From assembly GCA_025350865.1 (NCBI GenBank), contig JANXWZ010000182.1, positions 1 to 48,134 on the forward strand: a DNA stretch of 48,134 nt, written 5' to 3'. Under the pieces are notes generated by a model that searched no databases, was not told where the DNA came from, and saw only the letters and a program-made list of their open reading frames with translations. Position 1 is the first letter of the stretch. Every line of letters starts with the position of its first letter. The DNA is from Rhodanobacteraceae bacterium (lineage in GTDB: Bacteria > Acidobacteriota > Terriglobia > Terriglobales > Acidobacteriaceae). The translations under genes were made by a program, and so were the position numbers. Positions 1 to 48,134 of this stretch are shown piece by piece.

Positions 1-99
1 GTTCGATTGCTGTGGAGGCGTGAAACTTGCGGTCTGCTGCGAGAGGGCGGCGGATGCTACGAGCAGGAGCGTCGGCAGCAGGATTCGAGTAAGGCGCAA
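1..99 (-). CDS. secreted protein, N-terminal fragment (window edge)
   Basis: On the minus strand a TTG codon at 99-97 follows a GGAG ribosome binding site with 5 nt spacing and opens a 33-codon frame that runs off the left edge of the window. The predicted peptide begins with basic residues (LRLTR) and continues with a leucine/alanine-rich stretch ending in an ASAALS-Q cleavage-like site, so it looks like a Sec signal peptide. The mature part is outside the window and its function cannot be named. Positions 100-301 downstream of it show no convincing gene. Confidence 0.55.
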   Translation of the reverse strand, partial: MRLTRILLPTLLLVASAALSQQTASFTPPQQSN

Positions 100-301
100 A
101 ATTGCTCCGGTCTGATGAAATCGTAGCGGGTTGGATTTAGGACTCTGTCTAAGTAGACGACGCGCCGGACGACTAGTTGCAAAATCTTGCGAGACTACTG
201 CGCGTTGGTCAGCGACTTGGGTTTGCGTCAGCGGTCGTAAACGATGCTGCGATGGGCAACTTCGAGCACCAGAACGATCAGCTTTTCGTCCTCAATTCGA
301 G

Positions 302-841
302 TCAGCATGACACGATTCGGGAAAAATCCAGAATATCGGGGATTGCTTCGTCGATCGTTAGTTCGGCGGGCGTATCCCGCTTGTTCTTGTATTTGTATTG
401 AGGCAAGGGAATAAATGAATCGCGACCGCGCGGACGAGGGTTGTATAAGAATGCTCCCGAGTTAATTCGACAAAGCGTGACATAGCTTGCACACCGACGA
501 AGCAATTCGGAGGTATCAGTCACTACGAGAACGTTCTTGTAATCGCCATATGTTTCGGCGAAACGTGTCGCTTTCTGCTCATCGACAAAGAAGAAAATCT
601 TCGAATTGAGCAGCGACAACCAATCAGCGACGCTGATATTCATAAGGCAGCTTTTCATCTTTGACTCGTGCGCCGGTTGCTGGTCACGGAGACAAATGCC
701 GCGAAGATCCTGATTGCAGAGGCGTCGTCTTGCGAGGCAAGCGTCGCGCTCTTCCTTCGTGAATTCATAAAGATCCGCCAGCGCTGCAGAACTCAACAGT
801 CCGTGTCGCCGGATACTTTCGACATTTACGGCAAACGTCAC
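302..841 (-). CDS. DUF7002 family protein, start region probably damaged
   Basis: The protein matches my memory of the DUF7002 family: an entry motif LYHVT, then SIRRHGLLS, a short RRxxN/IRLRDQ-like block, a DWLSLLNSKIFFF segment, and a terminal INSG...PRGRDSF...AIPDI block. Its biochemical role is unknown. The LYH-V-T plus GLLS opening resembles the start of DarT-like ADP-ribosyltransferase folds, but that is only my inference. The only start in frame is a GTG at 841 that lies inside the LYHVT motif. The expected N-terminal residues (IEDADFLQRFPNLYH) are readable in frame upstream, but no start codon precedes them before a TGA at 901-899. An ATG with a good AAGGG site lies at 891 in another frame, suggesting an indel. 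The region is visibly less GC-rich than its neighbours. Confidence 0.6.
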   Translation of the reverse strand: MTFAVNVESIRRHGLLSSAALADLYEFTKEERDACLARRRLCNQDLRGICLRDQQPAHESKMKSCLMNISVADWLSLLNSKIFFFVDEQKATRFAETYGDYKNVLVVTDTSELLRRCASYVTLCRINSGAFLYNPRPRGRDSFIPLPQYKYKNKRDTPAELTIDEAIPDILDFSRIVSC

Positions 842-999
842 GTGATACAGGTTCGGGAATCGTTGGAGGAAATCGGCGTCTTCGATGGCATGATCCCTTC
901 AATGTTGAAAGCAAGAGCAAAAAACGCCCTGACGCTGGACGGGCAGCACGGGGCCACCGGGCGGACTTGTGCGCTTCGCGTCAAAGGCACAGCGTTTGA

Positions 1000-1971
1000 T
1001 CAGCGTCCGTGCGCTTCCAAATATTTCTCCACTTCCAGCGCCGCCATGCATCCCGATCCCGCCGCTGTAATCGCCTGCCTGTACTTGCGGTCCTTGATGT
1101 CGCCCGCGCAAAAGACGCCGGGCAACACCTGGCCGTTGAGGGTGCAGTGGACGTCATCGCTGGCGAGGATATAGCCGTCTTCGTCGAGGTCCATCATGCC
1201 CTTGAAGGCCTGTGCGTTGGGGATGTGGCCGATGCCGAGGAACATGAAGGAGACCGGCAGGATCGAGACTTCGCCCGACACCGTGTTCTTGATGCGCAGA
1301 CCCTTGACGTCTTTCTCTTCCACGCCCAGCACCTCCTCGACGATGGTTGAGGTCATGAAACGGATGCTGGGATGGGCCTTGGCGCGCTCCAGCATGATGG
1401 GCGATGCGCGGAAGCGGTCGGTGCGGTTTATGAGTGTGACCTTGGTGGCGAAGCGGGTGAGGAAGAGGGCCTCTTCCATCGCGCTGTCGCCGCCGCCAAT
1501 GACGGCGATCTCCTTGCCCCGCGCGAAGAAGCCATCGCAGGTAGCGCACGAGCTGACTCCATTGCCGATGAGCGCCTGTTCCGAGGGCAGGTTGAGCCAG
1601 CGGGCCGAGGCTCCGGACGCGATGATGACCGTCCGGGTGTGGATGATGTCTTTGCCGACGGTGAGCTTGATGGGATGCGCGGTCAGGTCGGCGGCGCTAA
1701 GGTGCGCCATGCGAAGCTCGGCGCCGAAGCGCTGGGCCTGGAGCTTCATATTCTCGATCAGCTCGGGGCCCTGGATACCGTCGGGCCAGCCGGGAAAGTT
1801 CTCTACGAGCGTGGTGATCGAGAGCTGGCCGCCGGGCTCGTGGCCTTCGAGGACGAGCGGTTTGAGGTTGGAACGCGCGGCGTAGATAGCGGCGGTGAGA
1901 CCTGCGCATCCAGAACCGAGGATGACTACGTCGCGAGTTTCAGGGGTCGGGGTGGTGATTTCGGGAGTCAT
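1000..1971 (-). CDS. trxB: thioredoxin reductase (NADPH)
   Basis: This low-molecular-weight thioredoxin reductase uses NADPH and FAD to reduce thioredoxin in the cytoplasm. The FAD dinucleotide motif GSGCAG is near residues 19-24. The redox-active CATC is near residues 142-145, close to the C135-C138 position of the E. coli enzyme. The NADPH-binding GGGDSAMEEA follows, and the C-terminal FAD motif GVFCAGDI is present. The length, about 323 residues, is normal. I chose the ATG at 1971; a GTG three codons upstream is possible but has no better ribosome binding site. The gene stands alone, divergent from a small ORF at 2049, so its promoter must lie within 1972-2048. Confidence 0.95.
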   Translation of the reverse strand: MTPEITTPTPETRDVVILGSGCAGLTAAIYAARSNLKPLVLEGHEPGGQLSITTLVENFPGWPDGIQGPELIENMKLQAQRFGAELRMAHLSAADLTAHPIKLTVGKDIIHTRTVIIASGASARWLNLPSEQALIGNGVSSCATCDGFFARGKEIAVIGGGDSAMEEALFLTRFATKVTLINRTDRFRASPIMLERAKAHPSIRFMTSTIVEEVLGVEEKDVKGLRIKNTVSGEVSILPVSFMFLGIGHIPNAQAFKGMMDLDEDGYILASDDVHCTLNGQVLPGVFCAGDIKDRKYRQAITAAGSGCMAALEVEKYLEAHGR

Positions 1972-2048
1972 AAGCTTCACTAGTGTAAATGCGGGGCGTC
2001 GGGAAAGGATTCAACGGGCGACGGCGGTTGGGGTGAAAGAATGGGGAT

Positions 2049-2249
2049 ATGGCTAATCTGGTAATGGTTTATGGAATGCGGTTGCTACCGGCGGATGAGA
2101 TTGCGACTGTCGGCGAAGCGCCGATCGCGCTGAAGAACGGCAATGAGACTGGCGTGACGATGCACATTCTGGAAGGCAGCCGGGAGCAGATTGAAGCGCA
2201 GTTGCGGCTGAGCATCGAAGCGTTTTTCGATTTCTATCCAGAGCGTTAG
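2049..2249 (+). CDS. small hypothetical protein (66 aa)
   Basis: A 66-residue acidic protein opens with ATG after a GGGG site (AATGGGGAT-ATG). It has a short hydrophobic start, a central NGNETGVTMHILEGSREQI segment and an aromatic end (FFDFYPER). I recognise no family, catalytic motif or signal peptide. It lies between divergent trxB and a convergently unrelated exoprotein unit. Good codon bias and a plausible ribosome binding site support a real gene, but nothing shows its role. Confidence 0.55.
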   Translation: MANLVMVYGMRLLPADEIATVGEAPIALKNGNETGVTMHILEGSREQIEAQLRLSIEAFFDFYPER

Positions 2250-2326
2250 ATTGTGTAGCGATTCAGAACACTGTGCAGCCAACGGCTCTCCCGTGACGAA
2301 AGTAAGGGGTAAGGGTCGGAGGTTGT

Positions 2327-2965
2327 ATGGGCTGGAGGCTGATCGCGTTTTGGGCGTTGACTGTGCCTTGCGGGGCGCAGGTTCCGGCGGCGGTGGGCGC
2401 GGAGTTGCAGCAGATGGCGAGCCATGCGGCGGTCATCTTCAGCGGGCAGGTGGAGGCGGTTTCGCGTAATGACAGCGCTGGTTTCGTGGATGTGCGGTTC
2501 CGCATCGACGCGGCGGTACGGGGTTGTCCGAAGACGGGCTGGTACGTGTTGCGCGAGTGGGCCGGCCTGTGGACGGCACAGCCGGAGCGGTATCGCGTGG
2601 GGCAGAGCCGACTCATGCTGCTGACCGCGCGCGGGGCCTCTGGAATGAGTTCGCCCGTGGGCGGGATGGATGGAGCGATTCCGCTGGTGGCATCGGGTGC
2701 GGCTCCGATTGCCGATTCGGGCGGGGTTGCGCCGGTCGACACGGGCCAATATGCCCCGGCGCCGATGGTGGATTTGCGCTGGATTCAGGCACGCGCGGTG
2801 CGGGGAAGCGGCGCCTCGGCCAATGCGCGGGTGACGGCGTTTGGTGGTCCGGTGCATCCCTGGCCGGATACAGGCGGCGCAAGCGTGGCGTTGCCGGACG
2901 TGTTGTCGCTGCTGCGCGGGGCTCGAGCCCGGTTGGCGGGCGAGGCGGACGATGCGCGGTATTAG
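2327..2965 (+). CDS. secreted hypothetical protein upstream of Ig-repeat exoprotein
   Basis: The ATG follows GGAGG with 4 nt spacing. Residues 1-18 look like a Sec signal peptide ending in a CGAQ-like site, so the protein is probably exported. The body contains a beta-rich VIFSGQVEAV...VDVRFRIDAAVRGC block, a REWAGLW motif and a SPVGGMDGAIPL motif. I recall this arrangement from acidobacterial proteins of unknown function that sit next to matrixin-like Ig-repeat proteins, but I know no characterised homologue. Its 3' end overlaps the start of the next gene by 14 nt, so the two are almost certainly translated from one mRNA and may act together outside the cell. Confidence 0.75.
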   Translation: MGWRLIAFWALTVPCGAQVPAAVGAELQQMASHAAVIFSGQVEAVSRNDSAGFVDVRFRIDAAVRGCPKTGWYVLREWAGLWTAQPERYRVGQSRLMLLTARGASGMSSPVGGMDGAIPLVASGAAPIADSGGVAPVDTGQYAPAPMVDLRWIQARAVRGSGASANARVTAFGGPVHPWPDTGGASVALPDVLSLLRGARARLAGEADDARY

Positions 2966-5900
2966 ATGGTGGGTTCTGGCATTCGCCGTTCTATTGCCTG
3001 CGGTGGCGTTTGCGGGTGGGCCTCGGTTCGTGACGGGCCGACCGTTCTTTACGGGGCAGGAAGGGCAGCCCATTGGCTGGAGGCAGGCGAATCTGCGGTA
3101 CTACACAGACCCCGGCGGTTTGAGTGCGAGCGTGGATCATCAGGCGGCGGATGCGCTGGTGGCCGCTGCGGCGGGCGTGTGGAATTTACCTGTGGCGAGT
3201 ATCACGGTGAGTCAGGGTGGCACGCTGGCGGAGCATGTAAGTGGGCAGAATGTGTTTCTTGACGCGTCGGGGATGGCGTTCCCGGACGATGTGATGAGCG
3301 CGAATGCGTCGGCGGTTCCGCTGGCGGTGATTTACGACACGGATGGGAGTGTGACGGATCTGCTGCTGGGCTCGGGGGCGAGCGATCCGAGTGGGTGCCG
3401 ACAGAATGCAGTGACAGAGACGGTGGACAGCTTCGACCCGGCGGGATACATTCTGCACGCGATGATCGTGGTGAACGGACGGTGTACGGGAGCGGCTCCC
3501 GAGGCGCAACTGGAGCTGCAGTATCAGCTGATGCGAGTGTTTGGGAGGGTGCTGGGGCTGGCTTGGTCGCAGACGAACGACAACGCGTATACGGGATCGC
3601 CCGCGCCCACACACGAGCAGGCGATGCACTGGCCGATCATGCACCCGCTGGATATTATCTGCGGGCTGTATGCCTACCAGTGCCTGCCGAGCCCATTTCA
3701 GCTGCGACCGGATGACGTGGGGTCGATGGTGGCCGTGTATCAGATCAAAGGGAATGGGACGGTTGCGTCGGGTAAGCAGGACAGCCTGAGTGCGGCCAAC
3801 GAAGCAACAGGGCATCTGTACTTTCCGACGGGCGAGGGCATGGCTGGTGTCAACGTCGTGGTGAAGCGCGAACCCAATGGCGGCTCGACGTTCGACCCAT
3901 TCTGGGTGGCCTCGGGGGTGACTGGCGCGGGATTTCGACGCGGTGGCCGATCGCCGTTTGGCGTCGCGGACGGCTCGGCGGAGGGAAGTTTCGGCTCGTC
4001 CGATCCGAATCGCATGGGTCAGTATTGGATTGCTTATGTGCCGATTCCGACCGAGGTTCCGTGGCAAAACCTGCTGGTCTCCACGGAGGCGGTAAATCCG
4101 CTGTACACCGGTACGCACGGGCTGGGACCATATCCGCCGGGCAACGTCGCGCCCTCGGGGTCGCCCGTGTCGCAGATCGGCTACGGCAACGCTCCGTACA
4201 GCGGGACGAACCTGGAGTTGACGGCGGCAGACGCCGGGCCGACCTGCGGCAACGGACAGGACGGGACTGCGGCAGCGCCGGTCCAGGCTGCGGCGAGGGG
4301 CTGGTGGAAGGGCCTGCTGTGCGGGTACGGGCATGCCTCGTATGTGGAGGCTGCGGTGCGTCCGAGCCGGAGCTTTACCGTGGAGGTGACGGCTCTCGAT
4401 GCGCAGGGTATCGCGACGTTGAGCAAGGCGATGCCGGTGATCGGAGTGTTTGCGGAGACGGACGGCGCGACCGATTTACCTTCGCTCGGTGTGACCAATG
4501 CGGCTTTCAACAGCGTTGCGGTGGGCATGACCACCATCAGCGCGGCGACCGGGCAGATGACTCACCTGCGCTTTGGCATCGCGGATGAACGGGGGGATGG
4601 GCGGCCGGACTTCAACTACCAGGCAAGGCTCTTCTACGCGGACAGCATACTGCCGCAGACGATCGGTGCGGCCGGTGGGACGATCACCATCGCCGGGATG
4701 GGGTTTCGCGCAGGAAACGCGCTGATGATCAACGGCGTGGCGGCAAAGGTAATCAGCTGGACGGCGAATACCATCGTCGCCACTGCACCGACGATGGCAG
4801 CGGCGAAGGCAGTGGATGGTGCCGCAGTGGATATCGTGGTGACCGACCGCACCACCCATGCCACCACAAGCATGACTGCGGCGTTGACGTACACGACCGC
4901 CGCGATTCTGCCGAACGTGATGCGGCTGGTGACCGCGCCGGCGGCAACCATGTATGTCGGCGATGTGACGGCGACGCCGTTTGCGGTGCAAGTGCTTAAG
5001 GCAGACGGGGTGACTCCGGTGGTGGGCGATGCGGTGGTGTTCACGCTGGCGGCAGGGTCGGCTCAATTTGCGACTTGCGGAGGCGCTGCCTGCACGGTGA
5101 CGACCGATTCCCAGGGAATGGCGTCAACCGACGTAACCCCGCTGGCTGCCGGTGCGGTGACGATGGTGGCGCGGGATAGCGGTCTAACCCAGAGCGCCAG
5201 TTTCACGGCTGTTCCGAAGGCGGGATCACTGTTTGTCTATTCCGCGCCGAGCGGCAATTTGCCGGTGGGGGTAATCGCGCCGACTCCGATCGCGTTGACC
5301 GACATGCAGACGAACAACGGCGGACGATACCCCGGCCGCGACGTCACCTTCACGGTCACAAACGGATCGGCGACGTTCAGCGGGTGCGCCGGCCAGATTT
5401 GTACGCTGACGACGAATTGGCAGGGAGATGTCAAGATCTCGGTGACACCGACGGCGATCGGGCCGATCACGATTCAGGCGTCAGATGGTGCGGTGACCAC
5501 TACCGTATCGTTCGTCGGGGTCAGCAATGTGGATGTGATGACTGTGGCGTCGGCACCGGTGGCCTCGGCATACCTCGGGGACTATATCGGGCAGTTCGCG
5601 GTGAATCTGTTCGGCCCGGACGGCATGACGCGCGATCAATACGAAATGGTTACATTTACCGCACCGCCCGGTGTCCTGCTGGATCCATGCAAGAGCAACA
5701 CGTGTACGAGTTCGTCAGGTTGGAACGGCGTTGCCGGCGTGAGTATCGAGGCGACGCAAGTGGGAACGTACACGGTGCAAGCCACTTACGGCAGTGCGAC
5801 ACAGACTGTTACATTTTCTATCCTGGCACACACCATTGCACTGACGATCACGAGTGCGCCGACCGGAAATGTGGCCGTGGGTGCAGTCGCAGCAACACCG

Positions 5901-7409
5901 TTTTCGGCGCAGCTCCTGCAGGACGGGATCTACCCGGTGGCTGGATACACTGTCGCGCTCGGAGGACCGGTGGGCGTGGTGGGCCTGACCGCGTGCGGCA
6001 ATGCTTCGGCCGCCTGCCGGCTGGATACCGATGGCAACGGCATGGTGACCACGGGCGTGATTCCACTTGCTCCGGGGTCGATTACGCTTAGCGCGGTGTA
6101 CTCGCCGAACACCGTTACAGCGACATTCACCGCCGTCGGTGTAGGCGAGACGATGTCGATTCTTCAACAGCCACCCGCGACGATTTTCGTAGGTGACCCG
6201 GTGAACTTCGGTGTGCAGGTGATCGCTCCCGGCGGCCTTGGGCCGATGAGTACCAGTGTGCTGTACTCCATCGTGAGCGGGCCATTCGGCTTCAGCGACT
6301 GGACCACAGCCCAGGTGAATCGCAATACGGACGGCAACGGCGATTCATTCGAGGTTGGAGTGGCTTCGGCTGCGGGGCCCATTACTGTTACGGCTTCGGA
6401 CGGTGTGACGAGCCAGACCTTTTCGTTTCTCGCTCTGGCACGACCGGATGTGGTGCGGGTGGTCAGCGTGCCAGCCTCTGGAGGACTGGCGGGAACGCAG
6501 GCTGCAGTTCCATTTGCGGTGCAGGTGCTGATGAACGATGGCGTCACTCCGCTGGCGATGCGAACTGTAACCATTACGATTACAAATGGAACGGGCTCCC
6601 TCGCGGCGTGCGGTGGGGCGGCAACCTGCCAGCTTGTGACGGACTCGCAGGGAATGATTTCGACTCCTGTAACTCCGCTGGCGGCGGGAACGATCACGCT
6701 GTTTGCGACTGAGGGCGGTGTGCAACAGACGGTGAGTTTTACAGCGATTCCACCCATTGCACCGCCAGCGTTGAGCGTTACGGCGCTGTCCCCTGCGACG
6801 TACATCGCCGCGAGTGCGACGGTTACGCTGACGCTGCAGGCGGCTGTGCTGTCCAACGGTACGCCAGCCGCGAGTCAAGCGGTGCAGTGGACCCTAACCC
6901 AGGGGTTTGCGGCAGCAGCGACAACTACTGTTACAGATAGCATCGGCATCGCGTCAGAGTTTGCGGTGCTGGGGCCAGTCGCCGCAGGAGCCCAGGCCAC
7001 GGCAACAGCATGTGCGTGGGGCAATGTGTGCGACGGCTTCCATGCGTATGGGGTGGCACCAGCCAGCGAGGGGATTCTGGTGGTCAGCGGAGGGCAGCAG
7101 ATAGTCCACAACGGTGCAGCGCTGGCACCGGTTGTGGTCCAGGTGGTCGATCCAGCGGGTCATCCGGTGGCGGCGGCAGGGGTCAGCGTGTACCAGACGA
7201 TGTCGGCGTATAACGGAGTCTGCCCGGATCGCGGTCGCTGTCCGGCGGAAGAGGTGCTGGCGACGCGGGCCACGGTGGTGGTCTCGGGATTGGACGGGCT
7301 CGTGACGGTAGTGCCGTTGGCGCAGCCGGCTGTGGCAACGCAGACGGCGATTTCGTTTTCGGTGGGAACGCAGGGGTTTGCGACGGTGGTTTCGATTCGA
7401 GTGCCGTGA
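2952..7409 (+). CDS. giant secreted Ig-like repeat protein with degenerate matrixin-like head
   Basis: The open frame extends further upstream, but the ATG at 2952 is the sensible start: it overlaps the preceding stop and is followed at once by a signal peptide (MRGIRWWVLAFAV...AFAG). The product is about 1485 residues. Residues about 20-330 resemble a matrixin-like domain with an FGRVLGLAW segment and a PIMHPLDIICG segment, but the expected HExxHxxGxxH zinc site reads RVxxR...W, so peptidase activity is doubtful. An IPT/TIG-like domain follows around residues 555-650. Then come eight Ig-like modules of about 100 residues (4915-7406). Most modules carry a close Cys pair such as CGGAAC and a TDSQGM-type turn. 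No LPxTG, lipobox or clear membrane anchor is visible. A surface-adhesive or extracellular role is inferred. Confidence 0.85.
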   Translation: MRGIRWWVLAFAVLLPAVAFAGGPRFVTGRPFFTGQEGQPIGWRQANLRYYTDPGGLSASVDHQAADALVAAAAGVWNLPVASITVSQGGTLAEHVSGQNVFLDASGMAFPDDVMSANASAVPLAVIYDTDGSVTDLLLGSGASDPSGCRQNAVTETVDSFDPAGYILHAMIVVNGRCTGAAPEAQLELQYQLMRVFGRVLGLAWSQTNDNAYTGSPAPTHEQAMHWPIMHPLDIICGLYAYQCLPSPFQLRPDDVGSMVAVYQIKGNGTVASGKQDSLSAANEATGHLYFPTGEGMAGVNVVVKREPNGGSTFDPFWVASGVTGAGFRRGGRSPFGVADGSAEGSFGSSDPNRMGQYWIAYVPIPTEVPWQNLLVSTEAVNPLYTGTHGLGPYPPGNVAPSGSPVSQIGYGNAPYSGTNLELTAADAGPTCGNGQDGTAAAPVQAAARGWWKGLLCGYGHASYVEAAVRPSRSFTVEVTALDAQGIATLSKAMPVIGVFAETDGATDLPSLGVTNAAFNSVAVGMTTISAATGQMTHLRFGIADERGDGRPDFNYQARLFYADSILPQTIGAAGGTITIAGMGFRAGNALMINGVAAKVISWTANTIVATAPTMAAAKAVDGAAVDIVVTDRTTHATTSMTAALTYTTAAILPNVMRLVTAPAATMYVGDVTATPFAVQVLKADGVTPVVGDAVVFTLAAGSAQFATCGGAACTVTTDSQGMASTDVTPLAAGAVTMVARDSGLTQSASFTAVPKAGSLFVYSAPSGNLPVGVIAPTPIALTDMQTNNGGRYPGRDVTFTVTNGSATFSGCAGQICTLTTNWQGDVKISVTPTAIGPITIQASDGAVTTTVSFVGVSNVDVMTVASAPVASAYLGDYIGQFAVNLFGPDGMTRDQYEMVTFTAPPGVLLDPCKSNTCTSSSGWNGVAGVSIEATQVGTYTVQATYGSATQTVTFSILAHTIALTITSAPTGNVAVGAVAATPFSAQLLQDGIYPVAGYTVALGGPVGVVGLTACGNASAACRLDTDGNGMVTTGVIPLAPGSITLSAVYSPNTVTATFTAVGVGETMSILQQPPATIFVGDPVNFGVQVIAPGGLGPMSTSVLYSIVSGPFGFSDWTTAQVNRNTDGNGDSFEVGVASAAGPITVTASDGVTSQTFSFLALARPDVVRVVSVPASGGLAGTQAAVPFAVQVLMNDGVTPLAMRTVTITITNGTGSLAACGGAATCQLVTDSQGMISTPVTPLAAGTITLFATEGGVQQTVSFTAIPPIAPPALSVTALSPATYIAASATVTLTLQAAVLSNGTPAASQAVQWTLTQGFAAAATTTVTDSIGIASEFAVLGPVAAGAQATATACAWGNVCDGFHAYGVAPASEGILVVSGGQQIVHNGAALAPVVVQVVDPAGHPVAAAGVSVYQTMSAYNGVCPDRGRCPAEEVLATRATVVVSGLDGLVTVVPLAQPAVATQTAISFSVGTQGFATVVSIRVP
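4915..7406 (+). repeat. eight tandem Ig-like (Big-type) protein modules
   Basis: Within the giant exoprotein a unit of about 300 nt recurs eight times, starting near 4915, 5220, 5524, 5827, 6142, 6439, 6750 and 7060. The shared protein pattern is a V-G-x(5)-PFAVQV start, a short Cys pair in the middle, a TD-x-x-G-M turn and a P-L-A-A-G-x-I-T-L-x-A end. Modules 1, 2, 4 and 6 are closest to one another. Modules 5, 7 and 8 have lost the central Cys pair. Divergence at DNA level is large, so recent amplification is unlikely. Confidence 0.75.
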
Positions 7410-7488
7410 GGAAATTTCTATTTCTGACCTGTACGCTGAAATCGCCGCGGCGCGCATCTGAAATGATGGATACGGACGGAGACATGCG

Positions 7489-8859
7489 GTGGCGACAGGT
7501 GTGAGCGGATCGGGTGCGGCTTTGCGGCCGCGTGTGGTGGTGGTGGGCGGTGGTTTTGGCGGGTTGCATGCCGCGATTGGGCTCGCCAATCAAGCGGTCG
7601 ACGTCACGATTGTGGATCGGCGCAACTACCATTTGTTTCAGCCGCTGCTCTACCAGGTAGCGCTTGCTGTGTTGTCGCCGGGGGATATCGGGCAGCCGAT
7701 TCGGTCGGTGGTCCGGCAGTATCGCAACGTCCAGGTGTTGATGGACGAGGTAGTCGGGTTCGACCTGGCCGCCAATCAGACATTGCTGAAGTCTGGTTCG
7801 AGGCTGGAGTTCGATTACCTGGTGATCGCTACCGGTTCGACGCACTCGTACTTCGGCAAGGACGAATGGGCGGCGCTGGCACCGGGCCTGAAGACGCTGG
7901 AGGATGCGGTCGAGATCCGGAGGCGGGTCCTGCTGGCGTTTGAGCTGGCGGAGCGCGAGATGATGGAGAACGGAACCCATCCCGCGCTGAACTTCGTCAT
8001 CATCGGCGGGGGGCCGACGGGCGTGGAACTTGCCGGCGCAATCTCGGATATTGCCCGCCTGTATATGACGAAGGACTTCCGCCATATCGATCCGTCGTCG
8101 GCGCAGGTGATGATCCTGGAGGGCTCACCCCATGTGCTTGGGGTATATCCGCCAGACCTTCAGGTGAAGGCAGTGGAGCAACTGACCAAGCTCGGGGTGA
8201 AGATTCGTACCGGCGCTCACGTGACCGATATTCAGCCGGGCTTTGTGAAGGTGGGCGACGAGCGAATCGATTCGGTCTGCACGCTCTGGGCAGCGGGTGT
8301 GCAGGCCTCTCCGCTAGGCAAGATGCTTGGCGTGGAGACGGATAAGCGGGGCTGTGTGCTCGTGGACCAGTTCCTAAGTCCCAAGGGTCTGCCGCACGTG
8401 TTTATCTGCGGGGATCTTGCGCACGTGGAGCAGGATGGCAAGCAGGTTCCGGGTGTTGCGCAACCGGCCATGCAGATGGGCGACTATGCGGCCAGGCGGA
8501 TTCTTGACCTGGTGCGCGGACGCAATGGCAGCAAGGGATTTCGCTACTTCGACAAGGGCGACATGGCCACAATTGGACGGGCGGCGGCGGTTGCGAAGAT
8601 CGAATGGCCGTTCAAAGGGCACTGGTCTGGGCTGGCGGCGTGGGTGGTATGGCTCGTGGTCCACATCTTCTTCCTCATCGGGTTCCGCAACCGCTTTGCC
8701 GTGTTCCGGCAATGGGCATGGACGTACCTGACCTATCAGGACGGTGTACGTCTGATTACGGGCTCGCAGGTGTTGCCGGGCTGGGGTGTCGAGACGACGC
8801 ACGTAGGCGAACTAACGACGAAGCCGCTCGATCCGGAACAGGTCCATGCGAAGGGTTAG
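7489..8859 (+). CDS. ndh: type II NADH dehydrogenase (NDH-2)
   Basis: This is a single-subunit, non-proton-pumping NADH:quinone oxidoreductase with FAD, bound to the inner face of the membrane. The first dinucleotide motif VVVVGGGFGGLHAA lies at residues about 14-27 and the second, VIIGGGPTGVELAG, near 169-182. The FQPLLYQVA motif and the C-terminal CGDLAHV and PAMQMGDYAA blocks are typical. A hydrophobic stretch near residues 380-405 (AAWVVWLVVHIFFLIGF) is the expected membrane segment. The start is GTG at 7489 after GGACGGAGA. The length, 456 residues, is normal. Its stop overlaps the convergent zinc-ribbon gene by 4 nt. Confidence 0.93.
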   Translation: MATGVSGSGAALRPRVVVVGGGFGGLHAAIGLANQAVDVTIVDRRNYHLFQPLLYQVALAVLSPGDIGQPIRSVVRQYRNVQVLMDEVVGFDLAANQTLLKSGSRLEFDYLVIATGSTHSYFGKDEWAALAPGLKTLEDAVEIRRRVLLAFELAEREMMENGTHPALNFVIIGGGPTGVELAGAISDIARLYMTKDFRHIDPSSAQVMILEGSPHVLGVYPPDLQVKAVEQLTKLGVKIRTGAHVTDIQPGFVKVGDERIDSVCTLWAAGVQASPLGKMLGVETDKRGCVLVDQFLSPKGLPHVFICGDLAHVEQDGKQVPGVAQPAMQMGDYAARRILDLVRGRNGSKGFRYFDKGDMATIGRAAAVAKIEWPFKGHWSGLAAWVVWLVVHIFFLIGFRNRFAVFRQWAWTYLTYQDGVRLITGSQVLPGWGVETTHVGELTTKPLDPEQVHAKG

Positions 8860-9086
8860 GCGACGGGCGGAAGGTGGACTTCGCCGGATGAGCGGCGGCG
8901 CCGCTTAATCTTGCCGCGATCTTTGAACATGAAGACGCAGCGACAGCCGGTGCATTCCCACGGAAAGATGCCGAATCGATGGAGGATCAGCCTTTGCAGT
9001 ATTCCCTGGCGCTTGACGCGCGTGGCTCGGGGGGTGCCGCACCGGGGGCAGGATGGCGATACTTGCGTCTCTGGTGAGTCGGACAT
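8856..9086 (-). CDS. small zinc-ribbon protein
   Basis: A 76-residue basic protein. Two CxxC pairs, CPRC near residues 13-16 and CTGC near 45-48, are spaced as in a zinc ribbon, and the end is strongly basic (KIKRRRR). The open frame continues nine codons upstream, but the ATG at 9086 is preceded by GGAGGT, so I take it as the start. The function is unknown. The aromatic FPWEC and FMFKDRG flanks recall small acidobacterial ribbon proteins annotated as hypothetical. It converges on ndh with a 4-nt overlap. Confidence 0.7.
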   Translation of the reverse strand: MSDSPETQVSPSCPRCGTPRATRVKRQGILQRLILHRFGIFPWECTGCRCVFMFKDRGKIKRRRRSSGEVHLPPVA

Positions 9087-9182
9087 GGGACCTCCATGGC
9101 AGCGTATGGCCAAGCTGCTGTAACTCTATCAAGCCAGCGGCATCTTTCCATCGTACTTTAGTGGCAGTCCGGCTTTCGGATG

Positions 9183-10721
9183 CTATCCGGGCTGGTTCGA
9201 TTTGCGGAAGATGATCGCTGCGTAGGCGTTGCCGGTTAGTGGGATTCTGACCTTGCCGGTGAACGTGCCGGACACGGGAGTTACCGTCATATTCCACGGG
9301 TCGACTAGTTCGGCGCGGTAGGTAGCTTCTCCCAGAGGGAACTCGTACTCGGCTGGCTGGTGGAAGTCGAAGTAGTACAGGATGCCGGACTTGCCGGTCG
9401 CGTTCAGGTAGTAGGGGTCGTGTGCGGTTTCCAAGCCTGTGGGGGCTATGGAGTCGAGGAGACGGCGGAGGAAGCCGATGCGGGCAGGACTGGTCCCGCG
9501 CAGGACGCCGCCTTTGGCCCACCAGATGACGTCTTCCGGGACACTGTGCGGCGGGGGAAAGTAGGTTTCGCCGTGGGTGACGTAGCACCCGGCGAGGATA
9601 CCGAGCCAGAACCGTCGCGTCATCTCTTCGCCCGAGATATTGCCCCAGCGCCGGTCGAGATTGCCCTCGTACATCACCTCATCAAAGACGATCGGCTTGC
9701 GCCATGCCTCGAGCCACTCGGACGCTTTGTCGAAGGCGGCGGTCTGCAGGCTGGCGTGGGTGACGGACGGGCTGGCGTAGTCGTACATCACGCGCGAGTA
9801 GTGGATGGAGCGGAGGTGCTGGTACGGGTCGGCTTGCTGGACCGTCTGGAGGAGGCGGGTAAAGTCGGCGGTGGTCTTGGACTTCATCAGGTCGAACTCA
9901 TTGGCCAGCGACCACCAGACATTGGCATACGCGCCCAGGCGGGCGACGACGTAACGGAGATATCGCTCGTCGGCTTCGGGAGACATTGAGGCGAAACCCC
10001 AGCGATCGTAGGGGTGGAAGAGGATCAGGTCGGCCTGGATATTGAGGTCCTGAAGCTGGGCGATGCGCAGCTCCAGGTGAGCCCAGAATGCGGGGTCAAA
10101 GCGGGCGGTGTTACCGGGGGCCGTGAGTGGGGTTCCGGCGGGGCGGGCAAATGGGTAGAAGACGGGCTCGTTGCGGTTGTACTCGTAGGACTTGGGGAAG
10201 ACGCACATGCGGATCTTGTTGAACGGCGAGCCTTTGAGCGAGCCAAGCGTCTGAAGCTCGAGCGCCTCGCCCTGGTGGGTCCAGGCGTAGCACGTGGTTC
10301 CGAAAGGGAAGTAGGGCGAGCCGTCGGCGTGGGCGAAGTGATGTGATCCAACGACGCGCACCGGCCCGTGGACGCCCGGGCGGGCAGGCAGGCAGTTGAA
10401 GGCTCCCTTCAGTTGCGTTCCGAAGCTCGTGGTTGCGGTGTAGGTCCAGGGGCCGGTGTTGTCGGGCATGAAGCGGAGCTTGTAGGTCGTGCCGCCGTCA
10501 TAAAAGCCATCGACGTGGACGGAGCGATTGCCGAGATCAAAGGCGGCAGTAACGGTGTGATCGACGAATGGGTTCCCCGTAGAAGGGCCTTCGAGGGTGA
10601 GTTCGAAGACTTCATATTGATGCACTGCTGACACTGGAGGAGGATCGGCGAGCATGCGGAGGGGCAAAAGGGATGTTGCCGCAGCTGCGGTGGAGCCTTT
10701 GAGGATGTCGCGTCGATTCAC
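9183..10721 (-). CDS. Tat-exported DUF5060/DUF4038 glycoside-hydrolase-like protein
   Basis: The N-terminus MNRRDILKG followed by an alanine-rich hydrophobic run is a twin-arginine signal, so the protein is probably exported folded. Residues about 35-120 form a beta-sandwich of DUF5060 type (EVFELTLEGP, FYDGG, FMPDNTGPWTYTATT). A TIM-barrel of DUF4038 or apiosidase-like type follows (PYFPFGTTCYAWTH, WWSLANEFDLMK, PIVFDEVMYEGN). NEFD and DEVMYEGN offer acidic residues in positions expected for a retaining hydrolase, but this is inferred. The C-terminal 90 residues are beta-rich, as in DUF5605. The substrate is not evident; plant-derived glycan is a reasonable guess given the other hydrolases in the window. 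Confidence 0.82.
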   Translation of the reverse strand: MNRRDILKGSTAAAATSLLPLRMLADPPPVSAVHQYEVFELTLEGPSTGNPFVDHTVTAAFDLGNRSVHVDGFYDGGTTYKLRFMPDNTGPWTYTATTSFGTQLKGAFNCLPARPGVHGPVRVVGSHHFAHADGSPYFPFGTTCYAWTHQGEALELQTLGSLKGSPFNKIRMCVFPKSYEYNRNEPVFYPFARPAGTPLTAPGNTARFDPAFWAHLELRIAQLQDLNIQADLILFHPYDRWGFASMSPEADERYLRYVVARLGAYANVWWSLANEFDLMKSKTTADFTRLLQTVQQADPYQHLRSIHYSRVMYDYASPSVTHASLQTAAFDKASEWLEAWRKPIVFDEVMYEGNLDRRWGNISGEEMTRRFWLGILAGCYVTHGETYFPPPHSVPEDVIWWAKGGVLRGTSPARIGFLRRLLDSIAPTGLETAHDPYYLNATGKSGILYYFDFHQPAEYEFPLGEATYRAELVDPWNMTVTPVSGTFTGKVRIPLTGNAYAAIIFRKSNQPG

Positions 10722-10835
10722 CCGTGCAGTTTAGCGCATGGTGTGGAATCCCCGAGGGCACCTTATTTCGGTGCGGATCGAATGGTTTCGGTTCATAATT
10801 GCGTGCTGCACCGTATTCTTATAGGGATTGTCGGA

Positions 10836-12194
10836 ATGCGACACTCTACCGGTCCCCCGATGAACCTCTTATCGCTTCCCGATATCGCCGGAATGATCAT
10901 CCTGATGGGGGTGCTGGACTGGCTGCGCCGCAAATATCGCGACTCCAGCGTGGACCTGTGGATGCTGGGCTTGATGTTCATCCTGCTGGAAGCGGTGGCG
11001 GTTGCGGTCCTGCGTAATGCGACGCCGTATCTCTACCGCGCCTCGCACGCCATGGCGCTCGATGCGTATGTGCTGGCTGGCGTTACGTTTGGATGGGCTG
11101 CGCGGGAGGATCTGATTCCGGGCCAATGGCATCTGCCCCTGTTTCTGTTGCCCGCAGTTCCGCTGTTCATCATGACCACGCTTTACGGATGGGGTGTGAC
11201 GTCGACGGCTGCCTACCTGTCCGTTGGCATTGCCAGCCTGGTTCTTGGAGCGGGATATGGAGTGGCCTTCATCCGGGGAAGCTGGCAGTTCCGGGTAGAG
11301 CTGGTTGTGATTCATACCATCATGTGGGCACCCATGTTGTGGATGGCGGCGACTCACCAGCTTCGCTTGCTGGCATACTGGGGGCTGACCTGCCTGTATT
11401 TGTTGGTGGCGGTATCGTTCCGTAACCGCGTACGGCGCGGTCGGATCGGTGGGCTGATTATCGTGACCGGTTTTATCGTTTGGGCGCTTTGCTTTCTGGC
11501 CCATCCGTTCGTGCGAAGCTTGCCGTTTTACTTCGATGTGGATGAGCAGCTTTGGACGATGCAGAAGTTTTTCGTGATCATCGGCATGCTCCTGGTGCTG
11601 CTGGAGGAGCAGACCCAGCGCCTGGTCGGCGAAGCGATGCACGATCCACTGACTGGCTTGCCGAATCGGCGGCTGTTCGACGATCGTTTGGTCCAGGCGA
11701 TGTCGCGGGCTCAGCGGACGGGGCTGAGCGCGGCAGTATTTGTGGTGGACCTCGACAACTTCAAGATCATCAACGACACCCATGGCCATCGCACCGGCGA
11801 CGTCGTGCTGGCGCGTGCGGGTGATGTATTGAAAACGAACATCCGCAGTTCCGATACGCTGGCGCGCTGCGGAGGCGACGAGTTCAGCGTCATTGTGAAC
11901 GACCTGGCGCGGCCCGGCGATTGCGATCGCATTGCAGAGATGCTGCGCGCCGCGGTTGCGTCCGTGGAATTGCCATACGGGGCGCCCTCAACCATGCGCG
12001 GGAGCGTCGGCTATGCACTCTATCCGGACGATGTGTCCAGCCCGGCGGAATTGTGCGAGCTTGCGGACGTGAGGATGTACAAGGATAAGCGCAGGAACCG
12101 GTTGGCTGGCTCGGAAGCTGGGCTGGCCTCGGCCAAAGCGGAGGTGCCGACCGGCCCATTACCGAGGTTTCCGCCGGGGTTGAAGCCAGGGTGA
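10836..12194 (+). CDS. membrane-bound diguanylate cyclase (GGDEF)
   Basis: About seven hydrophobic helices occupy the N-terminal half, followed by a GGDEF domain starting HDPLTGLPNRRLFDDRL. The active-site GGDEF is encoded at 11871-11885, so synthesis of cyclic di-GMP from two GTP is expected. RSSD lies exactly five residues upstream of GGDEF, so the inhibitory I-site appears intact and product feedback is likely. The C-terminal 30 residues are a Pro/Gly-rich tail. I chose ATG 10836, which has AGGGA upstream; ATG 10743 and ATG 10860 are alternatives. The helical sensor resembles no named domain I can assign, so the signal is unknown. It stands divergent from the DUF4038 gene. Confidence 0.88.
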   Translation: MRHSTGPPMNLLSLPDIAGMIILMGVLDWLRRKYRDSSVDLWMLGLMFILLEAVAVAVLRNATPYLYRASHAMALDAYVLAGVTFGWAAREDLIPGQWHLPLFLLPAVPLFIMTTLYGWGVTSTAAYLSVGIASLVLGAGYGVAFIRGSWQFRVELVVIHTIMWAPMLWMAATHQLRLLAYWGLTCLYLLVAVSFRNRVRRGRIGGLIIVTGFIVWALCFLAHPFVRSLPFYFDVDEQLWTMQKFFVIIGMLLVLLEEQTQRLVGEAMHDPLTGLPNRRLFDDRLVQAMSRAQRTGLSAAVFVVDLDNFKIINDTHGHRTGDVVLARAGDVLKTNIRSSDTLARCGGDEFSVIVNDLARPGDCDRIAEMLRAAVASVELPYGAPSTMRGSVGYALYPDDVSSPAELCELADVRMYKDKRRNRLAGSEAGLASAKAEVPTGPLPRFPPGLKPG

Positions 12195-12253
12195 CAGAGC
12201 GAAGGGCGGGACTGATGTCCCGCCATATGTGTTGATGCCTGGTTGATTGCTGC

Positions 12254-13195
12254 CTAGACTCCGACGGGTTCGGCTACCTTGACGTTGACCGGCGTGAGCC
12301 AGTTGTAACGGTCCTTGCGCGTTCCGTTGACGATTCCGAAGAACTCGTCGTGGAGCGCGGTCGTGACGGGGCCGGCGTTGCCGTCGCCGATGACGATGCG
12401 GTCGACCGAGTGGATGTGGGTTACTTCAACGGCAGTGCCGGTGAAGAAGGCCTCGTCGCACACATAGAGCAGCTCGCGGGGCAGCGCCTGCTCGACGACC
12501 GGAATGCCGAGGTCGCGGGCAAGCGTGAGGACGGAGTTGCGCGTGATGCCGTTGAGTACGGAGCTCGTGAGCGGAGTAGTGTACAGAATCCCGCCCTTGA
12601 CGATGAACAGGTTCTCGCCGGAGCCCTCGGAGATGGTGCCGTTGACGTCCAGCGCGATGCCTTCGTCGTACCCGTTGATGTGGGCTTCCATGCGGATCAG
12701 CTGCGAGTTGAGGTAGTTTCCGCCAGCCTTGGCCATCGCGGGCATGGTGTTGGGCGCGTTGCGATTCCAGCTGGAGATGCAGACGTTGGCACCGGTATTG
12801 CCGGGGACGTACTTGCCCCACGGGTAATTGATGACGTAGACCTCGACCGGTGAGTTGATTGGGTTGACGCCAACCTCGCCGTATCCGCGGAAGGCGACGG
12901 GGCGGATGTAGCAGGGCGCGACGCCGTTGGCGTCGACCAGGTCGATGACGGCCTGGTTAAGCTGCTGCAGCGACAGGCCGAGCGGCATGCGATAGATGAC
13001 GCCGGAATCGATGAAGCGCTGCATGTGCTCTTCCAGGCGGAAGATCGCAGCGCCCTCGGGCTGCGCGTAGCAGCGGATGCCCTCGAAGATCGAAGAGCCG
13101 TAATGAACGACGTGGGACATCACATGAATCGTGGCGTTTTCCCAGGGAATCAAATTCCCGTTGTGCCAGATGTTTTTGGTCGGCTGCAAAGGCAT
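12254..13195 (-). CDS. ilvE: branched-chain amino acid aminotransferase
   Basis: A fold-type IV PLP enzyme that transfers the amino group between glutamate and the keto acids of Leu, Ile and Val. The sequence shows the N-terminal HNG motif, HYGSSIFEGIRCY, the catalytic Lys in AKAGGNY at residue 156 (E. coli numbering is near 159), and the DEGIALDVNGTISEGSGENLF block that binds the PLP phosphate. The length of 313 is typical. The start ATG is preceded by GAGGGAGC. A good promoter lies just upstream (13223-13251). The gene is monocistronic and divergent from marC. Confidence 0.94.
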   Translation of the reverse strand: MPLQPTKNIWHNGNLIPWENATIHVMSHVVHYGSSIFEGIRCYAQPEGAAIFRLEEHMQRFIDSGVIYRMPLGLSLQQLNQAVIDLVDANGVAPCYIRPVAFRGYGEVGVNPINSPVEVYVINYPWGKYVPGNTGANVCISSWNRNAPNTMPAMAKAGGNYLNSQLIRMEAHINGYDEGIALDVNGTISEGSGENLFIVKGGILYTTPLTSSVLNGITRNSVLTLARDLGIPVVEQALPRELLYVCDEAFFTGTAVEVTHIHSVDRIVIGDGNAGPVTTALHDEFFGIVNGTRKDRYNWLTPVNVKVAEPVGV

Positions 13196-13222
13196 GGCAA
13201 AAGCTCCCTCTAACGTATCTCG

Positions 13223-13251
13223 ATTATAGCGACGCCCTGCGATGGTGACTA
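13223..13251 (-). promoter_or_regulatory. sigma70-type promoter of ilvE
   Basis: On the minus strand a perfect -10 hexamer TATAAT (13228-13223) lies 17 nt after TAGTCA (13251-13246, 4 of 6 matches to TTGACA). The predicted transcription start is about 20 nt before the ilvE ATG, with the ribosome binding site inside the short leader. Confidence 0.6.
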
Positions 13252-13294
13252 GGAACCACAGGCATTTTGACCTGACATGAGAGAATGATCTGTG

Positions 13295-14041
13295 ATGTAT
13301 TTAGTACCAAAACTGCATATTCTGGCCTCGCTTCGGTCCACCCGCCTGATTGCCCATCTCAGCAGCCAAGCGCCGGTTTCATTGGCTGACATCCAGCACT
13401 CGGCCTACGTCCGGTTCTCGATTCTTGCCCTCAGCTCGATCTTTTTTCTCGTCGACCCGTTCGCCGCACTCCCTACATTTCTTGCGGTGACAGCAGGTGC
13501 GGACCCGAAACGGCGTCGTGCGATGGCCCGCAAGGCCAGCATCACAGCGTTCGTGGTCCTGTCGGCGTTTGCCATCGCGGGTCAGTACATCTTCCGCATG
13601 TTCGGCATCACGCTGCCGGCGTTTGAGATCGCGGGTGGGGTGATCCTGTTGCTGATCGGCCTGGACATGCTGAACGCCAAGCGTTCGCCCACGCAGGAGA
13701 CCGGGCCCGAAGCCGAAGCGGCAGCTTCCAAGGAAGACGCAGGCATCGTCCCGCTGGGGATCCCGATGCTGGCCGGGCCGGGCTCCATTACCAGCGTCAT
13801 GGTGCTGGTGGGCCAGGCGCAGGGCCACTGGTCGCTGATGGCGTCCATCCTGGGTGCGATCGCGATTACTGCCGTCATCTGCTTCCTGGTGCTGGGCAAC
13901 TCGGACCGGGTTGCAACGGTGCTGGGTGAGACCGGAATCCGGATTCTGGTGCGCATCATGGGTCTGCTGCTGGTGGCGCTGGCGGTGCAGTACTTCGTCA
14001 ATGGCATGGTGGACCTCGGCGTGGTGGCAAAGCCCTCCTGA
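13295..14041 (+). CDS. MarC family (UPF0056) integral membrane protein
   Basis: The protein has the MarC family layout: about six membrane helices, with the conserved FFLVDPFAALPTFLAVTA segment early and GIPMLAGPGSITSVMVL in the middle. A charged loop rich in Glu/Ala separates the two halves. The biochemical role of the family is unresolved; the early link to multiple antibiotic resistance has not held up. The ATG at 13295 (a GTG three bases earlier is possible) gives an N-terminal extension of about 40 residues over the usual family start. It is divergent from ilvE. Confidence 0.88.
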   Translation: MYLVPKLHILASLRSTRLIAHLSSQAPVSLADIQHSAYVRFSILALSSIFFLVDPFAALPTFLAVTAGADPKRRRAMARKASITAFVVLSAFAIAGQYIFRMFGITLPAFEIAGGVILLLIGLDMLNAKRSPTQETGPEAEAAASKEDAGIVPLGIPMLAGPGSITSVMVLVGQAQGHWSLMASILGAIAITAVICFLVLGNSDRVATVLGETGIRILVRIMGLLLVALAVQYFVNGMVDLGVVAKPS

Positions 14042-14193
14042 GCCGTTCCGCAAAAGAGACTAGAGCAACGCATCCTGCTGAAACCAAGAACGATGAGCCT
14101 TTGCCCGGGTATCCCGTCAGGGCAGTCCAGGGTTATCATGAGACGACATTTCTCGAACTTCCAGGTTCGATCAGCGGAAATGGAAGGATCATC

Positions 14194-15768
14194 ATGAGCG
14201 AAAGATATGGAGTCCAGTCAGGACGCGCAGGCAGGGTTAGTTCGACAGTCATGGCGGGATGCGCACTGCTAGCGATGGCCATGCCCGCCTTTGCAGTCCC
14301 TTTGCCGCCAGCCTGCAACAATCCCTTCACGCCGCAGCAGGAGGTTACCGAGGGCGGCAAGGTCGCCGCTCAGGTGTACCAGCAGATGCCTGTGCTTCCG
14401 GAGAATCATCCGGTTTCACGCTATGTGGCTCAGCTGGGCTCCCACCTGGCGCAGCACGCGCCGGGAGACAAATGGCCCTACAGCTTCCACGTCGTGGCCA
14501 GCCCGGACATCAACGCGTTCGCTCTGCCTGGAGGAGCAATCTTCGTCAATCTGGGCACGGTTCAGGCCGCCGAAACAGAAGCGCAACTTGCCGGGGTGTT
14601 GGCGCATGAGACTTCGCATGTGGCTCTGCGACACGCGACCTGCAATATGAAAAAGCAGCAGATCAAGGGAATCGAGTACGGTCTGGGGAGCATCTTGTCG
14701 CAGCTCCTCATCAAGGGCCGGGCCGGGGAAGCGGTGGCCACGGGGATCCAGGGGCTGCAGGGTTTGGACTACCTGCGCATGTCGCGTGACGATGAGAAGC
14801 AGGCCGATCTCGTGGGCACCGACACGCTCTACAACTCGGGGTACGACCCGCGCGGGCTGCCGCAGTTCTTTGAGATTATTCAGGCCAAGTACGGTGCCGG
14901 TGGAGCGCAGATTCTGACCGATCACCCCAATCCGGGCAATCGGACAGAGTATGTCAATGCCGAGATTGCGACGCTGGCTCGGAACCCGAACGCCATGGTC
15001 ACCTCTGCGGCCTTCCAGCGGATGCGCGCGCAGGCCCAGCAGGAGCGCACCTTCACCACGCAGCAGGTGAGCGCCGGCGCATGGAAGAACGGAGCCTACG
15101 CATCTGGCCCCAATCAGGGCGCAGGCCAATATGGTAACGGCACTAATGGCCAGAATCGTGACGGCCAGAACGCCCAGTACGGGGATGGCCAATCGCAGAA
15201 CGGCCAGAACGGGCAGAATCAGACCGGTGGTTATGGCGCGGCGGGGCCGGTGCCGCTTTCGCCAGCGCAACTCGGCGTCGGCGGGCGCCTCACCAGGTTT
15301 CAGGGCGACAACTTTACCTTAAATATCCCGCAGCAATGGCAGGCGATCCGAGGCAACAACGGCGGCGTCACCTTTGCGCCGGCCGGTGGGGCGGGAGCTT
15401 TCGGCATCTCGTACGGTGCCATCGTAGGGACGGCCACCGACGGCCAAAACGCCATCACCGATGTGGACGAGCTCAGCAACGCGACCATCGCCCTGGCGCA
15501 GCAGCTGAGCAAGGCCAACGGCGGCCTGCAGCAGCTGAACGGGACATCGTCGATCACCGTGAATGGCCGGGCTGGCATGGCAATGGAACTGCGCGGACGT
15601 TCACCCCTGGTCGAGAACGGCAGCACCATCCCCGAGCGGGATTGGTTGATTACCGTGGCCGCGCCGGACGGCGACATGCACTACATCGTCTTCGTCTCGC
15701 CGGAGCGCGATTTTGCGCGACTGCGTCCCATGTTCGCCACGATGGTCAACAGCTTCCACCCTCAATGA
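14194..15768 (+). CDS. secreted M48-family zinc metalloprotease
   Basis: The start is ATG 14194 after AAGGA, giving about 524 residues with a signal peptide (AGCALLAMAMPAFA). The zinc site HETSH is at residues 138-142 and the third ligand is likely the Glu in RDDEKQAD downstream, as in M48/BepA-like periplasmic proteases. LPGGAIFVNLGTV before the site is typical. Around residues 305-350 lies a low-complexity linker rich in Asn, Gly and Gln (repeats of NGQN and DGQ). A C-terminal domain of about 170 residues follows, beta-rich (FQGDNFTLNIPQQW) and ending in a membrane-independent fold. A role in envelope protein quality control is inferred from the family. Confidence 0.87.
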   Translation: MSERYGVQSGRAGRVSSTVMAGCALLAMAMPAFAVPLPPACNNPFTPQQEVTEGGKVAAQVYQQMPVLPENHPVSRYVAQLGSHLAQHAPGDKWPYSFHVVASPDINAFALPGGAIFVNLGTVQAAETEAQLAGVLAHETSHVALRHATCNMKKQQIKGIEYGLGSILSQLLIKGRAGEAVATGIQGLQGLDYLRMSRDDEKQADLVGTDTLYNSGYDPRGLPQFFEIIQAKYGAGGAQILTDHPNPGNRTEYVNAEIATLARNPNAMVTSAAFQRMRAQAQQERTFTTQQVSAGAWKNGAYASGPNQGAGQYGNGTNGQNRDGQNAQYGDGQSQNGQNGQNQTGGYGAAGPVPLSPAQLGVGGRLTRFQGDNFTLNIPQQWQAIRGNNGGVTFAPAGGAGAFGISYGAIVGTATDGQNAITDVDELSNATIALAQQLSKANGGLQQLNGTSSITVNGRAGMAMELRGRSPLVENGSTIPERDWLITVAAPDGDMHYIVFVSPERDFARLRPMFATMVNSFHPQ

Positions 15769-15780
15769 GCGCGGAAGCTG

Positions 15781-16182
15781 CTACTTCAGGAACTCGGCTT
15801 CCTGCTCGGGCGTCTGGACAAGGGGCTGCCACAGCTCCACGCGGTTGCCCTCGGGGTCGGTGATCCACGCGAACTTGCCGTAGTCGGCGTCATCGCGCTT
15901 CGGGTCGATTTCTACCTTGGCGGCGGCTAGCTGCGTCAGCAGCGCGTCCAGGTCGTCCACGCGGTAGTTGACCATCACTGGACCGGGAAAGTGTTTGGTG
16001 GTTTCGGGGAAGATCGACCAGGCGGTCTGGCCGGTGCCGACGGGGACCTCGTCCTTCCAATCGAAGCTGGCGCCGCCGTAGCTGGCGATCTGGACGCCGA
16101 GGTGTTCGGCTTACCATGCGGATAAGGCTTTGGGGTCGCGGGCCTTGAAGAAGACGCCGCCAATTCCGGTGACACGTGCCAT
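15781..16182 (-). pseudogene. VOC/glyoxalase-family gene with one internal stop codon
   Basis: Read from the ATG at 16182, which has a strong ribosome binding site (AAAGGAGCACCAC-ATG), the frame gives a complete vicinal-oxygen-chelate protein of 133 residues: GIGGVFFKARDPKALSAW, then the stop, then AEHLGVQI, and later YRVDDLDALL and FAWITDPEGNRVELWQP. The only defect is TAA at 16113-16111 (codon 24), exactly where the family has Tyr in WYAEHLG. All other codons are intact. Either this is a very young nonsense mutation or a sequencing error. A shorter frame beginning at 15978 could make only the C-terminal half. Confidence 0.8.
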
Positions 16183-16276
16183 GTGGTGCTCCTTTGTGCG
16201 TTTGTCATTCTGTTTTGTTTGTCATCCCGTAGGGAACTGCGGTTGCCGTTGCGTCGGCGCCGTCGCACAGCAACGG

Positions 16277-16645
16277 TTAGTTGCGTTCGACGACGACGGC
16301 CGTCCCGTAGGCCAGCACTTCGGTGACGCCCTGCATCAGTTCGTTGGCGTCATAGCGCACCGCGATAATGCCGTTGGCGCCATGCTCGATCGCGTGCTGC
16401 ATCATGCGGAGGAAGGCGTCCTGCCGGGTCTTTTCGCAGAGGTCGCTGAACAGCGTGATGTCGCCGCCGACCAGCGTCTGAAGGCTCGCCCCGATTGTCC
16501 CGAAGACGTTGCGCGAGCGGACCACAATTCCGCGCACGACGCCCAGATTCCGGACGATGCGGAAGCCTGCAAGTTCAAGGCCGGTGGTGACCATCGCGGT
16601 ACTCATCGTGACAGGGCCGGAGGGTGGGGGATCGATGGGTGGCAT
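16277..16645 (-). CDS. ybjQ: YbjQ/UPF0145 family protein
   Basis: This small protein of 122 residues matches the YbjQ/UPF0145 family (heavy-metal-binding-domain class): VTTGLELAGFRIVRNLGVVRGIVVRSRN, then GGDITLFSDLCEKTRQDAFLRMMQHA, and finally GANGIIAVRYDANEL. The family forms a small pentameric ring-like beta fold in known structures, but its biological role is unsettled. The ATG follows AGGAG with 7 nt spacing. It lies 18 nt after the membrane-protein gene on the same strand, within a probable trpD operon. Confidence 0.88.
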   Translation of the reverse strand: MPPIDPPPSGPVTMSTAMVTTGLELAGFRIVRNLGVVRGIVVRSRNVFGTIGASLQTLVGGDITLFSDLCEKTRQDAFLRMMQHAIEHGANGIIAVRYDANELMQGVTEVLAYGTAVVVERN

Positions 16646-16663
16646 GAGACTTCTCCTGTACAG

Positions 16664-16942
16664 TTATTGGTCGCGGCGCATCCGTCGTCTGGTGTGGTAA
16701 CGACCCGAGCCGCCCCACATCGCGCAGGCCGCGACAAGGTGGATAACAAACCAGAGGGTAATTCCCTGGTCCAGGTAGATGAGGTAAAGCACCAGCGCCC
16801 GGGGCAGAATGACCCAAGCGATGGGCGGGATAAGGCCGGTGAGGTGAAACGGTCCCAGGGCATTCTGCAGCCAGAGAACGGCGACAGAGAGGCGCGGAAG
16901 GAACAGCGCGACGACGAGAAACCAGAAAGGCAGCGTGTGCAT
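16664..16942 (-). CDS. small integral membrane protein
   Basis: A 92-residue protein with three hydrophobic segments (FWFLVVALFLPRL, PPIAWVILPRALVLYL, LWFVIHLVAACAMWGG) and a basic C-terminus (RRRMRRD) that should lie in the cytoplasm. I recognise no family. It sits 38 nt downstream of trpD and 18 nt upstream of ybjQ on the same strand, so it is likely co-transcribed, though no functional link to tryptophan synthesis is evident. Confidence 0.7.
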   Translation of the reverse strand: MHTLPFWFLVVALFLPRLSVAVLWLQNALGPFHLTGLIPPIAWVILPRALVLYLIYLDQGITLWFVIHLVAACAMWGGSGRYHTRRRMRRDQ

Positions 16943-16980
16943 CTTCGGACCTCGAGCGGCGCTTCTGCTAATCGCCAGAA

Positions 16981-18048
16981 TCAGGAACTGGGCTTGCTCA
17001 GGGCTGCGACCAGCCGCGTAACTTCGCCCGCATCGATCGTACCCTGCGCGAGTGCCGTGGCGGAGAGAAAATCTTCAGCGAGATTGGCGGTCATAAGGAC
17101 GGCGGCGGCGTTGATGACGACGACATCGCGCCGAGGGCTGTGCTCACCCGCGAAAATCGCCCTGAGGATCGAGGCATTGGTTGGCGCGTCGCCACCGGCA
17201 AGGGTCCCGATGGGAGCGGTCGCGAGGCCGAAGTCGGCCGGGGTGACCATGCGAAACGAGATTTCGGAGTTGCGGACTTCGGCCATGTTGGTCGGGCCGG
17301 AAATGGAAATCTCGTCCATCCCGGTGCCGGTTTCGTCGTCGAAGCCGTGCACCACGAAGGCGTGGCGTGTGTTCAACGCGGCGAGCGTATGGGCGACGAT
17401 CGGAACCAGGCGGGGAGCGTACACGCCCATCACCTGCGCCGGAGCGCCAGCCGGGTTGGACATCGGACCGAGGATGTTGAACGCGGTGCGGACCCCAAGC
17501 GCGCGGCGGATGGGATTGATAGCGCGCATCGACGGCTGATGCGAAGCCGCGGGAAGGAAAGCGAATCCGTGGGTGCGGAGCGCTTCGGCCGCCTGCAACG
17601 GGTCAAGGTCGACCGGGATGCCGAGGGCCTCAAGAACATCCGCCGATCCGCATTTGCTGGTGACGGCGCGGTTGCCATGCTTGGCCACACGCGCCCCTGC
17701 GGCGGCTGCGACCAGCGCGGCGGCGGTGGAGATGTTGAAGGTTCCAGACAGGTCGCCGCCGGTGCCGCAGGTGTCCACCAAAAGACTTCGCTCTGCGTCG
17801 TTCAGGGGAAGCGGCGTCACCCGGGAGCGAAGGGATTCAACGAAGCCCGCCAGTTCAGCGGTGGTTTCTCCCCGTGCTGCCAGTGCGCCGAGCAACGCTG
17901 CGATGCGGGCCTCAAACTGCGGAGCAGGGCTATCCGCCTGGTCGAGAATGAAGTTCAGCAGGGCGCGGGACTGCGCACGGGAAAGCGTGTCTCGGGCCTC
18001 GAGGATCTGTTTTAGGGATGCGAAAAGGATGTCTGTATTGAGTGACAT
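16981..18048 (-). CDS. trpD: anthranilate phosphoribosyltransferase
   Basis: TrpD joins anthranilate to PRPP, the second step of tryptophan synthesis. The sequence carries DTCGTGGD (residues 92-99), FNISTA, and KHGNRAVTSKCGSAD (123-137), which bind PRPP and anthranilate. NPIRRALGVRTAFNILGPMSNP follows. The length of 355 residues is normal. No other trp gene is in the window, so the pathway is split in this genome. The gene starts the minus-strand series trpD, small membrane protein, ybjQ and VOC. Confidence 0.95.
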   Translation of the reverse strand: MSLNTDILFASLKQILEARDTLSRAQSRALLNFILDQADSPAPQFEARIAALLGALAARGETTAELAGFVESLRSRVTPLPLNDAERSLLVDTCGTGGDLSGTFNISTAAALVAAAAGARVAKHGNRAVTSKCGSADVLEALGIPVDLDPLQAAEALRTHGFAFLPAASHQPSMRAINPIRRALGVRTAFNILGPMSNPAGAPAQVMGVYAPRLVPIVAHTLAALNTRHAFVVHGFDDETGTGMDEISISGPTNMAEVRNSEISFRMVTPADFGLATAPIGTLAGGDAPTNASILRAIFAGEHSPRRDVVVINAAAVLMTANLAEDFLSATALAQGTIDAGEVTRLVAALSKPSS

Positions 18049-18354
18049 ACGGCTGTGAGACTAGCACGGAGACGGGTCGGAAAGCCGCTTTTTCTTGGCT
18101 TGCTCGACACAGAAAGCGCTTTGATCAAAAAGGTTGCGATTTCACCAAGGGAAAATGTCGCCTCTCGCACAGAGTCCCAACCTGATCACGTCTGCGACAG
18201 CATTAAAATCGCACACGTTGGTCGATAATCGATCAACAATACCGTTCGTTACGTTGCGGAATGAGGATACGGTTCGCTACGATTGCTTGTCGCCAGTCCC
18301 CTGCTCCTTTCACAGCGCCACAAATCCGAAGCCGAATTTTGAGAAAGAGTTCCC
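18049..18354. other. intergenic region between trpD and sucC
   Basis: This 306-nt divergent spacer holds no convincing gene. It contains AT-rich tracts and a 19-bp near-perfect dyad at 18218-18236. A weak promoter-like pair, TTGCGG with TACGAT 18 nt later, lies before sucC. One or more trpD and sucC promoters must be here. Confidence 0.5.
18218..18236. promoter_or_regulatory. inverted repeat upstream of sucC (operator candidate)
   Basis: The sequence TTGGTCGAT-A-ATCGATCAA is an inverted repeat with 8 of 9 arm positions paired around a single central base. The size and odd-centred symmetry fit a dimeric repressor or activator site. It lies about 120 nt before the sucC start and about 170 nt before trpD. 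No regulator can be assigned. Confidence 0.35.
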
Positions 18355-19527
18355 ATGAAGATTCACGAGTATCAAGCGAAAGAGATTTTGCGGAAGTACA
18401 ACGTACCGGTTCCGGGCGGCGAAATGGTAACCACGCTGGAGCAGGCGGACACGGCCGCCAAGGCACTGTTCGGCCACGGTAACAAGGTCGTCGTGGTGAA
18501 GGCGCAGATTCATGCAGGCGGCCGTGGCAAGGGTGGCGGCGTCAAGCTGGCGAGGACGCTCGAAGAGGCCAATGCCGCGTCGAAGGCGATCCTCGGGATG
18601 CAACTGGTCACACACCAGACCGGCCCGGCAGGACAAAGAGTTCAGCGGTTGCTGATTGAAGAGGGTTCGGCGATCGACCGCGAGCTTTACCTCGGAGTGG
18701 TGCTGGATCGTGCAAGCGGGCAGATCGTCTTTATGGCCTCGCAGTCGGGCGGCATGGAGATCGAGGAAGTGGCTCATGCGACGCCGGAGCTGATCTACAA
18801 GGAGTACGTGAATCCGGCAGTCGGATTCCAGGCCTACCAGGCACGCAAGCTGGCGTTCAAGCTGGAGCTGGCGTCGACGCAGATCAATGCTGCGGTTGGG
18901 TTCATGATGGGGCTGTACAAGGCGTTCATCGAGACCGACTCGACGCTGATGGAGATCAACCCGTTTATTACGACGAAGGATGGCAAGCTGCTGGCGCTCG
19001 ATTGCAAGATCAACTTCGACGATAACGCTATGTTCCGGCACAAGGATTTGAAGGAACTGCGCGATCTGGCGGAGGAAGATCCGCTGGAGGTTGAGGCGAG
19101 CAAGTTTGCGCTGAACTACATCAAGCTGGACGGCAGCATCGCCTGCATGGTGAATGGCGCGGGTCTCGCGATGGCGACGATGGACATCATTCAGTACGCC
19201 GGTGGCTCTGCGGCTAACTTCCTCGATGTAGGCGGCGGTGCTAACCAGGAGCAGATTGAGAATGCATTTGGCATTCTACTTTCGGATAAGAATGTAAAAG
19301 CAATTTTCATCAATATTTTTGGTGGAATTCTGCGCGTGGATGTTCTTGCGACTGCGGTAGTTGCCGCGGCGAAGAAGCTCAATGTTCAGTTGCCGATTAT
19401 TCTTCGTCTCGAAGGTACGAACGTCGAAGAGGGCCGTCGGATTATTTCGGAGTCGGGCTTGAAAGTTCAGATCGGGACGACGATGAAAGATGCGGCGGAT
19501 TTGGCGGTTGCGGCGGCGAAAGGGTAA
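18355..19527 (+). CDS. sucC: succinyl-CoA synthetase beta subunit (ADP-forming type)
   Basis: SucC is the ATP-grasp subunit of succinyl-CoA ligase in the TCA cycle. The N-terminus [22 protein letters not shown], the glycine-rich nucleotide loop [12 protein letters not shown] near residues 59-70, the LMEINPF metal-binding motif and the C-terminal [11 protein letters not shown] and LDVGGGAN blocks are all present. The length of 390 is normal. From about 19260 the codon use becomes noticeably more AT-rich for some 70 nt. The partner sucD does not follow directly but starts 341 nt later. Confidence 0.96.
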
Positions 19528-19532
19528 GTTGA

Positions 19533-19658
19533 ATGGTCTCTCTCGAAGAAGAGCGGGCAATTCGCAAGGCGTTTTCAGTTCTTGGCGGCAATCAGACTAT
19601 CGACGCCATTAGAGCTTGGATTAGACTCCATTGTCCTCAGCACTATGATCATCGTTGA
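19533..19658 (+). CDS. possible 41-aa ORF between sucC and sucD
   Basis: An ATG 5 nt after the sucC stop opens a 41-codon frame with mixed charge (SLEEERAIRKAFSVLGG, then TIDAIRAWIRLHCPQHYDHR). A weak AAAGGG lies upstream. I recognise no family. It could be a real small gene, a remnant or chance. The rest of the 341-nt sucC-sucD gap (19659-19868) has no gene; it includes a copy of a short repeat (near 19806-19830) that also occurs on the minus strand near 16217-16240. Confidence 0.25.
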   Translation: MVSLEEERAIRKAFSVLGGNQTIDAIRAWIRLHCPQHYDHR

Positions 19659-19868
19659 ATTGGAACCATTTTTCGAGGGTGTTTTGACTTAGAAAAGGCT
19701 AGAGTGCGCCATCCCAATTTCCCTCCCGCATTCCTTCAGCGGACCGGAAGAGGGCAATACCGATTGGTTGACCCTTCAAACTAGTTCGCTACGAAAAACA
19801 GAAGCAGATCCCTACGGGATGACAAACAAGTAAGACGAAGTGGATGGCTGAGTTCCGAGGAGATAGAT

Positions 19869-20747
19869 ATGGCGGTTTTGGTCGATAAAAATACGCGGTT
19901 GATTGTGCAGGGAATTACGGGGCGTGAAGGTACGTTCCATGCCAAGGGTTGTGCGGAGTATGGGACGAATGTAGTTGGCGGAGTAACTCCCGGCAAGGGC
20001 GGAACTACTCATGAGGGTTGGCCGGTCTTCAATACCGTGGAAGAGGCGGTCGCCGCGACCGGCGCGAATGTGTCGGTGATCTTTGTGCCGCCACCGTTTG
20101 CTGCCGATGGAATCCTGGAGGCCGAGGCCGCTGGGCTGCCGCTCGTGATCTGTATTACCGAGGGAATTCCTACGCTGGATATGACTAAGGTGTGGGAGGT
20201 CTTGAAGCGTTCCAAGACGACACGCCTGATCGGTCCTAACTGCCCTGGAGTTATCTCTCCAGGTAAGGCGAAGGTCGGGATTATGCCGGGGCGCATTCAT
20301 AAGGAAGGGTCGGTCGGGATTGTTTCCAAATCGGGCACATTGACCTACGAGGCGGTGTATCAGTTGACTACACGCGGGATCGGTCAGTCGACGGCCATCG
20401 GTATTGGTGGCGACCCGATCATCGGGACAACGCACATCGACGCACTGAAGCTGCTCAACGAAGACCCTGATACCGAGGCGATCATCATGATCGGCGAGAT
20501 CGGTGGATCGGCCGAGCAGGAAGCGGCAGCTTACATCAAGGCCAATGTGAAGAAGCCGGTGGTCGGCTTCATCGCCGGGCAGACGGCCCCTCCGGGCCGG
20601 CGCATGGGCCACGCGGGCGCAATCATCTCAGGCGGCGAGGGTACTGCTGCGGAGAAGATGGCTGCGATGGAAGATGCCGGGATTAGCGTTGTGATCTCGC
20701 CGGCGGAGATGGGCGCGACAATGGCTCGCTTGCTGGGTAAGGCTTAG
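19869..20747 (+). CDS. sucD: succinyl-CoA synthetase alpha subunit
   Basis: SucD binds CoA and carries the phosphohistidine of succinyl-CoA ligase. The sequence has the CoA-binding [12 protein letters not shown] near the N-terminus, [18 protein letters not shown], and [18 protein letters not shown] with the active His at residue 248 (E. coli His246). The length of 292 is normal. The start ATG follows GAGGAGATAGAT. A terminator-like hairpin lies about 30 nt after the stop. Confidence 0.96.
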
Positions 20748-20775
20748 AACAACCGCTAACTGGGAAGAGACGGAT

Positions 20776-20817
20776 AAAGGCGGGATAGGAGGGATGGTTT
20801 CCTCTTATCCCGCCTTT
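20776..20817 (+). terminator. hairpin terminator after sucD
   Basis: A 12-bp perfect stem (AAAGGCGGGATA with TATCCCGCCTTT) encloses an 18-nt loop and is followed by a short T-rich stretch (GGCTTTTGG). The U tract is not ideal, but position and stem strength fit a terminator for sucD. Confidence 0.6.
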
Positions 20818-20976
20818 GGCTTTTGGCGCACAGGTTAAGAAAGAGAAGCGGTCGTTTGCTGGCGGCAAACGATACCCCTGACGGATACCGCGCGGTACGA
20901 CGATACGCTTCCCGAAGAGGTATTACCCCACCCTGCGCGAGAAGACTGCGCGAGGATGGGGTACCCGGGGTTGCGG

Positions 20977-21837
20977 TTAGGTCGTGAGGTTGTCGAGGCG
21001 CGCTAGCTGGTCTGGGGTTAGTTTGATGTCGGCGGCAGCTATGTTTTGTTGCAGGTGGGCTACCTTGCTGGTGCCGGGGATGAGCAGAATGTTTTCGGGG
21101 CCGTGGAGGAGCCAGGCCAGCGCGACCTGATGCTTGGTGGTTCCGGTTTTAGCGGCCACCTCATCCAGGACCTTGGATTGGAGGGGGGAGAAGCCATTCA
21201 GCGGGAAAAAGGGGACAAACGCGATGTTCTTGTTGGCGCAGAATTCGAGCAGTTCGTCGTCGGCCCGGTTGAGAACTCCATAGGCGTTTTGGACGCAGAC
21301 GACTTCACCCATCGTGAGGGCTTCTTCGAGCTGGGAGTGGACGATATTGCTGAGGCCGATGTGCTTCAGTTTGCCCTCGCGTTGTAGCTCGAGCATGGTC
21401 TCGAATTGCGGCGCGATGGATGCGGCAAAGGGTCCCGCAGCTCCGGTGCCGACGCGGAGGTTCACGACGTCCATGCAGTCGCGCTTGAGGTGGCGGAGGT
21501 TGTCTTCGAGGCCGGAACGGAGTTCGGCGGGGGACAAGGCGGGGAGCCAGGCGGCATTGGGGGTGCGGCGGGCGCCGAGTTTGGTGACGAGGACGAGGCC
21601 GTCGCGGTAGGGGTGGAGGGTCTCGCGGATGAGGTGGTTGGTGTGGTGCGGGCCGTAGAAGTCGCTGGTGTCGATGTGGTTGATGCCGGCTTCCATTGCA
21701 GTATGCAGGACGCGGGTGGCCTCTGCGGGGTCTGACGGCGGGCCGTAGACTTTGGGGCCGGCGAGCTGCATGGCTCCAAAGCCGATCCGGTTTACGGTGA
21801 GAGTTCCGAGGGTGTAGGTTCCGGCCAGGTTGGTCAT
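20977..21837 (-). CDS. aldo/keto reductase (YdbC-like)
   Basis: A TIM-barrel NADPH oxidoreductase of 286 residues. Catalytic residues expected for the family are visible as Asp56 and Tyr61 (HIDTSDFYG) and Lys86 (VTKLG). The fourth position, usually His, is Asn126 in DVVNLRVG, as I recall for the YdbC-type subgroup. The C-terminal IPGTSKVAHLQQN binds the cofactor phosphate. The physiological substrate is unknown. It is divergent from ndk and follows sucD convergently, separated by the sucD terminator. Confidence 0.87.
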   Translation of the reverse strand: MTNLAGTYTLGTLTVNRIGFGAMQLAGPKVYGPPSDPAEATRVLHTAMEAGINHIDTSDFYGPHHTNHLIRETLHPYRDGLVLVTKLGARRTPNAAWLPALSPAELRSGLEDNLRHLKRDCMDVVNLRVGTGAAGPFAASIAPQFETMLELQREGKLKHIGLSNIVHSQLEEALTMGEVVCVQNAYGVLNRADDELLEFCANKNIAFVPFFPLNGFSPLQSKVLDEVAAKTGTTKHQVALAWLLHGPENILLIPGTSKVAHLQQNIAAADIKLTPDQLARLDNLTT

Positions 21838-21890
21838 TGGGAATTGGACGCGGAGGAGGGTGGCGGGGATTCGGTGGATTGCCGAGGGTT

Positions 21891-21970
21891 ATTCATCCCA
21901 CTCATCGCGATGGGACTGGGATGGGAAGGCAAATGCTGCGATTGTTCTCTGCGCTCAGAATGACCTCAGG
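21891..21970. repeat. dispersed intergenic repeat, copy A
   Basis: The block contains CCCACTCATCGCGATG, GGCAAATGCTGCGATT and CTGCGCTCAGAATGAC, which recur in partly decayed form near 26310, 36716, 41425, 42860 and 46888. All copies are intergenic. No open reading frame is supported here. Confidence 0.55.
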
Positions 21971-22022
21971 TTGATAGTGTTCGGGTAGACTGTTGGTATT
22001 GCTTTTATAAGGGAGAATACCG

Positions 22023-22439
22023 TTGTCACAGCGCACATTCAGCATAATCAAGCCAGACGCAGTCAAGAAGGGTTATACCGCCGCCATCCTCGCCAAGATT
22101 GAGGCAGCAGGCTTCAAGATCGTGTCGATCAAGCGCATGAGCATCTCGAAGGCGCAGGCTGAGGGCTTTTATTACGTCCACGCAGAGCGCGGATTCTTTG
22201 GGGAACTGACGGATTTCATGTCGTCCGGGCCGATCTTCCCGATGGTTCTGGAGAAGGACAACGCGATTGCCGACTTCCGCAAGCTGATGGGCGCGACGAA
22301 CCCGGCGAACGCTGAAGACGGCACGATCCGCAAGGAATTTGCCGCGTCGATCGGCGAGAATGCGATCCATGGCTCCGACGCTGAAGAGACTGCTGCGTTT
22401 GAGATCGGCTACTTCTTCGCTGGCATCGAACTCAACTAA
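22023..22439 (+). CDS. ndk: nucleoside diphosphate kinase
   Basis: Ndk exchanges the gamma phosphate among NTPs and dNTPs through a phosphohistidine. [11 protein letters not shown] opens the protein, and the active-site His116 lies in [18 protein letters not shown]-like and [14 protein letters not shown] blocks are in the right places. The start is TTG at 22023, supported by AAGGGAGAATACCG upstream. The length of 138 is normal. A strong hairpin with a T6 tract follows. Confidence 0.95.
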
Positions 22440-22474
22440 GGCACCAGCAACAGACGACTAAGGCAAAAGCAACA

Positions 22475-22547
22475 AACGACCACGGATTTGCACGGATGAC
22501 ACGGGTTTGACCCGTGATCTTTCCGAGTAAATCCGTGGTCGTTTTTT
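22475..22547. terminator. long palindromic terminator between ndk and SGNH gene
   Basis: A perfect 15-bp stem (AACGACCACGGATTT with AAATCCGTGGTCGTT) encloses a second small hairpin (ACGGGT-TTG-ACCCGT) and is followed by T6. It can terminate ndk and, being palindromic, also the opposing gene that ends at 22548. A very similar element lies at 43800-43872, so it belongs to a dispersed family. Confidence 0.75.
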
Positions 22548-23747
22548 CTACTTGTGGGTGAAGAACTTCAGGTCAATGGCTTCGGCCATGGCTTTGTAGC
22601 CGGCGTCGTTGGGGTGCAGGTGGTCGCCGGAGTCGAAGGCGGGGAGCAGACGGTCGGGTTGCGCGGGGTCGCGGCTGGCCTTGTCGAAGTCGATCACGGC
22701 GTCGAAGGTGCCGCTGGTCAGGATGAAGCGGTTGACGGCCTGGCGCATCTGTTCGCCAGCGGGACTGAAGTAGTTGGCACCCGCGAAAGGCCCCAGGGTT
22801 GTGCCGATGGCCTTTAGGCCGCGTGCGTGGGCTCGTTGGACGAGCTGGGCGTAACCCCATTCAATCTGCTCGGCGGTGACGGTCTCGTTCGGTTTCAGCG
22901 GGAAGAACGTACGGCCAATGTCGTTCGTGGCTAGCGAAACGATCACGCAACGGGCACCGGGCTGCGCCAGCGCGTCGCGGTCGAAGCGCGCCAGGGCGCT
23001 TGGCCCGGTGTTGTCGTGCAACAGGCGGTTGCCGCTGATGCCTTCGTTCAGGACGCCAATGTTCCGGGTCGACACGTTGGCCGCCAGTCGCACGGCAAGG
23101 TCGTCCGGCCAACGCAGATTTTTGTCGGGCGTGGAATGGAAGCCGTCGGAAATGGAAGCTCCAATCACGACCACTGCCGATGCCGCCGGACCTGCGTCCA
23201 CATCCACTCCCTTGAGAATCAGCCATGATGACTTAGAGTTCGCCCCACTGAGAGCAGCCTGAGTGGTAGCGTCGCCGGGGACGGAGAAGTTGGTGGAACT
23301 CGCTAGCAGGTGCGCGGTCAGTGTGGCATCTGGCTGTGCGGGGATATAAATGCTGACGGCCAGGTCCGTGAAGGGTTGGACAGCCAAGGAGATCGGGTCG
23401 CTGATCGCGTAGGCTCCAGCGGGTATCGTGACTGCAGCCACACCGCCAAACGTGACGGAATGGTCTGTGGCCGGAAGGATCGCGCCGCCGGGACCGCCGC
23501 TGAGAGCAACGTGGACCGCAGCCAAAGACAGTTTTGTCGTGCTGCCCTCGTTGGAGAGACGCAGCCGTAGCGCCTTGCCTCCAATCGACAGGTGTACAAC
23601 ATCCCGGAAGGTCGTGCCTGCGGGGCCGATCGTGGCGAGCGTCGCCGGCGCAGGCATAGGCGCTGCGGCCCAGCTTCCGGTCCAACTGGTTTGCTGGCCG
23701 GAAGCGGCCATGGTCAGGCAGGCAAGGGCAAAGGACAATAAGCGCAT
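22548..23747 (-). CDS. secreted SGNH/GDSL hydrolase (XynE-like)
   Basis: A 399-residue exported esterase-like protein with signal peptide MRLLSFALACLTMAASG. The N-terminal 180 residues form a beta-sandwich, and the SGNH domain follows: block I IGASISDG with Ser198, block II GISGN (236-240), block III ATND (273-276) and block V DHLHPND with Asp375 and His378. This layout matches the XynE-like group, whose members remove acyl groups from glycans, but the actual substrate is unknown. It lies 39 nt after a paralogous gene on the same strand. Confidence 0.85.
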   Translation of the reverse strand: MRLLSFALACLTMAASGQQTSWTGSWAAAPMPAPATLATIGPAGTTFRDVVHLSIGGKALRLRLSNEGSTTKLSLAAVHVALSGGPGGAILPATDHSVTFGGVAAVTIPAGAYAISDPISLAVQPFTDLAVSIYIPAQPDATLTAHLLASSTNFSVPGDATTQAALSGANSKSSWLILKGVDVDAGPAASAVVVIGASISDGFHSTPDKNLRWPDDLAVRLAANVSTRNIGVLNEGISGNRLLHDNTGPSALARFDRDALAQPGARCVIVSLATNDIGRTFFPLKPNETVTAEQIEWGYAQLVQRAHARGLKAIGTTLGPFAGANYFSPAGEQMRQAVNRFILTSGTFDAVIDFDKASRDPAQPDRLLPAFDSGDHLHPNDAGYKAMAEAIDLKFFTHK

Positions 23748-23786
23748 CTGTGGCCGATCTGTGACGAAGGTTTTTGGCTGTGACTA

Positions 23787-25031
23787 CTACTTTTTGTCGT
23801 TGAAGAGCTTCAAGTCGATGGCTCCGGCCATGGCTTCCATGCCGGCGTCATTGGGATGCAGGTGGTCGGGGTGCGGCGGCGCATTGAAGCGGGTGTCGAA
23901 GGCACCGGTGGCCTTGTCGATGGTGGCTGCTTCAAAGTCGATGAAGCCGTCCAGAACGGTCGTCGTGCGGATCCACTGGTTCACGGCTTTGCGAACGACC
24001 TCGCCTGCGGGTGAGGCATAACCCGCCCCGAGGTACGGGGTCAGGGTGGCTCCGAAGACCTTAATGCCGTGGTCGTGGGCGCGGTCGGCGAGTTGCGTCA
24101 GCCCCTGGATCAGCTCCTCGGTCGTCACCACATCGTAGGGTTTGGCTGGGTCATAGGCGTGGCCGATGTCGTTGATACTCTCCAGGATGATGAGGTACTT
24201 GACGCCGGATTGAGCGAGGACGTCGTGGTCGAAACGCGCGAGGGCTGAGGGCCCGGTGGTGTCGTGCAGCATGCGATTGCCGCCGATCCCGAGGTTCAGC
24301 ACGCCCAGGTTGGCGGTCTTCTTGTTGGCTTGTAAACGGCGCGCGAGAAAGTCGGGCCAACGCTTGTTTTCGTTGGGTGTGCTGAAGGTTCCGTCGGTGA
24401 TGGAGTCTCCATAGGCGACGATTGCGGCTGACTTGGCGTCGGCTTTCACGTCGACCGACTTCAGGAAGAACCAGGAGGCAGCAGTCTTTGTACCTGCATC
24501 TTCGCTGGGCAGGGACTTCTCTTTGACCACATTGCCCGGTGCGATGTAGTTGGTCTGGTAGGCCGAGCCGTGGACGGTCAGGTGGGTGATTGTCTGGGCC
24601 GGCAGGAAGATGCTGATCGCCAGGTCGGACATGGCGGGCAGGTTCAGAGCGGCGGGGTCGGAGACGACGTGGGCCCCGGGCGGGATGACGATGGAGGGCC
24701 GCCCGCCGAAGGTGAGCGCGTTCGCTGAGGAGAGGGCGATGTCGCCCTTGGCGCCGCCGGGGTTCGCGGCCAGCGCAATGTGGACGACCGAGATGCTGAG
24801 CGGCTCGGTGCCGAACTGGTTCGAGAGCTCGACGCGGACGGACGTGCCGCCCAGCGAAACATGCACGATCTGCCGGAGTGTCGTATCGGCGACGGCGATG
24901 GCGTCGCGGGTGTTGGGGCGCTCTACGTCGGCGGTGGACCAGGTTCCGACCCAGTGGTCTGGCGCGTTGGCTGCGTGGGCCATGGGAGCGGACAAGGCGA
25001 CGGCGAGAAGGGCGCGGAGGAAGGTTTTCAT
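23787..25031 (-). CDS. secreted SGNH/GDSL hydrolase (XynE-like), tandem paralogue
   Basis: A paralogue of the next gene downstream with the same architecture: signal peptide (FLRALLAVALSAPMAHA), WVGTWSTADVERP, beta-sandwich, and SGNH blocks YGDSITDG, GIGGNRMLH, ESINDIG and DHLHPND. The open frame extends to 25124, but the ATG at 25031 places the signal peptide at the N-terminus. The conserved GPSALARFD and GNRLLHD/GNRMLHD segments shared with the neighbour show an old tandem duplication. The gene is divergent from galM, with 79 bp between starts. Confidence 0.85.
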   Translation of the reverse strand: MKTFLRALLAVALSAPMAHAANAPDHWVGTWSTADVERPNTRDAIAVADTTLRQIVHVSLGGTSVRVELSNQFGTEPLSISVVHIALAANPGGAKGDIALSSANALTFGGRPSIVIPPGAHVVSDPAALNLPAMSDLAISIFLPAQTITHLTVHGSAYQTNYIAPGNVVKEKSLPSEDAGTKTAASWFFLKSVDVKADAKSAAIVAYGDSITDGTFSTPNENKRWPDFLARRLQANKKTANLGVLNLGIGGNRMLHDTTGPSALARFDHDVLAQSGVKYLIILESINDIGHAYDPAKPYDVVTTEELIQGLTQLADRAHDHGIKVFGATLTPYLGAGYASPAGEVVRKAVNQWIRTTTVLDGFIDFEAATIDKATGAFDTRFNAPPHPDHLHPNDAGMEAMAGAIDLKLFNDKK

Positions 25032-25110
25032 GGTGGCAACAATGATCGTTGCTGCGCGGCGGATGCGCAAGGGGGAGAGACCCGAAATGTGTCCGGAATA
25101 GGTCTGCGAT

Positions 25111-26139
25111 ATGCTGGTTTGCATGTCTACAAGTGTTGTTGCGAAAGAGTTTGGCGCGCTGCAGGATGGTCAGGCAGTCACGATGTTTACGGTTTCAGCG
25201 GGTGGCGTGGTGGCTCGCTTTTCGGATTACGGTGCACGGTGGTGCGGGCTGACCATGGTCGACGGGGCCGAAGTTGTTTTGGGCTATGCGACTCTCGCGG
25301 AGTATATCGCCGATACCACCTACTCCGGGGCCGTCGTTGGCCGGGTCGGAAACCGCATTGCGAAGGGCGCGTTCTCGCTTGACGGCAAGAGCTACCAGGT
25401 GCCGCTGAACAATGGCGTGAATTGCCTGCACGGGGGCCCGGTGGGGTTCGACAAGCATGTTTGGGCGTCGGAGGTTTTGAGCGACGGCGTCGAGTTCACG
25501 CTGGTCAGCCCGGATGGCGACCAGGGGTTTCCGGGGACGCTGACGGCGGTGGTCCGATATACCGTGTCGCGGGATGCGGTGCGGATCGGCTACACGGTGA
25601 CGACGGATGCGGCCACTGTCGTCAATCTCACCAACCACGCGTACTTCAACCTCGCCGGGAGTGGGTTGATTCTGGACCACGAGATGATGCTGACCGCAGA
25701 CAGGTACACGCCTACGGATGAGGCTCTGATTCCGACCGGCGAACTGGCTCCGGTAGATGGCACTCCGTTCGATTTTCGTCAATCGCGGCGGATTGGGGAT
25801 CGGATCGATGGCGATCACGTGCAGCTTGTACGGGCGGGCGGCTATGACCACAACTGGGTTCTTCCCACGGGCACCGCAGCGGGGATGCAGCTAGCGGCCA
25901 AGGTCCAGTCGAGCGGTCGGTTGATGTCGGTGGAAACGACCGAGCCCGGGGTGCAGTTTTACAGCGGGAACTTTATGACTGAGGCAGCGACGGCTGGAAA
26001 GTATGTCCGGCGCGGCGGGCTGTGCCTGGAGACGCAGCACTATCCGGATTCGCCGAATAAGCCGGATTGGCCGACGACGGTGGTGCGGCCGGGCGAATCA
26101 ATGACCAGCGCTACGCTGTTTCGGTTTGGGGTGGGGTAG
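25111..26139 (+). CDS. galM: galactose mutarotase (aldose 1-epimerase)
   Basis: GalM interconverts the alpha and beta anomers of galactose and feeds galactokinase. The family motifs are GRVGNRIAKGAF, LHGGPVGFDKHVW with the first catalytic His region, NLTNHAYFNLAG with the second His, and TTEPGVQFYSGN with the catalytic Glu. There is no signal peptide, so it is cytoplasmic. The ATG at 25111 has a weak AGG upstream; ATG 25123 is also possible. It heads the galM-galT-galK-mak series. Confidence 0.93.
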   Translation: MLVCMSTSVVAKEFGALQDGQAVTMFTVSAGGVVARFSDYGARWCGLTMVDGAEVVLGYATLAEYIADTTYSGAVVGRVGNRIAKGAFSLDGKSYQVPLNNGVNCLHGGPVGFDKHVWASEVLSDGVEFTLVSPDGDQGFPGTLTAVVRYTVSRDAVRIGYTVTTDAATVVNLTNHAYFNLAGSGLILDHEMMLTADRYTPTDEALIPTGELAPVDGTPFDFRQSRRIGDRIDGDHVQLVRAGGYDHNWVLPTGTAAGMQLAAKVQSSGRLMSVETTEPGVQFYSGNFMTEAATAGKYVRRGGLCLETQHYPDSPNKPDWPTTVVRPGESMTSATLFRFGVG

Positions 26140-26355
26140 GGGACGGAAGGCAAAGGAGTCAAGCCAGAGGCCGTGGAGCCGGAACCAAGGGTACGCTGTC
26201 GGCCTCAATATCCCAAAGAGCGGAATGTCTTGAGCTGTCAGCTCGAGGATCATGTCTCTTTATTTCGCCGGATATCCGAAGGCAATGGCCTTGGCACGGT
26301 GAGGCTTTGCGCCGAGAATGGGGCACCCGGTGGTGGTGGATTGTAGACTGTATCG

Positions 26356-27387
26356 ATGAGTTTGAATCTAAGTTCGGTGACGCGGCCGCATCGGCGGTAT
26401 AACCCCTTGCGGCGGCAGTGGGTGTTGGTTTCTCCGCAGCGTACGGCGCGGCCGTGGCAGGGGCAGACCACCAAGCCGGTAGCGGCCGAGCGAGTGGCAT
26501 ACGATCCAAACTGCTATTTGTGCCCAGGGAATCCCCGTGCTGGCGGTGCGCAGACGCCGGAATACGATGGGGTATACGCGTTCGATAACGACTATCCAGC
26601 CTTGTTGGCGGATGAGGTAGAGTTGCCGGCTACCTCGCCGGGAAGCCTCCTGATAGCCGAGGCGGAGGTTGGCCGGTGCCGGGTCATCTGCTTCGATCCG
26701 GATCACAGCCTCACGTTGTCGCAGATGCCGGTCGAGTCGATTGGCCGTGTGACCGAGTGCTGGAAGAGCGAGACGGAGATGCTGGGGGCGGACCCGTCGA
26801 TTGATTATGTGCAAATTTTCGAGAATCGCGGGGCGATGATGGGGTCGAGCAATCCGCACCCCCATTGCCAGGTGTGGGCGACGGGCCATGTTCCGGATGA
26901 GCCGGCGGCCGAGGGTGCCGCGCAGCTGGACTACTTCACCGCGAATGGGCGGACTTTGCTGAGTGATTATCTCGCTCAGGAGGTTGGCGGCGAGCGCGAG
27001 GTCTGCGGCAATGATGAGTTTGTGGCGGTGGTGCCGTATTGGGCGGTATGGCCGTTTGAAACGTTGATTCTGCCCCGAAACACCGTCGGCAGCTTTGTGG
27101 ATTTCTCGGCGGCGCTGACTGCCGGGCTTGCGGACATCCTGAAGCGGATGACGACGCGCTACGACAATCTCTTTCAGGTGAGCTTTCCCTATACGATGGG
27201 GTTTCACCAGCGTCCGACGGACGGCAAGCCGCATCCGGAGTGGACGTTTCATGCACACTTCTTCCCGCCGCTCCTGCGGTCGGCAGAGATACGAAAGTTT
27301 ATGGTGGGGTTCGAGATGCTGGGGATGCCGCAGCGGGATATCACGCCGGAGAAAGCAGCGGAGATGTTGCGGGGGTGTGCGGAGTAG
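26356..27387 (+). CDS. galT: galactose-1-phosphate uridylyltransferase
   Basis: GalT swaps UDP between UDP-glucose and galactose 1-phosphate in the Leloir pathway. The sequence has CYLCPGN with zinc-type Cys53 and Cys56, and NPHPHCQVW in which His170 is the nucleophile that becomes uridylylated. The C-terminal PEWTFHAHFFPPLLRS is also typical. The length of 343 is normal. There is no clear ribosome binding site before the ATG. The 216-nt gap to galM has no gene and includes a fragment of the dispersed repeat (26313-26341). Confidence 0.95.
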   Translation: MSLNLSSVTRPHRRYNPLRRQWVLVSPQRTARPWQGQTTKPVAAERVAYDPNCYLCPGNPRAGGAQTPEYDGVYAFDNDYPALLADEVELPATSPGSLLIAEAEVGRCRVICFDPDHSLTLSQMPVESIGRVTECWKSETEMLGADPSIDYVQIFENRGAMMGSSNPHPHCQVWATGHVPDEPAAEGAAQLDYFTANGRTLLSDYLAQEVGGEREVCGNDEFVAVVPYWAVWPFETLILPRNTVGSFVDFSAALTAGLADILKRMTTRYDNLFQVSFPYTMGFHQRPTDGKPHPEWTFHAHFFPPLLRSAEIRKFMVGFEMLGMPQRDITPEKAAEMLRGCAE

Positions 27388-27454
27388 TCCAGATGCAACG
27401 GCGTACGCAAGGTTCGCGGTGGAAAGGCTGCAAAGTTCGCAAAGGTGAGAGTGG

Positions 27455-28597
27455 ATGACGGCACGGGTGCAGGAATTGTTGGAGCGGCATGGGCGGGCGG
27501 CGGCGGTGTATCAGGCGCCGGGCCGCGTGAACCTGCTGGGCGAGCACACCGACTACAGCGGCGGGTTCTGCATGCCCGCAGCGCTGAGTTTCAATACGCT
27601 CGTCGCTGCCTCGCCGCGCTCCGATTCGCTGTTGCGAATGCATTCGGTGGACTTTGGCGAGTGGGCCGAGGTGAACCTGCGGAACCTGCAGGTTCCCGCC
27701 AAGGACGCGCCGACCAAGTGGAACTTTTATTGCGAGGGCGTGGCCTGGAGCCTGGCGCAGGAGACGGGAATTGCGCTCAAGGGCGCTGACCTTACGATTA
27801 CGGGGAATGTTCCGCTTGGCGCCGGCTTAAGCTCTTCGGCGTCAGTCGAGGTGGCCGTTGCGACGGCATTGCTCGGGATAGCGGGCCAGACGCTGCCCAA
27901 GGCTACGGTGGCCCTGGCTTGTCAGCGGGCCGAGAACGGCTATGTCCACGGGTCGTGCGGGATTATGGACCAGTACATCTCGGCCTGCGGGGTGAAGGGC
28001 AACGCACTGGCGATCGACACGCGCGCCATGACCGCGGAACTTGCGCCGATTCCAGAAGACCTGCGGCTGGTGGTCTGCAACTCGATGGTGACGCACAAGG
28101 TTGCGGGAGCGGAGAGCGATTACGCGATTGTGCGGCGCGAGGTGGAAGAGGCGGCCCACGCGATGGGGCGGCAACTGCGCGATGTTTCGTTAGACGAGCT
28201 TGTTGCGGCCCGCAACACGATGTCCGATGAGGCGTTTCATCGCGGGCGTCACGTGATTACCGATAGCGCTCGTGTGGTTCGCGGAGTGGCTCTGCTAAAG
28301 GCCAACGATTCCGCTGCATTTGGTCGCCTGATGACCGAGGCTCATGCAAGCTTTCGCGACGACTTTGGGGCCAGCTGCAAGGAATGCGATCTGCTTGTCG
28401 AGATGGCACTGGAGCTTGAGGGCTGCCTCGGCTCGCGGCTGACCGGCGGAGGGTTCGGCGGATGTACTGTTTCGCTGGTGAAGGCGGATGCGGCAAGCGC
28501 GTTCGCGGAGACACTTCAGGCGGAGTACAAGTCGGCTACCGGTGTGGTGGCGCAGGTATTTATCTGTGAGATTGCGGATGGAGCTGGCAAGGTATGA
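27455..28597 (+). CDS. galK: galactokinase
   Basis: GalK phosphorylates galactose at C1 with ATP (GHMP family). The N-terminal signature GRVNLLGEHTDYSGG, the ATP loop PLGAGLSSSASVEVA and the C-terminal GGGFGGCTVSLV are all present, with 380 residues in total. The ATG follows AAAGGTGAG with 5 nt spacing. It starts 67 nt after galT, and its stop overlaps the next start (ATGA), so translational coupling to mak is expected. Confidence 0.95.
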   Translation: MTARVQELLERHGRAAAVYQAPGRVNLLGEHTDYSGGFCMPAALSFNTLVAASPRSDSLLRMHSVDFGEWAEVNLRNLQVPAKDAPTKWNFYCEGVAWSLAQETGIALKGADLTITGNVPLGAGLSSSASVEVAVATALLGIAGQTLPKATVALACQRAENGYVHGSCGIMDQYISACGVKGNALAIDTRAMTAELAPIPEDLRLVVCNSMVTHKVAGAESDYAIVRREVEEAAHAMGRQLRDVSLDELVAARNTMSDEAFHRGRHVITDSARVVRGVALLKANDSAAFGRLMTEAHASFRDDFGASCKECDLLVEMALELEGCLGSRLTGGGFGGCTVSLVKADAASAFAETLQAEYKSATGVVAQVFICEIADGAGKV

Positions 28598-29490
28598 GGA
28601 TTGGCATCGATCTGGGTGGCACAAAGATAGAGGCTCTGGCGTTGGACGATGCCGGGCTGGAGATTGCGCGGCATCGCATGGATACTCCGCGCGGCGACTA
28701 CGATGGCACTGTCGCTGCCATCGCAGGGCTGGTAGCACGGATCGAGCGTGAAACCGGTATGACCGGAACCGTCGGGGCCGGCATTCCGGGCAGCCTGCGG
28801 GCCAACGGTCTGGTGAAGAACGCCAACTCCACATGGCTGAATGGACGGCCGTTTGGTGAGGATCTGAGCCGCGCGATGGGCCGAGAAGTTCGCGTGCAGA
28901 ACGATGCGAATTGCCTCGCAGTGTCTGAGGCGACCGATGGCGCCGCCGCCGGCAAAGGTGTCGTGTTCGCCGTGATTCTGGGGACTGGATGCGGCGGGGG
29001 CGTAGCCCTCAGCGGCCATGTCCACAAGGGTCCGAACGGCGTAGGCGGAGAGTGGGGGCACATCCCACTGCCGTGGGCCAAACCGGAGGAATTGCCGGGC
29101 CCCGCCTGCTACTGCGGCTTGAGTGGCTGCATGGAGGTTTGGACTTCCGGAACCGGCTTGTCGATGGACTACAACGCTGTCACCGGGAAGAATCTGACGA
29201 CGCGAGAGATTGCCGTTCTAGAGGCGGCGGGCGATCCGGAGGCGGTGGCAGCGTTCGACCGTTTCGTGGATCGGCTGGGACGCGGGTTGGCGGTCATCGT
29301 GAACTCGCTGGACCCGGATGTGATCGTGTTTGGCGGCGGCGTCTCGCGTTGGGACAGGCTTTACCGCGACCTGCCGGCGAAGATTCGGCCGTATGTGTTT
29401 GGAGGCGACTTCGATACGCCGCTTGTGCAGGCCATGTACGGGGATTCGAGTGGCGTTCGCGGCGCGGCGTGGCTGTGGCCCGCTGGGTAG
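28594..29490 (+). CDS. mak: ROK-family fructokinase (Mak-like)
   Basis: A sugar kinase of the ROK family. MRIGIDLGGTKIEALALDD is the phosphate-binding start; VKNANSTWLNGRPF, NDANCLAVSEATDGAAAGKG, GTGCGGGVAL and the zinc motif CYCGLSGCMEVW follow, and the end GDSSGVRGAAWLWP is nearly as I remember it in E. coli Mak (manno(fructo)kinase). The ATG overlaps the galK stop by 4 nt. Why a fructokinase-like enzyme is tied to the Leloir genes is not obvious; it may act on glucose or fructose freed from galactosides. It ends 3 nt before the convergent nucleotidyltransferase gene. Confidence 0.9.
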   Translation: MRIGIDLGGTKIEALALDDAGLEIARHRMDTPRGDYDGTVAAIAGLVARIERETGMTGTVGAGIPGSLRANGLVKNANSTWLNGRPFGEDLSRAMGREVRVQNDANCLAVSEATDGAAAGKGVVFAVILGTGCGGGVALSGHVHKGPNGVGGEWGHIPLPWAKPEELPGPACYCGLSGCMEVWTSGTGLSMDYNAVTGKNLTTREIAVLEAAGDPEAVAAFDRFVDRLGRGLAVIVNSLDPDVIVFGGGVSRWDRLYRDLPAKIRPYVFGGDFDTPLVQAMYGDSSGVRGAAWLWPAG

Positions 29491-29493
29491 CGG

Positions 29494-30699
29494 CTAGTCT
29501 TCCACGCTATGGTGGCGCGGCAGCATCAGGATGCCAAGCACCGGGTAGAACCAGAAAAGCTGATCGGGCAGATCGACCGCGGCCCAGACGCGCGGACGCC
29601 ACACGAAGCGGCTCGCGATCTCGGCCAGGGAGCGGAAGCCGGGGACCAGATCGATCTCCAACCGCAGCCATTGCGCAGGGCTGGCATAGCTGCGGTCTGG
29701 CTTGAAGTTCTGGCGGAGCAGCATCGACGTAGTTCGCTCGCGGATGCGGCTCGCGAGCGGCTCGTCGACACCCAGTAGCCGAGGGTTGGCGATCCCGGTA
29801 CCCATCCAGTCGTTAGCCAGATGAATTGCGGCGCTGATCTGCGGCAGCAGGCCGAGCCCGGCTGCCCGGGCCAGCGCGTCGTCCAGCTCCTGCGGCGTAA
29901 ACAAACGAAGAAAGCCAGCGACGTCAGCCAGGCTCTTGAGGTAGGTGAACGCGTCCAGCACCCCGTGCGTCGCGATGTAGAGGAACTGATCCTGCATCGA
30001 GAAGGTGCGCATGGGAACGCCGAAGCAGGTCAATGTCTCGAAGTTCGACTGGCCGTTCGCCGGGTTGAGAATCAGGTTGGCAGGGTGGAAGCGGTTATTG
30101 AAGAGCCGCCAGTGCAGGTCGAGCTCAAACCCTGAACCCGCGCTTTGAAACGTGAAATCCTTCCAGAAGCTGACGTACGAAGCGATGCGATGCGGGGTCA
30201 GCCGGCTGCGTGGATTGATGAGGTTGTAGCCCAGATCGCTCAAGATGGCGATCTGCTCCGGGAGCAGGCTAGGCTCGGTAAGGATGTCGATGTCGCCAAC
30301 GTGCCGCGTGTTTGGGTTGCCAAAGAGTGCCTGCGAGAGCGGAACGCCTTTGAGCACGCTGAATTCGATTCCGGCGGCAGCGAAGGCGCTTGAGATGCGG
30401 CGTACTTCGTTTGCCGACCGCAGGGCCTCGAAGGCATTGTGCCGGGCGCGGTGCTGGAGCTCGTCATACACAGCCTGCGGCAGGCCTTCAGGTCTGGTCC
30501 GCTCCAGCGACTCGAAGACGAGAGAGCTGACCCGGTGGTGCGCGGTGACGGCCAGAAATTGGCTCCAGTCCAGTGCGGCGTTGGCCGGATATTCGGCGGT
30601 CAGCTCATGGATCTGCTGGATCTCAGAGTCGCGCAGACGCGATCGCGCAGTAAGCAGCATGAGTTGGACGTGACCGGGAAAATCTCGGAACGTAAGCAT
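29494..30699 (-). CDS. PF14907-type nucleotidyltransferase of lasso-peptide cluster
   Basis: The protein has about 401 residues. The segment FSVLKGVPLSQALF followed by TRHVGDIDIL is the signature of the uncharacterised nucleotidyltransferase family PF14907 (GS-like loop with DxD: Asp-Ile-Asp). Later blocks FELDLHWRLF and YIATHG support this. Family members are frequent in lasso-peptide clusters of Proteobacteria and Acidobacteria, where a tailoring role is suspected but, to my knowledge, not generally proven. I chose ATG 30699; a GTG lies two codons earlier. The gene is divergent from the B2 gene, with about 150 nt between starts that must contain both promoters. Confidence 0.82.
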   Translation of the reverse strand: MLTFRDFPGHVQLMLLTARSRLRDSEIQQIHELTAEYPANAALDWSQFLAVTAHHRVSSLVFESLERTRPEGLPQAVYDELQHRARHNAFEALRSANEVRRISSAFAAAGIEFSVLKGVPLSQALFGNPNTRHVGDIDILTEPSLLPEQIAILSDLGYNLINPRSRLTPHRIASYVSFWKDFTFQSAGSGFELDLHWRLFNNRFHPANLILNPANGQSNFETLTCFGVPMRTFSMQDQFLYIATHGVLDAFTYLKSLADVAGFLRLFTPQELDDALARAAGLGLLPQISAAIHLANDWMGTGIANPRLLGVDEPLASRIRERTTSMLLRQNFKPDRSYASPAQWLRLEIDLVPGFRSLAEIASRFVWRPRVWAAVDLPDQLFWFYPVLGILMLPRHHSVED

Positions 30700-30853
30700 G
30701 GGCACACCGGTTGGACTGCGGAACGTTAGAATCGGAGCATCGGTTTGAGCATACCGGCAACTCCTATGGAATCACAATTATATGTGTCGGGCGTCGGTGT
30801 AACAGATTTTAAACGGCAGTATCCGTTGTGGGATGTTGTAGATAGGCGTTGCC

Positions 30854-31291
30854 GTGCGTAAGTGGCGGAAGGCGAAAAGCCTGTTGCGGCGAGTCCGCGA
30901 GGTGGGCCCAGGTGGGCTGGCGTCGCTGCTCGAAGCGTTCGGTTGGCTGGCTGTGGCGAAGATGGCGCTGGCATGGATTCCTGTTGCAAAGGTTATCGGC
31001 TGGAAGCGGAGGGAGCTTGAGCGGAGCCCGGTCGCAGACGCCCACATGCTGCGCGAGGTCAGACATGCCGTGCTTGTAGTCGCCCGATATTCGCCCGTAA
31101 GTTTCGTCTGTTTTCCGCAATGTCTGGCTGCAAGTGAGATGCTGCGGCGCCGCGGAATCGCAAGCCGCCTCCACTACGGCGTCGCCAGAGATGGGAATAA
31201 GCTGGTGACGCATACCTGGCTGGAGGCTGGCGGAGAAACTGTGATCGGCGGCGAAGTGGCTGGGGAGTACTCGCGGTTGGAAAGCTGGTAG
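30854..31291 (+). CDS. lasso peptide leader peptidase (B2, transglutaminase-like)
   Basis: A 145-residue protein of the B2 family (PF13471), which cuts the leader from the lasso precursor. The catalytic Cys is Cys90 in FPQCLAASEMLRRRG, and the catalytic His is His120 in VTHTWLEAGG, followed by VIGGEVAGEYSRL as in many B2 proteins. The N-terminal 60 residues are basic and partly hydrophobic. The start is GTG at 30854 with AGG upstream. The recognition partner B1 is separate (36815-37093), so this is a split B1/B2 system. The exporter gene starts 13 nt later on the same strand. Confidence 0.88.
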   Translation: MRKWRKAKSLLRRVREVGPGGLASLLEAFGWLAVAKMALAWIPVAKVIGWKRRELERSPVADAHMLREVRHAVLVVARYSPVSFVCFPQCLAASEMLRRRGIASRLHYGVARDGNKLVTHTWLEAGGETVIGGEVAGEYSRLESW

Positions 31292-31304
31292 GGAAGAGGC
31301 ATGA

Positions 31305-33053
31305 TTGACGTCGCTTAAGACATTCGTGGGGTTGCTGTGGCGGTCGGCGCGGTGGCAACTGGTCGGCGCGGTGGCGCTCAGCACGCTGCTGTCGCTCACC
31401 GAGGGCGTCAGCCTGGTGATGGTCTTTCCGCTGATCGCGCTGCTGGGCGGCGGAACGTCCGACGCCACCGCGGGGCCTCGCACGCAGATGCTATTCCATA
31501 CGCTAGCGGCGGCCCACATTCCACGATCCGCATGGCTGGGAGCCGCGCTGGTCGTGGTCATCCTGAGCGTGGGTCTGCTGACGGTGCTGAATGGAATGCT
31601 TTCGACGCTGACCATCGACATCATTCTGCCGCTGCGCAAACGGCTTGCGGGGCAGATCTACGAGGCGATTCTTCATGCCGACTGGACCTTCGTCATGCGC
31701 CGCCGCTCGTCCGACCTGACCCACTACCTGACCACCGAGATGGCCCGCGTCGGCACGCTGGCCGGCAGCCTGATCGCGCTGCTCTCGAACGGCATGGTCG
31801 GCGCTCTGATGCTTGGCCTGGCCTGTTATTACGCTCCGCTGCTGACGCTGCTGCTGCTGGGCTGTTTTGCCCTGCTGATCCCCTGGCAGCGGCGCTCCGG
31901 CAAGGCAATTTACAACGCGGGGCGTGAGACCTCGAACAAGATGGGCAAGGTCTTCGAGTCGTCGATGGAGCGGCTGCAGAACCTGAAAGTGGTGAAGGCC
32001 TACGGCGCTCAGGATGCCGAACTGGAGCTGTTCACACGGCGCTACGGCGAACTGATTCGTGAATTGGTGGTCAATGAGTGGCGCAGCGTGGCGGCCTCGC
32101 GGCGATTCCAGATGGTGTCGCTGGTGCTGCTTTGCGGACTTATCCTGCTGGGCTTGAACACGCTGCACCTTGCTCCGGCGGCGATGCTGGTGTTCCTGTT
32201 TGCGTTCGTCAGGGCTACGCCGCGGCTGAATGCGGTGCAGACAAAGATGAACGAGATCTTGACGGATCTGCCGGCGTTCACCCGGATCGAGGCGTTTTTG
32301 CAGGAATGCGCGAAGAATTCGGAGGCCGGAGAGGGTGACGCTGCCGCTCCGCCACTGACGCGGGAACTGCGACTGCGAGATGTTCAGTTTGCGTATGCGG
32401 CAGGCTCACCGGTGGTGCTGGACGGCTTGAGCCTGGAGTTCGAGGCTGGGAAAGTTACCGCCGTGGCAGGCTTGTCGGGTGCGGGTAAGAGTACGGTAGC
32501 CGATTTGGTGATGGGTCTGCTTCTGCCGGATTCTGGCCGTGTCGAGGCGGATGGCGTGGCGATTACGCGGTCGAATGCGAGGGCGTGGCGGCGTCGCGTC
32601 GGATACGTCAGCCAGGACACGCTGCTGTTTCACGATTCCATTCGAGCGAATCTGCTTTGGGCCAAGCCCGGTGCGACCGATGCGGAGTTGAGCGCCGCGA
32701 TCACGGCAGCCAGCGCCGACTTTGTCTACAGTCTGGGGCAGGGGGTCGAGACCGTCGTGGGCGATCGCGGAATGATGCTCTCGCACGGGCAGCGGCAGCG
32801 CATTGCCTTGGCTCGCGCTCTCCTGCTGCAACCTTCCTTGCTGATTCTGGATGAGGCTACCAACTCCCTCGATCTGGACAATGAGGAAAGCATTTTGAAG
32901 GTGGTGAAGGGGCTGGGGGTCACCACGATTCTGATCTCACACCGGCCAAGTGCGGTGGTGGTGGCGGATCGGGCATTTGTGCTCGAAAAGGGTCTAGTGA
33001 AGGTCAGCGGCAAGTGGGAAGCAGTACGGGCAGAGGTCCTCGCGCAGGAGTAA
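31305..33053 (+). CDS. ABC exporter (lasso peptide D protein)
   Basis: A half-transporter with fused membrane and nucleotide-binding domains, 582 residues. About six hydrophobic helices occupy residues 10-305, and the ATPase domain has Walker A GLSGAGKST (389-397), Q-loop YVSQDTLLF, signature LSHGQRQRIALARALL, Walker B LLILDEATNSLD and the switch His in ISHRPS. In lasso clusters this protein exports the product and gives self-immunity. No peptidase C39 domain is present, in keeping with a separate B protein. The start is TTG at 31305 after GAAGAGG. It is translationally close to the B2 gene. Confidence 0.9.
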   Translation: MTSLKTFVGLLWRSARWQLVGAVALSTLLSLTEGVSLVMVFPLIALLGGGTSDATAGPRTQMLFHTLAAAHIPRSAWLGAALVVVILSVGLLTVLNGMLSTLTIDIILPLRKRLAGQIYEAILHADWTFVMRRRSSDLTHYLTTEMARVGTLAGSLIALLSNGMVGALMLGLACYYAPLLTLLLLGCFALLIPWQRRSGKAIYNAGRETSNKMGKVFESSMERLQNLKVVKAYGAQDAELELFTRRYGELIRELVVNEWRSVAASRRFQMVSLVLLCGLILLGLNTLHLAPAAMLVFLFAFVRATPRLNAVQTKMNEILTDLPAFTRIEAFLQECAKNSEAGEGDAAAPPLTRELRLRDVQFAYAAGSPVVLDGLSLEFEAGKVTAVAGLSGAGKSTVADLVMGLLLPDSGRVEADGVAITRSNARAWRRRVGYVSQDTLLFHDSIRANLLWAKPGATDAELSAAITAASADFVYSLGQGVETVVGDRGMMLSHGQRQRIALARALLLQPSLLILDEATNSLDLDNEESILKVVKGLGVTTILISHRPSAVVVADRAFVLEKGLVKVSGKWEAVRAEVLAQE

Positions 33054-33322
33054 CCTTAAGCGGAAATACCCCGAACCCGATTCAATGCGGAAGCCCATGC
33101 AATCGGGCACCTACCCCGGGAAACGGTGTCCGTAACTGTCCTGACGACCGGAACTACATTATTCTGAAGGTCTTACGGATCAATCAGCACTCAAAAAAAG
33201 CGCCTCTCATGATACGGCTATCTCCTTTTGAATGAAGAATTTGGCGTAAGTCCCTTGTTTGCACAAATTTAGCTTGCAGCAATTCCGTAACCGCAATCGA
33301 ATGAGTATTTTACGGGTTCGAT
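33054..33322. other. convergent spacer between exporter and cyclase genes
   Basis: This 269-nt gap between two convergent stops has no gene that I can support. It is less GC-rich than its neighbours. No perfect terminator hairpin is evident. Confidence 0.4.
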
Positions 33323-35245
33323 CTACCCCCCCCCGGCTGGGGGTCCGTCGGAGCTGCGCAGCATGTACCCGAGCGCCACGCCACGGGTGAGGGCGTAGTT
33401 CCAGGAGTCCATAATCTGGGGTAGCTCGTGGCCTTCTGCAGGCCAGGTGTCGGTCAGTTTCTTCAAACGCTCGATGTCAAGAAAATGACGCGCAGCCGGG
33501 CTCTGTTCAATGACTGGAATCTCGGCGCGGAGCTCGGGCAGGGCTTCGGCGAGCGTCAGGTACCAGTCCGCGCCCTGTTGGCCCCGAACGTTCCGGGCCA
33601 ATGTAGACGCAGGCAGACGATCCTTCATGGCTCGGCGCACCAGCGAGCGGGACTGCGATTGCGCGGCGTACTGCTCAATAGGGATGGAGAAGCAGAACTC
33701 AAAGATGCGCTTGTCACCCATCGGGTCACGGTTCTCGAGCCCGAAACGGGCGGCAATGGCAGCGTTGAGCGGCGCGGGGTCGAAGCGCTCAAAGAATTTG
33801 GCCCGCTGCGTCCGGATGCTGGGCAGGTTGCCGTGGCGTTTCTGGAACGCCTTCTCAACCAGGTCGTACTCCTCGACGATGCCGGGGTTTACCGGGCTGT
33901 AGTCGAGATTGAGGTGTCTGGCTCCGGGCTTGATCTTCAATTTCAACCACCGCGGCATCAGGCCGTTGGTGGCTAGGACCGCCGAGGCTTTGAAGCTAAG
34001 CTCGCCGCGATTGCGCAGATTGTTGGCGAATTCGAATAATTTGACCCAATGGCCGGTGCGGAACCATGTCGTCATCGCCTCCCAGCCGTCGGCCGAGATG
34101 GTGGCGTTGCCGGACAGGCCGTGCAGCATCACGCCCGCGCCTCGGCTCTGGGCATCGCGCATGATAGCCGACATCCAGAGCAGGTTGACGCAGTTCTGGG
34201 CAGGCTCGTCCATCGCGTCGGTCCAGGCCTTCATGTCGGCCAGTAGGTCGTAACCGGCAGAATCGATAAGGACATGGTCGACGTTGGGGTACATCGCACA
34301 AACGTCGGCAGCGCCTGGCCCTTCCTCGAAGAGCCGGCCCGGAATTCCCTTACCTAGGAATCCTTTGCGAGGGACCGACGTGTAAGCAGTCAGGCCGCGC
34401 CCTTGCGGAGCCAGAATTCGAGCCGCAGTCGCGACTACCGAAGAACTGTCCATGCCGGCGCTGAGTTGCGCGCTGATGCCTTTGGGCGAACGAAGGCGGG
34501 CGGCGGTAGACTTGTCGAAAATTTCGAGGAGCGCGTCGACATAGTCCTGATCGCGTTTGTAGCGGATCGGCTTGCCCTCGACGGGGTGCCAGTAGGGCTT
34601 GCACTCGAAGCTGGTCGGGGTGACCCGCACGAGGTGGCCAAGTGGTACGCGGGAGATACCTTCGTAGTAGCTGGAGTTCCAATCCGGATGCGTCAGGACG
34701 AGAGCGTCCACCAGGCGCTGGCTATTAAAACCACGGTAAACACCGGGGATTGCAAGCAAACCCTTGGGCATCGAGGCCAAGGCAGTGAGGTCTTTGCCGC
34801 GATGATAAAAAAGCGGACGCTCACCTACGTGGTCGCGGGCGGCGAACAGGATTTGCTTTTGGGGCTGCCACACAATGAAGGCAAAGCCGCCGATGATGTG
34901 GTCGAGGCAAGACTCTCCCCAACGCTCCCACGCGCTCATCAAAATGGCGGAGTCGGCAAGTTCTTCCGGGTGTTCAAGCGACAGGTCGCGCGCAAGGTCC
35001 GCTCGATTGTCAAGCCGGACATCGGCGACCAGACAGGCCGAGCGGTCATTTGTCCAGAGAGGTTGCTGATCGAAGAAATCTTCGGGCAGCATGTGAGTCA
35101 GCATCCCGCCGAGGGCTACGGCACCGTCATCGGCGATGAAGCGGCGTAGTCCGCCATGGATCGCCAGAGCACTGAGCGTGAAGTCGACCATCGTTCGTGC
35201 TGACGGTTCGCTTGCTTTAGCCCAGACGGCGCTGATTGCGGACAT
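33323..35245 (-). CDS. lasso cyclase (asparagine-synthetase-like C protein)
   Basis: A 640-residue homologue of asparagine synthetase B. Residues about 1-220 follow the glutaminase domain fold (SAWERWGESCLDHIIGGFAFIVW, ARDHVGERPLFYH), but the protein starts MSAIS without the nucleophilic Cys2, so ammonia release from glutamine is not expected. The ATP-pyrophosphatase loop is SAGMDSS (262-268). This combination is typical of lasso cyclases, which adenylate an Asp or Glu side chain and close the macrolactam with the core N-terminus. The C-terminus ends in Gly-Gly-Gly encoded by an uninterrupted run of nine G just before the stop. The precursor gene lies 211 nt upstream on the same strand. Confidence 0.88.
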   Translation of the reverse strand: MSAISAVWAKASEPSARTMVDFTLSALAIHGGLRRFIADDGAVALGGMLTHMLPEDFFDQQPLWTNDRSACLVADVRLDNRADLARDLSLEHPEELADSAILMSAWERWGESCLDHIIGGFAFIVWQPQKQILFAARDHVGERPLFYHRGKDLTALASMPKGLLAIPGVYRGFNSQRLVDALVLTHPDWNSSYYEGISRVPLGHLVRVTPTSFECKPYWHPVEGKPIRYKRDQDYVDALLEIFDKSTAARLRSPKGISAQLSAGMDSSSVVATAARILAPQGRGLTAYTSVPRKGFLGKGIPGRLFEEGPGAADVCAMYPNVDHVLIDSAGYDLLADMKAWTDAMDEPAQNCVNLLWMSAIMRDAQSRGAGVMLHGLSGNATISADGWEAMTTWFRTGHWVKLFEFANNLRNRGELSFKASAVLATNGLMPRWLKLKIKPGARHLNLDYSPVNPGIVEEYDLVEKAFQKRHGNLPSIRTQRAKFFERFDPAPLNAAIAARFGLENRDPMGDKRIFEFCFSIPIEQYAAQSQSRSLVRRAMKDRLPASTLARNVRGQQGADWYLTLAEALPELRAEIPVIEQSPAARHFLDIERLKKLTDTWPAEGHELPQIMDSWNYALTRGVALGYMLRSSDGPPAGGG

Positions 35246-35456
35246 AAGTTGGAAATTCGAACAGGGGCCTTGCTTATCTCTTTGCTGACCGGCACCGACC
35301 TGCCGGCCAGCGGAATGCTGGTGGAACTGAAAGTACGATTGCGGGCAAATGCGGCGTGAAACCCATACCCGCAGGGGAGATCGCTAGGGTAGGGTAAGCA
35401 TACTCGGCTCTGGCGCCAGAACGCGAATGCGGAACTTCAAGAGGCTCGAACGACGA

Positions 35457-35570
35457 TTACGAGCGGTGTTCTGCTCCGCCCTGGTCGGTCGAAGATACGT
35501 GGTAGTACTTGGCGAGGTTGATGGACGTTACGTCGATGGTCGGCTTGGTCCAGATCTTTGGGGTAGTCAT
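35457..35570 (-). CDS. candidate lasso precursor peptide (37 aa)
   Basis: A 37-codon ORF too short for standard gene calling. GGAGGG lies 9 nt before its ATG, and a promoter lies 22 nt further upstream. The leader contains KIWTKPTI, a W-x-x-P-x-I/L arrangement equivalent to the Y-x-x-P-x-L motif bound by lasso RRE domains. Residues 22-37 run from YYHVSSTD to QGGAEHRS. Asp29 would give an 8-residue ring if Tyr22 is core residue 1, or 7 if Tyr23 is. There is no Gly1 and no Thr at -2, so the cleavage site is uncertain. The last residue is Ser, the site that kinases of this type phosphorylate in paeninodin-like systems. It is on the same strand as the cyclase and divergent from the kinase. The identification is inferred from position, signals and motif. 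Confidence 0.72.
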   Translation of the reverse strand: MTTPKIWTKPTIDVTSINLAKYYHVSSTDQGGAEHRS

Positions 35571-35591
35571 TGGGTGGTCCCTCCTGCCGTG

Positions 35592-35621
35592 AGTATACAG
35601 GGGTAGAGACGCTTCCGACAA
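35592..35621 (-). promoter_or_regulatory. promoter of the candidate lasso precursor gene
   Basis: On the minus strand TTGTCG (35621-35616, 4 of 6 to consensus) and TATACT (35597-35592, 5 of 6) are separated by 18 nt. The predicted start of transcription is a few bases before the GGAGGG ribosome binding site. On the opposite strand a lone TATACT at 35734-35739 may serve the kinase, without a good -35 partner. Confidence 0.55.
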
Positions 35622-35771
35622 TGGTTTTTTGGTTACAGGCAGAAAAATCCTAGAGAACGATTTAACAAGGCTGCCCGTAGATTGGTCCGTCAGAACGGCG
35701 GAGCGAAGCGAACTTTGTCCTCCGGAACGGTACTATACTTGTGCGAGAGATGACAAGGGGATACGCGAAAA

Positions 35772-36731
35772 ATGTTGGGAATTAGTACCGCAGCGCGTAT
35801 TTCCGAAGAAAAACCCGCTAAAAACACATATTTCTTCGGTCCCTTTCGCCTGGAATCCGAATTTGAGATCCCAGAGTTGAAGGGTTGTGCAGGCCTTGGA
35901 ACGATCCCGGTCGACATCCGCATTGGTGGCGTTCCACTCGACGTGGACGGTGCCACTTACGGCAAATTCTGCCGGGTTTCAGCAACCGAATATTTGCTGG
36001 ATATTCCACATGTAGCCCGATTTTACGTCGCAAACGGCTCCCTTGTTTGCATGGAACCCGCTCCGGATGCCCCTGCCGCCGATATTTCAACCTACCTGCT
36101 GGGATCGGTTTTCGGGGCTTTGTGCCACCAGAACGGGCTGCTCCCGCTGCATGCGAGCTCTGTGCGGGTGGGGGACGGCGTTACCGCGTTTCTAGGCGAT
36201 TCCGGCGCCGGAAAGTCGACGATGGCGGCCTGCTTACAAGGGCGCGGATACGCAATTGCCTCGGACGATATCTGTTTGTTATCCGATGAGGCAGGTGAGA
36301 TGCGGGTGATTCCGGTAGCGGGGTGGTTGAAGCTCTGGCGAGCTAGTCTGGATCACCTGGGCGAGACGCCCGAGGAGCGCAACCGGGTTTATAGCGAGGA
36401 CGACAAGTATCGGTTGTACCTGGAGGCGCAGACCGGCGAGCGGCCGGTGTTGCGAAACCTGGTGTTCCTGGAAAAGGCCGGCGATGGTAAGGCGAGGCTC
36501 GAGCCGCTATCGGTGCCGGAGACACTGGCTCGGATGATGCAGCTCACTTACCTGGGTTACATTACGGAACTGACGGGGAGCCATGCACAGGTGTTTGGGC
36601 AGTGCGCACATGTACTCAAAGAAGCGAACGGGTACCGGCTGGTGGTGCCGTGGGGTTTCGAGGAGATGGATGGAGTATTGCGGGTGGTGGAGGATTTGTT
36701 GAACCCCACCTCAAACAGTGGGGCCGTTTGA
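35772..36731 (+). CDS. HPr-kinase-like lasso precursor kinase
   Basis: A 319-residue protein with a C-terminal HPr kinase/phosphorylase-like fold: P-loop LGDSGAGKST (residues 141-150), preceded by LLPLHASSV, and followed by YAIASDDICLL. The N-terminal 100 residues lack the true HPrK N-domain. Proteins of this shape in lasso clusters (ThcoK/PadeK type) phosphorylate the C-terminal Ser of the precursor, and the candidate precursor here ends in Ser. It starts divergently from the precursor gene. Its 3' end runs into a dispersed repeat copy, so its last residues (NPTSNSGAV) may be repeat-derived. Confidence 0.85.
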   Translation: MLGISTAARISEEKPAKNTYFFGPFRLESEFEIPELKGCAGLGTIPVDIRIGGVPLDVDGATYGKFCRVSATEYLLDIPHVARFYVANGSLVCMEPAPDAPAADISTYLLGSVFGALCHQNGLLPLHASSVRVGDGVTAFLGDSGAGKSTMAACLQGRGYAIASDDICLLSDEAGEMRVIPVAGWLKLWRASLDHLGETPEERNRVYSEDDKYRLYLEAQTGERPVLRNLVFLEKAGDGKARLEPLSVPETLARMMQLTYLGYITELTGSHAQVFGQCAHVLKEANGYRLVVPWGFEEMDGVLRVVEDLLNPTSNSGAV

Positions 36732-36803
36732 GATGGAGCCCCCTGGTGGTGGTGGCGGACAAGCGAAATACAGAGATTCTTCGCTGCGCTTAGCATGGCC
36801 TCA
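36716..36803. repeat. dispersed intergenic repeat, copy C
   Basis: The block shares GGAGCCCCCTGGTGGTGGTG, GGACAAGCGAAATAC and GATTCTTCGCTGCGCTTAG with the other copies in the window. It overlaps the last codons of the kinase and fills the space to the PqqD stop. Confidence 0.55.
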
Positions 36804-36814
36804 GCATTTGTGGA

Positions 36815-37093
36815 CTACTGGAGTTCGATGAGGCCGCGATCGAGCATCTGTTCGAGGAGTTCGACGACATCCTGTTCGATCACGCCAGGGGCCGCTGAGT
36901 AGGTCTCTGAGAGAGAAGCTACGAGGGCGTCGAGGTGGGTCGGTGTGGCGAGCAGACGCCAGACGTCGGAGCCAGTTTCGCCCAGTCCGAGGCATTCGCC
37001 CGTATCCAGCGTCATCAACACAACTTCCGAGCCGACGGTAGTTTCAACAGGCTTGCTGCTCCGCACGATGGTGACTTGCTTGTCGATTCTCAT
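36815..37093 (-). CDS. PqqD-like RRE protein (lasso B1)
   Basis: A 92-residue PqqD-family protein. In split lasso systems this RRE domain binds the precursor leader and delivers it to the B2 peptidase and the cyclase. The pattern of an N-terminal beta-hairpin (VETTVGSEVVLMTLDTGECLGLGETGSDVW) and helical C-terminus (VIEQDVVELLEQMLDRGLI) fits the family. The open frame starts at TTG 37105, but ATG 37093 is more likely. It is convergent with the kinase and is the last cluster gene; the pectin esterase that follows is on the same strand, 40 nt upstream. Confidence 0.85.
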   Translation of the reverse strand: MRIDKQVTIVRSSKPVETTVGSEVVLMTLDTGECLGLGETGSDVWRLLATPTHLDALVASLSETYSAAPGVIEQDVVELLEQMLDRGLIELQ

Positions 37094-37140
37094 AGCCTTC
37101 AACAATCAAACCACTTGTTGCGGATTGGGACAAGTTTCGG

Positions 37141-38412
37141 TCAGCGGCCGTACGGGGTTGCGGTGTCGATGGATGGGCTGGCCGGAAGGTGCCAGGCAGC
37201 GAGCGAGTCGGGGTGCGCCGGGTCAAACGCGGCGATACCTTTGCGCAGGTACTGGTCGAGCGGCAGGCGCTGTTCGCGGATGGACTTGACGACGGCACGG
37301 GCGAGCTCATAGGCGCCGTAGGCATTGAAGTGGGTGTCGTCCTTCAGCTCTTCGGCCTGACCGGGAAAGGTGTTGGCGGGGTAGTGGACGAAGGCTTTGA
37401 GCGTGCCTTCGGGGCCCATGGTCTCAAACAGAGTCTTACTGAGCGCGTTGAGATCGATCAGACCGAGGTGCAGTTCGACTGCGACATCGCGGGTCGCCTG
37501 CGGATAGTCGCCGAGGGTCATGCGGATCTTGCCGTCAGAGTCGAAGTTGCGGCGGTTCATTGACGTGACGAGGATCGTAGTCGCGCCCTTGGATTCGGCA
37601 TCGGCGATGAAGCGCTTCATCAGTTCCTTGTATTCAGGGATGGAGACGAAGCCGCTGCCCTGCTTCTGGTCGTTGTGGGCGAACTGGATCATCACGTAGT
37701 CACCCTTTTTGATCGTCGACATGATCTTCGGCCAGCGGCGTTCGCCGAGGAAGCTCTTGATGGTCTCGCCGGATTCGGCGTCGTTAGCGATGCAGACCTT
37801 GTCGGTCATGAAGCTGGGAAGCATCTGTCCCCATGCAGCCCAGGGTTCTTTGTCCTGGTCGACGACGGTGGAGTCGCCGGCAAGGTACACGGTTGGAACG
37901 TTGGTGACGCGCTCGATGGTGATAGAACGCACTGCGGGGTGTTCGCCATTGAATTCAAGGGTGAGCTTGTTGTCCCAGTCGAGGGTGCCGATCTCGCGCG
38001 GCTTGAGCTTGACCTTCGTATCGGTGCCCGCAATCTCGGGCAGACGTACGTTGAGGACGAAGGATTCGGTCGCGGAGGCACCGGCCGGGACGGATCTCTC
38101 CATCAGCAGGAGGCGGCGCGACTCGGCGCGGAGAGTTGTGGTTGACGCCGCGGGGCCACCAAGGACGACGGTCACCTTGTAGTCGCCGTCGGTGGCGGGG
38201 ATAGAGAAAAAGAAGGGTTTGTCGGACGCGCAGGCATCGCCCGCGAAGGTGGTGGGTGCGGTGGCAAGGTCGAAGCCCGGCTTGTCCGTGGCGAAGAGGG
38301 TTGCGGCGGTGAGGGGCGTCGCGCCCTTAGGCTTTGCGGCGCAGGAGAAGGTCTGGGCGGTGGCAGAGACGGCGGCGAAGACAGCGGCAAGCAGGATCAA
38401 GCGGCGGGGCAT
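37141..38412 (-). CDS. secreted rhamnogalacturonan-acetylesterase-like SGNH protein (CE12 type)
   Basis: A 423-residue exported protein with a signal peptide (LILLAAVFAAVSATAQ). A beta-sandwich of about 160 residues precedes the SGNH domain: YLAGDSTVVDQ (Ser nucleophile block), QFAHNDQ, and the terminal DDTHFNAYGA with the catalytic Asp and His. This matches rhamnogalacturonan acetylesterases, which remove acetyl groups from RG-I. I chose ATG 38412 because AGGTGA precedes it. It is divergent from the GH106 gene and lies 3' to the lasso cluster. Confidence 0.87.
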   Translation of the reverse strand: MPRRLILLAAVFAAVSATAQTFSCAAKPKGATPLTAATLFATDKPGFDLATAPTTFAGDACASDKPFFFSIPATDGDYKVTVVLGGPAASTTTLRAESRRLLLMERSVPAGASATESFVLNVRLPEIAGTDTKVKLKPREIGTLDWDNKLTLEFNGEHPAVRSITIERVTNVPTVYLAGDSTVVDQDKEPWAAWGQMLPSFMTDKVCIANDAESGETIKSFLGERRWPKIMSTIKKGDYVMIQFAHNDQKQGSGFVSIPEYKELMKRFIADAESKGATTILVTSMNRRNFDSDGKIRMTLGDYPQATRDVAVELHLGLIDLNALSKTLFETMGPEGTLKAFVHYPANTFPGQAEELKDDTHFNAYGAYELARAVVKSIREQRLPLDQYLRKGIAAFDPAHPDSLAAWHLPASPSIDTATPYGR

Positions 38413-38477
38413 GGGGATCACCTATGCGAAAGATCATAGCGGGATTGAGGCGCGATTTGCCAGAAACATTTTTCCTA

Positions 38478-38507
38478 TTGACACTGCTGTTGTGGGTTCC
38501 GTAGATT
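38478..38507 (+). promoter_or_regulatory. promoter of the GH106 gene
   Basis: A perfect -35 TTGACA (38478-38483) and TAGATT (38502-38507, 4 of 6) are separated by 18 nt. The transcript leader before the chosen start is about 80 nt. Confidence 0.5.
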
Positions 38508-38594
38508 TCGAGTCCGGTGCACCAAACGGCGAAAGCAGTCGACGCGAAGTTGTGTCCGCAAGACGGTAGGATCGGAACGAAAAGGATGAGCAGA

Positions 38595-41405
38595 ATGGGA
38601 TTGATGACAGTGAAGCGGGTGCAAGGACTTTTGGCCGTAGCGGCTTGCGCGGGATTGACTGGTGCGGCACTGTGCCAGGCGGCGAAGCCTGCGGATTCGA
38701 TTGCGGCACTGCGCGCGGGTTTTGCCAATCCACCGGATGCGGCGAAGCCGATGGTGCGCTGGTGGTGGTTCGGGCCGGCGGTGGTGAAGCCGGAGATTTT
38801 GAAAGAACTGCAACAGATGAAGGCGGCGGGGATTGGCGGTGCGGAGCTGGCGTTTGTGTACGCCGAGGTGCTCGACGATCCTGCGAAGGGATTGAAGAAC
38901 CTCAGCTTTCTATCGCCAGAGATGCTGGACGATGTGCGATATGCGCAGGAGGAAGGGCGCAAGCTGGGGCTGCGGATCGACGTGACGCTGTGTAGCGGAT
39001 GGCCGTACGGCGGGCCGGCGACGACGCTCGATCAGGCCGTGACGCGGCTGCGGACGTCGGAGGTTGCGGTGGCTCCGGGAGCGACTGCGGTGGAGACGCC
39101 AAAGCTGGCTGAGGGTGAGAGCCTTTTGTCTGCAATGGTGGTCGATGGAGCCGTTACACCGAAGCCAGTGCGGGGGACATCTCCGCCTGTGGCGACGTGG
39201 GCTGCAGGGACGGCCAAGGGGTTGACGGTGACGGGTGAGAATGCGGCCCTAGCGGTTTCGGATAAGCCGCGGGTGGCGTTGTTCTTCATCCAGAGCCATA
39301 CGAGGCAGGAGGTGAAGCGGTCTGCTGTTGGGGCGGAGGGGTATGTGCTGGACCCGTTCTCGAAGCAGGCCGTGGCGACGCACTTGAAGAGCGTGGGCGA
39401 GCCGCTGGTGAAGGCGTTTGGAAATACGCCACCGTATGCGATCTTTTCTGATTCGCTGGAGGCGTATGGCGCGGATTGGACTCCGCTGCTGCCGCAGGAG
39501 TTCAAGAAGCGACGCGGGTATGACCTGATGCCGCACTTGGCCGAGCTGGTTGGGGGTGGGTCGGCTGCGGCGGATAAGGTTCGGCATGACTATGGGCGAA
39601 CGCTGACGGAGCTAGTAAACGAGAACTACCTGACGCAGATCAATGACTGGGCCAAGGCGCATGGGACGAAGTTCCGCTCGCAGACCTACGGTGAGCCGGC
39701 GGTGAACTTCACATCGCAGAGCCTGGTGAGCCTGCCGGAGGGTGAAGGCCCGCAGTGGCGGCAGTTCTCGACGCTGCGTTGGGCTACCAGCGCAAATCAT
39801 GTGTTTGGAAATAATGTGACCAGCGGCGAGACATTTACCTGGCTGCACTCACCGGTATTCCGGGCTACTCCGCTGGATATGAAGGCGGAGGCGGATATTG
39901 ATTTCATCATGGGTGAGAACCAGCTGATTTATCACGGCTGGCCTTACTCGCCGCCGGATGGCCAGGTGCCGGAGCCAGGGTGGAGCTTGTATGCTGCGGC
40001 TAGTTTCAACGCGCATAACCCGTGGTTCCCAGTGGAAGGCGCCGTGAATAAATATATTGCCCGGTTGAGTTACTTGATGCGACAGGGTAAGCCGGCGAAT
40101 CAGGTCGCCATCCTGCTGCCGGAGGATGATGCGTGGGCTAGCTTCTCGCCCGGACATACTACGTTGACCGGGGCGCTGGCGAAGCTGGTTACGCCGGAGC
40201 TGATGTCGACGATCTTGTCGGCGGGGTACAACGTGGATTTTATCGATGCGGATGCGATCGATAAGGTCGGGCTGGGGACGCACCAGGTGGTGGTGATTCC
40301 GCCTACGGATCGGATTCCGGTGGGGACGCTTCAGAAACTGGATGCATGGGTAAAGGCGGGCGGGAAGGTGGTCTCTGTAGGGAAAGCGCCGACGATGGAC
40401 GCGGAGGGTAAGACTTCTCCTGAACTAGCGCAGTTGCTGAAGATGCTGCCCTATGTTGTGGACAATGAGAATTTGTCGAGGGCTTTGGTGGAGGAGACTA
40501 AGCCCGATTTGGTGCTTGTGGATGCGGATAGTAAGACGAAGGAAGCGATTGGGTTTATTCATCGTAAGTTTTCGGATGGAGACATTTATTACGTCATAAA
40601 CACCAGTAATCAGGCAATTAGAACTCGCGCTCGCTTCAGGACTATCCACAATCACGGTCAACGGTGGAATGCCGATACCGGAGAGATTGTAGTTGGACCG
40701 GCGAATCCGGGCGGCGTCGACCTGGATCTAGATCCTTACGAATCTCGCCTGTTTGTGCTGACTGGGACCGGTATTGTTGACAACACTTGGCATGAAGCAC
40801 CGCCCAAATTGGTGGCGGACCTGACGACTGGCTGGAAAGTGTCGTTCACCTCCACCGCCAAGGCCGAGACTCAGCAGACGCTGACGGATTGGATCACGAA
40901 TGCTGATACCCTGCACTATTCCGGTGAAGCGGTGTATTCCAAAGAGTTCAAGCTAGACCGGAAGACGGGGTCTGTGTCGATCGAAATAACTAGCGGTGAA
41001 GCACTGCCTCTGCCGCGCAGGCCGGGGGAGGATCGGCCAGTGTTGGCCAACGGCCTGCCTGATCCGCGGATAACGCGGACGGGGCCGGGAATGCATGCTT
41101 ACTACGAGCCGCCGATTCGAGAGGCTGCGCTTGTGGTGGTGAATGGGCAGGCAGCGGGGGCGTTGTGGCATCCGCCTTATCGGCTGAGCGTGTCGAAGTA
41201 TCTGAAGGCTGGGGAGAATCATATTGAGATTCATGTGTTCAATACGGCTTTGAATGCGTGGTCGGCGCTGCCTCCGCATGACTTCAAGCCTCTCATTGCG
41301 AAGTATGGGGATAAGTTCCAGATGCAGGATATGGACCAGGTGAAACCTATTAGTTCGGGAATTCTGGGGACGATCAGGTTGGTGGAAATTGAAGTTGGGA
41401 AATGA
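38595..41405 (+). CDS. GH106-type alpha-L-rhamnosidase-like glycosyl hydrolase
   Basis: A 936-residue exported protein. After the signal peptide (VQGLLAVAACAGLTGAALC) comes MVRWWWFGPAVVKPEILKEL and MKAAGIGGAELAF, the opening of the PF17132 hydrolases that include GH106 alpha-L-rhamnosidases. The DVTLCSGWPYGGP block and the SDSLEAYGADWTPLL block are also typical. The C-terminal third is beta-rich, with a jelly-roll end (LVVVNGQAAGALWHPPYRLSV). I chose ATG 38595, 8 nt after AAAGGA; the open frame begins at 38517. A role in removing rhamnose from RG-I fits the neighbours. Confidence 0.88.
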   Translation: MGLMTVKRVQGLLAVAACAGLTGAALCQAAKPADSIAALRAGFANPPDAAKPMVRWWWFGPAVVKPEILKELQQMKAAGIGGAELAFVYAEVLDDPAKGLKNLSFLSPEMLDDVRYAQEEGRKLGLRIDVTLCSGWPYGGPATTLDQAVTRLRTSEVAVAPGATAVETPKLAEGESLLSAMVVDGAVTPKPVRGTSPPVATWAAGTAKGLTVTGENAALAVSDKPRVALFFIQSHTRQEVKRSAVGAEGYVLDPFSKQAVATHLKSVGEPLVKAFGNTPPYAIFSDSLEAYGADWTPLLPQEFKKRRGYDLMPHLAELVGGGSAAADKVRHDYGRTLTELVNENYLTQINDWAKAHGTKFRSQTYGEPAVNFTSQSLVSLPEGEGPQWRQFSTLRWATSANHVFGNNVTSGETFTWLHSPVFRATPLDMKAEADIDFIMGENQLIYHGWPYSPPDGQVPEPGWSLYAAASFNAHNPWFPVEGAVNKYIARLSYLMRQGKPANQVAILLPEDDAWASFSPGHTTLTGALAKLVTPELMSTILSAGYNVDFIDADAIDKVGLGTHQVVVIPPTDRIPVGTLQKLDAWVKAGGKVVSVGKAPTMDAEGKTSPELAQLLKMLPYVVDNENLSRALVEETKPDLVLVDADSKTKEAIGFIHRKFSDGDIYYVINTSNQAIRTRARFRTIHNHGQRWNADTGEIVVGPANPGGVDLDLDPYESRLFVLTGTGIVDNTWHEAPPKLVADLTTGWKVSFTSTAKAETQQTLTDWITNADTLHYSGEAVYSKEFKLDRKTGSVSIEITSGEALPLPRRPGEDRPVLANGLPDPRITRTGPGMHAYYEPPIREAALVVVNGQAAGALWHPPYRLSVSKYLKAGENHIEIHVFNTALNAWSALPPHDFKPLIAKYGDKFQMQDMDQVKPISSGILGTIRLVEIEVGK

Positions 41406-41424
41406 GAAGGCTCAATTGAGCTTG

Positions 41425-41540
41425 TCCATTCCCCTTCATCGCGATAGTGCTGCGATGAATGGGGCTCCCGGCAGTGGTGTAGGACAAACAACGGCATGAT
41501 TTATGAGCTATCAGCTATTTAGCTGACAGCTAGGAGCTCT
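41425..41540. repeat. dispersed intergenic repeat, copy D
   Basis: This copy has CCTTCATCGCGAT, GCTGCGATGAATGGGGCTCC and a second part AACAACGGCATGATTTATGAG followed by AGCTATCAGCT and AGCTGACAGCT. The second part recurs in copies E and F. It fills the gap between the GH106 and GH105 genes. Confidence 0.6.
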
Positions 41541-41559
41541 AAGTACTGAGAGGGATTTC

Positions 41560-42768
41560 ATGAAGGTTTTGATTTTTGCTTTGGTTGGGTTGGTTCCGGT
41601 GGCGGCGCAGGAGTATCCGAAGCCTACGCCGGTGATGCAGGCGCAGATCGATAAGGACAATGGGCGCGGGTTTGGGGATTCGCCGGCTGACCCTGGGCCG
41701 CTGGCGAAGGACTTGTCGTCTGCGCTGAAGGTTGCAGATGTCGATAAGGCGATGCGGAAGGTGGCGGATTGGGAGTTGCCGCGGGTGGTGGCGCATGGGG
41801 ATCAGATATGGACTTCGAGCGTGGACTATGTCGGAATGATGGCCGCATCGAAGGCGACCGGCGATGCGAAGTATCGGGATGCCATGTTTGGGCTGGCGCA
41901 GAAGTTCGACTGGAAACCGCGCGGGAAGGGTGCGAATGCGGACGACCAGAGCGTGGGGCAGATGTATCTGGAGCTGTATTTGGCGGAACCGAAAGACAAG
42001 CTTGATGCGCATTGGATCGAAGCGGAGCGGACGGCGATGGATGCGGTGATTGGGATTCAGAAGGGTGTCGATGCCGGGGTGGAGACGGCTACGGACAAGC
42101 AGGTGCGAATTCCGTGGTGGTGGTGCGATGCGCTGTTTATGGCTCCTACGGCATGGGCGCAGATGACGGAGGCTACTGGGGACAAGAGGTATGTCGACTA
42201 TATTCACTCGCAGTGGCGTGCTACTTACGACTTACTTTGGAATAAAGAGGAACACTTATACGCTCGGGACGCGACTTACAAGACCAAGACGGAGGCCAAT
42301 GGGAAGCTGATGTTCTGGTCTCGCGGCGAAGGCTGGGTGATGGGCGGGATTGCGCGGACGGTGGACAATCTGCCGAAGGGTGATCCGGAGATTCCGTTCT
42401 ATGTCGGGCAGTTGAACGAGATGGCGGCTAAGGCGAAATCGATCCAAGGGGCGGATGGGTTGTGGCACGCGGGGCTGCTCGATCCGGAACATTATGCGCT
42501 GCCGGAGATTTCGGGGTCGGCGCTGATGACGTTTGGGATTGCGTGGGGAATCAACCACGGGTATCTGGATGCGAAGGTTTATCGGCCGGTCGTGGAGAAG
42601 GCGTGGAAGGGGATGCTGGGGCATGTGTATGCCGATGGTCGGCTGGGGTGCATTCAGCAGACAGGGGCGGAGCCAGCGTTTTACTATCCTTCGTCGAGTT
42701 ATGACTATGGGATTGGCGGGTTTTTGCTGGCGGGGTCTGAGGTTAGGAAATTGGCGGCCAAAAAGTAA
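41560..42768 (+). CDS. GH105 unsaturated rhamnogalacturonyl hydrolase
   Basis: GH105 enzymes remove the 4,5-unsaturated galacturonosyl residue left by rhamnogalacturonan lyases. The signal peptide (MKVLIFALVGLVPVAAQ) indicates export. An (alpha/alpha)6 barrel is supported by the repeated helical pattern and family motifs NADDQSVGQMYLELYL, PWWWCDALFMAPTAWAQ, FWSRGEGWVMGG and SSYDYGIGGFLLAG. The total is 402 residues. The ATG follows GAGAGG. It sits between GH106 and a second esterase on the same strand, so one pectin operon is likely, although repeats lie in the gaps. Confidence 0.9.
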   Translation: MKVLIFALVGLVPVAAQEYPKPTPVMQAQIDKDNGRGFGDSPADPGPLAKDLSSALKVADVDKAMRKVADWELPRVVAHGDQIWTSSVDYVGMMAASKATGDAKYRDAMFGLAQKFDWKPRGKGANADDQSVGQMYLELYLAEPKDKLDAHWIEAERTAMDAVIGIQKGVDAGVETATDKQVRIPWWWCDALFMAPTAWAQMTEATGDKRYVDYIHSQWRATYDLLWNKEEHLYARDATYKTKTEANGKLMFWSRGEGWVMGGIARTVDNLPKGDPEIPFYVGQLNEMAAKAKSIQGADGLWHAGLLDPEHYALPEISGSALMTFGIAWGINHGYLDAKVYRPVVEKAWKGMLGHVYADGRLGCIQQTGAEPAFYYPSSSYDYGIGGFLLAGSEVRKLAAKK

Positions 42769-42780
42769 AGCGACCTCAGA

Positions 42781-42902
42781 TTTCACGGATAAAGACGGAT
42801 TAGGACAAACAACGACTACGAATTATGAGCTATTCAGCTAAGAGCTGTCGGCTTGAAAAAGGCAAATACGGAGATTCTGACTTCGTCAGAATGACAGCGA
42901 TA
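42781..42902. repeat. dispersed intergenic repeat, copy E
   Basis: A short TTTCACGGATAAAGACGGAT piece of the long palindrome family is followed by AACAACGACTACGAATTATG, AGCTATTCAGCTAAGAGCTG and GGCAAATACGGAGATTCTGA. These parts recur in copies C, D and F. Confidence 0.55.
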
Positions 42903-42927
42903 TATGCGGTGGTGTTTGGAGGTTGAG

Positions 42928-43791
42928 ATGAAGGCAATTTGGTTAGGTTTCATGTTGGCGGCTGGGTCGGCTGTGGCGCAGGTGCAGCCGGCTCAGGTTC
43001 CTAGTCCCACTGACCCGGGAACGACGACGCGCCCGGCGTTGCCGGTGCCGAAGGATCCCAAGCTGCCGAGCCTGATCCTGGTAGGGGATTCTACGGTAAG
43101 GAATGGCAGGGGCGATGGTGGACAGGGTCAGTGGGGTTGGGGCGAGCCTCTGGTAGCTTACTTCGATCCGGCAAAGATCAATGTGGTGAATCGGGCCATC
43201 GGAGGACGGTCTAGCAAAAGCTATGTGTCGGAGGGGGAGTGGGAGAAGACGCTCACCTTCATCAAGCCGGGCGATGTGGTGCTGTTTCAGTGGGGTCACA
43301 ACGACGGCGGCAAGCCGGATGAGCCGACGCGGACCCGGGCGTCGTTGCCGGGGACGGGGGAGGAGACGGTGGAGATCGACAATCTGATCCTGAAGAAGCA
43401 TGAGGTGGTGCATACCTATGGCTGGTATCTGCGGAAGTATGTGGTGGATACGAAGGCAAAGGGGGCTACGGCGATCATCTGTTCGCTAATACCCCGCAAG
43501 ATCTGGAAGGACGGTAAGGTCGCCCGGAATGGCAAAGACTATGCCGGGTGGACTCGCGAGGTGGCGGAGGCGGAACATGTCGGGTTCATCGATTTGAATA
43601 ATCTGATTGCGAACCGGTACGACAAACTGGGCGAGGCGGCGGTGGAGCCGTTGTTTGCCGACCCGCATACGCATACTTCGTGGGATGGCGCGGTCATCAA
43701 CGCGGAAGAGGTTGTGGTCGGACTGAAGCTGCTGAAGGTTGATCCGGTGGCGGGGGACTTTTCGGAGAAGGGTACGGCGGTAAAGCCTTAA
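42928..43791 (+). CDS. secreted rhamnogalacturonan acetylesterase (CE12 type)
   Basis: A 287-residue exported SGNH esterase. The signal peptide is MKAIWLGFMLAAGSAVAQ. The nucleophile block is LILVGDSTVRNG, followed by NRAIGGRSSKSY, FQWGHNDGG and DPHTHTSWDGA with the catalytic Asp/His. The arrangement matches YesT/RhgT-like rhamnogalacturonan acetylesterases. I chose ATG 42928 because GGAGG lies 5 nt upstream; the open frame begins at 42904. It is a second esterase of this type in the locus, with a different architecture from the gene at 37141. Confidence 0.88.
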   Translation: MKAIWLGFMLAAGSAVAQVQPAQVPSPTDPGTTTRPALPVPKDPKLPSLILVGDSTVRNGRGDGGQGQWGWGEPLVAYFDPAKINVVNRAIGGRSSKSYVSEGEWEKTLTFIKPGDVVLFQWGHNDGGKPDEPTRTRASLPGTGEETVEIDNLILKKHEVVHTYGWYLRKYVVDTKAKGATAIICSLIPRKIWKDGKVARNGKDYAGWTREVAEAEHVGFIDLNNLIANRYDKLGEAAVEPLFADPHTHTSWDGAVINAEEVVVGLKLLKVDPVAGDFSEKGTAVKP

Positions 43792-43799
43792 TACAAAGA

Positions 43800-43872
43800 C
43801 AAAGCGACCACGGATTTCATGGATAAACACGGATGGATCCGTGCTCTTTCCGTGAAATCCGTGGTTACTTTG
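43800..43872. terminator. long palindrome between esterase and rhaM genes
   Basis: Arms of 20 nt (43800-43819 and 43853-43872) pair at 18 of 20 positions around CGACCACGGATTTC, with an inner hairpin CACGGAT-GG-ATCCGTG. It lies between two converging stops, so a bidirectional terminator is plausible, though no long T tract follows. It is closely related to the element at 22475-22547. Confidence 0.6.
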
Positions 43873-43879
43873 TTTATTG

Positions 43880-44197
43880 CTAGTCGAGGTGGAAGACTTC
43901 TTCGAGCGGCGTCATGCCGTCGTCGGCGTGGGCTTCCAGGCCTGCGAAGAGGGGGGCCATGTATTCCTGCCAGCGGGTGTTGATGGGCAACGCTTTCATG
44001 GCGGCGATGGCGTGGTCGAAGTCGTCGGTGACGAGGTAGCCGATGAGGAGACCGTCGGAGCGCAGGAAGAGGGTGTAGTCGTGCCAGCCGGTGTCTGAGA
44101 GGGCCTGGCGCATCTCGGGCCAGACTTCGGCGTGACGCTTGCGGTACTCGTCGAGGTGGTCGGGATGGACGTTCAGGACGAAACAGATTCGCTTCAA
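43880..44197 (-). CDS. rhaM: L-rhamnose mutarotase
   Basis: RhaM interconverts the anomers of L-rhamnose. After the open frame is trimmed to a TTG start at 44197, which has AAGGGG 7 nt upstream, the protein is 105 residues, the normal size. The family pattern is clear: KRICFVLNVHPDHLDEYRKRHAEVWPEM, then DYTLFLRSDGLLIGYL and a final RWQEYM. It lies 11 nt after the rhaT stop on the same strand, so rhaT-rhaM form one unit. Confidence 0.92.
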   Translation of the reverse strand: MKRICFVLNVHPDHLDEYRKRHAEVWPEMRQALSDTGWHDYTLFLRSDGLLIGYLVTDDFDHAIAAMKALPINTRWQEYMAPLFAGLEAHADDGMTPLEEVFHLD

Positions 44198-44208
44198 CTG
44201 TGCGCCCC

Positions 44209-45381
44209 TTATTTCTTCAATACGGACTGGAGATAGTTGCCGTAGCCGACGATGACGGTGGACCCGACGAGCAGCAGCAGGCCGCAAGCGACGATCGTCT
44301 TGGTGCGGCTACTTGTGCCTTTCCATTCTTTGAGAAAGATGCCCCAGAGCGTGGCGAAGATGATGATCGACGCCATGTGGAGGGTCCATGAGGAGAAGTC
44401 GTACTGACCCATCTTGGTGGTTCCCATGGAGTAGAAGAAGAACTGGAAGTACCAGATGACTCCGGCCATGGCGGCGAAGATGTAGTTGGCGAAGAGAGTG
44501 GAGGCGGAGAGGGTTTCGCTGTACTGGGGGTCTTCTGGATCGAAGTCGGCCATGGTGTTGCCGGTAACGGCGGTAGCGCGCATGGGGTTCAGGCCTGGTT
44601 CGCCGATGAACTGTCTGGCGGAGCGGTTCTTGATGATGAGGATCCAGGACCAGACGAAGTTGGTGAGGAAGCCTCCCCAGAGGACGATGACGAGGATGGG
44701 AAGATTTTTGAGGACGTTGCTGTGTCCGGCGGCCAGGAGGCGGAATTCGGTGAGGTCGCCGATGGGTTTGCCGGCATCGAGGCCGAAGGCGAAGAAGCTG
44801 CTCATGAACCCAGCCAGGATGGCGATGGCGACGCCCTTGGGCAGGTTGTAGTCAGTTTCGCCAGCCTCAGCCTTTTCTTCGGGGGTGAACTCCTTGTCTT
44901 TGGAGACGCCGGCGATGCCATTGACCGCGACGCCGATGACGCAGACGACGACGCCGAGGAGGATGACCTTGCCGCTGGTCTGCGAGAGCAACATGCCGAA
45001 CTGGCCGTGATAGATGGGCGGGACGACGGTGCCGAAGGCGGCGCAGAGGCCGAGCGCGATAGCGTATCCAAGGGCGATACCGAGGTAGCGGATGGCGAGG
45101 CCGAAGGTGATGCCTCCCACGCCCCAGAGTACGCCCCACAGGAAGGCGTAGTGCAGGCTGGAGGGGTCTGTGGCGTAGACCTGGTGCAGAATGCCGAACA
45201 TGTTGGGGATGAAGATGGAGCCGAGCACCAACGGCGCGATGATCCACGCTGCGAAACCCTGTACTAGCCAGTAAATCTCCCACGACCAGCGCTTGATTCC
45301 ACGGAACGGGATGAAGTTTGTGGCGGAGGCGAATCCGCCGATCCAGTGGAAGACGACGCCGAGAAACGGATTGGGTTGCAT
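44209..45381 (-). CDS. rhaT: L-rhamnose/H+ symporter
   Basis: A membrane transporter of the RhaT family (drug/metabolite transporter superfamily), about 390 residues with roughly ten helices. The start of the protein, PNPFLGVVFHWIGGFASATNFIPFRGIKRWSWEIYW, and the central MSSFFAFGLDAGKPI and WGGFLTNFVW segments are characteristic of RhaT. It imports L-rhamnose with a proton. I chose ATG 45381 with GGAG upstream; the frame extends to 45447. A promoter lies 44-73 nt before this start. It is divergent from rhaI. Confidence 0.93.
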   Translation of the reverse strand: MQPNPFLGVVFHWIGGFASATNFIPFRGIKRWSWEIYWLVQGFAAWIIAPLVLGSIFIPNMFGILHQVYATDPSSLHYAFLWGVLWGVGGITFGLAIRYLGIALGYAIALGLCAAFGTVVPPIYHGQFGMLLSQTSGKVILLGVVVCVIGVAVNGIAGVSKDKEFTPEEKAEAGETDYNLPKGVAIAILAGFMSSFFAFGLDAGKPIGDLTEFRLLAAGHSNVLKNLPILVIVLWGGFLTNFVWSWILIIKNRSARQFIGEPGLNPMRATAVTGNTMADFDPEDPQYSETLSASTLFANYIFAAMAGVIWYFQFFFYSMGTTKMGQYDFSSWTLHMASIIIFATLWGIFLKEWKGTSSRTKTIVACGLLLLVGSTVIVGYGNYLQSVLKK

Positions 45382-45424
45382 TCGAGCTGGCTCCGAAGGC
45401 TTGTGGATTGGTGGGGCGCGGTCC

Positions 45425-45454
45425 ATCATACGCGACCGGTATTGCAAATGTGAA
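45425..45454 (-). promoter_or_regulatory. promoter of rhaT-rhaM
   Basis: On the minus strand TTCACA (45454-45449, 5 of 6) and TATGAT (45430-45425, 5 of 6) are separated by 18 nt. This places transcription start about 35 nt before the chosen rhaT ATG. Confidence 0.55.
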
Positions 45455-45583
45455 ATATAGTCTCTAATGGATCAGGAGGCGTCGCTACCGGTTTGGTGAC
45501 TTTGTTCTCCCTCTACTTTCGCATGAGTGTGTTCGCAGTACGCCTTGGGGCGCGCTGCCGCACAATCTCTTTGACAATGGGCA

Positions 45584-45597
45584 TTGCAATCATGCAA
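45584..45597. promoter_or_regulatory. inverted repeat in rhaT-rhaI intergenic region (operator candidate)
   Basis: TTGCA-ATCA-TGCAA is a perfect inverted repeat with a 4-nt centre, 61 nt before the rhaI start. A consensus -35 TTGACA lies at 45571-45576, so a bound regulator would overlap the rhaI promoter region. A smaller palindrome GAATAATTC follows at 45604-45612. The sugar-sensing regulator at 47104 is the natural candidate to bind here, but this is inferred. Confidence 0.35.
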
Positions 45598-45657
45598 GGT
45601 ATCGAATAATTCAATAGAGATATGCTTTCAATATTTCTGTTCTGAGGTCCTGATCCA

Positions 45658-46881
45658 ATGACGAATAATTCCGCGAACCCCGCCCACGACCTCAGCTCCA
45701 ATGACACCGCTCGAACCCGTGTTTTCGATGCCCTCGACAGCTTTCGCATTGAGGTTCCTTCGTGGGGCTTCGCCAACACCGGGACGCGGTTTGGGAAGTT
45801 TGTGCAGTCGGCTGCGGCTACGACGATCGAAGAGAAGTTTGCCGATGCAGCCGAAGTCAACATTCTGACGGGCGCGGCCCCGACGGTGGCGCTGCACGTT
45901 CTGTGGGACATGCCGGGTGGCGTGGCGGATGCGCCGAAGATTCGCTCGCTGGAGCTGAAGTACGGAGTACGGGCCGGTTCGATCAACCCCAATTTGTTTC
46001 AAGACCAGATTTATAAATACGGTTCGATCGCCAACCCAAGCGCCGAGATTCGCCGGCAGGCTGTCGATCATCTGCTCGATTCCGTGGCGATCTCCAAAGA
46101 ACTGCAATCGCCGGATGTGTCGATCTGGGTAGCCGACGGCTCGAACTACCCGGGGACGCAGAGCATCAGGAAGCGCATCGGCTATATGGAAGATGCGTTC
46201 GGAGAGATGCACCAGGCGCTGGAGCCGTGGCAGCGAATGCTGATCGAGTACAAGCCGTTCGAGCCAACATTCTACCATACGGATATCGCGGACTGGGGGA
46301 TGTCGCTGGAGCTTTGCCGCAAGGCGGGCCCGCAGGCGGTGGTGCTGGTGGATACCGGCCATCATCTGCAAGGGACCAACATCGAGCAAATTGTGACGTG
46401 GCTGCTGCACCTTGGCGTGCTGGGCGGGTTCCACTTCAACGATCGCAAGTATGCGGATGACGACCTGACGCTGGGCTCGATCGACCCGTATCAGGTGTTC
46501 CGGATCTTCTCGGAGATTCTGTCGGTGGATGCTGACGCGCGCAAGGCAATCGCGTACATGATCGACCAGAGCCACAACCTGAAGGGCAAGGTGGAAGCGA
46601 TGGTGCAGTCCGTGGTGACGGCTCAGGAACTCTACGCACGCGCCGCGCTGGTGGACTATGCAAAGCTGGCGGAACTGCAGGATTCGTGCAGTCTGGTGGA
46701 TGCCGAGGAGACGTTCCGCACAGCGTTCTGGACGGATGTTCGTCCGCTGGTCCGGGAGTGGAGAATGGCGCGTGGGTTCCCGGCCGATCCGCTGGCGGCG
46801 TTGCGGGAGAGTGGGTATGTCGAGAAGATTACGAACGAGCGGGCGGCGGCAGCTTCGAAGGCTGTGTCGAGCTACGCTTAG
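45658..46881 (+). CDS. rhaI: L-rhamnose isomerase (RhaI type)
   Basis: A TIM-barrel metal-dependent isomerase that converts L-rhamnose to L-rhamnulose. The 407-residue protein matches the RhaI/Pseudomonas-type group rather than E. coli RhaA: FRIEVPSWGFANTGTRF, VSIWVADGSNYPGTQS, IEYKPFEPTFYHTDIADWG, VDTGHHLQGTNIEQIV and GFHFNDRKYADDDLTLG carry the Glu, Asp and His metal ligands of the barrel. No signal peptide is present, so it is cytoplasmic. It is divergent from rhaT. No rhamnulose kinase or aldolase is in the window; they may lie beyond the right edge. Confidence 0.93.
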   Translation: MTNNSANPAHDLSSNDTARTRVFDALDSFRIEVPSWGFANTGTRFGKFVQSAAATTIEEKFADAAEVNILTGAAPTVALHVLWDMPGGVADAPKIRSLELKYGVRAGSINPNLFQDQIYKYGSIANPSAEIRRQAVDHLLDSVAISKELQSPDVSIWVADGSNYPGTQSIRKRIGYMEDAFGEMHQALEPWQRMLIEYKPFEPTFYHTDIADWGMSLELCRKAGPQAVVLVDTGHHLQGTNIEQIVTWLLHLGVLGGFHFNDRKYADDDLTLGSIDPYQVFRIFSEILSVDADARKAIAYMIDQSHNLKGKVEAMVQSVVTAQELYARAALVDYAKLAELQDSCSLVDAEETFRTAFWTDVRPLVREWRMARGFPADPLAALRESGYVEKITNERAAAASKAVSSYA

Positions 46882-46887
46882 AGTCGG

Positions 46888-47007
46888 TTGTTCCCACTCA
46901 TCGCGGTGAGGCTGCGATGAAAGGGGCCCCCGGGCTTGGTGGTGTGTCAGAGAACAGGCAACGGCATGAATCATGAGCTGACAGTCTTTGAGCTGACAGC
47001 TATGAGC
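46888..47007. repeat. dispersed intergenic repeat, copy F
   Basis: This copy has TTCCCACTCATCGCGGTGAG, GCTGCGATGAAAGGGGCCCC, and the second part AACGGCATGAATCATGAGCTG with AGCTGACAGCT. It matches copies A and D in order. It occupies the space between rhaI and the regulator gene. Confidence 0.6.
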
Positions 47008-47103
47008 CAAGACAAGACCGTTGTGTTGTCGTTTTCGTTTCAGTTTCAGAATTGTAGATTTCCTCCTTTGATATTTCTCTAAAGGAATGGATACTGGAAC
47101 GCA

Positions 47104-48134
47104 GTGGCTAAATCAACCAGACTTCTTTACCTCATTCCGGTACTCACCAAGGCTCTCGACATTCTGGAACTGCTTCAGAATGAGAAGCAGCCGATGTCGC
47201 TTGAGGCGATTCACCGCCGGACAAAGATCTCGAAGACCACGGTCTATCGGGTTCTGAAGACGTTCATTCATCGCGGCTATTTAGTTCAGGGTCCCGACGG
47301 GCTTTACCGCCAGGTGGCTCGGACCAAGAAGCTGCGGTTCGGATACGCCAGCCAATCCAGCGACATGCCGTTCTCGGTCCAGGTGACCGAGAGCCTGAAG
47401 GAAGCGGCCGCGCAACTGGGCGTCGACCTGCTGATTCTCGATAACCGGTATGACGGCCAGACGGCGCTGCTGAATGCAGAAGAATTCGTGCGCAATCATG
47501 TCGACCTGGTCATCGAGTTCCAGGTGGAACAGGAGATTGCGCCGATGATCGCGGACAAGATTGCCGGGGCGGGAATTCCGCTGATCGCGATCGATATTCC
47601 GCACCCTCATGCGACCTACTTCGGCGTGGACAACTACCGGATTGGTGTGGAGGCGGGCGAATGTCTTGCGGACTACGCCAATGCGAATTGGGGCGGCAAG
47701 GTGAACTGGACGATCGGGCTCGATCTGCCGGAGGCCGGAAACCTGGTGCAGAGCCGCATCACGGGTTCGTTTGAAGGCGTGAAGTCAAAGATTCCCGATC
47801 TGCCCGTAGAGTCGTTTGTGCGGATCGACGGCCGCGGATTTCGCGACCGCAGCCACAAGGCGGTAGCCGATTTTCTGCAGCGCCATCCTAAGGACAAGCA
47901 CATCCTCATCGCCGCAGCGACCGATACCAGCGCATTGGGTGCGCTCGATGCGGTGCGGGAGTTGAAGCGCGAGAAAAATGTTGTGATCGTTGGCCAGGAT
48001 TGCATTCCCGAGGCACTGGCTGAGATTCGGACCAACAAGTCTCCGCTCATCGGTTCGGTTTCGCATGAGACGAGTTCGTATGGGCCGAGCCTGCTGCATC
48101 TGGGGCTGGCAATCCTGCGCGGACAGACCGTGCC
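47104..48134 (+). CDS. IclR-type HTH fused to sugar-binding domain, transcriptional regulator (3' end outside window)
   Basis: A GTG at 47104 opens a frame that continues past the right edge; 343 codons are visible. Residues about 10-65 are a winged HTH of IclR type (LTKALDILELLQNE, SLEAIHRRTKISKTTVYRVLKTFIHRGYL). From residue about 85 a LacI/periplasmic-binding-like domain follows (FSVQVTESLKEAAAQLGVDLLI, VDLVIEF, GIPLIAIDIPHP, FGVDNYRIGVEAGECLADY, LIAAATDTSALGALDAV, VVIVGQDCIPEAL). A normal LacI regulator has a LacI-type HTH, so the domain pairing is unusual. Its place after rhaI suggests it senses rhamnose or a pathway intermediate. Confidence 0.8.
   Translation, partial: MAKSTRLLYLIPVLTKALDILELLQNEKQPMSLEAIHRRTKISKTTVYRVLKTFIHRGYLVQGPDGLYRQVARTKKLRFGYASQSSDMPFSVQVTESLKEAAAQLGVDLLILDNRYDGQTALLNAEEFVRNHVDLVIEFQVEQEIAPMIADKIAGAGIPLIAIDIPHPHATYFGVDNYRIGVEAGECLADYANANWGGKVNWTIGLDLPEAGNLVQSRITGSFEGVKSKIPDLPVESFVRIDGRGFRDRSHKAVADFLQRHPKDKHILIAAATDTSALGALDAVRELKREKNVVIVGQDCIPEALAEIRTNKSPLIGSVSHETSSYGPSLLHLGLAILRGQTV

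Follow-up and report, generated by a model that had tools for sequence, protein, structure and literature searches.

A conserved 37-residue open reading frame as the very probable precursor of a kinase-associated lasso peptide with predicted Ala at leader position -2

We analyzed a 48,134-nucleotide stretch of DNA (contig JANXWZ010000182.1), which is referred to in its entirety as the window. The genes and features considered here are the following, with the strand in brackets.

29494..30705 (-): nucleotidyltransferase N (NTP_transf_5; PF14907, E 2.3e-48)
30854..31291 (+): B2 leader peptidase (Transglut_core3; NF033537 above cut-off, E 7.1e-18)
31305..33053 (+): ABC exporter D (PF00005, PF00664)
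33323..35245 (-): lasso cyclase C, asparagine-synthase-like (PF00733 above cut-off)
35457..35570 (-): precursor gene A, 37 amino acids and TAA stop (identical peptide in contig L031; homologues adjoin homologous cyclases)
35460..35507 (-): predicted core YYHVSSTDQGGAEHRS, Tyr22 to Ser37, with a Tyr1-Asp8 ring (from the register of 32 precursors)
35484-35486 (-): codon of Asp29, the predicted ring acceptor
35508..35570 (-): predicted leader, residues 1 to 21, with W7 at -15, P10 at -12, I12 at -10, A20 at -2 and K21 at -1 (family register, PbaA numbering)
35579..35584 (-): Shine-Dalgarno sequence GGAGGG (read directly; 8 nt 5' of the ATG; retained in L031)
35592..35621 (-): promoter-like TTGTCG-18-TATACT (by consensus match only)
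35772..36731 (+): HprK-like precursor kinase K (TIGR04352, E 5.9e-07, below cut-off; motif complete)
36815..37105 (-): B1, a PqqD-like RRE with Cys38 at the position of PadeB1 Tyr38 (PF05402 above cut-off, E 4.6e-17; alignments)

Judged by sequence, B1, the kinase, A, the cyclase, the transporter, B2 and the nucleotidyltransferase constitute a lasso peptide cluster of the paeninodin/Bsf type. Among the features of lasso clusters, an asparagine-synthase-like cyclase, a transglutaminase-like B2 peptidase, an RRE and, from the predicted core start, an acidic residue (Asp/Glu) at core positions 7 to 9 were found, and Ala20 stands in place of Thr at leader position -2. Among those of the paeninodin family, the locus has a WxxPxL-type motif at -15 in the predicted register, an HprK-like kinase with weak profile scores and a C-terminal Ser. 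The curated NCBIfam cut-offs were passed by B2 and missed by the cyclase (NF033535, E 3.1e-84, 283.8 bits, cut-off 525), B1 (NF033536, E 8.3e-14) and the kinase. One Cys and one His column were invariant across the 15 rows of the B2 alignment.

An earlier sequence-only reading of this DNA had proposed that an unlisted 37-codon open reading frame (ORF) is the likely lasso precursor, and this proposal held. The peptide read directly from positions 35457-35570 is MTTPKIWTKPTIDVTSINLAKYYHVSSTDQGGAEHRS; the W7-x-x-P10-x-I12 motif, the C-terminal Ser, the GGAGGG site and the promoter-like sequence to which that reading had pointed are all present. A close relative of the cluster, from a second species and with the same order and strands of K, A, C and D, was found in the bog metagenome contig CAJCHO010000088.1 (L031), whose cyclase shares 85-86% identity with that of the window. 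The two precursors are identical at 37/37 residues, and their genes differ at 7 of 114 nucleotides, all seven at third codon positions and synonymous, in the midst of diverging flanks. In the two remaining same-strand frames these differences would change 7 and 6 residues, and in the three opposite-strand frames 6, 2 and 7. By this comparison the ORF is under purifying selection and is a genuine gene. A 1-nt indel relative to L031 lies between the Shine-Dalgarno sequence and the ATG at 35570, and we therefore prefer this ATG to an upstream TTG start. Positions 35200-35800 contained one sigma-70-like site, the promoter-like sequence, where shuffled sequence had 0.2 on average (sd 0.6); L031 retains the -10 element and has TTGTGG as -35 element with a spacer of 17. 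The -10 element and the Shine-Dalgarno sequence are 7 nt apart (35585-35591); if this promoter is used, the 5' end of the mRNA would fall near the Shine-Dalgarno sequence and leave almost no 5' untranslated region. The record title of L031 reads Mycobacteriaceae, yet the contig holds a close relative of an acidobacterial cluster and may be a mislabeled bin.

Conservation next to homologous cyclases, which had been suggested as a check, was observed in Acidobacteriaceae and in some Alphaproteobacteria, and the ORF is very probably a conserved lasso precursor. Near-full-length cyclase homologues occur in the genus and family of the window (Granulicella and Acidobacteriaceae among them) and in the wider class, and further ones in Ancylobacter, a Caulobacteraceae metagenome-assembled genome and other genomes of their two orders. 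At strict cut-offs, the cyclase was detected in 36 of the 398 family genomes (E 1e-60) and in 17 of the 399 genomes from the class (E 1e-80); in the two other orders, 4 of 297 and 3 of 249 genomes had it (E 1e-90). From these low tallies, its distribution is patchy. A precursor profile built from 20 seed precursors was used to search 7661 small ORFs taken from 46 loci. It matched at E < 1 in 30 loci and had no match in the other 16; some of these loci are represented twice, and because many of them had also served to train the profile, the search is no independent test. Loci outside the seeds that matched at E < 1e-5 were L101, L116 and L126. The ORF matched no model of Pfam or NCBIfam, and NF033524 (paeninodin family) did not match it at E values up to 10. 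That model scored 57.7 bits for a Priestia member of the paeninodin family and 22.0 bits, against a cut-off of 27, for L114; none of the seven family precursors scanned besides Priestia reached an NCBIfam cut-off. Some loci carry more than one precursor. Ancylobacter rudongensis (L037) has three in succession 3' of one cyclase (3352-3444, 3905-3994 and 4311-4400), with Thr(-2), a C-terminal Ser and a predicted core no longer than 13-14 residues, and L034 has two in tandem ahead of one cyclase (8471-8569 and 8785-8889), both with a GxxxGxxxD ring and lacking a C-terminal Ser despite the presence of a kinase.

The start of the core was predicted from 32 precursors with the Trp motif, hand-picked from motif matches and including close relatives. 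Thirteen residues after the Trp (W+13), 23 of them have Ala, 3 have Thr and 6 have Leu or Ile, and these six have Thr one residue later. When core starts from W+11 to W+19 were compared, W+15 and W+16 each placed an Asp or Glu at position 7-9 in 31/32 precursors, and W+15 alone gave a conserved residue at -2; when every precursor is read in the register that suits it, Asp or Glu stands at 7, 8 or 9 in 32/32. Thr(-2) is the usual, although not universal, residue of lasso leaders, that of PadeA included. W+13 is therefore most likely position -2 and W+15 the core start (W+16 in the six exceptions). In the Priestia precursor, Thr is likewise found at W+13, and Gly is the second core residue in the accepted register, as in paeninodin, whose core has a computed mass that agrees with the published m/z of 1209.5. 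Applied to the window, the register most likely gives a core from Tyr22 to Ser37 closed by a Tyr1-Asp8 ring, and the absence of Gly1 and Thr(-2) noted by the sequence-only reading is borne out as Tyr1 and Ala20. The same reading had counted rings of 7 or 8 residues to Asp29, from Tyr23 or Tyr22, of which the latter fits the family better; it had omitted the ring of 9 from Lys21. Asp29 is, as it had stated, the only Asp of the C-terminal half, to which Glu34 adds a second acidic residue; a ring closed there would leave a tail of three residues. One of its two alternatives, a leader shorter than usual, does not hold, since Trp(-15), Pro(-12) and Ile(-10) have the spacing W-15, P-12 and L-10 given for PbaA in the available part of a structural study (PMC13381572). 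The fusilassin spacing (-17) on which that alternative was based was rejected: if the core started at His24, as it requires, Asp29 would come no later than position 6, and the conserved W+13 column fits -15.

A core start one residue later is possible and, in our estimation, unlikely. B2 would then cut after Tyr22 to give the core YHVSSTDQGGAEHRS, with a 7-residue Tyr1-Asp7 ring and the motif Trp at -16. The acceptor count at W+16 agrees with this start, the residue found there (Gly in 13/32, Ala in 7/32) is nearer to known first residues, and the Ancylobacter precursors together with G306 and G329 need the Trp at -16 to bring Thr to -2. Against it, position -2 would vary widely (E 15, T 6, Q 4, K 2, R 2, L 2 and A 1), the Ala/Thr column at W+13 would be left without a role, and the three precursors with Thr at W+13 as well as the Priestia and PbaA registers favor -15. 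The first residue of the window core would be Tyr even so.

With the start at Tyr22 and its equivalents, the first residues predicted in 33 clusters are diverse: Gly, Ala, Asn, Thr and Ser (4 each), Tyr, His and Leu (3 each), and Ile, Val, Phe and Asp (1 each). On a cyclase tree of 31 rows, position 1 requires at least 19 changes and position -2 only 5; position 1 is thus free to vary, with Tyr1 as one example. Two precursors from a different genus (G197 and G128) are likewise predicted to begin with Tyr. A literature search, mostly of open-access text, found no natural Tyr1 lasso peptide. The first residue of fusilassin is Trp. First residues observed earlier include Gly, Cys, Ser and Ala, to which metanodin added Asn (PMC12670498, in its accessible text), and the fusilassin enzymes tolerate changes at position 1 in vitro, according to the text available of PMC10885120. 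By eye, we also found Thr(-2) precursors of other Acidobacteriota with a predicted Lys or Arg in first place (L047, 11273-11389; L063, 11643-11762; L050, 10889-10999; and L051, 2269-2382), and unusual first residues are thus not limited to the precursor family described here.

Position -2 has known exceptions. In the accessible portion of PMC10368454, Ile(-2) is demonstrated by experiment, Ile/Val(-2) is reported in Acidobacteriaceae, predicted Ala(-2) precursors are cited as already mentioned in print, and an Ile(-2)Ala exchange in Bsf abolished cleavage, which counts against our reading of the window. For two precursors from soil metagenomes, the available text of PMC9064862 proposes Leu and Ser at this position. 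What our sequence comparison adds is an Ala(-2) variant of kinase-associated lasso precursors, mostly with Cys38 in B1. Cys38 of the window B1 corresponds to Tyr38 of PadeB1 by the spacing of Y38, N40 and W49, and Trp49 is also present in the window B1. Column 38 may be that of FusE Tyr33. In the part of PMC5067487 that is accessible, PadeB1 Y38A bound the leader normally and supported very little or no PadeB2 cleavage.

The 33 clusters comprise 18 with Ala(-2) and Cys38, 8 with Ala(-2) and Tyr38, 7 with Thr(-2) and Tyr38, and none with Thr(-2) and Cys38. In Fisher's tests of RRE columns against -2 (535 tests, uncorrected), the p values were 0.0004 for Phe83, 0.0008 for Ser46 and 0.0015 for Cys38, and by MI/H with the -2 residue column 38 came first (0.294 vs 0.282 and 0.252 for columns 83 and 46; 33 pairs). 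Five well-supported independent pairs on the cyclase tree differ in Cys38, a number with which a sign test cannot reach 0.05; the leader differed in the same way in 2.4 of them on average, in the opposite way in none, and did not differ in 2.6. With fewer rows 3.5 of 5 pairs agreed, so the extra rows weakened the association. The Ala(-2)/Cys38 covariation is thus no more than suggestive, and shared ancestry could explain it; the simplest reading would be that Tyr38 accompanies Ala or Thr at -2 and Cys38 only Ala. Cys is not the sole replacement of Tyr38 because Val, Phe, Ile and Leu also occur, the first three in B1 proteins without a recognized precursor. Leu83 of the window B1 aligns with Phe83 of PbaB1, which splits the leader cleft (PMC13381572, accessible text), and is found in 18/26 Ala(-2) and 0/7 Thr(-2) clusters, the same counts as Cys38.

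B1 and precursor lie on different contigs in 10 of the 33 pairs, and the B1 of G235 is about 42 kb away; in genomes with several B1s, the best-scoring or in-cluster one was used. The G166 precursor begins at a contig end, with its Trp outside, and Thr(-2) of six canonical outgroups in the cyclase-tree test was read by eye. Left out of the pairs were G541/L178 (two B1s, Cys and Leu), L180 (Tyr motif, Phe38), L184 (unclear register, Tyr38), L181-L183 (longer spacing, Tyr38), loci without a complete B1 (L195 and L118, none assigned; G430, truncated where the contig ends; G004 and G056, none found) and loci without a recognized precursor (L038, Val38; L106, Phe38; L194, Ile38; and L117, L120, L124, L127, L128 and L130, all Tyr38). 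We advance only tentatively, and at somewhat less than even odds, that B1-B2 cleavage has been rewired by exchanges of Thr(-2) for Ala and of RRE Tyr38 for Cys, which would leave B2 with hardly any restriction on the first core residue, so that rings could begin with Tyr, His, Asn, Thr or Val. A search of the open-access literature for exchanges of RRE Tyr38 returned nothing.

The kinase motif of the window (H127, G142, G145, G147, K148, S149, D165 and D166) has the spacing of the BsfK motif from H148 to D187. The available text of the respective studies gives the C-terminal Ser as target of PadeK (PMC9266682) and Ser3 as target of BsfK (PMC10368454). A C-terminal Ser is present in 25/32 precursors (28/33 in the overlapping cluster set), and a kinase accompanies 5 of the 7 precursors that lack it, so the phosphorylation site may differ between members. 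The window precursor ends in HRS, and its C-terminal Ser is therefore the likelier site; the lasso peptide is probably phosphorylated.

Comparison with known systems, as described in the accessible parts of the papers cited, places the window among the kinase-associated lasso clusters. The Bsf cluster of Bradymonas sediminis (PMC10368454) has the same genes (A, B1, B2, C, D, HprK-like K and N), likewise a residue other than Thr at -2, and the equally spaced kinase motif H-G-G-G-K-S-D-D. It has Ile(-2), Y(-17), a Gly1-Asp8 ring, phosphorylation at Ser3 and a C-terminal Asp, whereas the window has Ala(-2), W(-15), a predicted Tyr1 and a C-terminal Ser. With the paeninodin-like clusters (PadeA/PbaA; PMC5067487, PMC13381572 and PMC9266682), the window shares WxxPx[LI] at -15/-12/-10, a discrete B1, an HprK-like kinase, an NTP transferase and the C-terminal Ser, the phosphorylation site there; these clusters have Thr(-2) (Priestia member) and Tyr38 in B1, in contrast to Ala(-2) and Cys38. 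Metanodin (PMC12670498) also has a noncanonical first residue (Asn1, supported by mass spectrometry; Tyr, predicted, in the window) and a precursor missed by antiSMASH, but differs in Thr(-2) and its classical proteobacterial ABC cluster. Of the earlier suggestion of a new lasso subclass, a variant thus stands, namely the Ala(-2) group with Cys38 in 18/26 clusters, within the paeninodin/Bsf kind.

We assign a probability of about 0.77 to the reading that the ORF encodes precursor A and that the product is a kinase-associated lasso peptide, cut after Lys21, closed between Tyr22 and Asp29, with a threaded tail and a phosphorylated C-terminal Ser. It builds on the selection on the ORF, the content of the cluster and the family register, from which we infer the cleavage, ring, threading, phosphorylation site, export and role of N. 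B1 would bind the leader through W(-15)xxP(-12)xI(-10), and K would probably act on the precursor by phosphorylating its C-terminal Ser. B1 would present the leader to B2 for cleavage after Lys21, with Ala20 replacing Thr at -2; C would join the amine of Tyr22 to Asp29, forming an 8-residue ring through which the tail QGGAEHRS is threaded; and D would export the product, whose phosphate N may decorate.

A linear phosphorylated product resembling the LPP RiPPs is very improbable. The available text of PMC13381572 reports an RRE, an HprK-like kinase, an NTP transferase and an exporter of the same kinds for LPP, together with signal peptidase cleavage, Y(-16) and phosphorylation at Ser3; the genes expressed there (A, K, B, S, D and N) are without cyclase or B2, both of which are in the window, where the precursor adjoins C and has W instead of Y, and acidic residues at 7-9 in all 32 cores in their own registers also speak against it. 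That this frame arose by chance and another site encodes the true precursor, to which the lack of a family match might point, is scarcely credible in view of the synonymous-only divergence, the same site next to the cyclase and the family motif.

The precursor family breaks two common search rules, a Gly-like first residue and Thr(-2), and the curated NCBIfam models miss most of the members scanned, that of the window included. Should rings with Tyr1 or His1 form, natural lasso peptides would have more varied N termini. The Ala(-2)/Cys38 pairing bears on how the RRE helps to form the B2 specificity pocket, a role that the accessible text of PMC10368454 describes, where Ile(-2) is concerned, as largely enigmatic. 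By Pfam, the lasso cluster is flanked by galactose genes (aldose epimerase, galT, galK and a ROK kinase) at 25111-29490 and by a rhamnose/pectin set (GH106, GH88, a GDSL esterase, rhaM and RhaT) at 38517-46881.
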